From: Scleroderma bovista
Taxonomy: Eukaryota; Basidiomycota; Agaricomycetes; Boletales; Sclerodermataceae
Direction: 5' to 3'
DNA: 64,000 nt
Assembly: GCA_037178675.1 (NCBI GenBank)
Contig: JAYMGJ010000086.1
Coordinates: forward strand, 1-64,000
The translations under genes were made by a program, and so were the position numbers. The number at the start of each line of letters is the position of its first letter. Within the stretch, counting starts at the first letter, position 1. Of this stretch, positions 1 to 64,000 are shown in pieces. The notes under the pieces were generated by a model. It worked only from the letters and a program-made list of their open reading frames with translations. It did no database searches and was not told the origin of the DNA.

Positions 1-2563
1 ATATATCATCCGCCAGATATCCCACTGACCCGATAAATCCTCTGCACAGTGCCCGGTTTGTCAGTACCTTCCACTTCAAGATACTGTCGACCTTCTCGGG
101 GTCCATACGAATACCATTGTCGGCGACGATCCACCCGAGGATCTTCACCTCTTTGCAAAGGAATCGAAGCTTCTTTTCGCTCAGGTACAGCTTTTCCCGC
201 TTAAGGATTTCCAAGACGATCTTAATGTGCTTTACATGCTCTTCCAAGGTATCGGAGTATATTATAATATCATCAAGATAAACATCCATGAAGATACCTA
301 TGTGTTCCCCGAACATATGATTCATTAGGGCCTGGTAAGTTGCAGGCGCGTTGCAGTCACCCTGCTGTACCACTAAACTGACCATGTTTCCGTCAGGTGT
401 GGTCACGGCCGTCCGAGATACTTGTTCTGGCACAACACGTATCTGTTCATAGGCGTCTTGGCCATTGATCGTCGATCGGTATGGTTTCCGTGCCACTCGC
501 CTCAAGATCCCTTCCATGTCTGGCATCGGGGAGGACAACTTCCGTGTATTCTTGTTTCGTTCCCGCAGATCAACCACTACTCGAAGTCTCGGGGGTGTCC
601 CTGCCTTGGATATTAGAAGCATTGGGCAAGTATTCCGGGCGGTGGTCATCTCCCACCGCCCAGTTTTAAGGTACGCGTTCTTCTTTTCAATCCAGAGTTC
701 ATGCATAGCTTCAGGGCATCTTGAAGGCCGCCACGGATATATTTTCGACTCGTCGATCAGGGGAATCAAGTGGTTTATTGCGCAGAACGGTGGCAATGCC
801 GTTGCCCCGACTTGAGAGCACAGTGGTCGTGCCTGTTCTCGTAAGTGTTCTTGTACTTTCTCGAGGTTCTCCTCGTATATCTCGGTAGCATGGGATTCAA
901 GGACTGATACCTGTGGTCCCCTCATCTCCCTAGGTTCCTTACACCTGATAATTAATCGTGACGAGTTCAAGCCCACCAGCGCCTGGTGTTGGTATAGGAA
1001 CGGTGTCCCCAAGATGATATCATAGTTCTGGAGGTTGATCACATCAAAGTATCGCTGATAGTCGGTTCCCTGGTACTGAAAACGAACAGAGACGCCAAAG
1101 TTGACCCTCGAATGGGATCCCTGCACGGCAAGTTGTATAGGTAGGGGCTTCTCCAGCCAGATTCTTTTTACCTTTAATTGTTCCGCCAGGTTTAGCGACA
1201 TAAAGTCGGCCAGGGAACCAGTGTCCACCAACGCGCGTGCGGGCTGGCCGTTGACATGTACGATTACGATAACCGGTTTGGGGATCGTCCGAGTGACATC
1301 CTTCGTGATTGCAGCATTCCGTTCCAGCGCAGAGTAGCTGCCGTTGGACGGAGCCGTTTTATTGCACTCGAGGGCCTGGTGAGCGTTCGCCTCTCGCGCG
1401 AAATCCAGATAGCCTAATCCTATCTCTCCCAGGCCTTCTAGATGGTTCATAAACCATTCTACCACGTTGAAATTGCTGTGCCTCAATTGTTCGTATGACA
1501 CATCTACCATGAGTTGTGTAGAAGCATCCCAAACCAGGTACGTATCCTCATTGATCCGTTCACACGAAAACCGGTTGTCATTCCCTTCGTTGGACACGAG
1601 AGGACAGTACTCAGTCAGTTTATCAGTGACAGCTTCTTCCATCGCGCATCCCATCTGGGATCTACCCCATAGGTTTTCATCTGCAGATCGTGTTGCTTCC
1701 TCTTCGCTCATCCCCGTCAGGATGCCCCGCTGTACCCAGTACCATCGTGCCACATCAAAGTGGGGGTCTCTAAGCTGGTCATCAGGTATGTGGATCGAGC
1801 GATCGTCCCCTAGTTCATCACGCTCACTCTCGACCACGATGTGCCTATCCCCTTCAACCGGATAAATACAGAAGCGGGTATGGTCGAAGACCCCCGGGGA
1901 GAGGGGATCGTCTCCTGGGTAGCAAATCCCTGTCAACCGTTCCTCCGCACGGTGTCCCAGCGGATCTCCAATCCATGGATTATAGCTCCTTGAATCCTCT
2001 TCGGTACTAGTCCCTTCTCCCAAGTCACTCGAAACTATATCACTTTCGGTATCGAGTTCGTCGTTCTCGGGTAAGTCATCGGATTCAGCGTTCTCGTCAT
2101 CCTCATTTGCATCTACAGCAATATTTATGTTATTCGCAGATACTTCGCAGTCTTTTGATCGCATGGACAGCTCGCGCTGGTTTTCGATGTCACCAAAGTC
2201 AAGGTCGATCCCGAAACTTGCGACGCCAGGTGGTTTACTCGAGGTGGATGCGACCTTGTTTCGCTTGGAGCAATTGCGTGAGAAGTGCCCGGACTTATGG
2301 CATATGAAACACAGGCCTTCTGCCTTGTGTCGCTCTTGCTCCTTGCTGCTCAATTTTGGTCGGGATGCCTTGCCCACCTTTCTGTCAGTAGGTTTATTAT
2401 ATCGCTTTTCTTGGCGTGGCTGACTCGGTCCAGCTTGTGGCTGCTGGTCCCCTTGGTATTCCTTTCGGTCATTCTTCTTTGCTGAGCGCCCTCGCTCGTG
2501 TTTACGCTGTCTTTCGCCATCAGGCGTCATGGCTGCACTTCTAACAACTGGTGAGTTCTCTTT
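1..2563 (-). CDS. Ty3/gypsy pol polyprotein (element A), runs off the window
   Basis: This is the Pol half of element A and is open to the window edge. Translated on the minus strand, it starts just after an in-frame TGA at 2564-2566. A CCHC zinc knuckle (CFICHKSGHFSRNC) lies near 2290-2250, followed by an acidic linker. A retropepsin with a LVDTGS motif lies near 1235. The reverse transcriptase carries VYLDD near 275, and the connection region (SVGYLADD) is at the very edge. RNase H and integrase would lie outside the window. The first internal Met is at 2530, but the frame is continuous with gag across the TGA, so a Gag-Pol fusion by readthrough, or a mutated Arg codon, is more likely than a separate start. 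I saw no other stop in the stretches I translated. The domain order and motifs are those of Ty3/gypsy elements of basidiomycetes. Confidence 0.85.
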
Positions 2564-3789
2564 TCACTTGTTCTTTGGCTCAGGTCCCCCTCCGGTCACT
2601 GATTGGGCAATCTCAATAATTTCGGCACTTGCAATTACTGATCGCAACGACGATATCTCTGGGTTAAGTTTATCCCTCCAGAGGTCGCGTTGAATCTCTT
2701 TTCGCAATCCGAACCATAGCTTGTGTACCTTGGTGCGTTCATCGGTCTCCCCAATCATATTCCACATCTCATTCAACTCATACAGGTAGTCCCGGACGGT
2801 CCTACTGCCTTGATAGCAAGTATGAAGCTTCTTTCGAAGCTTAATGCGGAAGTCTACTGGGAAACAATAGTTGAACAATTCACGGAAGAACGTAGATAAT
2901 CTCCATCGGTAGGGATCTCCTGATACTTCGCGCACATAGAACTCATGCGCTTTACCTTTGAGGTAGTGCGATAGAATAAATGCTTGTTTCTTGGACGGGA
3001 CCTCCCCGTCTTTTACATACGCCGTTCCCTCCGTTATGAAGCGGTGGAATGCCTTTGAGTCGACGGAACCGTCGTACTCTACCGGAGGTATGGGCTTTAA
3101 TTTCATTCGATGACGCGACTTACGCCTTTTTGAGCGCGATCTCTTTGTCCTTCGACTCCCCCGTCCTCGGGATCGGCTGTGCTTATTTCGGCGCTTACGC
3201 CTTCTATTAGAGCGGCTGTTACTGCTACTCGAAGAGCTTCCCGAGTCGGATGACTGGTCGTCCGTTTCCGTGGACGACCCGCTCGATTCGGACGTGCTAG
3301 GAGACTCGCTGGAGGAGCTTTGTCTCCTTTTCTTTCCTTTAGGTCGCTTTCGTTCGGACGCGCTCGAAGACTCATCGGACGAGCTGCCGTCTTCACCCGA
3401 CGACTTGTGAGCTGGTTTATCCTTTCCCCCAAGCCGCTTAAATGCTAATCCTATATAGCTCTTAGGATCGATTTGCTCGACAGGCTCCATCGCCCTTGGG
3501 GTTTTGCGTCGCTCGTGACGAGATTTGTCTTGCGCGATTGTCTTATCGACCATCACACGGACCGGATCTGGTGTCTCCCTAGCGGGCCTTTCCTCATTTC
3601 TGCCAGCTTTCTTGGGCTTTTGAGTAGGTTTTTTTCTTTCTTTACCCACCTTCTGGGACTTATGTATCCTTTTCTCAGTAGTCCTCTCACCCTTTGGTGA
3701 AATCACTTTGACATGGCCTTCTGGTGATGAGGCCCTAACGGAGATGTTCGCGCTCGTTGACTCCCCTGCGAGTTCATGTGCCTTATTCC
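2564..3789 (-). CDS. Element A gag, C-terminal part (split by E1)
   Basis: This is the downstream two thirds of the gag of element A. The first codons after the insertion junction continue the frame of the 12728-11882 segment exactly. It contains a long Ser/Arg and Lys/Arg-rich low-complexity block (about 3430-3110). A conserved retrotransposon gag helical domain follows (about 3080-2600; WRLSTFFRELFNYCFP-type motif). No zinc knuckle lies before the stop; the knuckle is encoded just after it. The reading frame ends at a single TGA (2564-2566), after which the same frame stays open into pol. If E1 and one copy of its target duplication are removed, the complete gag is 690 codons plus stop. Gag would form the virus-like particle. 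This copy is disrupted by the insertion. Confidence 0.8.
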
Positions 3790-3794
3790 ATGAC
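3790..3794. other. Target-site duplication of E1, left copy (ATGAC)
   Basis: ATGAC directly precedes the TGTCAC start of the left LTR. The same five bases directly follow the right LTR at 11882-11886. Five bases is the usual duplication for Ty3/gypsy integrases. Confidence 0.9.
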
Positions 3795-4484
3795 TGTCAC
3801 GACCGCGTGACGCCTCGTGACTCCGCAAGGCCTCTAGTCTGTTGTAAACTCAAGTCCGATCGTAATCGCACACCTCCGACGCTATGTATCCATCTCCGCT
3901 CCGACTATTGACGCTCCGTCTCCTTTTGGTATATAGTTCCGCGCCTATGCCTCCGGTTATCGTATGCTTCCGTTCCGTCTCTGTTCCTGTTTCCTTTGTT
4001 CCCGTTTTAGATTAGATATGATTACTCATAGCTGTGATCCGTTAACCTTTTGATCCGTTACGCTTATCACTGATCTCCGTTCCGTGTATGTTACTCATCC
4101 ATTTGTCATCCGCAGACTCTTACCTACGTCTCCGCTGTGTTTCTCTCCGCTTCTCGGTTACTGTACATTCCCGATGTAAAGTATAAGTACTCCGCACGCT
4201 GAGGGGATTGTCCCTCAGTTCGAATATCAGCTTGAATACCTCCCGCGAACTCTCCTCTGCCCTCCTCTGTCTCCTCTGCCTTCTGGCAACTCCGACCTTC
4301 GTCGGACCTCCGTCTCTCTGTCCCTTAGTCCTCCGAAATACGAGGACGCAGGTATCGCAAGGGCGCAGCACATACGCTGAAGCCAAGTCCTCAAACCCTT
4401 CCGCATCTCCTCCACCTGTCGTCGACAACCCTTCGCACTTAACTCCGCTTGCGTCGGAGTTCGTCGGAGGAAACGGTTCTGACA
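3795..4484 (+). repeat. 5' LTR of E1
   Basis: The 690-base LTR starts TGTCACGACC and ends TTCTGACA, with a short terminal inversion TGTCA/TGACA. It matches 11192-11881 except for three positions where this copy has C and the other has T, each within CG. CTCCG occurs 14 times by eye. The sequence just downstream (4485 on, GTATATTCGAACTC) does not match the usual tRNA-iMet primer site, so the priming tRNA is unresolved. Confidence 0.95.
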
Positions 4485-4529
4485 GTATATTCGAACTCAC
4501 TCTTGCACACCTGCTAATTACTCTCAACC

Positions 4530-5891
4530 ATGACTAGTCGCTCAATCATAACTACCCGTGCTCAGTCTCGTGCGCTCGAAGAGCGCCAGGAGGCGCTCAA
4601 TGCGCCCTCCACTTCCCGAAATGACTTGGCCGAAGAAGGAGAGTTCCTCTCCTTCTCCAATCGCAATACTCCGCCTGGGGCTCCCGCCCCCGATCCCACT
4701 ACTCCAACCCCCGCTCTGCGCCGCCCCAACGAGTCTGGAGTTTACTCCACGCATCGTTTCGACAACGCCTTGGATATCTACGGTGACAGCTACCCTGGTG
4801 GCGATGGTGGTGGCAGCGGAGATAGCAACCCGCCTTCTCCCAACCCACCAGATGTCCCGCTACCAGACTCCCCTATCCCTTCCGCCTCAACTCCGACTCC
4901 GGACCCGCTGCTCCTATTCGCACAAGCGGTCCAGGCGCTGACCAAAGTCGCTACGGCATCTGCCGACCGCGACTCCTCTTCTGGTCGCACCAAAGTCCGC
5001 GAACCTGATACGTTCGACGGGACCGATCCGCGCAAACTCCGCGCTTTCCTTGTTCAGTGCGAACTGAACTTTCAGGATCGCCCCAAGGCTTTCGCCTCCG
5101 ACCGCGCTAGGGTCACCTTCGCGCAGTCGTACCTAAAGGGCATGGCCCTCGAATGGTTCGAACCGGACCTACTCAACTCCGCCAATCCCCGTGCCCGTCC
5201 GCTATGGATGGACAACTACGCCCAGTTCGTCTCCGAACTGAAGTCCAACTTCGGCCCGCACGATCCCGTCGGAGACGCCGAACATCAGTTGGACAACCTG
5301 TCCATGAAAGAAGGACAAAAGATCAACAAGTACGTGGTTGAGTTCAACCGCCTCGCTGGCCAAGTCCGCGGCTACGGCGATGGCGCCCTCCGCCACATTT
5401 TCTACAGCGGTCTCCCCGACCGCATCAAGGACGAAATCTCTCGCGTTGGCAAGCCCCGCACCCTTGATGGTTATCGCACTCTCGCGCAGACCATCGACGC
5501 CAGGTACTGGGAGCGCAAATCTGAAGTTGCGCGCCAAAGCAAGACCTCCACCTCCTCGTCGTCCAACTCCGCCTCCAAAGGCACCTCCTCCGCCTCGTCC
5601 GACTCCAAGGGTAAAACCAAGGAGAAGGACAACAAGAACAAGAGCTCCGACAAGTCGAAGAGCTCCTCCGGCGCCAAACCCGCCTCCTCCGAAACCCCTG
5701 CCCATCTTGGAAAGGATGGCAAGTTGACCGAGGAAGAGCGCCAGCGGCGCATCAAGGACAAGCTCTGCATGTTCTGCGGACAGCCAGGCCACATGGCCAG
5801 GGACTGTCCAAAGTCCACCTCCAAGAGCTCTAAGGCCAAGGCCCGCGCTGCCAAGGCCGTGACTCCCGCTGCTGCGGAGTCAAAAAATTAG
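4530..5891 (+). CDS. E1 Gag polyprotein
   Basis: The 453-residue Gag begins 46 bases after the LTR. The N-terminal 130 residues are Pro/Ser-rich and disordered. Residues about 155-330 form the retrotransposon gag domain, starting with REPDTFDGTDPRKLRAF and containing YLKGMALEWFEPDL. A Ser/Lys-rich linker (about 330-400) leads to a CCHC zinc knuckle, CMFCGQPGHMARDC, near residue 412. This is the nucleic-acid binding step of packaging. The coding sequence ends at TAG (5889-5891), directly preceded by the run AAAAAAT that suits -1 slippage into pol. It is intact, with no frameshift or stop. Confidence 0.92.
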   Translation: MTSRSIITTRAQSRALEERQEALNAPSTSRNDLAEEGEFLSFSNRNTPPGAPAPDPTTPTPALRRPNESGVYSTHRFDNALDIYGDSYPGGDGGGSGDSNPPSPNPPDVPLPDSPIPSASTPTPDPLLLFAQAVQALTKVATASADRDSSSGRTKVREPDTFDGTDPRKLRAFLVQCELNFQDRPKAFASDRARVTFAQSYLKGMALEWFEPDLLNSANPRARPLWMDNYAQFVSELKSNFGPHDPVGDAEHQLDNLSMKEGQKINKYVVEFNRLAGQVRGYGDGALRHIFYSGLPDRIKDEISRVGKPRTLDGYRTLAQTIDARYWERKSEVARQSKTSTSSSSNSASKGTSSASSDSKGKTKEKDNKNKSSDKSKSSSGAKPASSETPAHLGKDGKLTEEERQRRIKDKLCMFCGQPGHMARDCPKSTSKSSKAKARAAKAVTPAAAESKN

Positions 5892-5925
5892 ACAGCAGCT
5901 CCCAGAACTCCGCACAAGCTGGGGG
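5882..5925 (+). promoter_or_regulatory. Predicted -1 ribosomal frameshift site between gag and pol of E1
   Basis: The heptamer A AAA AAT (5882-5888) is in the right phase for a -1 slip and is followed immediately by the gag stop TAG. Ten bases downstream, CTCCCAG (5899-5905) can pair with CTGGGGG (5919-5925), a seven-pair stem with one G-U pair and a 13-base loop. After a slip the frame enters pol with no stop. Heptamer, spacing and stem all fit the known rule. The pairing was found by eye only. Confidence 0.7.
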
Positions 5926-8900
5926 TTGCGTTGACTCCGACTGTGCACCTACGGAGTTACGCCTCAACGCGTCCGCTCTCTCCGATCCCAACTCCCTTAT
6001 GCCCTCCGTCACGATTACGTCCCCTGTCGCTACTCCTCCTGTTTCCACTCTCGTTGACTCTGGCTCTAGCCACTGTTTCATAGATAGCAAATTTGTTAAT
6101 AAACACTCTCTCGAAACCTACGCAATCGCTCCGCTTGAACTCCGCCTCCTAGACGGTTCTACGAACACCTTCATTACTAAAGCCATCGAACTCGACATTC
6201 AGTTCTCCACAGGCGAAGTCAACTCCGAAACATTCTACGTAACTCCGCTGGATTCCTCCTGCGTGCTGGTCCTCGGACATAGCTGGCTCACCCACTACAA
6301 TCCGTTGATTGACTGGGTTTTGGGCCACATCGAATTCCGTAAAGGCACACTGCGAATGCCCGCATCCCCGGTACCTCCTTCTGTCGAGTCCGCCTCTGCG
6401 ACTGCCCCCACGGCTCCGCCACCTGAGGACTCATCTCCGCCCTCTGACTCCGACTCGCCTCAGTTGACCGCTCCCTACGTTTCGCTGATAGGCGCTGCTG
6501 CATTCGCGCGCGCTTGCAAACTCACGGGATCTACCAACTTCACGCTGTACATCCGCCCAGAAGAAGCGAAGCTCCGCTCAGCCTCCGCTGCCACTCCTGT
6601 CGATTCTCCCAATCTCTCCGCTGTGCCAGAAGTCTACCATGACTTCGCTGACGTCTTCAGCAAGGCAAAAGCTACCACGCTCGCTCCGCATCGCGAGTAT
6701 GATCTCCGAATCGATTTGGAGGAAGGCGCTAGTCCTCCACTGGGCACTGTGTACTCCCTTTCACAGACTGAATTAGGGGCGCTCCGCACATTCATCGACG
6801 AGCACCTCTCCTACGGCTTTATTCGACAGTCGACCTCCGCTCATGGAGCTCCTGTCCTGTTCGTACGCAAAAAGGATGGATCACTCCGCCTCTGCGTCGA
6901 CTACAGAGGACTGAACAAAATATCAAAGAAAGACCGCTACCCACTCCCTCTCATCTCCGACCTCCTCGATTCCCCCAGCAAGGCAAAGATCTACTCAAAG
7001 ATCGATCTCCGCCACGCATATCACTTGGTCCGCATCGCTGAAGGGGATGAATGGAAGACCGCGTTTCGCACGTGGTATGGTTCCTTCGAGTGGAATGTCA
7101 TGCCTTTCGGCTTGACCAATGCTCCCGCGGCTTTCCAGCGATTTGTTAACAGCATTCTCTCCGACATGCTTGATGTCTGTGTTGTCGTCTACCTAGACGA
7201 CATCCTTATCTACTCCGAAGACATCGAATCGCATCAACAGCATGTCCGCGAAGTCCTCCGACGCCTCCGCAAGCATAATCTCTTTGCTAAGCCAGAGAAG
7301 TGCGAATTCCATACCACCTCCACCGAATACCTGGGCTTCTGCCTCTCCCCCGATGGCCTTTCCATGTCCGCCGACAAAGTCAAAGCCATCTCCGACTGGC
7401 CAGAACCCCGCAAGGTGAAGGACATCCAGTCCTTCCTCGGTTTTGCGAATTTCTACCGTCGTTTCATCTTCAACTACTCCGACATCGTCGTACCTCTCAC
7501 GCGGCTTACCCGCAAAAACATTCCTTGGAATTTTGGTGAGGACTGTCGCTCCGCCTTTAACCTCCTGAAGAAGGCCTTCACCTCCGCTCCTATCCTTACC
7601 CACTGGGTCCCTGACGCTCCGCTGACTGTGGAGACCGATGCTTCGGACTACGCCATTGCTGGAATCCTTTCCATCACTGGCTCCGACGAGGTCCTCCGCC
7701 CTGTCGCATACTATTCGCGGACTCTGTCCGCCCCTGAGCTCAACTACGACACCCATGACAAGGAGCTTTTGGCCATCTTCGAGGCCTTCAAGCACTGGCG
7801 ACACTACCTTGAGGGCTCCGCCACTCCGGTCGACGTGGTCACTGACCACAAGAATTTGGAGTATTTCTCCAGCTCCAAGGTCTTGACTCGGCGTCAAGCC
7901 CGCTGGTCGGAGTATCTCTCCCAGTTCAACCTCGCCATCCGCTTCCGCCCTGGACGCCTCGGAGCTAAACCCGATGCCCTCACTCGACGCTGGGACGTCT
8001 ACCCAAAAGAGGGGGATAGGGACTACGCTCGGGTCAACCCACACAACCTCCGACCCATGTTCACCCAAGAACAACTCGCGTCCTCCCTTAGGGCAACCAT
8101 TCTCCTCACTCCGGCAATCCGCGCTGCCATCCTCGTCGACGTGGAACAACTCCACAAAGACATCCTCGCAGCCCTCCCCTCTGATCCCGTCGCGCTCAGT
8201 CACAAGTCCGACTCATCCGATTCTCGGTGGTCAACGGACTCCGCTGGCTTGCTCCGCCTTGATGATAGGATCTACGTGCCGGACACCAACGACCTCCGCC
8301 TCAGAGTCCTCTGCTACAAGCACGACCATCCGCTCTCCGGCCACTTCGGCCAGAACCGCACTTTGGAACTAGTCCGCCGGGAATATACCTGGCCAGGTGT
8401 CCGCACCTTCGTAAAAGACTACGTAAGTTCCTGCACATCCTGCGGACGTGCTAAGGTCCCTAGGCACAGACCCTACGGCCTACTAAAACAACTCCCGATC
8501 CCCGCTCGCCCATGGCATTCCATATCCATGGACTTCATCGAGCAACTACCTTCTTCCGATGGATTCACCTCCATCCTAGTCGTCGTGGACCGCCTCTCGA
8601 AGCAAGGAATATTCATTCCGACCTACGACACCATCACTTCCCCTGAGCTTGCCAAGCTCTTCGTCGCGCATGTGTTTTCCAAACACGGAGTACCCACCCA
8701 TGTCACCTCCGACAGAGGTTCGGAGTTCGTCTCTCACTTCTTCCGATCACTCGGAAAAGCACTCGGAATGACCTTACATTTCACCTCTGGCTATCACCCA
8801 GAAGGAGATGGTCAAACCGAGCGGACGAACCAAACACTCGAGCAGTACCTCCGAATCTACTGCAATTATCAACAAGACAACTGGGCCGAACTCCTCCCAC

Positions 8901-9610
8901 TTGCGGAGTTCGCTTTTAATAACTCCCCTAGCGCAACCACTGGTGTCTCACCCTTCTTCGCTAATAAAGGCTACCACCCCGACATCGCAGTCAACTCCGA
9001 CTTGGGCCTCAGTTCTTCCCGCGCTCAAGAATATACCTCCGACCTCAAAGAACTCCATGAGTTCCTCCGCTCTGAGATGGCCCTTGCGCAACAGCGCTAC
9101 CAAGGCCCCGCAGATGCGAAAAGATCAACTCCGCCGGATTTCAAGATAGGTGATCAAGTCTATGTGAAAGCAAAGTATTTCAGGTCTACACGCCCATCCA
9201 AGAAGCTCTCCGACAAGAATTTCGGACCCTTCGAAATAATAGCCAAACCTGGATCGCTCTCCTTCACGCTCCGACTTCCCGACACCATGAAGTCCGTGCA
9301 CCCAGTATTCCACGTGTCTCAACTCGAGACCTCCCACCAAAGCAGTATTCCCAATCGCGTCCAATCTCCGCCACCTCCGATCGAAGTCGACGGAGAAGTC
9401 GAATACGAAGTCGAAGAAATCCTAGACTCCAAGATCGACCGCAGAAGACGCCACTGCCAACTCCTCTACTTAGTCCGCTGGGCTGGCTACGCCGGTACAG
9501 ATGAAGAAACATCGTGGCTCCTTGCCACTGAGCTCGACCATGCGTCGGAGCTCGTCGAAGATTTCCATCACAAGTACCCAGGCAAACCTGGTCCGCACAA
9601 GTCCGCCTAA
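5882..9610 (+). CDS. E1 Pol polyprotein (protease, RT, RNase H, integrase, chromodomain)
   Basis: The Pol frame is open from 5882, 1242 codons, and its first ATG is at 5999; the frame is -1 relative to Gag. Counted from that ATG, the retropepsin VDSGSSHCF is near residue 19. The reverse transcriptase has YLDDILIYS near 398, and RNase H (VETDASDYA) begins near 543. The integrase HHCC zinc domain spans about 775-825. The catalytic Asp, Asp, Glu are near 843, 904 and 940, so the last pair has the D35E spacing. A GPF module is near 1075. A C-terminal chromodomain lies at about 1135-1192 (EYEVEEILDSK, LVRWAGY, SWLLATEL). The chromodomain would direct integration to particular chromatin, probably heterochromatin. 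The reading frame is intact, so this copy may be active. Confidence 0.95.
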   Translation, partial: KKLDSSSQNSAQAGGCVDSDCAPTELRLNASALSDPNSLMPSVTITSPVATPPVSTLVDSGSSHCFIDSKFVNKHSLETYAIAPLELRLLDGSTNTFITKAIELDIQFSTGEVNSETFYVTPLDSSCVLVLGHSWLTHYNPLIDWVLGHIEFRKGTLRMPASPVPPSVESASATAPTAPPPEDSSPPSDSDSPQLTAPYVSLIGAAAFARACKLTGSTNFTLYIRPEEAKLRSASAATPVDSPNLSAVPEVYHDFADVFSKAKATTLAPHREYDLRIDLEEGASPPLGTVYSLSQTELGALRTFIDEHLSYGFIRQSTSAHGAPVLFVRKKDGSLRLCVDYRGLNKISKKDRYPLPLISDLLDSPSKAKIYSKIDLRHAYHLVRIAEGDEWKTAFRTWYGSFEWNVMPFGLTNAPAAFQRFVNSILSDMLDVCVVVYLDDILIYSEDIESHQQHVREVLRRLRKHNLFAKPEKCEFHTTSTEYLGFCLSPDGLSMSADKVKAISDWPEPRKVKDIQSFLGFANFYRRFIFNYSDIVVPLTRLTRKNIPWNFGEDCRSAFNLLKKAFTSAPILTHWVPDAPLTVETDASDYAIAGILSITGSDEVLRPVAYYSRTLSAPELNYDTHDKELLAIFEAFKHWRHYLEGSATPVDVVTDHKNLEYFSSSKVLTRRQARWSEYLSQFNLAIRFRPGRLGAKPDALTRRWDVYPKEGDRDYARVNPHNLRPMFTQEQLASSLRATILLTPAIRAAILVDVEQLHKDILAALPSDPVALSHKSDSSDSRWSTDSAGLLRLDDRIYVPDTNDLRLRVLCYKHDHPLSGHFGQNRTLELVRREYTWPGVRTFVKDYVSSCTSCGRAKVPRHRPYGLLKQLPIPARPWHSISMDFIEQLPSSDGFTSILVVVDRLSKQGIFIPTYDTITSPELAKLFVAHVFSKHGVPTHVTSDRGSEFVSHFFRSLGKALGMTLHFTSGYHPEGDGQTERTNQTLEQYLRIYCNYQQDNWAELLPLAEFAFNNSPSATTGVSPFFANKGYHPDIAVNSDLGLSSSRAQEYTSDLKELHEFLRSEMALAQQRYQGPADAKRSTPPDFKIGDQVYVKAKYFRSTRPSKKLSDKNFGPFEIIAKPGSLSFTLRLPDTMKSVHPVFHVSQLETSHQSSIPNRVQSPPPPIEVDGEVEYEVEEILDSKIDRRRRHCQLLYLVRWAGYAGTDEETSWLLATELDHASELVEDFHHKYPGKPGPHKSA

Positions 9611-9722
9611 ATCATCCTGCCACATCCGAACTCACTCCGATATCTTACAAATCCGCAAAAATACTCCATTCAAATAACAAAAACGGTAGTACAAAAGTAA
9701 AAAAATATATGCAGTTAGTCCG
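9611..9722 (+). other. E1 non-coding spacer between pol and the antisense gene
   Basis: This short stretch follows the pol stop and precedes the 3' end of the antisense gene. I see no coding potential. The two genes converge here. Confidence 0.6.
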
Positions 9723-11032
9723 TCAGTCATCCTCTCCCTCCGCGTCGGCCATACCATCTTCATCGTCTGCCTCCGCTCCTTTCTCGACCTCGGTCGCCTT
9801 CGCCGCCTCCAACTCCCTCCGCGTCGACCCTGTCGACGACCCTTGGACAAAGGGCGCCCGCACCAACGTGCCAAGGCGCCACATGTCCTCCGCCCGCTGT
9901 TGCTCGATCTCCAATCGAGCCCTCTCCATCTCCACCCTCTCGTCCTCCCTCGCCGACCGCCTCCTTTCGAGCGCCAAGCGCTCTCGCTCGATCTCGAGCC
10001 TCTCGATCTCCCGCGCCTCGGAGGCTGCCAAGCGCTCCGACAGCTGCGCTAGCGACTGGGTAAGCATACCCAGCGCGTCGTGCTGCTCCTCCGCCATCGC
10101 CTTCGGGACCCCAAACATCTCCTCTTCGTCTTCCCCCTCCTCCGTCGTCGTACGGGTCTTCTTGCGCTTCTCTCCGCCCCTTGGCGACGTGTTCGTCGCG
10201 GTCCTCGACCTCCTCTTCGTCGCGCGCTTCTCCACCGGCTTCCCACTTCCCTCCGTCGCGCTCCCCGCTGGTGTCGACGCCTCCGCAGCCTTCCCTGCCG
10301 TGCTCCACGAGCACGATTTGCGTGCAGCCTGGCAGCGTGCACAGGCCGTCGCCTTCGAGCTCGCCTGAGCCACACACCCAATCGGGTTGTTGAGGTGTTC
10401 CCGGCACCTCACGCAGGCAGAACACCTCACCGCTGTCGTCACTGTTGGCGCCGCCATCGTCCCCTCTCCGCTACCTTGTGTAGCCGCGATAGACTCCGCT
10501 CGCGCCTGTAACCGCCGCTGCTGCCCCAGCGCCTTCCGCGCCTCGAACTCCCGCCTCTGTCGCTCTATATGCGCCTCTTGCAGCGCCTCGATCCGCTTCT
10601 CGCGCTCTCGCGCTTCCTCTGCTTTCTGTTCCTCCTCCGCTTTACGCGCTGCTTCCGCCTTCGCCTCTTCTTCCGCCTTGCGCTCCGCCTCTGCTCTCGC
10701 CTCCTCCGCTTTGCGAGCCTCTTCGGCCCTGCGTGCCTGCCATGTCGCCTTCGCGTCAGTACTACCTTGCGAACAGTGCGTTCGCCACGCACCTCCTTCC
10801 TCCTCTGCACTTCCGCTCGCGCCTCCTCTACCTTTCGTCGCTGCTCTGCTTCCGCCGCCTTCCTCGCTACTTCTCTCCGCTCACGCTCCACGAACTTCGC
10901 CGTTGCGTCGGCCTCGTCGTCTTCAGAGTCGGTGACCAGCTCGTGGTCTTCCGCTTCCTTCCAGTCGCGTTGCTGGTTCTCGGCGGGGATGGGTGTGGTG
11001 TGTTGGGAAGCCATGTTGTGGTAGAAGGACAA
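9723..11032 (-). CDS. Antisense cargo gene of E1: coiled-coil, Cys-cluster protein
   Basis: This gene lies on the strand opposite to gag-pol. Exon 1 is 11032-10793 and exon 2 is 10736-9723, joined by a 56-base GT-AG intron (10737-10792), giving 417 codons plus stop. The splice joins two halves of one charged Ala/Glu/Arg/Lys coiled coil (AEEARKAEEARAEAERKAEE type), which supports the intron. A Cys-rich module follows near residue 205, with spacing CX2CX9CX10CX2CX6C plus one extra Cys. The end of that module (CARCQAARKSCSW) resembles the second half of a fungal Zn2Cys6 cluster. A basic stretch, an acidic stretch and a second coiled coil (EREIERLEIERERLALERRR type) follow, then an acidic tail. 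The function is unknown; a DNA-binding or structural protein is plausible. The first ATG is at 11032, about 160 bases inside the 3' LTR boundary. Confidence 0.75.
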
Positions 11033-11179
11033 GGTGTTTGAACAATGCGGACAACATGCGTCGCACTCTTATACACGCCCACGGTAAATTCCGAACTCCG
11101 ATCAAAAGCTTATCTCAGCAGAACAATGCCAAAATCATGAAGTCCACACGCACAAAGGCCCTCAAGGGTTCAGGCCCTG

Positions 11180-11187
11180 AAGGGGGG
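11180..11187 (+). promoter_or_regulatory. Polypurine tract of E1
   Basis: AAGGGGGG lies four bases before the 3' LTR. This is the usual place for the plus-strand DNA primer of reverse transcription. Confidence 0.8.
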
Positions 11188-11191
11188 ATAC

Positions 11192-11881
11192 TGTCACGAC
11201 CGCGTGACGCCTCGTGACTCCGCAAGGCCTCTAGTCTGTTGTAAACTCAAGTCTGATCGTAATCGCACACCTCCGACGCTATGTATCCATCTCCGCTCCG
11301 ACTATTGACGCTCCGTCTCCTTTTGGTATATAGTTCCGCGCCTATGCCTCCGGTTATCGTATGCTTCCGTTCCGTCTCTGTTCCTGTTTCCTTTGTTCCC
11401 GTTTTAGATTAGATATGATTACTCATAGCTGTGATCCGTTAACCTTTTGATCCGTTACGCTTATCACTGATCTCCGTTCCGTGTATGTTACTCATCCATT
11501 TGTCATCCGCAGACTCTTACCTACGTCTCCGCTGTGTTTCTCTCCGCTTCTCGGTTACTGTACATTCCCGATGTAAAGTATAAGTACTCCGCACGCTGAG
11601 GGGATTGTCCCTCAGTTCGAATATCAGCTTGAATACCTCCCGTGAACTCTCCTCTGCCCTCCTCTGTCTCCTCTGCCTTCTGGCAACTCCGACCTTCGTC
11701 GGACCTCCGTCTCTCTGTCCCTTAGTCCTCCGAAATACGAGGATGCAGGTATCGCAAGGGCGCAGCACATACGCTGAAGCCAAGTCCTCAAACCCTTCCG
11801 CATCTCCTCCACCTGTCGTCGACAACCCTTCGCACTTAACTCCGCTTGCGTCGGAGTTCGTCGGAGGAAACGGTTCTGACA
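11192..11881 (+). repeat. 3' LTR of E1
   Basis: This is a direct repeat of 3795-4484 with the same length of 690 bases. It is preceded by the polypurine tract AAGGGGGG and the spacer ATAC. It is followed directly by the target duplication ATGAC (11882-11886). The three differences from the 5' copy are CG to TG changes. Confidence 0.95.
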
Positions 11882-12728
11882 ATGACACGATGACATCTCG
11901 CTGTGCTTCAACGTTGGATTCGGCACCTTTAGCGCTTAGGTCAGGTTCATGTTCCTGTTCGCTTCGAGCTAACTCTTGCGCAGCTTTCCAGGATGCCAAC
12001 GCCTCCCGTTGTGCCTCCAAGTCGAGCTCGTCCTCGTATCCACTCAAGGCTCCCCAGTTGCGCGGGTCCGGGCCCTTTCCCTTTAAGTTGGATGGTCCTT
12101 CGCCTCGAGACGAGGTACTCTTCGTTCCTGGCTTCTTGGTGCCGGTGATACTAATGACACGTTGCCTTTCAGTTATTTTTTGGCGCTGTCCATCAGTCAA
12201 CTGTTTAATGGCCTCCTGCACGGTTCGTTCCTGCTCGGGGCCTAACCGACTTTTGTTCAGATGTTCTCTAGCCGGCGATTCGCGGCGACTTTTTCTGGCC
12301 GGCGATCCGGGACGACTTTTCCTCGTCACGGTAGTCCATTCCTCACGGTCGTCACCGTCTGTCTCATTTTCCTTTGGCGCAGGAGTGGAATAGACGCTAG
12401 TTAGCATGCTTCCTGGGGTACCAGGTAAGTATTTTACAGTCGGGGTATCACTTCCGCGTATGGCAGTTAATTCACCAGCAATGATAGCCTCCGAGGACCT
12501 CTGCCCACCGGGATACTCCGACGAGATTTCTCTCAAGTCGGGTGGGACATCGGACGCACGACCGGGCGCCGAGTCGTTTGCCTTCACAACGTCGCTGTAC
12601 AGACGACTTGTATCAGCAAGGGTATCTTTTCCTTCGGCCACAGCCTCAGGACTGGGAGGGGCTGACCTCGCGCGCGCATGGGCCGTGCGACGCAGGTTGT
12701 AACGGATATTAATAGTTCGTTCAGACAT
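11882..12728 (-). CDS. Element A gag, N-terminal part (split by E1)
   Basis: This is the N-terminal 282 codons of the gag of element A, starting at the ATG at 12728-12726. It is hydrophilic and disordered-looking, rich in Arg, Ser, Pro and Glu, with two SPARKSRRESPAR-like repeats near 12310-12260 and no recognised fold. The frame runs through the 5-base target duplication (11882-11886) into the LTR of E1, where it reads 120 extra meaningless residues. The genuine protein resumes at 3789. The in-frame continuation on both sides of E1 is the evidence that these pieces were one gene. LTR and primer-binding site for element A must lie upstream (higher coordinates), but I could not delimit them. 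Confidence 0.75.
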
Positions 12729-13971
12729 AGTTGGTGCTTACTCGGTTTTCCAGGCGGTCGATCAATCCGTGGGTCTGCGAGTAGGCTTGGATGTAGAGAA
12801 TAGAGTGAAGTGAAGAGTTGCCTAAGAGTAGGTGAAAAATATGTAACGACGATAGAGGTAGCTAATCTCTAACGCGGTCACAACAGAATCTTCTCAAGCT
12901 GAAACAATCACCTAGCAATGGTAACTGGTATTCAGGAAAAGACTCAAACTATGACAAATGAACGGTATCGACTTTATACCCTACAGCCCAGGGGCAAGCA
13001 AAGAGAGTGGTGTGGGAAGGGAAACTAAAAGTAATAAGAGCTTGTCAATCGATGTCAGAGAGTAGTAATACGAATTGGGTAATCGGAACTGGGTATCTGC
13101 TGAATAAGCATGAGATCCTTACAGAGACATTGGCACTAGTAGACGACTGTGATGTCGCGCTTCGGATATCCAAGATGAGCCGACAGCCAGTAATGCTAGC
13201 CAGGCAACACGAGAAAATTGACGCGAGATAGCTGAACTCAACATCCTGCTAAAATTGTCAGGTTTCGGTTGAACTGAAAAAAGGAGACCTACACATTGAG
13301 TAAGTGACAAGTTCAACGGCATGTAAACAATCTGATAAAGCAATATTCTGGTGGTGTTGGTCAGGGTCTATTGTGTAGGGGAAGGTGCGGGTTCGGGTGT
13401 TCGAGAGGACAGGAAGTGGGAAGGAGAAGAGAGACAGAAGAGACTCGGGACTCGGACGGTGAATGCTGTAGATACGGCAGGAACTTGTGACTTCTTAGCT
13501 AGACTGACGACTTCGGACGTGAAATGCGGAACTGGGGGGAATCAGATTGCTGCAGCTCGAGGCTGCTACAGGCGGCTTAAGTACAGTACTAATGACGTCA
13601 AAGCGCGAGTGGCTCAACGTCCGAGCAGACAATGTATCTAAGGTACAAAGAATACGTCAAAGCTAAAATACAAGGGGCGGCAAAGCACTGAGAGGGCCGT
13701 GCCTCAGGACATAGGGTGCAGGATCTAACCTGGCCGCTTCGGTGTGTCGTAGATGACATATGTCCGCCCTGCCCTTTGTGGGTCTTGCTGGTCGCAGGAC
13801 GATTGATACCAGTTACCCGGTACCGACCATAACTCACCCTGAGGTCTGCGGAAGGCATCCTCACCAATGCCCGGGCCCTCTCGAGTGCTTCATAGATCGG
13901 AAATATTTTGTAGTTGCGTAGCTAGGTCATGTTAGTTCCTTACACCTCCCCCTTACTTAAATATCAACTGT
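12729..13971 (-). repeat. Unresolved LTR and leader region between elements A and B
   Basis: This stretch has no convincing gene. It must hold the 5' leader and probably the LTR of element A (gag start at 12728). It probably also holds the 3' LTR of element B: on the minus strand, the pol stop of B (13972-13974) is followed within about 25 bases by a purine tract AAGTAAGGGGGAGG, then TGTAAGGAAC at 13949, which looks like an LTR start. I could not find the other LTR copy or the inner boundaries. Confidence 0.45.
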
Positions 13972-16900
13972 CCTCAGTTGATCTCTTCGTCTTCAATGGG
14001 CGCTGTGCCAGCGAGATCTTCAGGATTGATGAACTGTGTGATTTCAAGAAGGTCGAGTGATTGCGGGAAGTACGGGATGAGTCGAAAGGCGGCGAATTTG
14101 AGTTTGGAGAGCGTGCCGTCGACTTCGGCTAGGCGATATGATCCTTTTTGAGAGTGCGAGACGACGACCATAGGTCCAAGGTATCATGGTTTGCACTTGG
14201 CGTTTGAGGCAGGTTCGACTTTCTTGTTTAGGACGAGAACAAGGGAGCCGGGTTTGAAGTCGAAGTCCTGGATGGTGTTGGCGAAACGGTGTTCGAAATC
14301 GGTGATGGATGCGAAATGACTCTTCAAAAGTCGCTCGTGCATAGATGCAAGTTCGTCGTCTCGTTTGGCAAGCTGGCGGGCATGGATGGCGATGAGGTCA
14401 GCTATATCGAGGCGCTGAGAAATATCAGGAATCATGAACGTGGCTTCATTTATATCAAATGGAAGGAGGGGCTCAATGCCATGGGCCATGTAGTAGGGAG
14501 AATGGCCGGTAGATTTTCGAGTTGTGACGCGATCAGCCCAGAAGACATGATGCGCGAGTGTTGGCCATTGTGTGATGTCGCCATTGCAAGCCTTGACAAG
14601 AGAATCGCGGATCGTGCGATGGGAACGCTCAATGATTCCGTTTGCTTGAGAGTTGTAAGCCGAGATACGAATGTGACGGATGTGGTATGTCTGCGCGAGC
14701 CAGTCGAGTGCGGCTACGAAGGGTGTTCCGTTGTCGGTAACAATCTCTTCAAGTCCTCCCCAACAGCAGAGGATCTCTTCGAAAATGAAGGCGCCAAGGG
14801 TGCGACCTGTCTCTGTGCGAAGCATACGGAATTCTGGCCAAGCAGATAGCGAGCAGTGAGCTTGAACAATGTATGAGAGCCCGTGGGACTTGGGCATGTG
14901 CATGGTGTCGATATGTGCTTTGCGGAAGAGCGGGGCTGGTGTAGCTACGATGGGCGGTAGAACTACTTTGTCGACGGAGCGGATCTGGCACTGATGGCAT
15001 GTCTTGATGTACCAAGTAACGTCTTGGTCGAGTGAGGGCCACCAGAAGCTATCTGTGAGAGTATGTTGGGTAGGATAGAATCCACGATGGCCAAGTTTGT
15101 CGTGAATTTCTCGAAGGATGTTGATACGATCTGAGCCGAAGATGACCTTCTGGTGACGTCCGGTCTTGTCATGTCACCAAAGTTGATCGCCACGAATGAA
15201 GAAGTGTCTTGAGTAGCGAGTAAGTCGAGCACGTTCCTTTTCTGATACAGAAGTCGGTAGATGAAGATCTCGTAGGTATTTGTCGATGAACTGAAGATCT
15301 TGGTCTCTTTTGCGTGTGTCATCGTCATTTGGTAGTTCGATTTTGATGATTCCGCTGGCATCATTCTCCTTTCCCTTCCCTATTGAAAAGACGGAAAACT
15401 TTCCTTCCTCGTTCCTCAGTCCTCCTGCTATCCATATACCACATCCCAAGACTTCATCAATCCATTGCTCCACTTCTTCTTCACTCTCTTCATCTCCTTC
15501 GTCTTCTCCTCTCCTTCTCCTAGATAATCCGTTGGGGCCTTGGTGTTTACTAGCGGAAATATGTCGTAGCTTGAAATCAAAGGTTTGAATACCGGCAAGC
15601 CAACGGTTCATTGACGTGTTTGGTTGGATGTCAGGGTTGTTTAGCATGCCTTTAATGCACTGTGTGTCAACCTCTATGGTGAAGTTCTTGACACCAATTA
15701 TCCACACTTTAACCGCTTTGAGTGCGCGAAACAAACCGTAAAGTTCGAGTTTAGCCTGTGAGTAACGAGATTCGCACTCGTTCCACATGATTGAACCGAA
15801 GCGGGCAGGACGGTGCTTCCCATTGTCGTCCATTTGAGAAAGGATGTATCCGGCTGCGATGTGAGATGAGTCGACCGCGAGAATCACTTCGTTGACAGAT
15901 GAGTAATCGAGTGGGCGAATTGCGGGTGATGCAGCAACAGCTGATTTGAGAGTATCCATGGCTGCTTGTTCTTGCTCTCCCCAGACAAAGGGGACATTGT
16001 TCCTTGTGAGTTGGACGAGAGGACGCGAAGTAGCGGCAAAATCTTTGATCCAGATATGAACAGTCCCTGTGGTCCCGAGAAAACCACGGACTTCAGTCTT
16101 GCTCTCGCATGGGGGCCAGTTTTGGATCTTGGATACTTTGGTCACATTGGGAACGCGTCCTTCATATGTACAGGTTTGCCCGATGATGATGACTTCGGAT
16201 CAGCACATGAAGAGCTTTTTTGCTGAAACTGTAGCTCCAGCGTGCTTGAGACAGTGAAGGACACAGTTGATGTCGCTGCAGTGCTCCCACACGAAGCGTC
16301 GAATTCCTGGGTTGTTGACAGTGGTCTCGAACGACCCATCTGATAGTTCGTAACATGTGCATGGCCCAAGAACGTTGATGTCATCCTGGAAATTTGGGGC
16401 GATGTCTATCTCGTGCTGAAGGATGAACGCTACGTCATTCTGAAACACTGCTGGGGAATCGGTCCATCCTTGAGGGAGTACAGTGAGGCGGAGCGTGCCC
16501 AGGGGTGTTTGGAATGTCGTAAGGTCGTGGGATTGTTCGGCGAGGGCACGGTGATCATATCCAACGAATAAGTCCATCATAGTATATATGGATCACACAG
16601 CAGACTGCTCTGCGAAGTGCTCGACATACGGGAGAGTTGCAGCATCTTTAATGGTGACTGCATTGAGAGGCTGGAGGTCATGGACGACTCGGATTGATCC
16701 ATTTTTCTTCGCGACACAGAACCACCTTGACTGATAGGAACTATTTGATGACTCATAAACACCAGAAGCAATCTTCGACCTAATGAGTTTGATGACTTCA
16801 TCACAAATGCCAGGTGGGATAGGGGGCTGGCGGTGGACCCATGGGGTATGCTCAACTGTTGGAATTACCACGGGGTCAAAGTACTCATCACAGAAGCGTC

Positions 16901-18503
16901 CCTTCTCAGATTCATCCCATGCAAGCGCTAACTCATTGATGCAGAGGACGTGGGCAGCGAGCTTCCGTTCGTCGGGCCAAAGAAAGGTGTTATTGAGAAT
17001 GCCTAAATCCGCCATGCGTTCATGTGTGAGGCGTTGACCAGAAGAGAAGTCGGGAGGGAAAGATGTTAAGGGTGTCAGTGTGAGGAGGGGGTCTTCTGGG
17101 AAACGTCGGATGATGCGAGCGTGTTGAGGCATCATCATAGCGACTGGTTTGACGCGATTTGCAACCTTCTTGTATGCAAAGGTGTGGTGGATGGGATCGA
17201 GCATGTACTGGGCGCAGAGGACTTCTTCGGTGAACTGTGTAGCTGTAATTGCCATGCTTGGCACAGAAGCGAACTGAAGAGCACGTGAGATACTCTCACG
17301 GACGGCAGTGAAAAATGCAAGCGACTCAGCTGGTCCTTGGAATGGTCTGGGGGTGGTGGTAACTCGGCAGAGGTTGGATGGGTTGCAGGGGTCGCGGATA
17401 ACGATGTGAACATTGTCATCATCTTTGTCCTTCTTAAGATGGACTAGACGTTGCCAAGGACGACCGAGTAGAAGGCGATATGGTGTGTCTGGAATGACGA
17501 AAGTGTGGGCCCAAGTCTTGAGACCGTCGACGACAATTTCAAGCATTTCCAGGCAGTCGGGCATGTGCTGAATGCCGCCGTTTGCTGTTTGCATGCACAT
17601 CTTGACATTGGAATTGATGTTAGCTTGGGAGGCTTTCCAGATATCTTTGCATATGACAACTATTTCAGACCCGTCATCAAGGAGCGCCAATTCTTCATGG
17701 ACTCCATTGACGGTCACCTTGAGCTTGCACAGTGGTGTTGAGTACTCAACGTGAGGAGGGCAGATGGCGGAGACTTCGTTAGTGGCTGCGAAGGAGGGGA
17801 TGCGTTGGGTGCGAGTGTAATCAACGGCTTCTTTCCGCAAGTCTGGACTGATGGCTAAAAGATCACCAACAGTGATGCTGGGAACGATAACATCAAGTAT
17901 CTTGCCGAAAGTTTGCTTGGTGACAGCGGGATTCATGGCCTTGGATTCATAAGTGTATGCGGGGGTACACTTGTCAAGGGAGTTTGAGGGGTCGTTCCCG
18001 GGGATTCGTTCATGTGACTTAACCATCTCCTCACCCTTTTGTGCGCCGTTACCTTTCCCTTGCGCGGAATTGCTGTTTTCCTTTTCCTTTGCCTTACTTC
18101 TAGTAATTGCGCAAACATCTGCTTCTTCCTCTACCTCTGTGATTATTGCATTGTTTTCCACAATTGGCACGCACTGGAAGACATACGTAGCTGGGTTGGG
18201 ATCGCTGGCAGCATAGGTGGTCGAGGACATGTAGGGCGGAGGGTCGTGTCTAAAATTAGATGTAGTTGGTAAGGCATCCGATGTCAAAGCCTGTACTGGG
18301 AGTGTGTTCCCGTAATGTTCATCGATGGTGGTACGAAGTAGACCGGTGCCATGATGGCGGCAAATGCAGGAACCATCAGGATATGAGAGGTACCAGTCCT
18401 TGCAAACGATTCGGCCGGCACAAATGTAATCTTCGACGATGTGGCATTGGCTGACAAGGTGCTGTCCTCCGCACATGAAGCAGTTGCCAGAGGGCGGCGC
18501 CAT
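13972..18503 (-). pseudogene. Element B: decayed Ty3/gypsy pol with four in-frame TGA codons
   Basis: One minus-strand frame of about 1510 codons is interrupted only by TGA, after 16593, 16200, 15174 and 14184. It starts with a CX2CX3HX4C knuckle (CFMCGGQHLVSQC). A retropepsin-like LALLDDGSEI follows near 17690. The reverse transcriptase (SRWFCVAKKNGSIRVVHDLQPLN) has FQDD near 16390. RNase H (ILAVDSSHIAAGYI) is near 15880. The integrase has an HHCC zinc domain (15100-14990) and the core TDNGTPF, with IIERSHR further on (14740-14640). At each stop the neighbouring residues fit family members if the codon were CGA (Arg). No upstream gag or 5' LTR is visible before the KDZ transposon begins at 18987, so the element is also 5'-incomplete. 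It is inactive. Confidence 0.85.
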
Positions 18504-18986
18504 GGCAGTGGAGCTTGTAGTTGAAAAGGTTTGGTGAACAGGGGCGGCGCTGTAGAGACAGTCCTGTCTCTAGGTGTAGAATTGGTAGTACTGATACTGG
18601 ACTCTTACCTTAGCTATGTAGGCTTGTACTTAGCTTACTAAGCAAAAAAGATCCTTCTCTTCAGGCACTCACCAACCACACCAAACCACAACCAAAGACC
18701 CACTAAACCTTCCAAAACACCAAACAGTCCATCAAAAACGCACAGACTCACATAACCCTGGGAACACGAACACTCCGCACGTCATCAGAGTGGTCCCCAG
18801 ACCTAAGGACGGCAAGAGGTTGACTAACAAGGATGGGGAATGGCAGGAGAAGCAGTCCTGAGGCAGGAGGATAGGAGAGAGCACCTAAAAAAGGCAAAAA
18901 GCAGAGGGGGAGGAGGACAAGGGCGAAGAATTGGAGATATCTCCGGAACGGCTGGGGTGATTGGCACATAATGTACCTACCTTGTC
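18504..18986. other. Gap between element B and the KDZ transposon
   Basis: There is no supportable gene in these 480 bases. The sequence is probably the leader of element B or older flanking DNA. A short inverted pair GAGACAG/CTGTCTC occurs near 18555. Confidence 0.4.
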
Positions 18987-19041
18987 CCGTCTTACACGGC
19001 CACCCGAAGGTGAAAATCGGCCGAGTGTCACGGGCCAGCGG
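18987..19041 (+). repeat. Left terminal inverted repeat of the KDZ element
   Basis: These 55 bases start CCGTCTTACACGG and end CCAGCGG. They match the reverse complement of 39303-39357 at 54 of 55 positions. An inner palindromic pair (CGGCC/GGCCG) could fold. Outside it, TGTACCTAC (18972-18980) loosely mirrors GTAGGTGCA on the right, so the true end may lie a few bases further out. Confidence 0.95.
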
Positions 19042-19319
19042 ACAGGAGCCCATGGATGGAGTATCACCGAGTAATACGGGTGGGCTTACACACTATGATT
19101 TTTTTACCATGTGATATGGGTGGGCTATGGTGGTAGTTAAGGAGGGGTTGTGGTAGGGATATAGGAATTGTCATCATGACATCTTGGTGGGCCACAATCT
19201 TACTGGGTGCACATTAATGGATGAGCCCAGATTTACTGGAATGCAAAGGTATGGGGTGGGCTAGCAAAAATAGATACTACTGCATACAGTAGGAACAAAT
19301 CTAATCAACCTACCAGCAG
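19042..19319 (+). repeat. Outer sub-terminal region with GGGTGGGCT motifs
   Basis: No gene. ACGGGTGGGCT, ATATGGGTGGGCT and GGTGGGCC occur here in the inward direction. The mirrored forms AGCCCACCCATAT and AGCCCATCC occur in the right sub-terminal region. Confidence 0.65.
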
Positions 19320-20470
19320 AACTGGCTCCATTACCGCGGGTGAACTACTGGGGTTGACTACCGCGGGTTGACTACTTACCATTGATGGACTACTACAGCT
19401 GACTATACATATACAGGCATCACACACCGCAGGATTACTACACGCCGCGGGATTACTACAAACCACGGTCCCACTACGGGCCCACTACTAACCAGGGTTA
19501 ACTACTCGCGCGGGTTAGGTTGGCCAGCAACTATTTCCAACCATGTACCTACCCAGGGTTGACCATCCACTGCAGGTCACACCGCGGGTTAGCTGCCCAA
19601 CACCGGTTATCCACCCACTACTGTTGACTACACAGCGGGGGTTGACTACACCGCGGTCGCACTACCAACCCAGGGGTGACTGCCCATTGTGGGTCGACTC
19701 CCACTGCAAAAACCGCGGGTTCAATACTTACTGTGGGTTAGCTGCCCACCATGGGTTAGCTGGCCTTGTTGACTACATAGTTCAGGTTTACTAACCAGTG
19801 GAGTGAGTACCCACCATGGGTTGGCCACAAACCGTGGTCCCAGCTTTAACCACGTACCTACCCCTGGTTGACCACCTACTGCAGGTTACACCGCGGGTTC
19901 AATACATGCCGCAGGTTAGCTGACCAATATGGGTTAGCTACCCACTGATGACTCTCCACCGCGGGTTGACTACCAACCGCGGTCGTACTACCAACCACGT
20001 ACCTACCCAGGGGTGACCGCCCATTGTGGGTTGATTATCCCATGCAGGTGACACCGCGGGTTCAATACATACCGCGGGTTGGCTACCCACCACGGGTTAG
20101 CTAGCTACTGCTGACCCACCGCGGGTTGGCCACCAACCAAGGTCCCAGGTCTAACCAGTACCTACCCAGGCTTGACGACCCACTGCAGGTTATACCGCGG
20201 GTTCAATGCATACCGCGGGTTAGCTGCCAACCACCCATTACCTAGCCACTGCCCTTGGCTACGCACCCAAAGCTAACTACCCAGTAGAGTGATTCCCCAC
20301 CACGGATTGACTACCAACCGCGGTTGCACTACCACCCATGATGGGTTGACTACCCACTGCAGGTTAGCTGCCCACTGCAGGTTAGCTAGCCACTGGTGTT
20401 GATTACACAGCACAGGTTGACTACCCAAGTGAGTACCCACCGCGGGCTGAGTACCAGAGGATAGGGCCAC
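19320..20470 (+). repeat. Left sub-terminal array built on ACCGCGGGTT
   Basis: About 1.15 kb of degenerate short repeats with the core TACCGCGGGTTGACTAC. Intact CCGCGG occurs about 16 times by eye, with many decayed forms (ACCGCAGG, ACCACGG, ACTGCAGG). No coding potential. Arrays of this type in other DNA transposons bind the transposase, so that is the likely role. Confidence 0.85.
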
Positions 20471-21786
20471 CCTGGGTCTGTCCCCTAAGGTACAGGTGAG
20501 CCCATATTGGGCTGACATGGGATATGGATGGGCCACTATTATACCATCCCATGTCACATGGGCAGGCTGCTATTATATGGTCCCATGTAACATGAGTGAG
20601 CCGAAATAACCTTCACCTAAGGTATAGGTGAGCCCATATTGCATCATCCCGAGTAGCACGAGTGGGCTGACACATTGACCTCCTCATGGGGTATGGATGG
20701 GCCACTATTATACCATCCCATGTCATATGGGCAGGCTGTTATTATATGGGCCCATGTAATATGAGTGAGCTGAAATAGCATAGTCCCTAAGATACCAATG
20801 AGCCCATATTCTATCATCACGAGTAGCATGAGTGGGCTGAGAATGGATGATTGCAATGTGATACGGGCTAGCCCATATATGATGCCATTATCCCATGTAG
20901 CACGGGTGGGCTTTGAATATACTGTCCCTCATCATGTACATCAGCCAAAATAGCAATGTCCCCTGAACCAAGGGTAGCCCATATCTATTAAGGTCGTATA
21001 CCACGAGTGAGCTTACACTATGATGTTCTCATTTGAGATGGACAGGCTATTATTACCCGGCGCCGTAGCATATGGGCCAGCCAAGGTAAAACTGTCACTA
21101 AGGTATAGGTGAGCCCATATTTCGTGATGCCGAGTAGTACGGGTGGGCTGAGGTGTGATGGGTCCAATGAGATATGGTGAGCCAGTGGATACCTGCATCA
21201 TCCGGTGTGTCAAGGGTGGGCTATAGATTTGTTGTGACCTGGAATACCAGTTGGCCAAAATAACATCGGCCTCGGACCCAACGGAGGGCACATAATTTCT
21301 AACCCGCATTGACATGGCTAGGCTGACATATGGTGTTTCTATCGAACGTGGATGGGCCCATATATGACTGGCTGACAGTAATAGTTGGGCTCACGGAGAC
21401 TGATATCTGGGTGTAAGGTATGTCAAAATGGCCGCAGCAACATGCCGCACCTGAAAGAAGCCGCGGTAGTAGAATAAATGCACAAAGTAGTCCCAACAAA
21501 ATGAATCCGCGGCGGAATCAAGACAACAATGATTGCCCTAGACATACCCGCGGGACACCACTGATGTACCAGGTATACATACAGCCATGTATCATATGGA
21601 TAACCCGTGGTGAAATAAGTGTTGTTTCTCCAATAAGCAACCCTGAGTAGCCGCGGCAATGTTGCCAGACACCTGTAGCACACAATATCATTTCTAAAAT
21701 TCCACTCCATGTGCATTTGCTAATTCTCCTATGAAGAGATATCAATAGTAATATACATCCCAGCTCTACAAATTCCTTTCCAGTAT
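20471..21786 (+). repeat. Degenerate GAGCCCATAT / ATGGGCAGGCT repeats, then spacer
   Basis: Up to about 21400 there are diverged repeats of roughly 80-200 bases containing GTATAGGTGAGCCCATAT, CGAGTAGCACGAGTGGGCT and CCCATGTAATATGAG. No gene is seen. The last 380 bases are the 3' flank of the dioxygenase gene and contain four CCGCGG sites. Confidence 0.6.
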
Positions 21787-23046
21787 TTACAGTATGGTAG
21801 GCCTCAACAACCTCTCCACACTATCAATCCTCATCCAATCCGCACACCTTGGAACCCTTACCCAATGGTGAATGTTATCCCTCATATAGTAGGTCAAACA
21901 GTGCCGGTTTCCTTCTACAGCATTTACCCCGTGCCTAAGAAGCCTCCCGGAGAATGCGACCGCAGTACCTGGCTTGTACACCAGCTCGATGCCGAGGGTA
22001 GGGATGGCCATGACACAGTCAGTGTATTCACCCACATTTACTATGACATCGTACCAACTGGCACGGGATTGGGGATCACGGTGGAGGGGGGTGGACCGGT
22101 TTGCAATAAGGGAAATATTGGTAAATGGGGTGGGCCAGAGGGATAAGGCCCTGTTCATGCCGGGGTCGTTTGTGGAAGACCAATCTCCCAATAGTTTAAT
22201 TCCTCGCATTCCATCGTCATACAGCTGTGGATGCATGATTGACAATGCACCCGATATAATTGAGGTCGGCTGAACCATAGCTTGTAACCACTGGAATCCC
22301 GCGGCGGTATTAAGGTCCCTGGACATGGAAGCATTTTCATGCTGAATATATTTTCATTAACGAATGTATGGCAGGAATGGTAAGCACTCACATAATGACC
22401 CATTTGATGCCTTGCAGGAGAAAGCTCCAAACAACCAGTCACAAAGGCCTGTGCCGGATGAAAGTACCGCGGGTCAGAGCGCCATGTCCGGCCAGTTATA
22501 CTGGCGGATAGTTGTGTATGGAGTGGACTTAATGCCTGCAGAATATTTGTCTACAGGTATTATAGAAAATGATGAACAAAAGAGGTATCGGATCATACCT
22601 GTGTTGGGTGTGCCAGGGCACCAGGAAGATACCACAAAGCTACAATTCCCCCCTCCCCCAAAATCATCGCTGGTTCATCGATAAGACCTGAAATAGTAGC
22701 AGGGAACTTGGTAAGGAAGGCTTGCTCCCTATCCGCGGTGGTCCCAGGCTCCATGGATGCCAATGATTCAGCGAGCCGGATGAGGTCAACACCAGAGTCA
22801 ACTGGACACAGATGAGCACTGGAGGAAGAGACATGAACAAGGCATACTGCGATGATTATATGCAGTCACTAAAGTTGCAACCATCTGGTGCATCCCAACA
22901 GAAAGGTCAACTGGGAGGTCAAGGGGAACAGGCGGTGCCGCGGTGCCAGAGTCCAGGAATGCCAAGGAACAAAAGCGGCGTCGCATATAACCAGCAACTT
23001 GGTAGGAAAGATGATAATCAGTGGGGTAAGACACAGGAGCAGCCAT
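21787..23046 (-). CDS. TET/JBP-like 2-oxoglutarate/Fe(II) dioxygenase
   Basis: This is a multi-exon minus-strand gene. The last exon (about 22316-21787) carries the catalytic double-stranded beta helix. SLIANRSTPLHRDPQS holds the iron ligands His-x-Asp, GTAVAFSGRLLRHGV the distal His, and RHCLTYYMR a candidate 2-oxoglutarate-binding Arg. An upstream exon reads PAQAFVTGCLELSPARHQMGHY before a GT-AG intron (about 22386-22317). Further exons (DLIRLAESLASMEPGTTADREQ, then GTAAPPVPLDLPVDL) extend to a plausible ATG at 23046. Enzymes of this family oxidise 5-methylcytosine in DNA. In mushrooms they are amplified together with KDZ transposons, and this copy sits inside one. The catalytic residues look complete. 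Exon borders upstream of 22440 and the start are uncertain. Confidence 0.82.
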
Positions 23047-23917
23047 GAAGGGGAGCTAAATAGGACACAAGCAAAGCCGGGATATTGTAGAATATTTATG
23101 TGGCGACCGCGGGTAGATTGAGGGGTGATGGCTGGATAATCAACGAAATTCAAACCTATAAATAAATTATATAGGAAAAATAAAGACAGGAAATGGAATT
23201 TACTGTTTTGGAGCGGTGCCAACATGTAGATACAAATCATGTTAGAAGATCAGCCGCGGGTGGAACCCACATCAGTAAGCATTGATTGGCCAAACCTGTA
23301 AATAATACATAAGAAGGTGAGCAATTGATACAATTTGAAATGTCACAGGTTGGTATAAAGTCCACGGGAGAGGTTGCTCGCAGCCGCGGTGACCGATCGG
23401 ACAATGGTGATGTATCAGTACATATGATTGATTGCTGATATCAAATGCAGGAGGAGAGAAATTATCTGACAAAGAAGAGAGGATAATACCAACATTGGAA
23501 TGATTGTTATCTCGCGGGATATTTGTTATCGATGGGTCAACTTGCCGCAGCCATTAGGCACGGCGAGAGATTCACAAAATAGATCGCCAATTCATATTAG
23601 AAAAAGGCAATAATGAGGTGTCAATTCCCTGACCAATTCTGTCTTTACATTTGGCATTCACAGCAGATTACTTATATTGCGACCGCGGTTATATGTCATC
23701 GCGGGGAGATTAGATATCTAATTGAAATCCAGACATACTAATCACATATAGATAGGAGAAAAGGGATGAACTAATTATATATCCGCGGGAGCAATGGGTG
23801 ATATTGATCAATGCCAACTGGGTGGGGGGTCATTGTTTGATAAACAATGGTAGGCCGTACGTGGGAATGTTGGTGGATCAATTATAAATATCAATCATTA
23901 CTCCCCATTCTACACCC
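23047..23917. other. Divergent intergenic region inside the KDZ element
   Basis: This AT-rich spacer separates the divergent dioxygenase and the next gene. I see no coding sequence, only CCGCGG sites near 23107, 23254, 23384, 23684 and 23783. It probably holds both promoters. Confidence 0.5.
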
Positions 23918-24716
23918 ATGGATTCCTCCAGTATTCACGCACGCACACTCTCGGCTACTTTACAATATGCGGGTATCAGATTCCGTCGGTTCGTACATGC
24001 TTTGCAGCAGAGAGGGGAAGATTCGCTGTGGGAGAAGATCGATTGGCATGCCCATGTATTGGCGGAAGTGGTGCGATGCTTGAATTCCAATCACATCAAA
24101 TGGGCTGACCAATCCTGCAGGCAATTTTGGAGTGATTACTTGCGGTGTGCAACAAGCATGGGCTGGTGATGCAGGTTCCCGCGGTTGCGGCTCAAGTCAT
24201 GGAATGGGTGTCTATTGGGGACCCAGATGCACCAACGTTGATGTGCCAGATCAAAACCATCAAGGTCTTCAAGGCGTATCCCGCGGAAGCCAGAGTCCAC
24301 AGTCCACGGGCCACACCGGGAGAATGGTGGGTATGGGGTATCCCTGGCAATGCGGTACCGCGGCAAACACTCAGCCAGCTAGTCAGAGAGGCACAGCAAT
24401 TCTTTCCGCAGAACCAGGTGAGTTCACAACGATATGAAAACACATTGCTAATCATCATTCATTGCAGCCAGGGGATTATGGCATTCCGAGCCTATTCAAA
24501 GTCAATGAAACCGCGGGGTTGGGGATCGAGGATATCAAATTACAAACCCAGCATCTCTTGAACGAAGTGGATGAGAAGATCTTTTGTCAAAATGCACGAT
24601 TACATCATCTCGTCGACCGCATGAGCATGGTGGAATACCTAACAGATTCTCCCGATGAGCTGGAGGAGAAGTGGGCGGTGTCCGCGGACAAACTTTGGAG
24701 GGGAACAGACCATTGA
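23918..24716 (+). CDS. Unknown KDZ-element gene
   Basis: ATG at 23918 opens an exon (MDSSSIHARTLSATLQYAG) of about 75 codons. The following coding segment (AVAAQVMEWVSIGDPDAPT to REAQQFFPQNQ) is in another frame, so an intron or shift lies near 24143-24172. A clear GT-AG intron at about 24419-24468 joins QNQ to PGDYGIPSLFKVNETAGLG. The stop is at 24714-24716. The protein is about 230 residues, helical, with no recognised domain. It converges on the transposase gene. Five CCGCGG sites lie in it (near 24178, 24281, 24359, 24511 and 24681), and most are read in the nCC GCG Gnn phase. I do not recognise the function. Confidence 0.6.
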
Positions 24717-25026
24717 ATGTATTCCATAATGACACATAAAATGTAGAATTATTATGCATGTGGTGTTCAATGGGTGGCTTCTGAACAATCAAAAGAATAC
24801 TTATTGGGGAAGCCATTAACACCACGGCTGCATAAAGGTATAGTAACTCAAGTATCCTGTGAGATATTTTGGATGGCCTTGGATGGTAATGGGCTTAGGT
24901 GACATGGTAGGGTAAGTGCTATTCACCAATATTGGCACAGCATGTTTGCCAACCATAGCTTTGCACACCGCGGCCACGACTCATCATCTCCAATTCCCAG
25001 GATGTAAAAATAATACAAACAATCAT
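24717..25026. other. Convergent intergenic spacer
   Basis: The 310 bases between the stops of the unknown gene and the transposase are AT-rich and contain one CCGCGG near 24970. No gene seen. Confidence 0.5.
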
Positions 25027-28000
25027 CTATTGGCAAAGTTTACTCAATTTGTTGTACATGTCATATTGCCTTGCTGAATAACATGCCATGCCGCGGTCAC
25101 AGTCCAATGCTGCTTTCGCTGCTTTTTCCTCCCAGAAGTTTGCCCGCTTTCTGAAGAAGTTATGTGTCCAACCCTGTTCTGAAATTATGAGGTCCACCTC
25201 CTCAGTCCATCGATCTTGTCTTGCCTTCGCCCGTAACCAATGAACCCGGTAAACTATTTGAAATTGTTAAGTAGGTATATATGACCGAAGATTTCAAAGC
25301 TTACACTCTGACATCCAATCATTTTTATCAGTGTCCTTTGGAATGTCCATAGTCCAGAACCATGCCAAGGAGTCATGGCGATGGCCCCTTGCATTGGGAT
25401 CGGACACCGCGGTACTCACTGTGAGATCCTTCTTGTTCAGTATTTGATACCGGTCAAGAATGCTTTGGTCAGCTCCCAAAGCAACCATTTGCTTTCGACA
25501 CTGATTATAGACCGCGGAATATCTTTTGACCAAGGTGTCCAGGTCCGATACCTTTTTCCAAGCGCGGGTTGTCACAGCATAGTTTTTCCCATGTCGGACC
25601 TCTGTGCGAAATAAAATTGCCTTGTCTGCGAGAGCAAGCCGTATTTCATGCAGAGCATCATTGGCCTGGCCTTGTCTGAGCTGAAGTTCTTGCTCCACCA
25701 GGCCATTCAGCTCCAATTCACCGCACCGCCGCAATCCCATATAGGAAGGCAGCGGCAGTATGGCATGTTCTGCATTCCCTGGGGATACAGTAACGAAAAT
25801 ACCATCTTCATCACTCCCTGGGTCACCATTGTCACGGCTATCAAGTCCACTGTCCCAGTCGGCCCCAACAAATGGTGCCGCGGTCTGCAACAAGCTATTG
25901 ATTTGAGACTGTAGCCTGTCACGACGGCGGGAAATGTCAAGCCTTTGGCTTTCGGTAGTTCTTGAATCGATCCTGCGTGCATCCAATAAGAGCACTATCT
26001 GAGACTCCTCCACCTTCAAGGCCCTTGCCATCCATGTGGCGGATCCTCGCAGTGCCCCTGCCGCGGCTTGCATTTCTATGAGGCTAATCTCCATGGATTT
26101 AATACTTGGTGCTTGCCATGGGATTTCAGCCTTGTTCTGTATGTATTACACGAGGACATACCCTTTTCTAACCGAACTTCAAATATATCCATGGCCGTTG
26201 GATTGGATAGCCTCTCCACAAGTGCCTTCGACTCTTGGGCCTTCCAAATATCACGAATGTCTTCAGGCACAGTTGTATCCAAAGTAGCAAAGGCATAACG
26301 AGATGATGAAAGATTCCGTTGGGCGGCAGTTAGTTTCCTCTTCAATGACAAAGCTGGAATATTTGAATACCGGTGCAATACCCGCAATTAAGGATCACTC
26401 ACGCATGCGGACCATCTTCAAGAAATTACTGTCATTCATTTGGAAGTCCAGCATTTCCTGCCGATGAGGGGCAGCCATTCCCCGGGTGGAGGGGGAAATA
26501 ATATTTAAGGACGACCAGAGAGTCTCCATTATTTCCCCGTCCACATTGCCTACTCCAGGAATGAAATTAGGGGAATACCTCATGAAACATTCCGATTGAT
26601 GTCCATGGACATGCCATATACCAATGCCGGGTTGAATCTTCAGTCTGGGTGGGAGAGACAAAAACCGGTTCTCTTCTATACGCCGATACAGGTTTTTGCT
26701 GTATTGACAATTGATGTCATAGAAGTTTACCACCCGCTGTTGGTGGTCCATTCTGTGATGCACTGCATGCACCAAGGAATAATCCATGTTGACTTGCCTA
26801 TCCGCGGGTCAATGAAGCGATTTTATATGGGAGCCGCGGACATACTGCTCTCCTTTTTGGAAATCAACCATGGCATGCGGAACAAAGCACCCATGTCTAG
26901 CACAGGCACATCCACCAATTCCAGTTGATGCCAACTGACTTCGACTAGTATTGGCCTGATTGACCGCACGATGATTGCTACAGTCCGATTTCTAATGGCA
27001 ACATGAGGAATTACCGCTGCTCAAGTAAAAGAGGTCATACCTCCACTCGATTTGTGCTTCCTGCTAAATAGGACTTATAAGGCTGCGATGTTACCATGAA
27101 CCCTTTTCCATCCATCAACCAGACTTCGTTTGGAGCTTGTTTGAGCAACATATGTTCGGCTTTGAAATTTCCATCCATAGCAATGATCCTCGAATATTTC
27201 CAGCTGTACAAATCAGTTGTATTTGCAAATAATAGAATAATTACAACCTATACTCACTGTGTGAGATCGACCCCTCCCGCGGGCGGTAAATTTACCCCAG
27301 GTTGGGGACATGCGGGGCAAAAGAGGACCAGCTCCCCTGGCCCAGGTTCCTCCGAGATTCCGTGGAATCCTTGCCACTTGAGAAGCTTCAACAATCTCCA
27401 TGCCCTTGACAACCTCAGCAGATCTCTGTACCTATTCTATTTCATCCGCGGTGTCAGTGCCGCGGTAAACAAAAGGTTACTTCACTTACTGGCACCGCAT
27501 GTGGGAATGCATTGGATGTTAGTCTCTGCAATTTACTATAGTAGTTCATCGCAGTGGTGCCACATTCCACATTGTCCCGGATAAAATCATCCAGCACCTG
27601 GAAGGTAAATGCAGTCCTGGGACTTTTTGTTGTCGCAGGGAAAAGGCCAGCCATCATAAGTTGCAGATGTGAATCCTCTGAACCATCACAGCTGCAGTAC
27701 CGAATGTCGCAAAAGTGCACCCCATTAGTGTGCACCAAAGTTAGGAAACTTCGGTCCCGTGGTCTAGCTAGATGAGGTGGGCTCCCATCGTCCTCCACAT
27801 CTTCCCAAGCATCTTCATCATCACTTGCATTATTCCCGCGGCTATACCCTCCACTAGGACATGGTTTTCCACCGTGGCCCAAGTGCATTACAAATCCAAT
27901 CTGCTTTATTAATTAACATGTGGATATGGTGAAAGAACTGACCCACCAGGCGAAGAGAGAAGTCCTCAAAGAAGCTTCCAGTCCACCTCTGAATCCGATG

Positions 28001-29600
28001 GAAGGGACCGACCTCGTGTGTATCAAGGCAACAGTTTGTGCAGAAGATTGGCCTATGAGCACATTCAGTGCACCTAATTGCCCCATCCTTTCCACACCGC
28101 ATACAGATCCTTGATGCAGGGGGTGCCTCCATTTCCAGGAGCACTGACAAATATTTGCCTTTCCAGGGCAGCCAGTCTCGCAGATAGTGGTCCTATGATT
28201 CGATGAGATATATATTAAGAGTGTGGAAGGTGCATCAGACCTGGTTCCTTGGCAATTTACATGCTCGCAGGGGTGGATCATCTGTCATAGAATATGCCTC
28301 TACAGGCTCATCTGGAAGGAAACTTGTGTGCTCCAATGCCGATGAACCAGCGCGAGTGGGAGACTGATCATCAGCTCTTTCAATGCGTGCCTTTTTCCGG
28401 GGTGGAGCCTTGACAATCTTGTCCTTGGACTGTCTATGTCAAGACCGGTTCTCCTCAACGATCTTACTAGGAGGTCCAGAGGTGCAGGGAACTAATGAGG
28501 AGGTAAGTCCAGACACTAGTAGGTGCTAGTTAGTGCGGAGAGTCAAGTCCGGGTCAAACGAATGAAGTCTGGGCACTAGAGAAGCACAGGGAGTAAGTCC
28601 GGGTTTTTGCGGAGTAAGTCCAGACCGCGGGAAAGTGGTCCGGAGTTGAGCGCAGCTTGTCCGGAGTGAAGGACATCCCAGAGGTGGGATAGTCCTGAGA
28701 GGTCTAGCGTCGAGTCTGGGACAGAGGTGGCTTTTGCCCTCGTGCAAGTAGGAGACTTGCTAGGATCGGACATAGGACCAAGGGGACGAGATAGGATGGA
28801 GGCCGGAGTTGGCCGGAGTTCAGGAGTTCAGATGAACAGATGGATTTAGGAGAGCATGGTGGGTAGTACAGAGTGGGGAGTATCTTAGTCGAGATTTGAT
28901 CTAAGGACTACTAGGCCAGAGTACGGTAGTTTATATAGTAATGAAACTAAGGTGAGTATATACGGTGACAAGTAAACACCTTAATGTCGAGACAAGGGAT
29001 GGAGCAGAAGCAGACAGGAAAATAAACCAGGTACAAGAAAATAAAGCAGGGACAGGAAAATAAACCGGAGCGGAAGCAGACACGGGGAACTAGAGTTACA
29101 GGGACGACGGAGGAAAAGCAGGGACCTCTAAGGGTCAGAGGTGGACTTCTAATGTTAAGTCGATGTGGACCAGAGGAAACCGGAGGAAGTGAAGTGTGCA
29201 CGACCGGAGGGAGTCCAGAGTGCGGAGTTGGACATGGAAATGTCCTAAGCCTTTGGTGGACCTGACAGAGGAAGTGGAGCAGGAGCGCAGTGAGCCGGAG
29301 GGATGACTGCTACATCAGTCGGAGAAACCGGAGTAGTGACTAGTGGTTACGGGTCATGGAGGAGTTAGACCGTGGATCTGTCTGACGTAGCCTGAGGTTT
29401 TCCGGAGTTGAGCTGGAGTGCAGCCTGGAGATGGCCGGACTAGATCCGGAATCTAAGGAGAGGTCAGGCGGGCCAGGGTTAGACCGGAGTTGCGACTGAG
29501 AAAAGTATGGATATGACAGTCTACCAGATCTTACTGTCTTCCATGTCACCTGTGTTACAGGTGTAGAGGGGCCTACTTTTACTACCTTGGACTTCCCCAT
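25027..29600 (-). CDS. KDZ transposase with CxC2 cluster, interrupted by a solo LTR
   Basis: ATG at 29600 starts MGKSKVVKVGPSTP. After about 27 codons the exon is broken by the LTR 28437-29518, and the frame resumes with QSKDKIVKAPPRKKARIE, which contains a nuclear-localisation-like basic run. The CxC2 cysteine cluster (CMRCGKDGAIRCTEC, then CTNCCLDTHEVGPFHRIQRW) spans about 28105-27990. LVHTNGVHF and PRTAFTFQVLDDFI follow near 27730-27590, then PGPGELVLFCPACPQPG near 27320. MDGNFKAEH is near 27170, and CARHGCFVPHAMVDFQKGE near 26900-26860. The conserved block GIGIWHVHGHQSECFMRYSP to MNDSNFLKMVRM ends near 26395. C-terminal helical exons run to TAG at 25027. Apart from the LTR, the gene looks intact. 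It would cut and paste the 20-kb element. Confidence 0.9.
28437..29518. mobile_element. Solo LTR inside the KDZ transposase gene
   Basis: This 1082-base sequence starts TGTCAAGACCGG, ends ATATGACA and is flanked by the duplicated GTCTA (28432-28436 and 29519-29523). It has no coding sequence. CGGAG occurs about 16 times by eye. Removing it with one target copy restores the transposase frame. Its start resembles that of the E1 LTR (TGTCACGACCGC), but the body is different. It is a relic of recombination between two LTRs. Confidence 0.88.
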
Positions 29601-30026
29601 GACTGTCTCTGGATGTGAAGCTCACAAAACAACCACTTTTAACCTTGAAATGCCTCATTGCAATACCTTGAACTCGACCAACTGCATCGGATTGGGATCC
29701 TCCGGTGTCAATCCACTCGGTCGGGACCACGATCAGGCACAAATGGAACCTTACCAATTACGGCCTGAGATCTTGAGATTGGCACACAAGCGTTGTCAAA
29801 ATGGACCCTGAGCAACATGGACCTTTCCATGTATGGTAAGACCTTTGCAGATACCCAGGGAACCTTACCAAATATTCCTCGGGCGCCGTATTACATCTGC
29901 CCATACATGGTAAAGTAAGATCAAGGGTCCCTGTGACATGGGAAGCAAGTGACCACGTGAACTTCAATCAACAGGCCGGTATGTGTGCCGGAATTGGGAA
30001 CTCGCTGCAAAGATTCCACCTCACCC
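29601..30026. other. Divergent promoter region of transposase and next gene
   Basis: This 426-base spacer lies between the transposase start and the plus-strand gene. It holds an inverted pair near 29816-29912: ACATGGACCTTTCCATGTATGG and CCATACATGGTAAAG can fold. No gene seen. Confidence 0.45.
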
Positions 30027-32635
30027 ATGTCCGAATCTGAGTACAGTGAGAGCGATAGCGGTGAGAGGTCTGATGCCACTGGGCAAGGCAAGACCCCCCT
30101 TCGCAAAGATGAGGTCGTCATTGTCCAGGAGAAACTGGAACAGTGGATGGCGGCTGACGCAACAAAAAGGAAGTCCATTTTCAAGGACATTGCAAGCAGT
30201 GTTCAAAGGCTGGAGGCCAACAGGACACTCAAGAGTCACCAATGGGTGATAAAGAAGAAGGTGAGTGATCCCTCACTTATGGAGAGGTTGGCTTATTTTG
30301 TATTTTCATAGGCCATTCAGAATTGGCTGTATAATCACTCTCGCACTCGGAAGAAAAAACAGCTCATCAAATATGGCCGCAGGTGGACCGCCCGCATGGT
30401 AATAGCGGACCAAGAGAAGGCAAAAATAGATGATGTGCTTGCCAGAGCAGGACATGCACCGGGTTCCAGCGGGTATATTAAAAATTATCAGAGGGCAGTG
30501 GGCAAAGTGATAAAGAGACTGACCGCGGAGAACATCAAGCGGGCAGAAAAGACAGCCAAGGAATGGAATGATACCCACCCCCCCCCCAGAGATCCAAGCA
30601 AGGTGAGACTCTTATCCCATGGCAGCATGGTACTGAAACTTCAGATAGAACCGCGGAAGGAAAAGGTCGGAAGTTTGCCCGCGAATTTTCAAAGGAAATG
30701 TGGAAACAATGCGGTGCCAGAGTGGTTGTGATGGCTGCTTGGAAAGGTGCCACGGGGGATGTTATGTATGGCCTGTGAGCGTGGTTAATGACTGCATATA
30801 TTATTACTGAAACACATAGGCACGACTTCAATGACGAATTGGGCGATGGGAAACTCTTTGAGGGCTGGGACAGCGTGGAGAACAAGTGGGAGCGATATGC
30901 TCACCAGGTCTTTGGTGTGGAGGAGGAAAGTGGTGAAGATACCGAGGATGCGGTTCCAAGAAAGATTGTCAAATGTAAAAGGCGCCCGCAGTTCGACCTT
31001 CCAACAGATGCAGATGGCATCCCCTACATCCCGGTCATCCTGAATATGAACACCCAGGACAAAAAGGATGTAATACGCGCATTCATCAGTTTTCACTATG
31101 GTATGTAAATAATTTCCATGGATCAAACACTCACTGTGTCACAACAGGACAGGCTTGTGGCCGGTCCGATGTTGCTGTCCCATGGGCAGCAATTGTGCTT
31201 GACCGCAGCATATATATATCGGGCAGATATTGGCCCACCAATGTCGCATTCAAGGAACCATCCAGGCTTACGAATAAGGAGGCGACAGAAATATTGGAGT
31301 GGTGGCGAGATAGGCAACTGAGTGATCCCACGAATACCTTCAAGGTTAAGAGGTGGTTAGAGTCGGATGGGTCGCTACAGGCCGCGGTTGCAAACACCAA
31401 CCACAAGAGTGCGGCAAAGAGAACAGGCAAAAAGCGCAGGGAAGGTAAATATTATCTTATTAAATTTGCAAACACTCAGAGCCATTGATAGACATGTCAA
31501 ATGATGAGGACAAAGAGGACACTCAGCCCGCGGTGCCGCCTCATGGAAATGCCATGGGTCCTGCTAAGGATGCGGGGGTGGTGAGGGATAGCCACGGCCA
31601 AGAACATATGCAAGGTAAGAATATCTATTCATGCAATGGGATATTGTTGATGTGTTGCAGGGAATGCTGAGAATGGCCGCGAAAAAAGATCAAAGCGGAA
31701 GCATGCTGGAAAAAATATAGAGGGTAGGTTGGATTACTATAGGAACATACATTGATATGTTTTCATAGATTCCAGTTCGGATCTGTACGACGGTGACTCC
31801 ACAGGGCATCACAGTATTAAAGTGGGCCCCCCAAACACAGCATATTTTATGCCTGCTGGGTCCGGGAATCCTCCGACCGCGGGTACCGCAGTGTGTGTCA
31901 AACCCAAGCCACGGGTAAAGACAAAAGGTGGGAGTGTTCTTATGAAGTCCCACATAGAACTCACCTTATATATAATATTTATATGCAGAGAAACAAAAGA
32001 CCGCCAGAGATCAGATAGTGACCACGGGTGCTTCTGTTGCTCAGCCATTGACAAAGAGCAAAGGTGAGAGTGTTCCTATCAAGTCATACATGCAATTAGG
32101 ACAATTGATATGATACAATATCCAGGTAAACAAAGTGCAGTGGCAGGAAAGAGTAAACCCACGGTGGATGTGTCTGCCGCGGACATACCCCGCTCTGACT
32201 CACTGCTTAAGCCCAAAGGTAATGATCTTCGGATGGACTGAATATATCCTGACGCTAATATATGTAATATCTACATGCAGACAAACATCAGGGAGTCACT
32301 GATAACAGCACTCACTCCATGCAGGTGACAAGTGCCGGCCCTTCCTCCACCGCGGCTCAACCAAGGTTGAAGACAAAAGGTAAGAGTGCTTCGTATTGCA
32401 TCACAAATAAATTTATTCTTACAAATTTGATATACGTCCAGCCCAGCCCTCCGAAGTTGCCAAACGGAGTGGTCCGTCAGTTCAAGTGCCCGCCGCGGGT
32501 CTTTCGAGGGCCGCCATTACACAAGGTATGCATTGTGGCCCCATCAAGCAAATTACTCATAAGGCTCAAAAGAAGATGCAGGAGATTCATCACTCCAACT
32601 CCAACACAAATGCGATGGCGGGGAAAAGAATGTAG
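30027..32635 (+). CDS. Large multi-exon KDZ-associated gene with repeated 3' exons
   Basis: The ATG at 30027 begins MSESEYSESDSGERSD. Exons are joined by short GT-AG introns: KSHQWVIKK to AIQNWLYNHSRTRKKKQL, then PRDPSK to AEGKGRKFAREFSKEMWKQ. After those come HDFNDELGDGKLFEGWDSVE, and then QACGRSDVAVPWAAIVLDRS to KEPSRLTNKEATEILEWWRD. The region to about 31443 resembles a large family of unknown proteins in mushrooms. The 3' part is a run of small exons ending in a Lys-rich tail (PRVKTK, LTKSK, LLKPK, PRLKTK). The last exon ends with MAGKRM and TAG at 32633-32635. Function is unknown; the charged, basic tail suggests nuclear or nucleic-acid work. Exon borders are by eye. Confidence 0.65.
31769..32460 (+). 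repeat. Tandem exon-intron modules in the KDZ-associated gene
   Basis: Four consecutive units of about 140-160 bases each have a short exon ending in a Lys-X-Lys tail, a donor GTGGGAGTG, GTGAGAGTG, GTAATGATC or GTAAGAGTG, and an AT-rich intron ending in TGCAG or CCAG. They look like duplicates of one module. Confidence 0.55.
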
Positions 32636-33273
32636 TAAGGCGGCAGTCGGTCCAGCCAAAAAGGCTCCCGCCCAGGCTGGAGGATTATGATGACGCCCGT
32701 ATACAAAAGAGGCGCCGAACGTAGGTTTATTTCATATGTATTGTAAAGTACATACATCAAATATGGGACCACTGGGTGGGTCAAAACAAGGTGATGATCA
32801 CGACTGCGGTATGTGTATAATAGCCACAGCATGTATATAGGAGTTGTACGTAAGGCCGCGGTATGGATAATGCCCGGGGTAGTAACAACCAAGGCGTCTC
32901 AGCACAGTGGCATCATGTACCATATCCACAATATGTATGATAGCCGCGGTATTTACAACTATTGACCTCAGCCAAAGGTTTGAATTATAACTGGGGTGAC
33001 AGTCGCAAGCACATATGTCTGTAATAGCCGCGGTATATATGAGAGCCGCGGTATATATGATTCACGTGGTACCATGATGTTTAGAACCATTTAGAACAAA
33101 AGGTGTGGATTACAGCCATGGTGACCATCGCTACTGCGGGGACTATCACAAGCACAATGTGTGGATCCAAAATCAATCACTCCATGGTGCCCATCATACT
33201 CACCATGCTAGTGCTTATCCCTGTACAAACTGAATGTTTTTTGTTCAAGATAAAAACAGACAACCAATTGTAA
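32636..33273. other. Spacer with CCGCGG-centred short repeats
   Basis: There is no gene between two convergent genes. TAGCCGCGGTAT occurs near 32944 and 33030, with related forms near 32857 and 33047, mixed with decayed copies. Confidence 0.55.
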
Positions 33274-34684
33274 TTACAACATTGATGGGTGTAAATCTTC
33301 TAATTGATCCATGGCAATCTGTGTGCCCTCCATCTCACCCTTATCAATTTGCTCCAACTTATCTATGATGTCAGCATAATGTGCCCTCAATGCAATGAGC
33401 CTCCTCCACTCCCGAGTTTCTTCCACCAACTTGTCCGCATATTGCATGTACATCGCAATAAGCGGTTTGTCGTAGGAGTTGTCCAGGCGGGTAATTTTGC
33501 CGTCCTTGGGGTGGAAGCGGGCTGCAATCTGTCGCGCTGTGCTTACTATTGATTGTCAATATCAATTTAATAGAGATGTCAATGCACTCACATTCATGCC
33601 GCGGGCAATTGAATTTACCTTTGTAAATTTCCAGGTCGGCCATCATTCTCAGCAAGTGCCACCATTCCCCTACGATGGTGTCAGTGTAGGAAACTCCAAC
33701 CAAGGCCTAACTAACCTTCCATATCCTTGGGACATGTTGCAGGGAATCCGCTCACCGGGCCCGATTCCGCTTCCCTTCCCTTTCCCTTATCCACTAACCT
33801 ACGATGTGCAATGGGGCTCGTACCAACTACCCTTGGCAAGGAATTCTCAAAGAATCTTTCCTCTGGGTTAGATCCGCTCTCAGTTGGCTCACCTGTCCCT
33901 GAGAAGAGTGGGGACCCAGCCATCGATGGTGATCCGTGGGGTGACTTTGAAGGGGTGGACTGAACGGACGAAACTGACATTGGCGATGTCAGTGGTATGT
34001 ATAATGCTGGCTGTGCAGGTGGAGTCCATCCTTCATTGTCCTTCGACGCGTCAGTATCGGAGGAGTCAGGTGATGTTGCGCGGATGGGTGTGATCGGCCG
34101 GGGTGATGAGTTTCCATCGGAGGTAGGGCTTGGGGACACTTCGGGAAAGGTTTGTGATGGCGGTAGAGGGGGAGGGATCCATCCCTGGCTATCCTCTGAG
34201 GTGTCGGTGTCGGATGATGAGTCAGACGATGTTTGAGGCATGGGTGTGCTGGCTACATCCCCGCGGTCGGGTGTTGATGTGGGTGGAAATGCAGGAGGGT
34301 CCCACTCGGGACTTGGCAACACCCCTGGTTCAGCCCAGATGTCAGACCTCGCACCCACAGGTGATTCAAGCATGGGGAACGAACCTTCATCCACTTCAAT
34401 AGACATCGGGTCTGCCGCGGGTGGAGGGGGAGGTTCATCGGGTGGACACCACCCAGTGCTATTATCACTTGCTGTAAACATAAAATGAGTACTGTTAAAG
34501 TGTACATGAAGGATACATACATGTTCTGCTCAGAGACCGTCTTTTTGGAGGTGTCCACCCTGGGCTACCAAATAAACCTGCCCAAAATCAATCTCAAATG
34601 CCAAAGACAGTTCCAATATAACAATTTACCAGGGTTGGCTGCTCCATCATTGATAAATCTAACATTCCTAGCTGGTCCGGTCAT
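33274..34684 (-). CDS. Proline-rich KDZ-element protein with GWxPP repeats
   Basis: The ATG at 34684 starts MTGPARNVRFINDGAANP. Two small introns (about 34632-34580 and 34523-34477) lead to a long Pro/Ser/Asp-rich exon with three repeats of the form GW(C/I/T)PP followed by prolines, each but the first preceded by SSDTDxSxDxx. A basic KGKGRE motif is near 33790. Two further introns (near 33692-33647 and 33619-33546) precede a helical C-terminal exon (RQIAARFHPKDGKITRLD, LVEETREWRRLIALRAHYAD) that ends at 33274. The C-terminal part could be a coiled-coil interaction segment. Function unknown. Inside the element it faces the Zn-cluster gene head to head. Confidence 0.6.
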
Positions 34685-35540
34685 GGTTGGTGGTTGTGTA
34701 TGAAATAAAGAAGGCTGGCAAGGGCTTGGTGTTCACAGGCCGCGATCATATATGTTCGGGTCGAATGCTTACATAAGATATTTCCCACCATTAAGACATC
34801 TGGAATCTAGGGTGGAATTCGGGTACTATATATCACTCTCAATGGATTGCAATTGTTCTATCTTTTTGTAGAAATGTTTAGGTATGAACAAGCCTAATTG
34901 TAGCGCTGTAGGTCAGTATTTGCTGATAACAATAGACAATGAAACAGGTTTAGCACACCCGCGGTCATTGTTCCGTCACTAGACATTGCGGGTATACTTT
35001 TCTATGCTTTCCAAGAAAGCAGAGAAATTTCACACATTATATTTGTAGTGGACTTCAGGTGTCCAGCCTACATTTCAACATTTACCCGACGAAAATGCCT
35101 TCTGATTGTGTTTACCTTCCGCGGCTATTTTATCCAATAAGGGTTAGTGTGAATAATGTCGCTTGCACTAGCTATGCAATCACAATATGCAATCACAATT
35201 GTACAAGCATTGCTGTGTGTGGTCTATTTGATACTAATACTGCACCCATTATACTGTTAAATCTAAAATACTGTATGTTACCGCGGTGGGTTCCCTTCAA
35301 AAATCCTATGAGACCTTCAATTCCATTTATACCTCGGTGATTAAATTTACACGTTGATGTTGGTGCCTGACTAGCTAAACGGAGATTATTAGCACGTGGC
35401 TTGGCGCCTGATGACATACCAATGGTCAGTCTGGGTGTGTGACATCTGCTGACCTAATCATAATAAATGTTCAACATACCGCGCGGCTTCCACACCGCAA
35501 ACTTGTTTTCCTCTCTCACTCATCTCACTCCTACAAAACT
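34685..35540. other. Divergent intergenic region
   Basis: This 856-base AT-rich spacer lies between two divergent genes. CCGCGG occurs near 34962, 35120 and 35282. No coding sequence is supported. It probably holds two promoters. Confidence 0.45.
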
Positions 35541-37532
35541 ATGTCCACCCAACAATCCGAAATCCAAGTCCCATCCCCATCCAACGTTCCCGAAGACTTC
35601 GGAACACCCATGACCCCTGGAGAAGTTATCGCGGATGCCACCAGCATTATTACCGGCAGAGTAGCAGCTATTAAGAAAACGAAGGATACTGCGTCATGGC
35701 TGGAGGTCCATCGCGATGTCTGGGCCCAACTGGTGAGTCCAATATTCAACATAGTTCAATGCCACTAACAACCGTCAGAACCGCGTCAGAGAGGTGGTGG
35801 GGAACTTACCCCGCGGTTTCAGCATTCCCCCCATGCTCATGGCCCTTGATCGCGACCTGGAAGATCCATCCGAGGGTATTACAACGTGGCCAAAGTGGCC
35901 CCAAATGCTCCAATCCCCTGCAGACAGTGTCTCTGACCATCCGTGGTGCAACCGCGGTGAAAATATTCCGGAACCGAGCAATGAAGGCAGGGTGGATGGT
36001 GAGCAGGCAGAGATGCAGAGGGTTGATAAGGGAAAGCAAAGGGCATATGAGGTGAGTAGCTATGAGGTCAGCCCATCCGAGCCAGTTGGTGCAGAGGAGG
36101 CAAGAAGTCGTCGCCGTGGACGTGAGCAGACTCGGGGACGTAGCCAATCCCGTCGCCCTCGTAAACGCGTCAAGTCCGCCCCCATTGTCGACAGCGATGA
36201 CGAAGACACTGCGAAGCCTACCCGCCGCGGTGTAACCAAGACCTACGACCTTCACCATCCCCCTCCCGACTTCCCAATCCTTCCCGCCGCCGATCGATGT
36301 GACCACTGCGCCCGTCGGATGTTACCCTGTGCCAGGAAGGAGGATCGTGCATGCTTCCAATGCAACAAGGGGAAGCATGGGTGCAGCTTGTCACTCAAGC
36401 GCGTCAGGTCGCGATCGCAGTCCCGTGCACCAGCTACACGGACAAGCCAACCCGACCCCGCCCCATCACCAGCACTTACTGCTGCCCCAACCCGTACCAA
36501 CCCTCCCCGTTCCGCTCGCAAACACAAAGCCAAAAGTCCCGCGCCCATGGATGTCCCCTCTCCACGTCCAGCAGCCACAGCTGGACCTTCCACACTTGGC
36601 CCATCAAGGGGCAGACGTGAAAGTAGGTTAAATATTTCCTTTGCTCCGTTCTGCTGAAAATCTAAACAGAATTTGATGGAGTGCTGATAGTGCAACCGCG
36701 ATGGCTTTCAAAATCAAGTGACCGCGGTACAAGCACCGAACACAGCGAACATACGACCACGGCGACGACTACAAGCGCCTGCAGCGAATGTTCGGACTTG
36801 AAGGAGAAGCTGGGCGATGTGACACGTAGGCTGGAGGCGCAAGAGGTTCAAATGGACACTCTTCGCCAGCTCATGGAGAGTCTGAGGTCAGGTACGCTGA
36901 TTGTCCATCCAGAACTGCCCCCTCCCCCTTCCATGCAGACTTCCACCCCACTTGGAAGTCCTGCATCGATTTTCCGTGCGCCCTCGCCTGCTGCATGCTC
37001 CCCCGACGTCCCTCCTGCAGACCATGGACCGGATCCCACACCGCCTGCGGTTGCAAGCATGGAATCGCCCCCACAGCCGCCTGCATCATCTTTGCCTGAT
37101 GCGTCCACCACCATCGCGATCCATGTGGGATCCATTGCCCCCGACCTCTTGAACACTCTCTGGGGTCCAACCGCGGTAGAAGACAGACATCCGCCTCGGT
37201 CTCCCAGCCCTGCTGGCGATGACCATGTGCCTCCATCACGCCCCCCTCCCTTCATCATCTCCACAGACGATGCAATGGCTGTGGATGAAGCCAGGGATTC
37301 TGTCCCCACCACCGCAGTAAGTCCTATTGATTCACCCATGGTTCGCTACTTACATCCCCTGTAGTCTCCCAACGTTACAGAAGGTGATGGAATGCCTCTG
37401 GATCCCCAAGCGATTCCTCCCCCCATCATCATCATAAGTCCCGCCAATGTCCCCGATAACTCAGTTCCCGCACCCGCGGTTTCAGATGAGGGATGTGTAG
37501 GCGCTGTGGAAGGGAATAAAATGGACATTTAA
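35541..37532 (+). CDS. KDZ-element gene with exact Zn2Cys6-type spacing
   Basis: The ATG at 35541 starts MSTQQSEIQVPSPSNV. Exon 1 ends at about 35731. The second exon begins NRVREVVGNLPRGFSIPP and carries an Arg/Ser-rich basic block (SRRRGREQTRGRSQSRRPRKR). It then has RCDHCARRMLPCARKEDRAC followed by FQCNKGKHGCSL (about 36295-36390). The cysteine spacing CX2CX6CX7CX2CX6C falls inside the fungal Zn2Cys6 consensus, although the usual RxKxKCD loop is different. A further exon carries a leucine-rich coiled coil (CSDLKEKLGDVTRRLEAQEVQMDTLR, a typical dimerisation segment), then a Pro-rich tail to the stop at 37530-37532. This layout (basic, zinc cluster, coiled coil, acidic/proline tail) is that of a DNA-binding regulator. 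Binding is not shown. Confidence 0.7.
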
Positions 37533-38519
37533 TATTTTTTTTATCTCCATTCATACATTGTTTTTGCACAGACTATTTGCTTTATTCATACATCTTTGTA
37601 CTTTCTTTTTTACAACATTTCTTTTTGCCACCAGACATTGTTTTTTCGGTTCACATGTATTAAATTCTTTTTTGTCCTTTACTTTATGAATGCAATTTGT
37701 TTGTTTCACCCAAAAAATATTCTACCCCCGATTGTGCACAGATGCTGTTAATTATTTAGCAGCCCTGGTATGCCAACTGAGTCCTGCCCACTTATCACCA
37801 GGGGTCCAGTAATTCGTCGTAAATAATTTCATTTGAATGGTACATTTCACTGAATTGTGTGTGGTACTATCTACAACAACCCTAGTGTTAGTTTTTATTT
37901 AATACTTCCTTTATATAGGATAAACCTATATACCAGTCATCATTTAATATACCTGCGGTCACTATGTATTTTTGTTCCCACAGTAATAGGTGTGTTACTG
38001 ACATCAAATACCAATAAGTCGCCTATATGCTGCAGCATGTCCTCTTTCCAAACATTGGTTCCATCCTGTTTCATACGCTAGTGGTCCCTAAACCTAACCC
38101 CCAGTAGTTGAATTAATCCCACGGCAGTTTCCATTACCTATTGTAATTACATCCCCGCAGCAGTTCCCCTTACCTATTGTAGTTATTACACCCCCCATGG
38201 TAGTCACACTTCACCCGCGGTAGTGACTGCTTATTTGAAATAGCTATTACCATGGTGCCATTAGCGTAGTGGTGTCCCTTGTGTTGGACTGATTTGAACA
38301 TGCTCACCTATATACCTATATTATAAAATCATGGGTCATACCTACTGCGCCATTATTATAACTGACCATGGTTCTAGCATAGTCCTGTTCTGTGTTGTAC
38401 TGATTAGCCGATTTTTATTCTGGTGTGGTTGTATGCATCAGCCTAAGGAGGTGCATGTGGTTTACATTATCACACAATATGGAATTATACCTGCCTGCAA
38501 TCATTACACATACCAAGGG
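37533..38519. other. Non-coding AT-rich right shoulder of the KDZ element
   Basis: No gene is supported. Poly-T runs near 37535-37680 may mark the end of the preceding transcript. One CCGCGG near 38216 and decayed GGTAGT motifs lead into the right array. Confidence 0.5.
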
Positions 38520-38960
38520 TAGTGACAACCAACCCGCGGTAGTAACGAGCAAGCCGCGGTAGTGATGACCAAGCCACGGTAGTGATGACCAAGCCACGGT
38601 AGTGATGACCAACCCCTCGTAGTGATTACCAACCTAGTGATTATTAACCCGCGGTAGTGATTACCAACCCGCGGTAGTGACCCATACCCCGTGGATGTGA
38701 TGACCAACCCCTCATAGTGATTACCAACCTAGTGATTATTAACCCGCGGTAGTGATTACAAACCCGCGGTAGTGACCCATACCCCGCGGTAGTGATGACC
38801 AACCCCTCAGTGATTACCAACGTAGTGATTATTAACCAGCGGTAGTGATTACCAACCCGCGGTAGTGATGACCAACCCCTCATAGTGATTACCAACCTAG
38901 TGATTATTAACCGCGGTAGTGATTACCACCCCGTGGTAGTGACACTTTACCCGCGGTAGG
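38520..38960 (-). repeat. Right sub-terminal array built on AACCCGCGGTAGTGA
   Basis: Short units of about 20 bases (AACCCGCGGTAGTGATGACC and variants with ATTACC) are organised into a higher-order block of about 120 bases repeated three to four times. Intact CCGCGG occurs about ten times. The core is the reverse complement of the left array core, so the two arrays face each other. Confidence 0.88.
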
Positions 38961-39302
38961 AACACCCCTGATTATTGACAATAATCCCGGGGTAATTACC
39001 ACGGTGCCATTTGTGTATTGGTGCCCCCTGCTACTCTGATTTGGTTTAGCTCACCTATACACCTACATGATAATACAATATGGGCTTGTCCAATGACATG
39101 AATGAAAGGCAGGCCTGGGCCCACCCGAATGATATAGTGAGCACAAATTATGTGCTCCCATTAATTTCCATGACAATATTTAATTTGACCCATTCACCCT
39201 CCCCTTAATTGACAATCTAGCCCACCCATATTACATTGTGATAATATCTAAGTAGGTAGCCCATCCATGGCAATCGATAACAAATTATTCCTGGGCTACC
39301 AT
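38961..39302 (-). repeat. Right outer sub-terminal region with AGCCCACC motifs
   Basis: No gene. TAGCCCACCCATATT, TAGCCCATCC and GGGCCCACCC mirror the GGGTGGGCT motifs near the left terminus. Confidence 0.6.
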
Positions 39303-39357
39303 CCGCTGGTCCGTGACACTCGGCCGATTTTCACCTTCGGGTGGCCGTGTAAGACGG
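39303..39357 (-). repeat. Right terminal inverted repeat of the KDZ element
   Basis: This is the reverse complement of 18987-19041 with a single G/A difference near the inner end. It is followed by CCTAAGTAGGTG. The left end is preceded by CTACCTTGTC, so no exact direct duplication is visible. Confidence 0.95.
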
Positions 39358-39692
39358 CCTAAGTAGGTGCATGGGGTCCGGCGCTGAGATATTATTTGAG
39401 ATAAGTACGCGTGCAATGCCCTCTGCGGTATTCCACTCTCTGCGTTCGGCTGTTCCCTCCTCGGGGGGTTCAGTCTCACCTTCGCAGTGGGACCATTCAA
39501 TTCAAGCATGGGCCAGATTTGGCCCTTCCAGGCCACCCAATTCTCATCTTTCAGGGGTTCAGGTGTTTTAAAGGAGGATATAGCGCCGAGGAAGCATTTG
39601 TCTTTGTACACTGGCGCTTCGCCAGGATTTTGTTCGGGTGCGGGGCCTTGTCCAAATCCGTCCTCGTCTCCATACACGTCCAGTGCATCCAT
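39358..39692 (-). pseudogene. Copia-type gag N-terminal fragment
   Basis: The minus-strand frame starting at 39692 (MDALDVYGDEDGFGQG) has the block FKTPEPLKDENWVAWKGQIWPMLELNG, which resembles the start of Ty1/copia gag domains. A possible donor (AAGGTGAGACTG) follows NGPTAK, after which similarity is lost. The frame then runs into the KDZ right terminus, so the gene is truncated there. No matching continuation is visible on the left side of the KDZ element. Confidence 0.5.
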
Positions 39693-40164
39693 ATGGATAG
39701 AATAGGGATAAGGGAATAGGGATGATTGATAACGTAGTCAGCGTTGCTTCTGTGAACTGTTCTGCTTGCCTAGTAGCTAAGAGCCAGCAGGGCTCATAAC
39801 CTGTGGTGAATATGTGCGAGATATATGTCCACGGGACACAGCAGAAGCTTAGCTATATGACTCAGAACAGGTAAGGATGGGGGCGTGCAATTCTCTGTTC
39901 CCCTATTCTACTCGAGCTATATATATATTCATACAGATCTATGGGGATGGGGCAATCGTGCCCCATCATTCCTATTGTTGCCATAGCTGGTGTCGGCTTG
40001 TGGCTGTGTCAGCCTCAACACTCATGTGATATGTCAAAACTTGGGATGGCAAAAGTGCTGTTTTGCTGATGAAATGGGGAAGAAAAGATAATCCATTATA
40101 ATCTCTGGCAGAAGTTCCCTTGCTCGCAGAGCAAAGGGTTCTGGGATTTCATTAAATTGTGGGA

Positions 40165-40249
40165 ACATATCATGACAGAACTTTTTGCCTTCTTTGGAAC
40201 CGTGTGATTCAGTTGACTTACTTTGCAAGTTGTGAACCTTTCGATACAC
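40165..40249 (+). repeat. 85-base direct repeat, copy 1
   Basis: It starts ACATATCATGACAG and ends CGATACAC. It is identical, as far as I can see, to 40501-40585. Similarity fades out in the next 20 bases. Confidence 0.85.
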
Positions 40250-40500
40250 CGTAGTAGTCACCAGAATTCACATACTACGTAGTAGTGTGTCACACCCTCG
40301 TCTTGTCCCGCGCGTGTGTGCCGTCACCCGCTGGCACTAGCCTAGTAGTACTAAGGGCAGCGTACTAATACATACCTCCTCCGTTCCGCGCCCACGCCTT
40401 CGTCACAAGTCTATCCGCTCGACCCCCCCGTGCGCCGGCGTTGTAAAACGCAGTTACAGGCACGGGGGCATTGCCATTGTAAATCTCCCGAGATAAAGAT

Positions 40501-40585
40501 ACATATCATGACAGAACTTTTTGCCTTCTTTGGAACCGTGTGATTCAGTTGACTTACTTTGCAAGTTGTGAACCTTTCGATACAC
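40501..40585 (+). repeat. 85-base direct repeat, copy 2
   Basis: This is the second copy of 40165-40249, offset by 336 bases. A GC-rich, unrelated insert lies between the two copies. Confidence 0.85.
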
Positions 40586-41689
40586 TTCAGTAGTTACAAT
40601 TTGGATTTCCATTCGTGAGCAAGGGTTCTGCCGACGCAGGTGGCATTTCGAGTTTTTTGTAGGGTGATAATCAATTATCTGGTCATATCTGATCATATCT
40701 AGCATTATTTATTGGATGCTAGGGTTATAATGGATTATCTTTTCTTCTTCAATTCCCTGATATGGTGTAGTGTGGGGCCTTATTACGAAGAACCACCTAT
40801 CTTCGTTAGGGTGCGGCTTCGAGTGATCTGTGTATATCACGCTTCGCCAGCGCGCAGCAGATCGTTCACATGTGCTTCTACATAAAGCATCTTCATCTTG
40901 ACATGTGACAGGTGAGCATCTGTGATGGAACGACGCCTTTGTGTTTGATAGGCTTTTAGTACCCTCAGATCACCTGGTCAGTCTGGTTAAAGCCTAATAG
41001 GATTTATATGTCTGGTCTGTTGTTTAGTAGTTCGTACTTCATCACAAACCACAACCTTTATGGATGACTCACCTGCTAGCGCTGGGTACAATAACTGGCC
41101 TACTAATCAGCATCCAACGTCCCTGTTATATTTTTGGCATGCGTAGATCCCAATGGCATGTAGCAATAGTCATCCCGGCGGTGGTGGCTTTGGACTGTGG
41201 GGTGTGAGCTATGACATTGACAATCAGGATGAATGATATATATATGCACTCAGTGGGCTGCATGTGCATTCACTGCAATTTTTTCTCTCATCGCCACTGG
41301 CAGGTGACATTCAACAATTCTAGAAAGCCTGGCGTCTGATGGTTTCTGTGTCTGGTTAGGGACTCAAGTACCGGGACTTTATGTAACGGATCACTCGACT
41401 TAGGCTGAGTGCGATATTTCCAAATCTCAGCTGGAGGTGAGAGTATGAGGTAAGGTACAATGATAGTTTGGCCTTCAGTAATTCGAGTCCTATCTGTGAG
41501 CTATATTTCGAGTCTCTGATGGTTGGGTTCAGGTCCCTGAACATCCAGTTATATCAAGCGGTCAGTCGGGACTCGGCACGTTGTCTAAGAATGCTGTACC
41601 TCACTGACTTTCAACAGTCACATTGAGGGACAACCTGAATGCCGCAACTATGTCATCCTACTTGTGATTTCATTTTTGAATATAATTCT

Positions 41690-43770
41690 TGGGTCCGGCC
41701 CTGAGAGAACAGGTGTAGTTGTTGGCAGAAACAAGTACTTTTTCCGTGTGGCGGAAGACCCATCCTCCATAGGTGGTGACTTAGAAGCCTGGATAGGCTT
41801 TTACTCCTCTGTACGCCCATCCACGACAACTCATGGTCAACGTAAATGTCTGCACGACAGCATTCTATGTCGTACAGAACTTAGCGAAAAAGCAATGATC
41901 GAGTTCCATCGTGCTTCATTTGGAACGGAGATGAACGGGAAGGAGATGAACGACTTCGTTAGTAGCGTGAGGGTGCAAACCATTCATCTCGGTTACTGGA
42001 AGACTGTCACGGAAGTCGCACGTGTTAATGCGAGGCAACATAGGTTCTGCGCTGCAGAACTTGGAGAGGCCTCAGTGGAGGAATATTCCGTTTGTTGCTC
42101 ATCCTGAGTTTGTATTTAGCTGATCGAACCGTGTGGAAGAATACAAAGTTACCAGGTAGTACCTCGATTTGCCTCTCGTTAACGTTAGTGGCGAGAAAAG
42201 AAACCCGGCCACGGAGGAAAGTGAAACCAGATGAAATTTTTTTGCCTCCTGAAGTCTGTGAAATATTACCAAACCAGCCTTTCCTCTGATGAAGGACTAT
42301 ACTGCAAACATGATCACCATGACCTGTAAACCCCCAAACGTCAATGATGAAGGCATTGTCAACCAGAGTCTCGCTCACCTGGATTTTCGTCCCCCTGAAC
42401 TTGCCATCCAGGCCTTCGGTATGCACATTGATTCCGACATGACAGTGGTTCCTGGTCGCATCCTTCCAGAGCCTAGCATTAAGTACTTGCAAAGCACTTC
42501 TTCTATCGACGCCAGAGCTTCCTGGAACTTGAAAGGAATCAAGTTTGCTGTGGGTGCGGTGCTTTAAAAATGGCGGTTCTGGTCGTCAATGATGGGCATT
42601 GGGTGGCCAGACAAAGAGTTTGAAGGGCGCCGTGATTCGACGTTGCACGCTGTAGTTGCCGACTTCGGTAAAAATGTGTGCCAAGAGAGGAATGCAGGTC
42701 GCTGGTGAGCCTCCATCTATCTTGACGTCCCGCTCCCTCGCAGGACGTTAGCTGATCCCATACGTAAAGCTGCTATCGATGCTATCCACAAGGTCCTTGA
42801 TCCCGAACACGGAAAGGTTGACATCGTGATGGCGATGCTGTCCACTGACGACAAGGCCATATACCAGGGCTTAAGCATCTTTGTGATGTCTATCTGGGTG
42901 TGGTGACCGTATGCGTGCAGTCCTCCAAACTGAAGCAGGGCAACCTACAATACTATGCGAATGTTGCCCTTAAATTCAGCGCAAATTTGGGCGGCGTTAA
43001 TCACATTTTGGATAAGAAGAACAGTGGATGGTTGAACGCAATGCCGACCATGATAGTCGGCATGGACGTGACGCACCCTGGGACTGCTGGCGAGGCCCGT
43101 AGGTATCTTCTTGTCAACTTCCCTCACAAGTCGTGCTAGAATTACTATCCAGCATCCGTTGCAGCTGTATCAATAATCAGGACGCACAATACCCGGGAGC
43201 CTTGAAATTCAGGAAGGGAAGGAAGAGGTAAGATGCACACGTGTCAGACCTTTCGTATCCCTGATAGATGATTGCTAAACTTGACAAAATGATGACCGAA
43301 CGCCTTGATTTGTACAAGAGGAAGAACAAGGACCGATTACCGGAGTGTATCCTTGTGTATCGGGATGGAGATTCAGAGGTGCGCCAGTGATGTAGGCATA
43401 TTTTTCTTACCTATCTCATTCGTTGCAGGGTCAATTCAAGCTCGTCCGAGAGAAAGAACTTCGCCGTATCGTGAAGGCTTGACAAACCTAGGAAGCCCTA
43501 CAAGCCCAAGCTCATTATCGTGATATGTGGAAAGCGCCACCACACACGATTCTGCCCTACCAGTGCCGATCATGCTGCAAGCGATGGAAATCCGACTATT
43601 ATGTTATGATCGGATTCGACGCGGACGGGCTTCAGGGGTTGACACATGCACTCAGTTATATGTTTTCTTGAGCGACGAAGGTTGTCGGCCTAGTTCTCCA
43701 GCATATTACGCCGACCTTGCTTGTTGGCGTTACCTGCGCAAGTTAATACGACATAGCAGAAAAGGAGATG
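41690..43770 (+). pseudogene. Argonaute pseudogene
   Basis: Argonaute domains appear in order but in shifting frames. LEAWIGFYSSVRPS is near 41785, then QLMVNVNVCTTAFY in another frame near 41830, and EFHRASFG near 41900. The PAZ start VRVQTIHLGYWKTV is near 41970. LPPEVCEILPNQPF is near 42245 and NMITMTCKPPNVN near 42310. The PIWI domain shows VALKFSANLGGVNHIL, then MDVTHPG with the first catalytic Asp near 43070, then CILVYRDGDSE with the second near 43350. IVICGKRHHTRF (43515) is followed by an internal deletion of the DRG region. LQGLTHALSYMF and SSPAYYADLACWRY are near 43640-43730. At least four frameshifts plus TAA and TGA interrupt it. It cannot make a slicer. Confidence 0.85.
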
Positions 43771-43979
43771 ACGAAAGAAGTCTTCGGAAGAGCTTTGGAG
43801 AGGTGTTCACAAGAATCTCGAGGACACTGAAGCACGCTGTATAGTTATGTTCTATTACTAACTTGTTATTATGTTTGAGACACTCTAGGCCTTTTGTTAT
43901 GTGGCGTGCGAACATTTGTACAAGGAAGTGCTTCCTGTGGGGTTGGCACTTTGTCTGCTTTCACCACAGCAGTCTCCGA

Positions 43980-45717
43980 ATGCCACCCTCGACGCGTCCA
44001 GCAACTCCGGGACCCAGTTCACAACCACAGGTTCACAAGCGATACGCGGGAGACGCTCTGCTCTCCAGGGAGGCAAAGAAACCAAGAATCGATCCACAAT
44101 CACCCGAGACGCGCGCCCAACGCGACTCTAATCGAGACAATAGCAAGCGGCGGCGGAAGAGAAAGAAGAAGGTCCCTATCGTCATAGTGGGTAGTTCCGT
44201 CAAGAGTGACGACACCGCCGAACGGTCGGGTGGTCAGTCCACGCGTTCTGCTCCCACTACGTCTCAGCCGCCACCCAACGAAATCATTCGGTATTCGTCG
44301 ATGGCCCTTGAAGCTGAGGTGCACCATACTACGTGTCCTTCAAAGGCTGCAACACCTGCACTTCCCACTGCCACTGAACCAGGAGCCAATGCACATGTAG
44401 GTGTCACGGTTACAGGCATAGCTGGTTCACATAAGCTGGTATGACTTCCACTGAACTAGTATTTACTCCTCTGTTAATAGCATATTACAGAACGGAAACA
44501 GTGGATCCTCTTCCACAACTTTCCTAGAAGAAAAGGTTGCCCAACTAACACAAGAGCTCACGGCCAAAAACGAGGTATGTTTCACCATGCAAGTTCGGCA
44601 TTTCTGTTTGACATCAATCCATTTTGTCAAGTTGCTCAAATCTCATCAAACACTGCTTACCCAAGTGCAGCAAGCCATCACTTGTCAGATATGCCTGGAA
44701 TTGATGTACAAGCCCTTTGCCCTTTCGCCTTGCGGACACCTCGCATGCTACGATTGTCTGGTCCAATGGTTTAAGGCACCCCCACAGGATGACCGGCCAG
44801 TAGGCCCTGTTATCTCGCGTCAAAAGACGTGCCCACACTGCCGTGGTGTCGTACGTGAACGCCCCATCGAAGTATGGGATGTCAAGGGCATAGTACAGTC
44901 TGCCGCGAAAAGCAAACTTGTCCCAAGTCATCTGTCTGCGGAAACCGATCCTCCTGCAAACCAAAATAATAACCCTGATCCCTGGGGTGGCATCTTTCCG
45001 AAGATCTACCCGCGTAGCAATCGCATTTACCCGTGGTTCATTTCCGCTGCTGACGACGGGGATGGATCCCACGGCGACCGTACTCCCCGTGGCGAGTACA
45101 TGGGAATGCTTGACATGGAGGATGGAGGGATATATCGCTGTTTTGATTGCTTCCATGAGATCTGGGATGGTGTCTGTACAAGCTGCGGACGCTTATACCC
45201 AGGTCATCGACCTAACCCGGACGACGACGACAATCATAGTTGGCCTGATGATGGCCCAATTGCTGAGGAAGTGGATGTAGTTGACGATCCTGGGTGGTTG
45301 GGTCTGGAGGGCGGGGACGGGGACGATGTGGGCGATGAGGACTATGACCCTCTCCACATGCATCGGCATTTTTGGGTCGATGGGGACGTACCCATTGCGC
45401 GCTTCTATCATGATGAACTTTCAGATGATTATGAGGACGACGATGATGTTGGAGACTCCGACTATGGGTTTGATGGCCGCGGGCGGGGGATCGAGGTCAA
45501 CCGTCATGAGGACGATGACAGGTATGAGAGCGACTTCATCGATGACGAGGTCGTAATTCCCGCAATGCCATACGTGGCAAACATATACGAGATTTCGGAC
45601 AGCGGAGGTGAAGATGACCTCGACGACGGATGGGGTGGTGGAAACCCCAGACCTTTATATGGCGCCCGAAGGATCATCGACTCAGATGGGTCAGAAGGAG
45701 AGGACAGTGATTATTAG
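43980..45717 (+). CDS. RING-finger (C3HC4) protein, probable E3 ubiquitin ligase
   Basis: The gene has three exons (43980-44438, 44491-44574 and 44632-45717) with GT-AG introns of 52 and 57 bases, giving 541 residues. The N-terminus is disordered with a basic run (RRRKRKKKVPIVIV), followed by a short helical segment (FLEEKVAQLTQELTAKNE). The RING is at about residues 199-250: CQICLELMYKPFALSPCGHLACYDCL then CPHC. A second Cys set (CFDCFHEIWDGVCTSC, about residue 350) could bind another zinc. The last 150 residues are very rich in Asp and Glu. It may ubiquitinate nuclear partners. The start could be earlier if an upstream exon exists. Confidence 0.85.
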
Positions 45718-45908
45718 ATGTCAGTAATTATGTGTATTGGTTATCGTTCAGCTTTGATCACCCGTGATATAGTAACTTAGCAAAGAACATTCAATTTCTA
45801 CCTTCTTTCTGTCAGTTCAATTGCTTATCAATATATTGACTATGTTGGCAGAACCCTTGCTCTCCACATGCACATTGGATTGTGTACTTGGAACTTGGAA
45901 GGCTCATA
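45718..45908. other. 3' flank of the RING gene
   Basis: A short AT-rich stretch with no gene, before the MITE. Confidence 0.5.
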
Positions 45909-46625
45909 AGATAGGGCTCAAGCACTTACCACCATAAGTGACCATTTGTGACAGACTGTGACCTGCTCAGTTCACACACATGGGTGAGTTGTAGCACTTG
46001 CCATGTCTCAACAAAGACTGCAATGTGATATACCATGAAAGTATACTACAGAGAAAGAAATGTGCCTGCACTCACAGAAATGCTGCACTAGTGCTCAAAG
46101 CAACTCTGCACCCAACCAAAAAGGTGCTAGGTTGTTCTCAGAGCTTGGTGTGGGCCTCCTGATTGATGATACTGTGGAAAATCCATTTGTCACTGCAGCC
46201 TGCACCAAGGGATGAAAGTTGTGTAAGCAGTGAAACATTAATTTTCCTCAGTTGAGTCTTCTTTGTTGCTCAGGAAGGATTTTATGAATTCCAAAGAGCC
46301 CTCTTGGGCATTCCATTGCCAGTCTTTGTGTGCTGTGTTACACCACAAAGTTCTCCACTCAACATTCCTTCCATGCTTGTTTCTGTTTATACCCCTGTTT
46401 GTGTATGACAAACACCCCCCATATGCATGTAGATTCTTAATGGCACTTCAACATCAAATTTATTCAAAATTCTAGCCCCACTGCAGAGTTGTTAAGAATT
46501 GCAGTCCACAGAACTCTGTGTGGCTTGTTTTCTCAAAAACAGGTTTGTGTGATTGCCATTAAAAAAATAGACCAAAGTCATGCTCCATCACATCACATAT
46601 GGTGGTAAGTGCTTGAGCCCTATCT
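45909..46625. mobile_element. Mariner-type MITE with TA target duplication
   Basis: This 717-base non-coding element has 28-base perfect inverted repeats (starting AGATAGGGCTCAAGC on the left, with the reverse complement at 46598-46625). It is flanked on both sides by TA (45907-45908 and 46626-46627), the duplication made by Tc1/mariner transposases. No transposase is encoded, so it would rely on another copy. Confidence 0.85.
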
Positions 46626-46627
46626 TA

Positions 46628-47236
46628 GGTAGCAAGGTACTAAGGCAACCAAATCACACAGATCCAAAGAAGGCAAAAAGTTCTGTTATCAGTCGTTCCC
46701 ACGATACAGCATTCTCCCAGAACCAGGCCTTTGCTCTGGGAGCAAGGGAACAATGTGGATGGGCCATCAGGGGTAGTACGTGATAGTGCAGCATTGGATC
46801 GAGTCCTGTTTCCATGATGAAACCATGTGTTGAATCTCGCACTATTACCTACTAGCACTCTATCTCACTTGTGGAGACAGTTGTGCAATGTCGGGCGAGA
46901 GAACACCACGGTGGTTGACATCACTAAATTCTTTGACCTTCGTGCATGACAGTCTCTATCAGGTTTTGCATAGCGGGACGGCGATCTATCGATCTGTACC
47001 TCCATTCATTGAGAAGACGGGAACCAGTATCGTACCGGGTTCTCAATCTAATCAATGTCTTGGACGGCGATGGATGGACACGGCACAGGCTCGGTGACCA
47101 AGTAACCGCAGTATGCTCTTGGCAATTGACGTATGGATAGTGCCTGAACGGCCCCCACAGTGGCCACGCTGGATCAAGTCACCAAGCTACGAAATACTAC
47201 AGATTCGAAATAACATAGAAAGGCAGTGGGTAGTTC
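46628..47236. other. Intergenic
   Basis: No supportable gene in these 600 bases. This is the 3' flank of the MARVEL gene. Confidence 0.45.
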
Positions 47237-48189
47237 TTAGACACGGATTGACTGAGGAAATTTCGGACGGGGAGAGTAGCGTGGTGGGGGGAAACGATAC
47301 TGAGGCTGTACTGGCGCTATGTATTGAGGCTGAGCTACCGGATATTGACCCGTGGACTGTGTCGGAGGAGCCAGAGAGACATAGGCGGCAGGGGCAGGGG
47401 CTAAGAAAATGGTTTCCCTGACAGACGAAAACCACGGCGAATTCCCACGCGAAGCAGCGATGCAAGCAAACACAAGCAATGTAATAGCGTAGCCCAGTAC
47501 TGCGCGATTGGCTTGATGAGAACAGTTAAAATTGATGGCAAAACTAGAAGACGCACAAAGGAAGGAACCCATGAAAGAGAACGCCTCGACGGCTAGGCTC
47601 TCGCGACAGGCTTGGTTATAGGCTGAATCTGGCATAGACTCATCAGTATCATGAGCACCCATGTATAGCGGGGACCTTACAGTCGTCATAAACACATCCT
47701 TGCGGGAAGAAATAGCTGCCAGTGAAAACTACTTCCCCAGCGGTCGCCGCCCACAAGACCGACAAAATGACTACATGCCAAAATTCAGCATCCAGATGCA
47801 TCTCCAACGAGTATTATTCGACTTACAGAACCAGATTAACTCAACTAAGATCATTGACGTGAAAGCTCCACGACGAATGAAATCGACCAAAAGCCTGTGC
47901 AGGAGTCTCGCATCAGCACTGAATGATGGATAAACAGCGGGGAAGTGGTTCACATGACCGGGATGGTAGACATTGTTAACGAAGCAGTAGCAATTGCTAG
48001 GGGGGCAAATGTGAAGTATGAATTGTAATGATCTTGCGTCGTAAGTAAAATGATGTGGGGGGAGAGACCGAGGACAATGACAGAGAATGTCATCGACAGA
48101 ACTGTCAACAATGTTAGACATGGGGTCAGCTGGCACTTTCACGCAAGTAACCTACCCATGGTGAAGATGCGGAAAGTGGTGAAACCCAT
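47237..48189 (-). CDS. MARVEL-domain membrane protein
   Basis: The gene has six exons: 48189-48156, 48101-47954, 47894-47827, 47770-47681, 47628-47557 and 47499-47237. They total 675 bases, 224 residues, and every junction is GT-AG. Four hydrophobic segments are visible: VLSMTFSVIVLGLSPHIILL, YFTFAPLAIATASLTM, AFTSMILVELIWFFILSVLW and GYAITLLVFACIAASRG. Between the third and fourth lies a loop with a Cys (YFFPQGCVYDDY). The cytosolic tail is Pro/Gln-rich. The order of segments and the motif RGAFTSMI are those of fungal MARVEL proteins, which organise the plasma membrane. The in-frame splicing across all six exons supports a working gene. Confidence 0.85.
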
Positions 48190-49431
48190 CGTTGACAATT
48201 GCTGGAAAGAGAGGAAAAGGGCGGAATTGATCTGTTAATCTCTGTTCCTTTTTATCCCTAGTCTCGAGCCGTTATAGCAAATTCGGGAAGCAGATAAGTT
48301 TCCTATAACGCAAATTCCGATACCAGAGAGTACCTTCCCAAAATGTCTCGAGACTATTTTATCCCCCGCATTTTGTTAGGAGATATATTGGCCATTGGAG
48401 GTTGTAATACCAGTTCACCCCTATAAGGGCCGTTATCGAGGGAATCTCCAGAATCATTGAATACAAAGACGCATTTTCCGATAGGTTTGCGAGGGGGGGA
48501 GGCATTGGTACATGAAGCGCGGACCCGAGCTTTACGAGTTGCGATGATAGCTAACTCGCAGTGCGCATTGTGTTTCCGACGAACACAAAGAGTACGTTGG
48601 ACACGCCAGTGTGGGAGCTCTGCCAACCTGGCACTGCTGGTGATGATGATGTGCTCCACTACTGCTGCTGACTCTGGGCTCAGACCCCGAACACTCTCCC
48701 CCCTGCCACCCCTCCTGCTGCCCCTGCACTCTCCCGCTCTCTGCACACCTCTCGCAGACTCCCCCACTACAACATGCTGGTGGGTGGGGCCGATGGATCT
48801 TGCGATCGAACTGCCGCTCAGTGACTCCAGTGTACTACTAAGTGAGGAAGTAGGAGTCATTCGTTCTACTAAAAGTATTCGGGTTTATGTTTGTTGTAAG
48901 TTGGATGCTGCCAATAATGTCTAGCTTATCGGTTGCCTGTTCTTCCAAACTGGACAAACCAGAATGTAGGAGGCCAATTATCTGGTCCCGCTACTGGCGA
49001 ACACGTGGAGCGGCGGCTTGTGCAGTGTCAAGCCTCGTCACTCTACGTGTCCGCGAGCAGTCAGCCAATCGGGCCTCAGGTCCTCGACACGGTCAGTGTC
49101 CTCCATGCACGCTGACGTATTGTTTTTAGTTGCTACCCACCGTCGTTGTGCCTTGTCTGCGCGTTTACCAACCATGTCAGCCTCGCCTGAACAACGTGTA
49201 TCACATCTCCACAATGCACACTCGTGCTGACGCTGTGCAAACGGTGTTCGCCAGCTCAGTCATGCACAAGGGGATGCGCGTGCCGGGCTTTTCTGTCTGT
49301 TTCACACTCATTTCTCCACTTTTCAAGTTCTCTCGCTGTTGCTTCAAATTTCATTCACCCTTACAACCCTACCCTACCCTTCTACCACCTCATCCTATTC
49401 CAACCTGGCTACCTCAGAGCATCCTCGAGAA
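48190..49431. other. Intergenic, 1.2 kb
   Basis: Two overlapping frames on opposite strands (48354-48860 and 48457-48924) are low-complexity and unrecognised, so I do not call them genes. The region probably holds the promoters of the divergent MARVEL and ATPase genes. Confidence 0.4.
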
Positions 49432-51945
49432 ATGCGATCCAGGACCAACAAGGTTCACCGTACCTCTGTCAGCCCAAATCCACGACCACCGCGCACAAAC
49501 GCCATTCACTGGCTCTTTTCCTCCAATCTTCCCCACCGGAGGACCTCAGCAGCATTCAGTGCTGACATTAATCGTAGGAACTTTTTCGGCATGAGCGAGA
49601 TTTTTGGCGTTCTTCTTAATGTATGTAAATCCGACGCTCTGTCCATCTCTCAGCTCATGTCATTGTACAATCCGCCATTTAGCCTTCTGAAACCGCTCGC
49701 TCGTTGACCGAATCTAAACGCCTTCTTGAAGAGGCGCAGAACGAGATAAAGGAAGAGCGTGAACGGTGTCAGCCGCGGGTTAAGCACACGTTTACCCGTC
49801 TCCCCGGGTTCTTCCCTAGGGACGCGGAGACGCGTGCTGTCGAACATGCACTAGAGGGTGCGCCGTCGTTCACCATCCTGTTTGGCGCATGCTCTGTTGG
49901 AAAGGTGTGTCGTGACTATCTACTTGGTACCCAATCAGACTAACCAGTGACCCATCTCTTGCACAATATGTAGACTGCCCTAGTTCGAGAAGTTCTCTCC
50001 CAATCTCGATATCATGTCCTCCATTTCGACCTCCGCATCCCGGGCTTCGCTGATATTTATAGCCTTTATACGAGCCTCAGTCTACAGATGGAGCAATACT
50101 TTGAGGGGATTGCAGCCAACATGGCAGGCTTTCAGCAGTTCCGAAAGGAGGCGTGGAGCTTTAAGGTTCGTACAGTAGAATGGAAGTGATGTGAATGTGA
50201 CGGATTGCACACAGCATGATCGCCAGAACGTCGAGCGCCGGATCTCAGATGCCCCTGTTGGTAGCCTTGGCTCTCAAGTCAGGACAAGTGACGTGGCCCG
50301 CCTTATGGAGCTGTTCCAGGTGAGAAATAGTCATGTATCTGACACAACAGAAGTGTCATACCTTTGTCGCAGAGCTCCTTGTTGCGATATGCTGAGTTTG
50401 AGCCTCCTGAGAGTTCTATCGAACTTGCTCTCCTTGGAAAAAAAGAATCCGATGCATCCTCAGACCAGACCCAAGTGAACAACCCCTCCACCCCCAATAG
50501 GAGTCGTTGGTTCTTCAACCGCAGTGGCGGGAGAAGTAGCGATGGTGTGCGAGAGGTGTCTTCTACTGCTGTCAATTCGAACCCACGCGAAAAGGAGCCC
50601 GAGAGACGAATTAAGAAGATGCCTGTGCTTTTTTTCGACGAAGCTCACCGATTGTAAATTATACTACCCTATGTTTCATCGCTGCTTAAAGATTGATTGA
50701 CCTTTCCCCTAGGCCATCACTCATCCAATCTGTGGAAACTATGAAGTGCCTGTTGGACTCCATGCTCGCGCTTACCAAACAGGACAGATTGTGTCACATC
50801 ATTCATGCCACCAGTGATCCTTTTTACCACACCTGGTTGAGACAGCTGAACGTGATACAACACTGCAAGGTAGGCCTCGCAATACGGATGCCTCTAAATA
50901 TTGAAAATATCTGCAGATCATCACGATTGGCGACTGTTCTAAGACAGAGATGCGTGCGTTCTTTTTCGAGCGTTTTCTGCCCCGCGTTCCAGAATCCCTC
51001 CAATCTGCTTTGTCTTTCGAACTTCTTTATGAAGCGTTTGGGGGAAAGTTGGCTCATTGGCAAGATTATATTGACGACTATGGTACGTGACCTCCCATAG
51101 CTTGGTATTGCTTACAACAATCCACATTTTTGCGCAGTGAGCGCTGGCGGTAACTTTGATAGTATGTTGTCTTGGTGTCTTGTGCGTTTATGTACTGACA
51201 GTAGTCCCTAGTTAAACAAAGCTCGCACTTCTTGCAAGCACACGCCGTCCTCAACCTCCACATCATTCACTCTTCACAGATATCTGGTGTCCCTGGCCAA
51301 GAACCTATCACACCCTCCACACCTGCTCCACGACCGCGCTCTAGTGGTCCTGACGCTCTCCATGCGGCCTTGGGCCCAGCAGGGTACAAGTCCTTCTCGC
51401 CGTACTCGTCTGCTCGGGAATCAGGTCTGGAAGACTACTCGGCCGACTTCAGCGCCATGCAGTTGCTTAAGGTTATGAGCAAGCTCAGCCAGCCTGGCTC
51501 GACACACCTCCCCTACTTCCTGCTATGCCGCGAGATCGGTGTCCGTGCCGTCGACGGCATGGTGAAAGGACGCGTGCTCGGCCTTCATTGGACGGATGTT
51601 GTTGGGGTCAAGGACACCAGTGATCAGCCCACCGTCAGAGAGCCAGTATCGCCAGTGCCTTTGACAACGCGGATGATGAGTAATAGTTCGTACGCGGGCG
51701 GTGCCAGCGGGACGGTGGGCATCGAGTCTTCGGAGGATGGGGACATGGTGATGGTCAACCCCGTAAATACGTCTACGAGAGACCTTGCACAGATCGACGA
51801 GGGCGACGAACAGGAGATTGTCGGACCGCGCTTGGTGCCGATCACCCCCATCATGCGGTACGCGATGAGAGAGGTCGTACAGGAGTACGAGGACGTACGG
51901 ACGGTCTCGGAATACGCGTCTCTGAACGATCCTGATGAGTACTGA
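49432..51945 (+). CDS. P-loop NTPase (AAA+-like)
   Basis: This multi-exon gene begins at the ATG at 49432 (an upstream in-frame ATG exists at 49339). Exon 1 is 49432-49620 and exon 2 is 49683-49904. Exon 3 starts at 49974. Later exons lie near 50215-50319, 50373-50654, 50714-50869, 50919-51082 and 51214-51945. The Walker A motif GACSVGKT (about residues 131-138) is split by intron 2. Walker B is MPVLFFDEAHRL near 50630. Between them lie FDLRIPGFADIYSLY and SLQMEQYF. The C-terminal third (SGLEDYSADFSAMQLLKVMSK, LPYFLLCREIGVRAVDGMV) is not recognised. The protein is typical of fungal ATPases of unknown function; it might load or move another protein. Confidence 0.78.
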
Positions 51946-52345
51946 TAACGGACATGGAGCTGGTTCTTCGTGTTTGGGATTTTTCACCTTCAAACCACGT
52001 CACATGCGCACTCACTTGCACTGTATTCATTCATTAACTGTTATTCTTTGCCAGATTGTCATTATAGTGTTTGTAGGTATTGTTGGTGATCCGTTTGTGT
52101 CTCGCAGTTGTACAGATGGCTTGTTTGCGTGTTGTGCCACTACCGCCTTGTCCGAAGGATTGAACTTAATTGGCAAACGCTGCATATATGGCTTGGTGTG
52201 AACACTAGATTACTTCTCTCACATAAAATCATATTTGACCCCTGGTCTACAATTTACTCCTTCAGCAAACTGATGAGCACAATGTGGTCCGACTACATGA
52301 CCCGCGAACCTGTTCTGGACTCTGCTATACACTCGATGAGGTTTG
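51946..52345. other. Convergent intergenic spacer
   Basis: These 400 bases lie between the stops of the ATPase and helicase genes. No gene. Confidence 0.5.
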
Positions 52346-55300
52346 CTAGATCTCAGCGAACCGAACATCTGCATTCGCTTCTAGCCAGGCAAGCCATTTC
52401 TTCAAATATCCGCCTCCATGTTGGACAGTTGACGAGTCTCCAATGACACACTGCAGCCCAATGTATATGACCATTCTGTCACAGAAAAATATACACCACT
52501 GGCACTTACCAGGTGCCTTTTAGCTCGTGTCATGGCAACTGAAAATGCGTAAATACTCGGCGAGTGGACCACCATATAAAGCGCACCGTTGAGTCTCCGC
52601 TTTTCTTTCAAAAACCCGACCTCACGCTAGGGGAGACGGTGTTAAGATCAAAAAAATATTCCTTGTGGACTGGGTAAACACACCTTTTCATTGCTCCGGA
52701 CGAGACTGATGATAACTGCGTCCTTCTCGCGACCCTGCATACCGTCGACAGTACCAATCTCGAGTCCTGGCCCATGTGTGGGGCGTAGAAGAGATGTTAG
52801 AAGGGTCACTTGAGCCTGGTATCTGTGCAGGATGGATAACCAAAACGGAAGGCTGCAATGAAAGAATACCCTACGGAGTTATGATCGCAATTTGAGACGG
52901 ATGAAGGCCAGCCTCAACCTAGAAGGGCATTCAGTCGTGCTATACTGTAAGGGCACGGGTTTTACTCGCGAGTCTCTCAGTCCAGGTTTTAACAACCGTG
53001 GCCTCATTCTCATTGCATCGGCTTCCCTCATCACCATCGCCGTCTAAACGCTCATAATACTCGCAACCAGCAGTGTCGAAGAACACAACGGGCGTTCCGA
53101 GAACCTCTTTGACTATGTCCTCGTTTTCTTTTGTAACGAATTCCTGTGTGTTGGGCAGATCACGCAGTAGGTGCGACGCGACAGACTCGTGGGATTTCAG
53201 TTTCGACGCATAAAGCGTTTTCGAAGGGAATTCACATATTTCAGCATGCATACTGAGAACAGCTGAACGATTAACAATCACGGAAATCTCTTGCAACATA
53301 CCGATACTGGACGTTGAGTAAACGTTTAATTCCAGGGCCATACATCTTCTCCAGGCGGGCGAAGAGTGTAGTCTCCAGTGTGCGAGGGGGGCGAAGAACT
53401 GGTCGTTTGCCAGGGGTTCCCAAGTGTTTTGGTTTGGGCTCAGCATCGCCAGCGGGAGGGGAAACGTCCTCTTCCGCAATAACTGTATCCCCCTTGACCA
53501 AGTCGACATCCGAGTCAGAGTTGGTTTCCGTATCCGAACGCTGTTGGTCTTGAGGTGTTTCTGAGGGATTTTCTTGTCTCTTGGAGCTCTCGGGTGGTTT
53601 CGTGGCTGCTCCTCCTGGCATTTTCGCTCTCTCGGTCGAACCCTTGATTGCCACCCCCGAACTCTTTGTCTTCCGTTTGTCCAAAGATAAAATAGTGGGT
53701 GGGAGTTGCATTGGGTCACCAGCCAAGATGAGCTTCCTTGCTTTAAAGATGGGAATCCAGCACACCTTTGGTACGGTTCAGCGTGCACAGGACCATCGTG
53801 ATAAAATATGCGCACCGCTTCCATGGCTTGAGTGGCCTCGTCAATAATGACTACATCGAAGGTATGGTTTTGAAGTTGCCTACTACCGGCTGTGTGGCAC
53901 GTAGAAAGAACAACCTTTGAAGATCAGAGTGTCGGAATTTAATGGCCAGCTCAGAGGTGACTTAAGGGATAGCGCACCTGAGATTCTCCGAGCACCGCTT
54001 TCACGACACCCCCCTCCCTTTGTCGGTATCTAATGCAAAGCATTTAGATCGAGATTTCATCTGAAGACAAGAGACCTACTCTTTTCTCAAAGCTCGAACC
54101 TCCCCCCACATTTTTTTACGCTCAAGACCACGTGGTTTTTTTGTTTTTCCTTTACCTTTCCCGGAGAGGGTGTCTAGTGCTGCGTCAATCTCTGCCTTGA
54201 CGTCCTTCGCCAATGCTGCCTAATTAATTGCATCAAAGAGCCCGTGATGAAATTCAGGGGCCAAGTAAACCGACCTGGTCACTCCGGCTCGCCTTGACCT
54301 CCAGTGTTGCCTCCAGCACCCCTTCATTTGCCATGACCCTTGCAGGATGACCAATGCGTGTGACCTTGAGAGGTGCTCCTTTCCCCTTTTCTGGTGCTGG
54401 TAGGGCGAGAAGTCGCTCGAGGATGTTATCAACCGAAAGATTTGAGGCTCCGCATACAAGGATGCGGCTTGTATTTTGATTACCTGCCTCGGGAGATATG
54501 GATATGAGCTGTCGAATGATTTCTATGAGAGTATGGGTCTTTCCGGTCCCTGCGAGGTGCAGTGAATGTAAATGTGAGAACGACAGAGAATATTTCAGAT
54601 GCAGGCTACCTGGCGGGCCGTGGATACATGCTACTTCTTTGGCCGAGAGAGCAAACTTCACCGCTTGCTTCTGGCTTGGATTAAGAGAAGGGTCAAAGAA
54701 GGTGATGTCACCTGGAGATGACGGTTTAGAGGGAGGTGACATTCCGAGTAATACACGGATAAGAGGAGTAAGTTCATAGTCAGTTTTATCATCGGGCTAC
54801 AGAGAATTTAGCCAGTAAATAAAGGCTGCATATTATTCGTAGAGTAGCTATACCTTTCGAGACGAAGGAATCACAGTCTTCTGAAGTTTATCAAGCGCCT
54901 TCTCCATCCTAGTTCGGAAACATGTAGCTCGTGCAAAGTGGAAACAACTCAGAGTCTTACCGATCGTATGTGACACTGTTGGCAAGTTTGACCACGCGAC
55001 CACGCTCAGGGAAGTCAAGATCTGTGTCAGCCGAATCTGGAGGATCAATGGCTATGACAATCCGCGTATCTGTCACCTAAGGGACTTAGATCCCCCTGTA
55101 GATCGGTCAAAACGAAGTACTACACCTTGTACACTACGCCCTCCGCTGCTCTTGAAGTTTTCCCATCGGAGTCAAGGAGCTGTGGTTTCTTTGCTTTGCC
55201 AGTCGGCTTCTTGGAGGAAGCTGAGGACGGTGTATTCTCTTCTATTCGAGCTATGTCCCCAGGTCTACTAACGTCAAAATATCCATCCAAATGTGCATGT

Positions 55301-55647
55301 GGACGACTCTACCTGAACGTATGAGGTGGAAACACTTGCGAAGAGTGAAATGCCGCAGGACGCTCTAGCTCTAGTAATCTGCACTTCTTGGCTGAGTTAA
55401 TCGTTCCTCATTGTCTGTGGCCCAGACAGAGAACGCACGTCTTTCCTCCGAGCCCTATGCCCGCGGAGACCACGCCCAGATTTCCCAACGCAAGACCCTT
55501 CTGTTCAAGGAGCTTTGGTGTGCAGTTCGTAAGTAAGAGAGATGTACGCTCGATCTCCGCTTCGCGTTCGCGGGAAAGAAGAGTATGTTGACGGGTTACG
55601 AAGGTCCTGAGCGATGACTCCATGCTAGCATCTGGATCTGATGACAT
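52346..55647 (-). CDS. SF1 helicase of the Hcs1/IGHMBP2 type
   Basis: The ATG at 55647 (MSSDPDASMESSLRTF) begins a gene of about ten exons that ends at TAG near 52346. An N-terminal beta-barrel-like region includes RIVIAIDPPDSADTDLDFPERGRVV. The helicase core begins with LNPSQKQAVKFALSAKEVACIHGPPG, the Walker A motif continuing as TGKTHTLIEII after an intron near 54610-54555. Motif Ia is LVCGASNLSVDNILERL, and motif III is LILAGDPMQLPPTI. A long acidic Ser/Pro insertion (about 53690-53410) follows. Motif IV-type residues are near 53320, motif V is GTVDGMQGREKDAVIISLVRSNE and motif VI is VAMTRAKRHL. Family members unwind DNA or RNA 5' to 3'. It looks intact. Confidence 0.85.
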
Positions 55648-56761
55648 GGTCGATCACAACCTGTAGGTCCTTGTTGGTAGGGATGCAGAATCTCTCAGCA
55701 AGTATTATCCAATGGAGGTTGTCGATAGGAGCGAACCCTAACCACGGATTAGGACTACCATTATAACTTGTGGCGACCCAGCCAAGCTCATGACCGAGGA
55801 TACATTGTGCTTTGTATTTAACTTATCACTGGGACATCATAGTCGTCGATGGTCGGCTGTGAAAATGAAGTCGGATTGAAGATACATAATTGCACTGTTA
55901 CAACGCTCCATGAAAGTCCATAAGACAGATAATCTTGCATTCATCGTCCCCCCGAGCCGTAGTACGTGCGACACGTTGAAAGATGCATGAGCCTCACCTA
56001 CTCTTTCAGGTGACATACCATGTATTTGCGGTGCACATCAATGCGTTTATTGCAGAACCACTGATTGTTCGACCACTAAATCCATATGCGTGTAATTGTT
56101 GTTGCAAGAGCAAACATTCTGACGAACACTGACAAGAGTCCATTGGATTCTCACAAAGCCCACCCCACGGAACGAATGCAATGGTATTGCCGCCTTCATC
56201 GAATCAATACTGGAGCTCTACAGCAGGAAAATAAATTAGAATTGCATCAGGTGGGTAGGGCGACTACTACGGAGAGTTGTAGGAAACCAGGTTCATTTGG
56301 CGACCACGAAATATGGCAGGGGTGACTGGGAGATAATTGGCGAAACTGCTACTGCGCTCGGTCGACTCTAGAAGCACCCACGAACAGGAATTGTACCCAC
56401 ATATATGGATTCCACCTCAAATTCTTTCCTTCCCATGTCCATTCTGTGAAATGTAACGTGCGTTGACTGCCACGAAATGATATGCGACAACAGTGATCAT
56501 GGCCAGGACGCCGAGGTAATTGGCAAGGTTGTACAGCGTCTGATGGGTGATCATTTTTGATGGAGACAAATGGCGCTACCCTGGCAGTAGAAGAGATTTC
56601 AGACTCGCAGTCATGTCAATTGCATAGTCTTGAATACTTGCCGTGTGCTGAGTGAGGATCAAAGAACTGACGTGGTGCTGTGTTTGCGCTTTGTTTGGCC
56701 GCGGAAAAGATCGGAGTCGACGCGAGTCTGAACCCACTTTTCATTGTTTTGTAGTCCAAGA
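55648..56761. other. Intergenic, 1.1 kb
   Basis: I see nothing supportable here. The left part is the promoter side of the helicase and the right part that of QCR8; the two genes diverge. Confidence 0.45.
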
Positions 56762-57308
56762 ATGCGGCCAACAGCAGTTCGTTCCGAAGGGATGCCCAGC
56801 CGTAAGTGTTTTTCTTTGTGGTATGAGGTGGTTGACCATACTTTTTCCCTTTTGCTTTAGCCAAAACTTATGTGAGTACGAAATGAATGGTCCGCAATAC
56901 CATTGGTATTTACACTCATGCAGAACCCATGGTGGGGTGACACGAGGAATTTGAAGCAAAGGGGTATTATCACCTACAGTAAGTATAACCACGTATCTCC
57001 GCCTTAGCTTTTTGCAGGTGTTAGTCGATTGAACCCCGTCGTTCCACAGCCCTCTCTCCCTTCCGTTCCCAAGCCACGAAGGATATATTTCAGGGCTGGC
57101 TATTCAATGGCTACAGACGTCTAGCTGGACAACTTCCATATTGGATTGTACCTTTTGCTATAGGTATGCATTACAGGGCTTGCAAGGATGATAATGACTG
57201 ACCAAATGGAACACAGGCTATGGCACCTACACCTGGGCAAAACGCCGTGATGCTTGGCAAAGCAGCAAGGCCGGACATCTTGCACTGCAAGGTCATGAGT
57301 CACATTAA
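56762..57308 (+). CDS. QCR8: Cytochrome bc1 complex subunit 8
   Basis: The gene has five exons: 56762-56801, 56861-56871 (11 bases), 56924-56978, 57050-57163 and 57217-57308. They total 312 bases, 103 residues. The protein starts MRPTAVRSEGMP, and NPWWGDTRNLKQRGIITYTL then SPFRSQATKDIFQGWLF are the conserved matrix-side part. A single membrane helix follows (QLPYWIVPFAIGYGTYTWAK). The length and order match fungal Qcr8, which binds cytochrome b and helps assemble complex III in the inner mitochondrial membrane. The exon borders are fixed by the requirement that all five join in frame and give the family sequence. Confidence 0.9.
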
Positions 57309-57595
57309 ATGTTTAATGTACCATTCCAGTCGCTTTGAATATAGAAAAGGGAACTCTGCAGGCAAAGTCGAGCGAAAGTCAGGGAATCTCTGAGAGATGC
57401 CGCGTCCCATTTTCTTTTACGCAAACCGAGTACGGATTGCGATTCGCGAAGAATATCGTCTGCTCATGCGGCCCATCTGAATCTGATAGGCTTTCTGATT
57501 GCTGACACATGCTGAGTGATCAAATGGCGTCTGCCTTGCCTACATAAATGGACGAGGGAATCAGCGACCCCTAAGACCGACAAATCATTTCCACC
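57309..57595. other. Short intergenic region
   Basis: This 287-base spacer between QCR8 and the dehydrogenase presumably holds the promoter of the latter. Nothing else is visible. Confidence 0.5.
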
Positions 57596-58834
57596 ATGCC
57601 CTCTATACGTCCATTGTTCGTTGTTGCCGGCGTTGGCAGCGGCACAGGTGACATTTCCCAATCATACTCATACGTTCTGGTTGTTGGGATGCTGACTTCA
57701 CTGTCTCTCCTCATAGGTACAGGGGCCTCTGCGGCGTAAGCATCCCCGAGCTGCCACTACGAGAGCATGTTCTAATGCAACATTAATCTAGGCGTCTCTT
57801 TGCTCAGAAAGGCTACAGGATCGCCTTGATCTCTCGTGGGCAAGAATCGCTCAACAAACTTATGAAAGAGCTTAGCCAGAGTGGTGGAGAGGTGCGCTTT
57901 TGTTCCGACTATCTTTATTTTCTTGCTCATGTCGTCTGCCAGGCCGCTGCATTCCCAATCGCAGATTACTCCCCCAACTCCATTCGTTCTGCATTTACAT
58001 CTATAAGGACTCATTTTCCTTCCGCCACCTCACCCCTCCGTGTGGCGCTTTTCAACGCAGGTCATGGTGTTTGGAAGCCTTTTTTGGATATCACTGATAG
58101 TGATCTCCGTAATTCTTTCGATGTCAACGTCGCCGCTGCCTTTGCCTTCTCCCGCGAGGTTATTACTGAGTTTTTGAAACTCGGTTTTGAGGACCCTCGG
58201 GAAGGCGGGCAAGGTGGTTCTAGAAAGAGGGGAACCCTCCTTTTTACAGGCGCTACTGCCAGTATCCGTGGCAATACCACCACCAGCGCGTTTGCGGCCG
58301 GAAAACATGGGCTCAGAGCTCTCGCACAAAGTTTGGCAAAGGAATTTGGAAAGCAGAATATTCACGTTCGTCGTTTTGAACTCGACTGTTTCTTCACTTA
58401 CCAGTTATGGTTTGGCAACAGATCGCACACGTATGTCGCAAATTTATTCTCCTTGTCAATTTTACTTACTCTACACATTTGAAGAGCATTATTGACGGAG
58501 GTAGGGGTTTCTCCAGGTCGCTGCTGCGACGAAGAAGCTCACTATTTTTAATAGTCATCCTGACTGACCGCACCAAGGGTAGACTTGATGACCCGAATTT
58601 GGAGGGCAACATGGACACTCATCTGGATTCGGCTTCTATTGCGAAGGTGAATTTTTTGCTGCATGCCTCTGTTGGGTCTGATCCTCGTTAATGTTAATAG
58701 TCTTACCTTGATTTGGTCCAACAAGACAGTTCAGCATGGACCTGGGAGATCGATTGTGAGTTTTTCTGCTGTGTTCCGATAAACAGTGGTGACCTGGCAG
58801 CTGAAAAGTGCGTCCTGCACATGAGAAGTGGTGA
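57596..58834 (+). CDS. Short-chain dehydrogenase/reductase family protein
   Basis: The gene begins at the ATG at 57596. Exon 1 is 57596-57647 and exon 2 is 57717-57735. Later exons start at 57792 and 57943, and three short exons end at the TGA at 58832-58834. The nucleotide-binding motif AGVGSGTGTGASAARLFA is split by two introns. ALISRGQESL is the second strand, and NAGHGVWKPFLDI is the NAG motif. The catalytic region reads LLFTGATASIRG and SAFAAGKHGLRALAQSLAKEF, so the usual YxxxK is FxxxK. A tail ILTDRTKGRLDDP to SAWTWEIDLRPAHEKW ends it. It should bind NAD(P). Without the catalytic Tyr the reaction is uncertain. Confidence 0.85.
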
Positions 58835-59728
58835 GAGGCACCATACATACAGCCATGTATCGAAAGTTTATGCGGAATAGTAAGTCCAAAGGTTTGATGG
58901 CACGTCTTCTTTTCCTCTGTTACTATGTGACTATGACAAGACAATTGTTCTATTATGCGATCATTGTCTCTGTTCATGTGCGCAGCGAGCCTGAAACGAG
59001 TCTGTAAGGAGCCTGCACGAAGAGGAACCACAATATTAAGATCACCCGGTGTATGTCGAGGTGAGTTGTATCAGGATGGTTATTTGAGGTATAGGAACGA
59101 AATCCTGTCCTTGTTCGATCTCGCGATAGCTTGGGGACTTCTCGTAACCAACTGTTGAGCCAAGTTGTGATTACTTCACTTTCTGGTGGATGTGATAAAG
59201 GGCTGTATGCCCCACTCGAGTTCCATTCGAGTGTCGAGTCAACTCTTCCCGACCTTGCAGCTTACTTTGTTGGATGGCGTTTGATACCTTGTTAACAAGT
59301 GACGGTCCGACGGACCTATGTTCTATTGGTTGACTCGCTTTTTTCAAAAGACTTTCTTAGGCGAGTTGATTCTAGTCTATGGGTCACTTTAGTCACCGTC
59401 TCAGCTCCCAATTCTCAATTCCCCACCCGACCGCTCCTCTGACGCTGCCGAACCAGTACTTCATTTCGATACCAAACAAATGGCTTTGCAATGTCGCACA
59501 AATTTGTTGTGGTGGTTGAGTCAGAGTCATCGGAATATTGTATGACCCTCTTGACAAGGTATTTGTTGGTGAGTTGGAGAGAAGTCAACAATGATTTGAG
59601 GTCGTCGTTACTTGGAAGCGACAGCATCAGTGGTTTGTATAAATTGAGAAGGCCGTAGTCCGTCAGATTACAGGCCGTCAAACAATCCTTCGAAGATAAT
59701 TTGTGCTGTATCGGGGTGATGTCCGCCA
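58835..59728. other. Intergenic
   Basis: No supported gene. A minus-strand frame of 104 codons (59729-59415) begins in a TAATG overlap with the HET gene stop but resembles nothing I know. Confidence 0.4.
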
Positions 59729-61773
59729 TTAAAGAACGCGATTCGATAGCAGCAAAGAGGTTTCCTTCGGAGCAGAACTCCTTAGAGTCCGAAAAGTGGC
59801 CATAATCCCCCAGCTGTTCTCGTAAGGCTCAAATACTGTATGAAGGGCACGTGTGCTCACTTTGGTACCATCGGGTGCGTCCGAGAAATTACCCTGCACC
59901 TCCTTTGGCATGTAGTAGTTACCGTACTTCGTGTGCCGATCAAGTATCATGAGACCCCGCCAGTCACAGCCGGGATCATCTGTTCCCTAAATAAATAGTG
60001 ATATCAGTGCTAATGAAACACGCAAAAAAAACTACGCACGTTAACATCGAAGGCTGTCCATTCACCTGATACACCACCGAAACCAGGATCGCGAACAACC
60101 TCAAGCTTAACTCCACACATGCTTGAGCTCCTCCACATGACGGATGAAGTCTGAAGGATCCTGGTTCGAGGGAGACGGGTCTGCGTAATGTACACCTGAC
60201 CATAGTAATCAACCCCAGAACGCGCCTTATTCATGTGGTGTGCGCGCTCTGGCGCTCTGATCAGTATTTCAGTGTATTTGACCTTGGCATAGTTCTCCAA
60301 TGAACTAGGTTCATCAGAAACGACATGTATCCAGTCCTTGCCAAAAGATTGACCAAGGCCCAACACAAAACGATGGTTGGCTGGACCATCTGCATCAGAA
60401 TAGACTTTGATGCAAAGGAAATCGGTACGGGTCAGCGTGAGCGTGTTTCCTGTGAATTCCTTTGGGTACACGTCGCAGCACGTGAAGCCATTCTCAGTAA
60501 GCGCGCTATCGTCGATTTCGAACGTAGTGCAATTGCGTCGATGCAGCGGATCCTGATATCCGAGATAGACTTGGCGCAATTGTACAGGTACCTCACCGAA
60601 TAGTTCAGCGTAAGGCGACACTCCCCATCTATAGTAGTTGGATTCCCACAAAGCCAAATAGATGGGTATTGGTGGACCCCGTGGACGACCGCGACATGGT
60701 AGCCAGGCTTTGAAGAGTGAGGAACAGTCGCGAAAGGGACGGAGGAGCATCCAAATATGGACGCCGCGATTCGTGACTGGGAATGCGCCGAGTCGATCCT
60801 CCATCGAGTGCAGCTCCTCTCTTGGGACATCCTCTCCAACATATTGGATGAATTCGTCGTGATCCATCAACTCCATTTCACCACAATCACGGAAGGCGCT
60901 CGGGCTATCCGCGAGGATGCTGCCAGGCTGCATATTTTCTGTGCTGGGATACCATGCAAAGATAGTTTGGTCGTTTGATGCACGGATGATCTCCAGCTGA
61001 AGACGGTGGAACGCTTTCTCCCCCTCTCCATACAGCATCGGCATATTCACATCCAGCAGACCCATCAGCGAATAAGCTCGGTCCTCCACTCGCGTCGTCA
61101 TCCGATTGGCCGCCCATGACATCATTTGAGCAACACACGGACGGTTTCCGTGAAGTCCATGTGTCAATATATGCTGTGGGATTCCAGTGATGTCTGCCAA
61201 GGTAGGTGCAAGCATCCTCTTGTCACCTATGTTTTTCCAGTCCTTGTTGAAGAACTGGACGTTGCCTGGGGCTATCAGCTCTTGTAGCGTCCACCCACGC
61301 GAGAACCACTCTGGCCATCCACGGAAGTCGGGGTACCTCTCATTGTCACTTGCAGTGGGAAAGGATTCACCAGGGACGTCGTGCAGGTACGCATAGCATA
61401 CTCCCGCGTTTTCGTACCACCGATACATGGAATTGATGGCCTCGGATAGCTCTGCGCTGCTTCGCTTGTCGATACAGCAAGTGTCAACCCACAACCACTC
61501 ATACCCGTCGTTCTTAGCCTGCTCGCAGCTCTGGAGGATCTTTTGATAGCCATCACGCTGGCGGATCTCGTCTCTCTTCTTCTTTGAGAGCTTGACTATC
61601 TCCTTATAGTCCACCTCTTGCGCAATCCATCGATGGGATAAAATCGCGTACTTTGTCGCTTCATCGTCACCGAACTCGAGGACTTTGGTGCGACGGTCCA
61701 CTCGTTTTCCCTCTCTAATCAAACTCTCCCTCTCAAGAAATGCTTTGACGCTGATCAAGCGCATTCTGTACAA
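59729..61773 (-). CDS. HET-domain (heterokaryon incompatibility) protein
   Basis: The gene has two exons: 61773-60040 and 59986-59729, with a 53-base GT-AG intron, giving 663 residues. The HET domain covers about residues 40-270. It starts TKYAILSHRWIAQEVDYKEI, then QKILQSCEQAKNDGYEWLWVDTCCIDK, then AINSMYRWYENAGVCYAYLHDV, then WFSRGWTLQELIAPGNVQFF. A second conserved block reads RVEDRAYSLMGLLDVNMPMLYGEGEKAF. The C-terminal 390 residues have no recognised repeat or NACHT domain. HET domains trigger cell death when non-self fusion occurs, and related proteins abound in basidiomycetes with unclear roles. The frame is intact. Confidence 0.9.
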
Positions 61774-64000
61774 GTGCGCATCGCTCTCAATGGGATCATC
61801 TACTGTGAATGGTATCCATACCTCTAACAGAATTGATAGATGGTTGGATCGGAACGGCAGACGTGTAGTTGTAAGGTGATGCAGTCAAGTTGGTACTGTT
61901 CGGTAGGTCGATGTCTGATATACGTGAGTACAGCAGATAAATGGTGGCACAGGAATAACACTCACAGCGGCGTTCTTCTACCCTCGACACAGTGAAGACG
62001 ATCGATGGTGGTGGTAACGGTACAAGAAAACACGTGTTGTTTCTAGCCGACAAACTTCCCCACAGCAAGCAATTTGAACGCCCAACGACACATCGGCGTC
62101 AGGTACAACACATGATTGATCTCCCATTACTGACAATAAGTCGAGAACGATCAACTGTCTTCCCTCAATTTGGTCTGCCTAGTAGGGTGCCTAAGCACTC
62201 CTTGGCATTGCAATCAGTTTCGGAACATGTTCCATATTGCTTCAGCCTGGGCTCCAGCGGTCCCGCAGTGAAAAATGGTGGCTGCTCGAACCATCTCCCT
62301 CACAGTTCCCCTATCACGAAATAAGGTGGACGCACTTTTGGTCAAGTAGTCCATCTGGGGACTTGGCTTTGATTGAGAAAGGCAAGACTTGGACTTCTGA
62401 GAAAAATCTGCCGCTCAGAGTGCCACGACTTCCATGGCGCATACATTGCCTCAATACCAGACGAGACTCCCGACTTAAGAATGCTCACAATATACCTATT
62501 CGAATTTCTGTCGTTGCGTTCAAGGATCCTGGATGTGGCCATCAGCCCTCTTTAATCCTGACAACACTGCCACATATTTCTGGTGCGCATCGAGAGTATC
62601 ACTACTGACCATGGGCCCTTGCGAACTGTGCCTCTGAACAGTGCATAGGGAAGTCAGTGCATTGATCTCCAGCCAGGCGGGAATAGCTTTGGCATGGAGG
62701 GATTGGTCAAGGCGACAGGGAAGCGATCTTTGTTGTAAGCATAGCATGTGTAAGGAAGTCTCGCACTCAGGCTATCACGTCTCGAACGTCTCGCACTCGT
62801 CGCAACTCGTGTCTCCCCGCCGACGTCATCACTGATGCTCATACATAGTATGCTTTCTTTCTCTTTTCCTTGTGTCTCTCTTTTCCTTTCATAATACCGT
62901 TCCACGTTATCACATTGATATCTCATGCCTAATATCCGCTCACCGTCTCCGCACAGTCAAAACTATACCTTACTTAGATGTGCCTCAAGGCACTTTGTAC
63001 CTTGTCTTTCATCTTGTTCCTCGTCTTTCAACCCATTCTCTGTTCTTTGTCTACATCTAGTATATAGGATCTCCTGTACATACAGATCTGAAGAATCAGA
63101 ATCCTTCAGGTTTATTCTCGAATTTCCTCTTGGAACACGCGCGACTCGACTTCAAGATTTTCACCGCTTCGCTTACTTCTTCGACTTCCGACTTGGTACG
63201 TTTCCCCTGAATAGAACTCGCTGACAGTTGTTCTACGACAGAACGACGTCAGTGTTACACATGGGTGCAGTGAACAGACGGGGATCTCTCAACTATGTAA
63301 TTCTAAGGCCACATGGAACTTCAAACTGAATGAAATGGCCCACTCTGACCACACACATGGGTGAGCCAGTACCTCTCCAACACGCCATCGACAGTCCCCA
63401 ACGTTCTAGTACGATCTTTGGCGCTCAACTAATACATCTAGGTTCGATTTTTATTCGGAATTATAGTGCTTATAATTAAAAGGTTCAGGGCGAAGCCTTT
63501 GTCCCATGCTCTCCCGGGGCGCGCGGATCCCCACGGAGACATGGTTTATGTCCAGAATGGAGAGTATTCTTCCTTCAAACCAGAGAAAATAGAACGAACA
63601 CGCAACCTTCCACAGAGCTGGAGCCAATCTAGTTCGTCCATTTCAGGGCCCACAATCCGCTCTGCCCACGATGATGGGAAGGGAACGCCGCCTGTCCGCC
63701 CGCATGGTGGGGCTCTCTGTAATTGTCAGCGGGCAGGTCGACTGGCACTATTCCTGTCAAACAACGGCTTTGATATCCACTATAAACCTCAGAGTTTGGG
63801 GGCCCAATCCGTGCACTGCATCGATAAGGCCGTTAGCTGCCCACGGGCATTTTCAGGGTCTGTTGAGCCGAGCTTTCTCCCCATTCAAGTCCGACGGCTT
63901 GAGGTCTGAATCTATAGCATTTCGACGGCGGCCTCTGAGAATCTACGGTCCTTGATGCCAAGCTTTTTTTCAGGTAAAAGTGTTACGCAGCACCGGGCAC
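61774..64000. other. Right-edge intergenic region, 2.2 kb
   Basis: No gene is supported. Pyrimidine-rich stretches lie near 62860-63050. A plus frame (63466-63909) and minus segments near 63700-63500 are not recognised. Confidence 0.4.

Follow-up and report, generated by a model that had tools for sequence, protein, structure and literature searches.

The window analyzed here is a 64-kb stretch of the Scleroderma bovista genome, and a large part of it is occupied by a KDZ transposon of ~20.4 kb that encodes TET/JBP, KDZ and zinc-cluster-like proteins. The limits of the element were set by eye at 18965..39378 (no strand assigned), where its copies cease to match one another; the original prediction of 19320..39000 was roughly right, the limits from the copies being slightly wider. 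By comparison of copies, the left end starts with CACATAATGTACC and the right end finishes with GGTGCATGGGGTC, so that the left end is CA and the right boundary finishes GGGGTC, and no target-site duplication was recognized at these ends. A terminal inverted repeat (TIR) of 56 bases is found at 18987..19042 (+ strand) and, with one mismatch between the two, at 39302..39357 (− strand), and a query from the left repeat (18992-19055) gave 40 scored genome matches among 101 candidates. The palindrome CCGCGG is arranged in three zones, namely a left subterminal array of 16 sites (19334..20445, the last site starting at 20440), an interior of 56 dispersed sites (21461..38220, the last starting at 38215) and a right subterminal array of 10 sites (38534..38956, the last starting at 38951), none of the zones having a strand. 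This recount agrees with the estimates of about 55, 16 and 10 that had been made by eye.

The TET/JBP dioxygenase gene lies at 21787..23150 on the − strand (PF12851, E 5.8e-18; exons approximate), and its product matches the CcTet structure 7vpn with E 1e-22. Reading frames recognized by their conservation between families occupy 23888..24716 (+ strand), and the KDZ transposase gene with its CxC2 domain is positioned at 25033..28385 (− strand; PF18758 E 3.2e-31, PF18803 E 3.1e-27; exons approximate). These are followed by a multi-exon gene, again conserved between families (29961..32718, + strand), a less conserved gene with a Ser/Pro-rich part (33274..34529, − strand) and the gene of the zinc-cluster-like protein (35415..37364, + strand). 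The latter contains a cysteine cluster, an Arg/Ser-rich stretch and then a part that resembles a coiled coil by eye, the six-cysteine cluster CX2CX6CX7CX2CX6C being encoded at 36298..36384 (+ strand). The element carries both the PF18758 transposase domain and the CxC cysteine cluster of KDZ transposons, and a search of solved structures with CxC2 returned three weak matches only.

Fungal transposons with TET/JBP enzymes are already known. The element resembles the TET+ Kyakuja/KDZ transposons of Agaricomycetes, as described in the main text of PMC12730594, in its KDZ transposase with an adjoining CcTet-like TET/JBP dioxygenase and in a left end that starts with CA. The two Kyakuja families in that description have no TIRs, 5'-CA..TG-3' ends and a 7-bp target-site duplication, whereas this element has a 56-base inverted repeat, and it is placed here among TET+ KDZ elements and not formally called Kyakuja. 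In the same main text, the terms CCGCGG, zinc, Zn2Cys6 and subterminal do not occur, and the AG-type TET is speculated to act without target specificity (PMC12730594). Titles and abstract openings of the open-licence literature gave no account of a comparable word in KDZ elements, and the available parts of PMC8889193 and PMC12810828 hold nothing on it.

CCGCGG occurs 88 times in the window, 82 of them within 19320-39000. The remaining six, at 5366, 7125, 45477, 49773, 55461 and 56699, are twice the approximately three flanking sites first noticed (45478, 49772 and 56699). The density in the element (~4.0 per kb) is ~28 times the genome-wide rate of 0.143 per kb (7400 sites in 51.8 Mb). Against the 82 observed, counted on a single strand, 4.1 are expected under a Markov model of order 0, 2.2 under order 1 and 42.6 under order 3, and CCGCGG ranks first among six-base words in all three. 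The predicted excess over a third-order model of the element therefore holds, and it holds against an expectation that is inflated, since this model was trained on the element itself and the motif is part of the training sequence. Under order 4, the excess is gone (74 expected, rank 148), because 164 of the 178 CCGCG/CGCGG in the element come from the CCGCGG sites themselves. An order-3 model of the window flanks expects 11.4 sites in 43.7 kb, where six are found.

The sites had been described as falling in exons, introns and spacers alike and as just as dense in non-coding DNA. Coding and non-coding DNA do both hold sites, but not at equal density. Among the 56 sites of the interior, 31 (2.74 per kb) fall in frames conserved between families, with 4/18/9 in the three codon phases; these frames were chosen by tblastn at E 1e-3 and include some doubtful short runs. 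The other 25 (4.47 per kb) lie outside them, so that sites are somewhat sparser in coding DNA. A codon or amino-acid cause, already doubted in the original prediction, was rejected, since all three phases are used and 12 strictly open exons (5172 bp) hold nine sites, whereas 2000 synonymous shuffles of them average 1.54 and reach nine at most. A positional comparison across 9 of the 11 CCGCGG-type copies (C227 and C305 were left out) showed that sites are densest in the subterminal arrays and that several intergenic spacers and gene bodies hold them as well. Hardly any sites lie over the start of the transposase gene; in the window, the gene start and the spacer preceding it (27842..29442, no strand) contain a single CCGCGG, at 28625, and the spread is thus not quite even. 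The interior sites show no regular spacing (mean 305, sd 300). Spread by dispersed small repeats was also considered and was rejected for the interior, as no shared flanks were found among its 56 sites.

Whether the word is kept by selection was examined in related families. The window's element belongs to family F1; F2, F3 and F4c are related CCGCGG families, and F4a, F4b and F4d carry other words. From F1 to three F2 copies, 72/96, 73/96 and 70/96 motif CpGs are kept, as against 198/451, 230/451 and 188/450 of the other CpGs (P 5.3e-6 or smaller), and from F1 to F3 the numbers are 38/54 and 116/312 (P 9.4e-6); of the 56 interior sites, 48 were alignable between F1 and F2 and 27 between F1 and F3. 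When a site is counted if present in any copy, 44/57 are kept in F2 and 18/30 in F3, compared with 572/1395 and 135/958 of GC-rich CpG hexamers. Inside F1 itself, the CpGs of the motif are lost as readily as other CpGs in 5/5 copies (all-site P 0.086 to 0.75), and the loss of motifs proceeds almost only via CpG transitions, which argues that protection is not the cause.

These data also bear on the idea that CCGCGG simply results from mutation or composition, its CpGs escaping methylation and surviving, or its copies spreading with small repeats. The element is indeed CpG-poor, with an observed/expected ratio of 0.54 when the motif is excluded, compared with 0.91 for the flanks. However, the CpG-richer flanks contain only six sites in 43 kb, so survival alone cannot yield 82. 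Counted on both strands, there are 112 intact sites against 3.7 expected, while their non-CpG one-step neighbours show scarcely any excess (72 against 66.3). Taken with the CpG decay within F1 and the dissimilar flanks of the interior sites, this makes such an origin extremely improbable, and composition or CpG survival was rejected as its source on flank counts, Markov models, within-F1 decay, neighbour words and synonymous shuffles. It is well supported by these sequence comparisons that the retention of CCGCGG between families reflects selection, not protection or composition. Selection on the word, as originally proposed, is consistent both with the order-3 excess and with a between-family conservation well above that of other CpGs.

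CCGCGG is the top six-base word in all five further F1 copies examined, and also in 3/3 copies of F2, 1/1 of F3 and 1/1 of F4c. With the order-3 excess and the motif in the other F1 copies, neither of the two outcomes that the original prediction had named as refuting it was observed. For F4c, the word was counted in copy C766 and the zinc cluster read in copy C306, the two being treated as one family without a tree. The remaining families are represented by one copy each, and their counts leave out tandem arrays. F4a has 92 CGGCA (24.7 expected), F4d has 69 ACCGG (9.4 expected), giving the word ACCGG(T), and F4b has 62 TCCGG (21.4 expected) and 55 GCCGG (19.4 expected). F4b has no single word, as CGGCA, CCGGC and ACCGG each reach 4.0-4.6 per kb. 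A short family-specific motif is thus clear for the CCGCGG, CGGCA and ACCGG families and not for F4b. In half-site terms, F1-F3 and F4c use the everted CCG-N0-CGG, and F4b has 38 CCG-N8-CGG against 2.7 expected, mostly in the end arrays. One zinc-pair grammar for every family was only partly found, the interiors of F4a, F4b and F4d being without clean dimer spacing.

Only F4a was extended genome-wide. Its word type is found at 417 places against none in a reversed control, and of the first 100 places, 99 have a TET or KDZ match within 5 kb and all have one within 10 kb. A separate genome-wide word search gave 176 distinct places against 38 in the reversed control; of the first 50, 44 have a terminal repeat or a TET, zinc or KDZ match at a distance of at most 16-20.5 kb. 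Close ACCGGT pairs number 900 against 483 in the control and are common outside KDZ elements; among 15 hand-picked positions of ACCGGT clusters, eight are near TET or KDZ matches and seven are not. TACCGGTC shows no excess genome-wide (473 + 457 against 1463 + 1484 in the control).

Zn2Cys6 zinc clusters follow the spacing CX2CX6CX5-12CX2CX6-8C. This spacing is present in 13 of 14 elements and in C306; the exception, C766, lies on a contig that stops short of the cysteine cluster. The full pattern occurs in 12/19 homologues and is missing in 7/19, some of them short. In an alignment of 16 rows, consisting of six genome copies and 10 homologues picked from the 12 with the full pattern, the six cysteines are invariant in 16/16, and in another of 12 rows, one of them a homologue without the full pattern, five are invariant and the third nearly so. 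Pfam Zn_clus (PF00172) matched in 2/16 rows only (E 0.016-0.017), the F4b and F4d proteins scoring 15.7 and 15.6 bits, under the curated cut-off of 21, and it did not match the window's own protein. A solved-structure search with the zinc-protein profile gave no match, and one with F4b gave one weak, unrelated match. The cysteine spacing and the two Pfam matches below the cut-off suggest a putative zinc-cluster protein.

The everted CCG/CGG pair is, according to the part of PMC8211738 available, the type of site bound by zinc-cluster proteins, among them Pdr1 of S. cerevisiae, which binds TCCGCGGA (PDRE), and CCGCGG forms the core of this Pdr1 site. The element's protein resembles Pdr1-type Zn2Cys6 regulators in the six-cysteine spacing, the everted site and, by eye, a coiled-coil-like region past the cluster. 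It differs in being encoded by a transposon and below the Pfam cut-off, and in that each element has dozens of sites, in genes too, whose T..A flanks are not kept. The protein might simply bind CCGCGG as an ordinary activator or autoregulator of the element's genes, independently of TET, which would suit the presence of its gene, the core of the yeast site (PMC8211738) and the sites in several intergenic spacers. However, gene bodies are full of sites, their scarcity over the transposase gene start is odd for a simple activator, and the full TCCGCGGA is found in just one of the 56 interior sites, so this role is regarded as unlikely.

The original prediction named the transposase, the zinc-cluster protein and the dioxygenase as possible binders, and the putative zinc-cluster protein fits best. 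The word consists of two everted CGG half-sites (CCG-CGG), and families with other CGG-cored words have more diverged zinc proteins (32-35% identical), while their KDZ core remains 75-79% identical. As words follow family phylogeny, the reader could be any protein of the element that evolves along with them. Binding by the transposase, with the end arrays serving synapsis, the interior sites being extra transposase sites and silencing playing no part, would agree with the density of the subterminal arrays and with the cysteine-rich CxC2 part of the enzyme and the further cysteines upstream of it. The non-autonomous element on contig C43 points in the same direction, as all of its 14 sites are near the ends and its central ~2.3 kb has none; that derivative thus seems able to move without interior sites. 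On the other hand, selected interior sites lie up to 10 kb from either end, where end recognition should have no need of them, and the KDZ core and CxC2 (68-70% identical) are less diverged than the zinc protein. This last argument is not decisive, since the N- and C-terminal parts of the transposase are only 51-61% identical, and a transposase word is judged fairly unlikely.

CCGCGG could also be the preferred substrate of the element's TET, or its reader could be a different protein of the element, for instance the product of the conserved + strand gene. TET does diverge between families with different words (55-59% identical to F1), and the + strand gene is fast-evolving, with 28-55% identity to those of these families in which it had a match. 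Both possibilities are considered very improbable, as none of the frames scanned with Pfam contained a DNA-binding domain above cut-off and, to our knowledge, no TET/JBP enzyme has a sequence preference for a CGG word.

The explanation that we prefer, and to which we give about an even chance, is that CCGCGG is a selected, family-specific address word that is bound by the zinc-cluster-like protein. The element's own protein would most likely bind the word in the end arrays and along the body, genes included, and would bring or help the TET/JBP dioxygenase and/or open chromatin. Host CpG methylation of this family would thereby be countered and other sequences would be unaffected, and in related families the zinc protein would have changed along with the word. 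The genes occur together in the genome. Among the 113 KDZ matches of this clade listed (matches under ~100 aa dropped), TET lies within 12 kb in 88 and the zinc gene within 16 kb in 61, neighbours past contig ends being missed. None of the nine distant KDZ matches listed has a TET or zinc gene nearby, as judged with F1 queries, which were used for all these counts and could miss remote versions.

A comparable system is VANC/VANDAL of Arabidopsis, in which, according to the accessible text of PMC5735166 and PMC10398659, short family-specific motifs are targeted by the element-encoded VANC, which removes methylation. Both concern DNA transposon families with short family-specific motifs that are partly tandem and change between related families. 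VANC motifs are reported from non-coding repeats (PMC5735166, PMC10398659), whereas here exons hold sites too, with more than half of the interior sites in conserved frames. Further differences are the zinc-cluster-like nature of the putative reader, the CpG within the words and the additional TET/JBP dioxygenase of the element, from which demethylation is inferred.

More generally, and tentatively, each TET-bearing KDZ family may write its own CGG-cored CpG word along its whole body, exons included, with its own zinc-cluster protein reading it and recruiting TET to demethylate that family only; families would then separate by changing word and reader together. If true, VANC would have a fungal counterpart that is coupled to a demethylase and extends over the whole body of the element. 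A DNA address for each family, together with a candidate reader, would give a direct, testable answer to how an element may remove its own methylation while leaving the rest of the genome silenced, and the families would offer several natural reader/word pairs for swap experiments. The element is also a case of a short DNA word under selection that acts through coding sequence.

The KDZ/TET element extends from about 18965 to 39378, as delimited by comparison of copies, and carries near its ends an inverted repeat of 56 bases with one mismatch. Its genes code for a TET/JBP dioxygenase (PF12851, E 5.8e-18; best solved structure CcTet, 1e-22), a KDZ transposase bearing a CxC2 cluster and a protein whose six cysteines have zinc-cluster spacing; additional genes lack an assigned function, and two of these are conserved across most compared families. 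The CpG observed/expected ratio is 0.63 in the element, 0.54 in the element outside the motif and 0.91 in the flanks, as would be expected if the element were methylated. Retrotransposon gag/pol-like reading frames were seen by eye on both sides (16593–18569 and 39285–39737, both minus strand), so the element may sit within a transposon nest. Two related copies (L005 on contig C145 and L013 on C210) have a common right-end flank and different left flanks.

A scripted count found 88 CCGCGG in the window, 82 at 19320–39000 and 6 elsewhere. The by-eye figures of the original prediction (about 55 dispersed sites, plus 16 and 10 in two end arrays) were accurate to within one: 56 in the interior (21461–38220), 16 in the left array (19334–20445) and 10 in the right array (38534–38956). 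The 82 sites compare with single-strand expectations of 4.1, 2.2 and 42.6 under Markov orders 0, 1 and 3, and CCGCGG ranks first among the six-base words of the element under all three, so the predicted excess survives the third-order model. An order-4 model of the element left CCGCGG without excess, because most CCGCG sit inside a CCGCGG (164/178, both strands). The flanks hold 6 against 11.4 expected from their own order-3 model, and the genome holds 7400 per 51.8 Mb, which makes the element about 28-fold enriched.

Codon usage, already discounted in the original prediction, does not explain the excess. Twelve strictly open exons (5172 bp) carry 9 sites; 2000 synonymous shuffles averaged 1.54, and the highest count among them was also 9. 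Within frames conserved between families, chosen at E 1e-3 and including some doubtful short runs, lie 31 of the 56 interior sites, and all phases are used. A site-poor stretch with one CCGCGG (27842–29442) covers the transposase gene start and the spacer to the divergent plus-strand gene. A gap of 1.6–2.6 kb over the transposase start recurs in eight of the nine copies compared, being the largest gap in six, the second in C766 and the third in C210.

The transposase, TET and zinc protein have many relatives in the same genome, among the matches listed. Families were named by transposase-core identity to the window: F1, its own family (97–100%), F2 (92–96%), F3 (82–88%) and F4a–F4d (about 75–79%). 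The copies compared were five further F1, three F2, one F3 and one each of F4a, F4b, F4c and F4d. Copies of the same family lacking the motif would have spoken against the prediction; CCGCGG was instead the top six-base word in all five further F1 copies, as in all three F2, the F3 and the F4c copy. The F4a copy has 5 CCGCGG and F4b and F4d none, and their leading words are CGGCA words (F4a), CACGGT with CCGG words (F4b) and ACCGGT (F4d); CGG is present in every one of these family words. With tandem arrays left out, the interiors hold 92 CGGCA against 24.7 expected (F4a), 69 ACCGG against 9.4 (F4d), and 62 TCCGG against 21.4 and 55 GCCGG against 19.4 (F4b). Per kb, CGGCA reaches 7.97 in F4a against 1.34 in the window flanks and ACCGG 5.55 in F4d against 0.83; F4b is less clear (CGGCA 4.05, CCGGC 4.55, ACCGG 4.05), and its arrays, mostly near the ends, show everted CCG-N8-CGG (38 versus 2.7). 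Genome-wide, the F4a array pattern occurs at 417 places against 0 for the reversed control, and every one of the first 100 listed has a TET or KDZ match no more than 10 kb away. There are 176 close CCGCGG pairs (control 38), and of the first 50 listed, 44 fall inside or close to KDZ elements. Specificity is lower for ACCGGT pairs (900 versus 483), 7 of 15 author-picked positions being away from KDZ and TET matches. In the F4a copy on C188 (L027–L028), the TET gene strand is opposite to the F1 arrangement, and CGGCACA arrays adjoin, or separate, TET and transposase in the F4a copies listed.

The interior CCGCGG sites have no common flanks beyond the six bases and thus appear independently formed. 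Sites lost between F1 copies went almost all by CpG transitions, and within F1 the motif CpGs are lost as fast as the other CpGs (in C21, for example, 93/110 versus 435/481 kept, P 0.086; a single comparison restricted to coding DNA, that with C227, leans towards faster motif loss, P 0.045), so the motif is unshielded in F1 copies. From F1 to the three F2 copies, motif CpGs were kept in 72/96, 73/96 and 70/96 cases versus 198/451, 230/451 and 188/450 for other CpGs, and from F1 to F3 in 38/54 versus 116/312 (P 9.4e-6 or smaller in every comparison; 48/56 interior sites alignable for F2, 27/56 for F3). The outer C and G were also better kept in F2 (94/96, P about 4e-5), with no significant better retention in F3 (P 0.25). 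The F2 contrast is larger in non-coding DNA (for example, 24/34 versus 15/71 in C178), where F3 offers a single alignable site. When sites were scored present if in any copy, 44/57 (F2) and 18/30 (F3) were kept, versus 572/1395 and 135/958 GC-rich CpG hexamers. Some sites are family-specific and face unrelated hexamers in other families, which indicates site turnover. Single CpG-decay forms of CCGCGG are in excess (64 versus 26.4, both strands), and its other one-step neighbours hardly so (72 versus 66.3). The original prediction had suggested selection on the word, and the retention of motif CpGs between families argues for it; we read the pattern as selection acting on the lineages that propagate, with inserted copies decaying neutrally.

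The most likely candidate binder of the word is the zinc-cluster-like protein. Its six-cysteine pattern is found in 13 of the 14 elements compared (the remaining one is truncated by a contig end), and 12 of 19 homologues that come from elsewhere have it too. The loops between cysteines 2 and 3 are alike in CCGCGG families (F1 ARRMLP, F3 ARRQLP, F4c IRRALP, the F4c loop coming from copy C306 and its word from C766); families with other words have VQRDRR (F4a), KRAGRA (F4b) and RKGDKM (F4d). Direct or everted CGG repeats are typical zinc-cluster targets, and PMC8211738 gives TCCGCGGA for yeast Pdr1. Among the matches listed, 61 of 113 KDZ matches of this clade have a zinc gene within 16 kb and 88 of 113 have TET within 12 kb, against 0/9 and 0/9 for nine distant KDZ matches. 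Pfam Zn_clus matched below cut-off only, in 2 of 16 rows, which counts against this candidate, and the words and proteins have a common phylogeny, so the correlation points to no single protein. In the C305 copy (L016), an in-frame TGA lies directly downstream of the cysteine cluster.

On contig C43 (18192-22390, L001/L002), a non-autonomous element of 4.2 kb shares the terminal repeats of the full element and has 14 CCGCGG; these are confined to about 1.1 kb at either end, leaving the middle without sites. The end arrays alone may therefore be enough for mobilisation in trans, and in full elements the interior sites may act for the element's genes and not for its movement. The nearest precedent is VANC of Arabidopsis VANDAL, which binds short motifs, specific to each family and located in non-coding repeats, and removes methylation over the VANDAL element (PMC5735166, PMC10398659). 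We propose that the protein bound to the word would bring in the element's own TET enzyme, or assist it, throughout the element's length, so that methylation would be removed only from DNA bearing the word.
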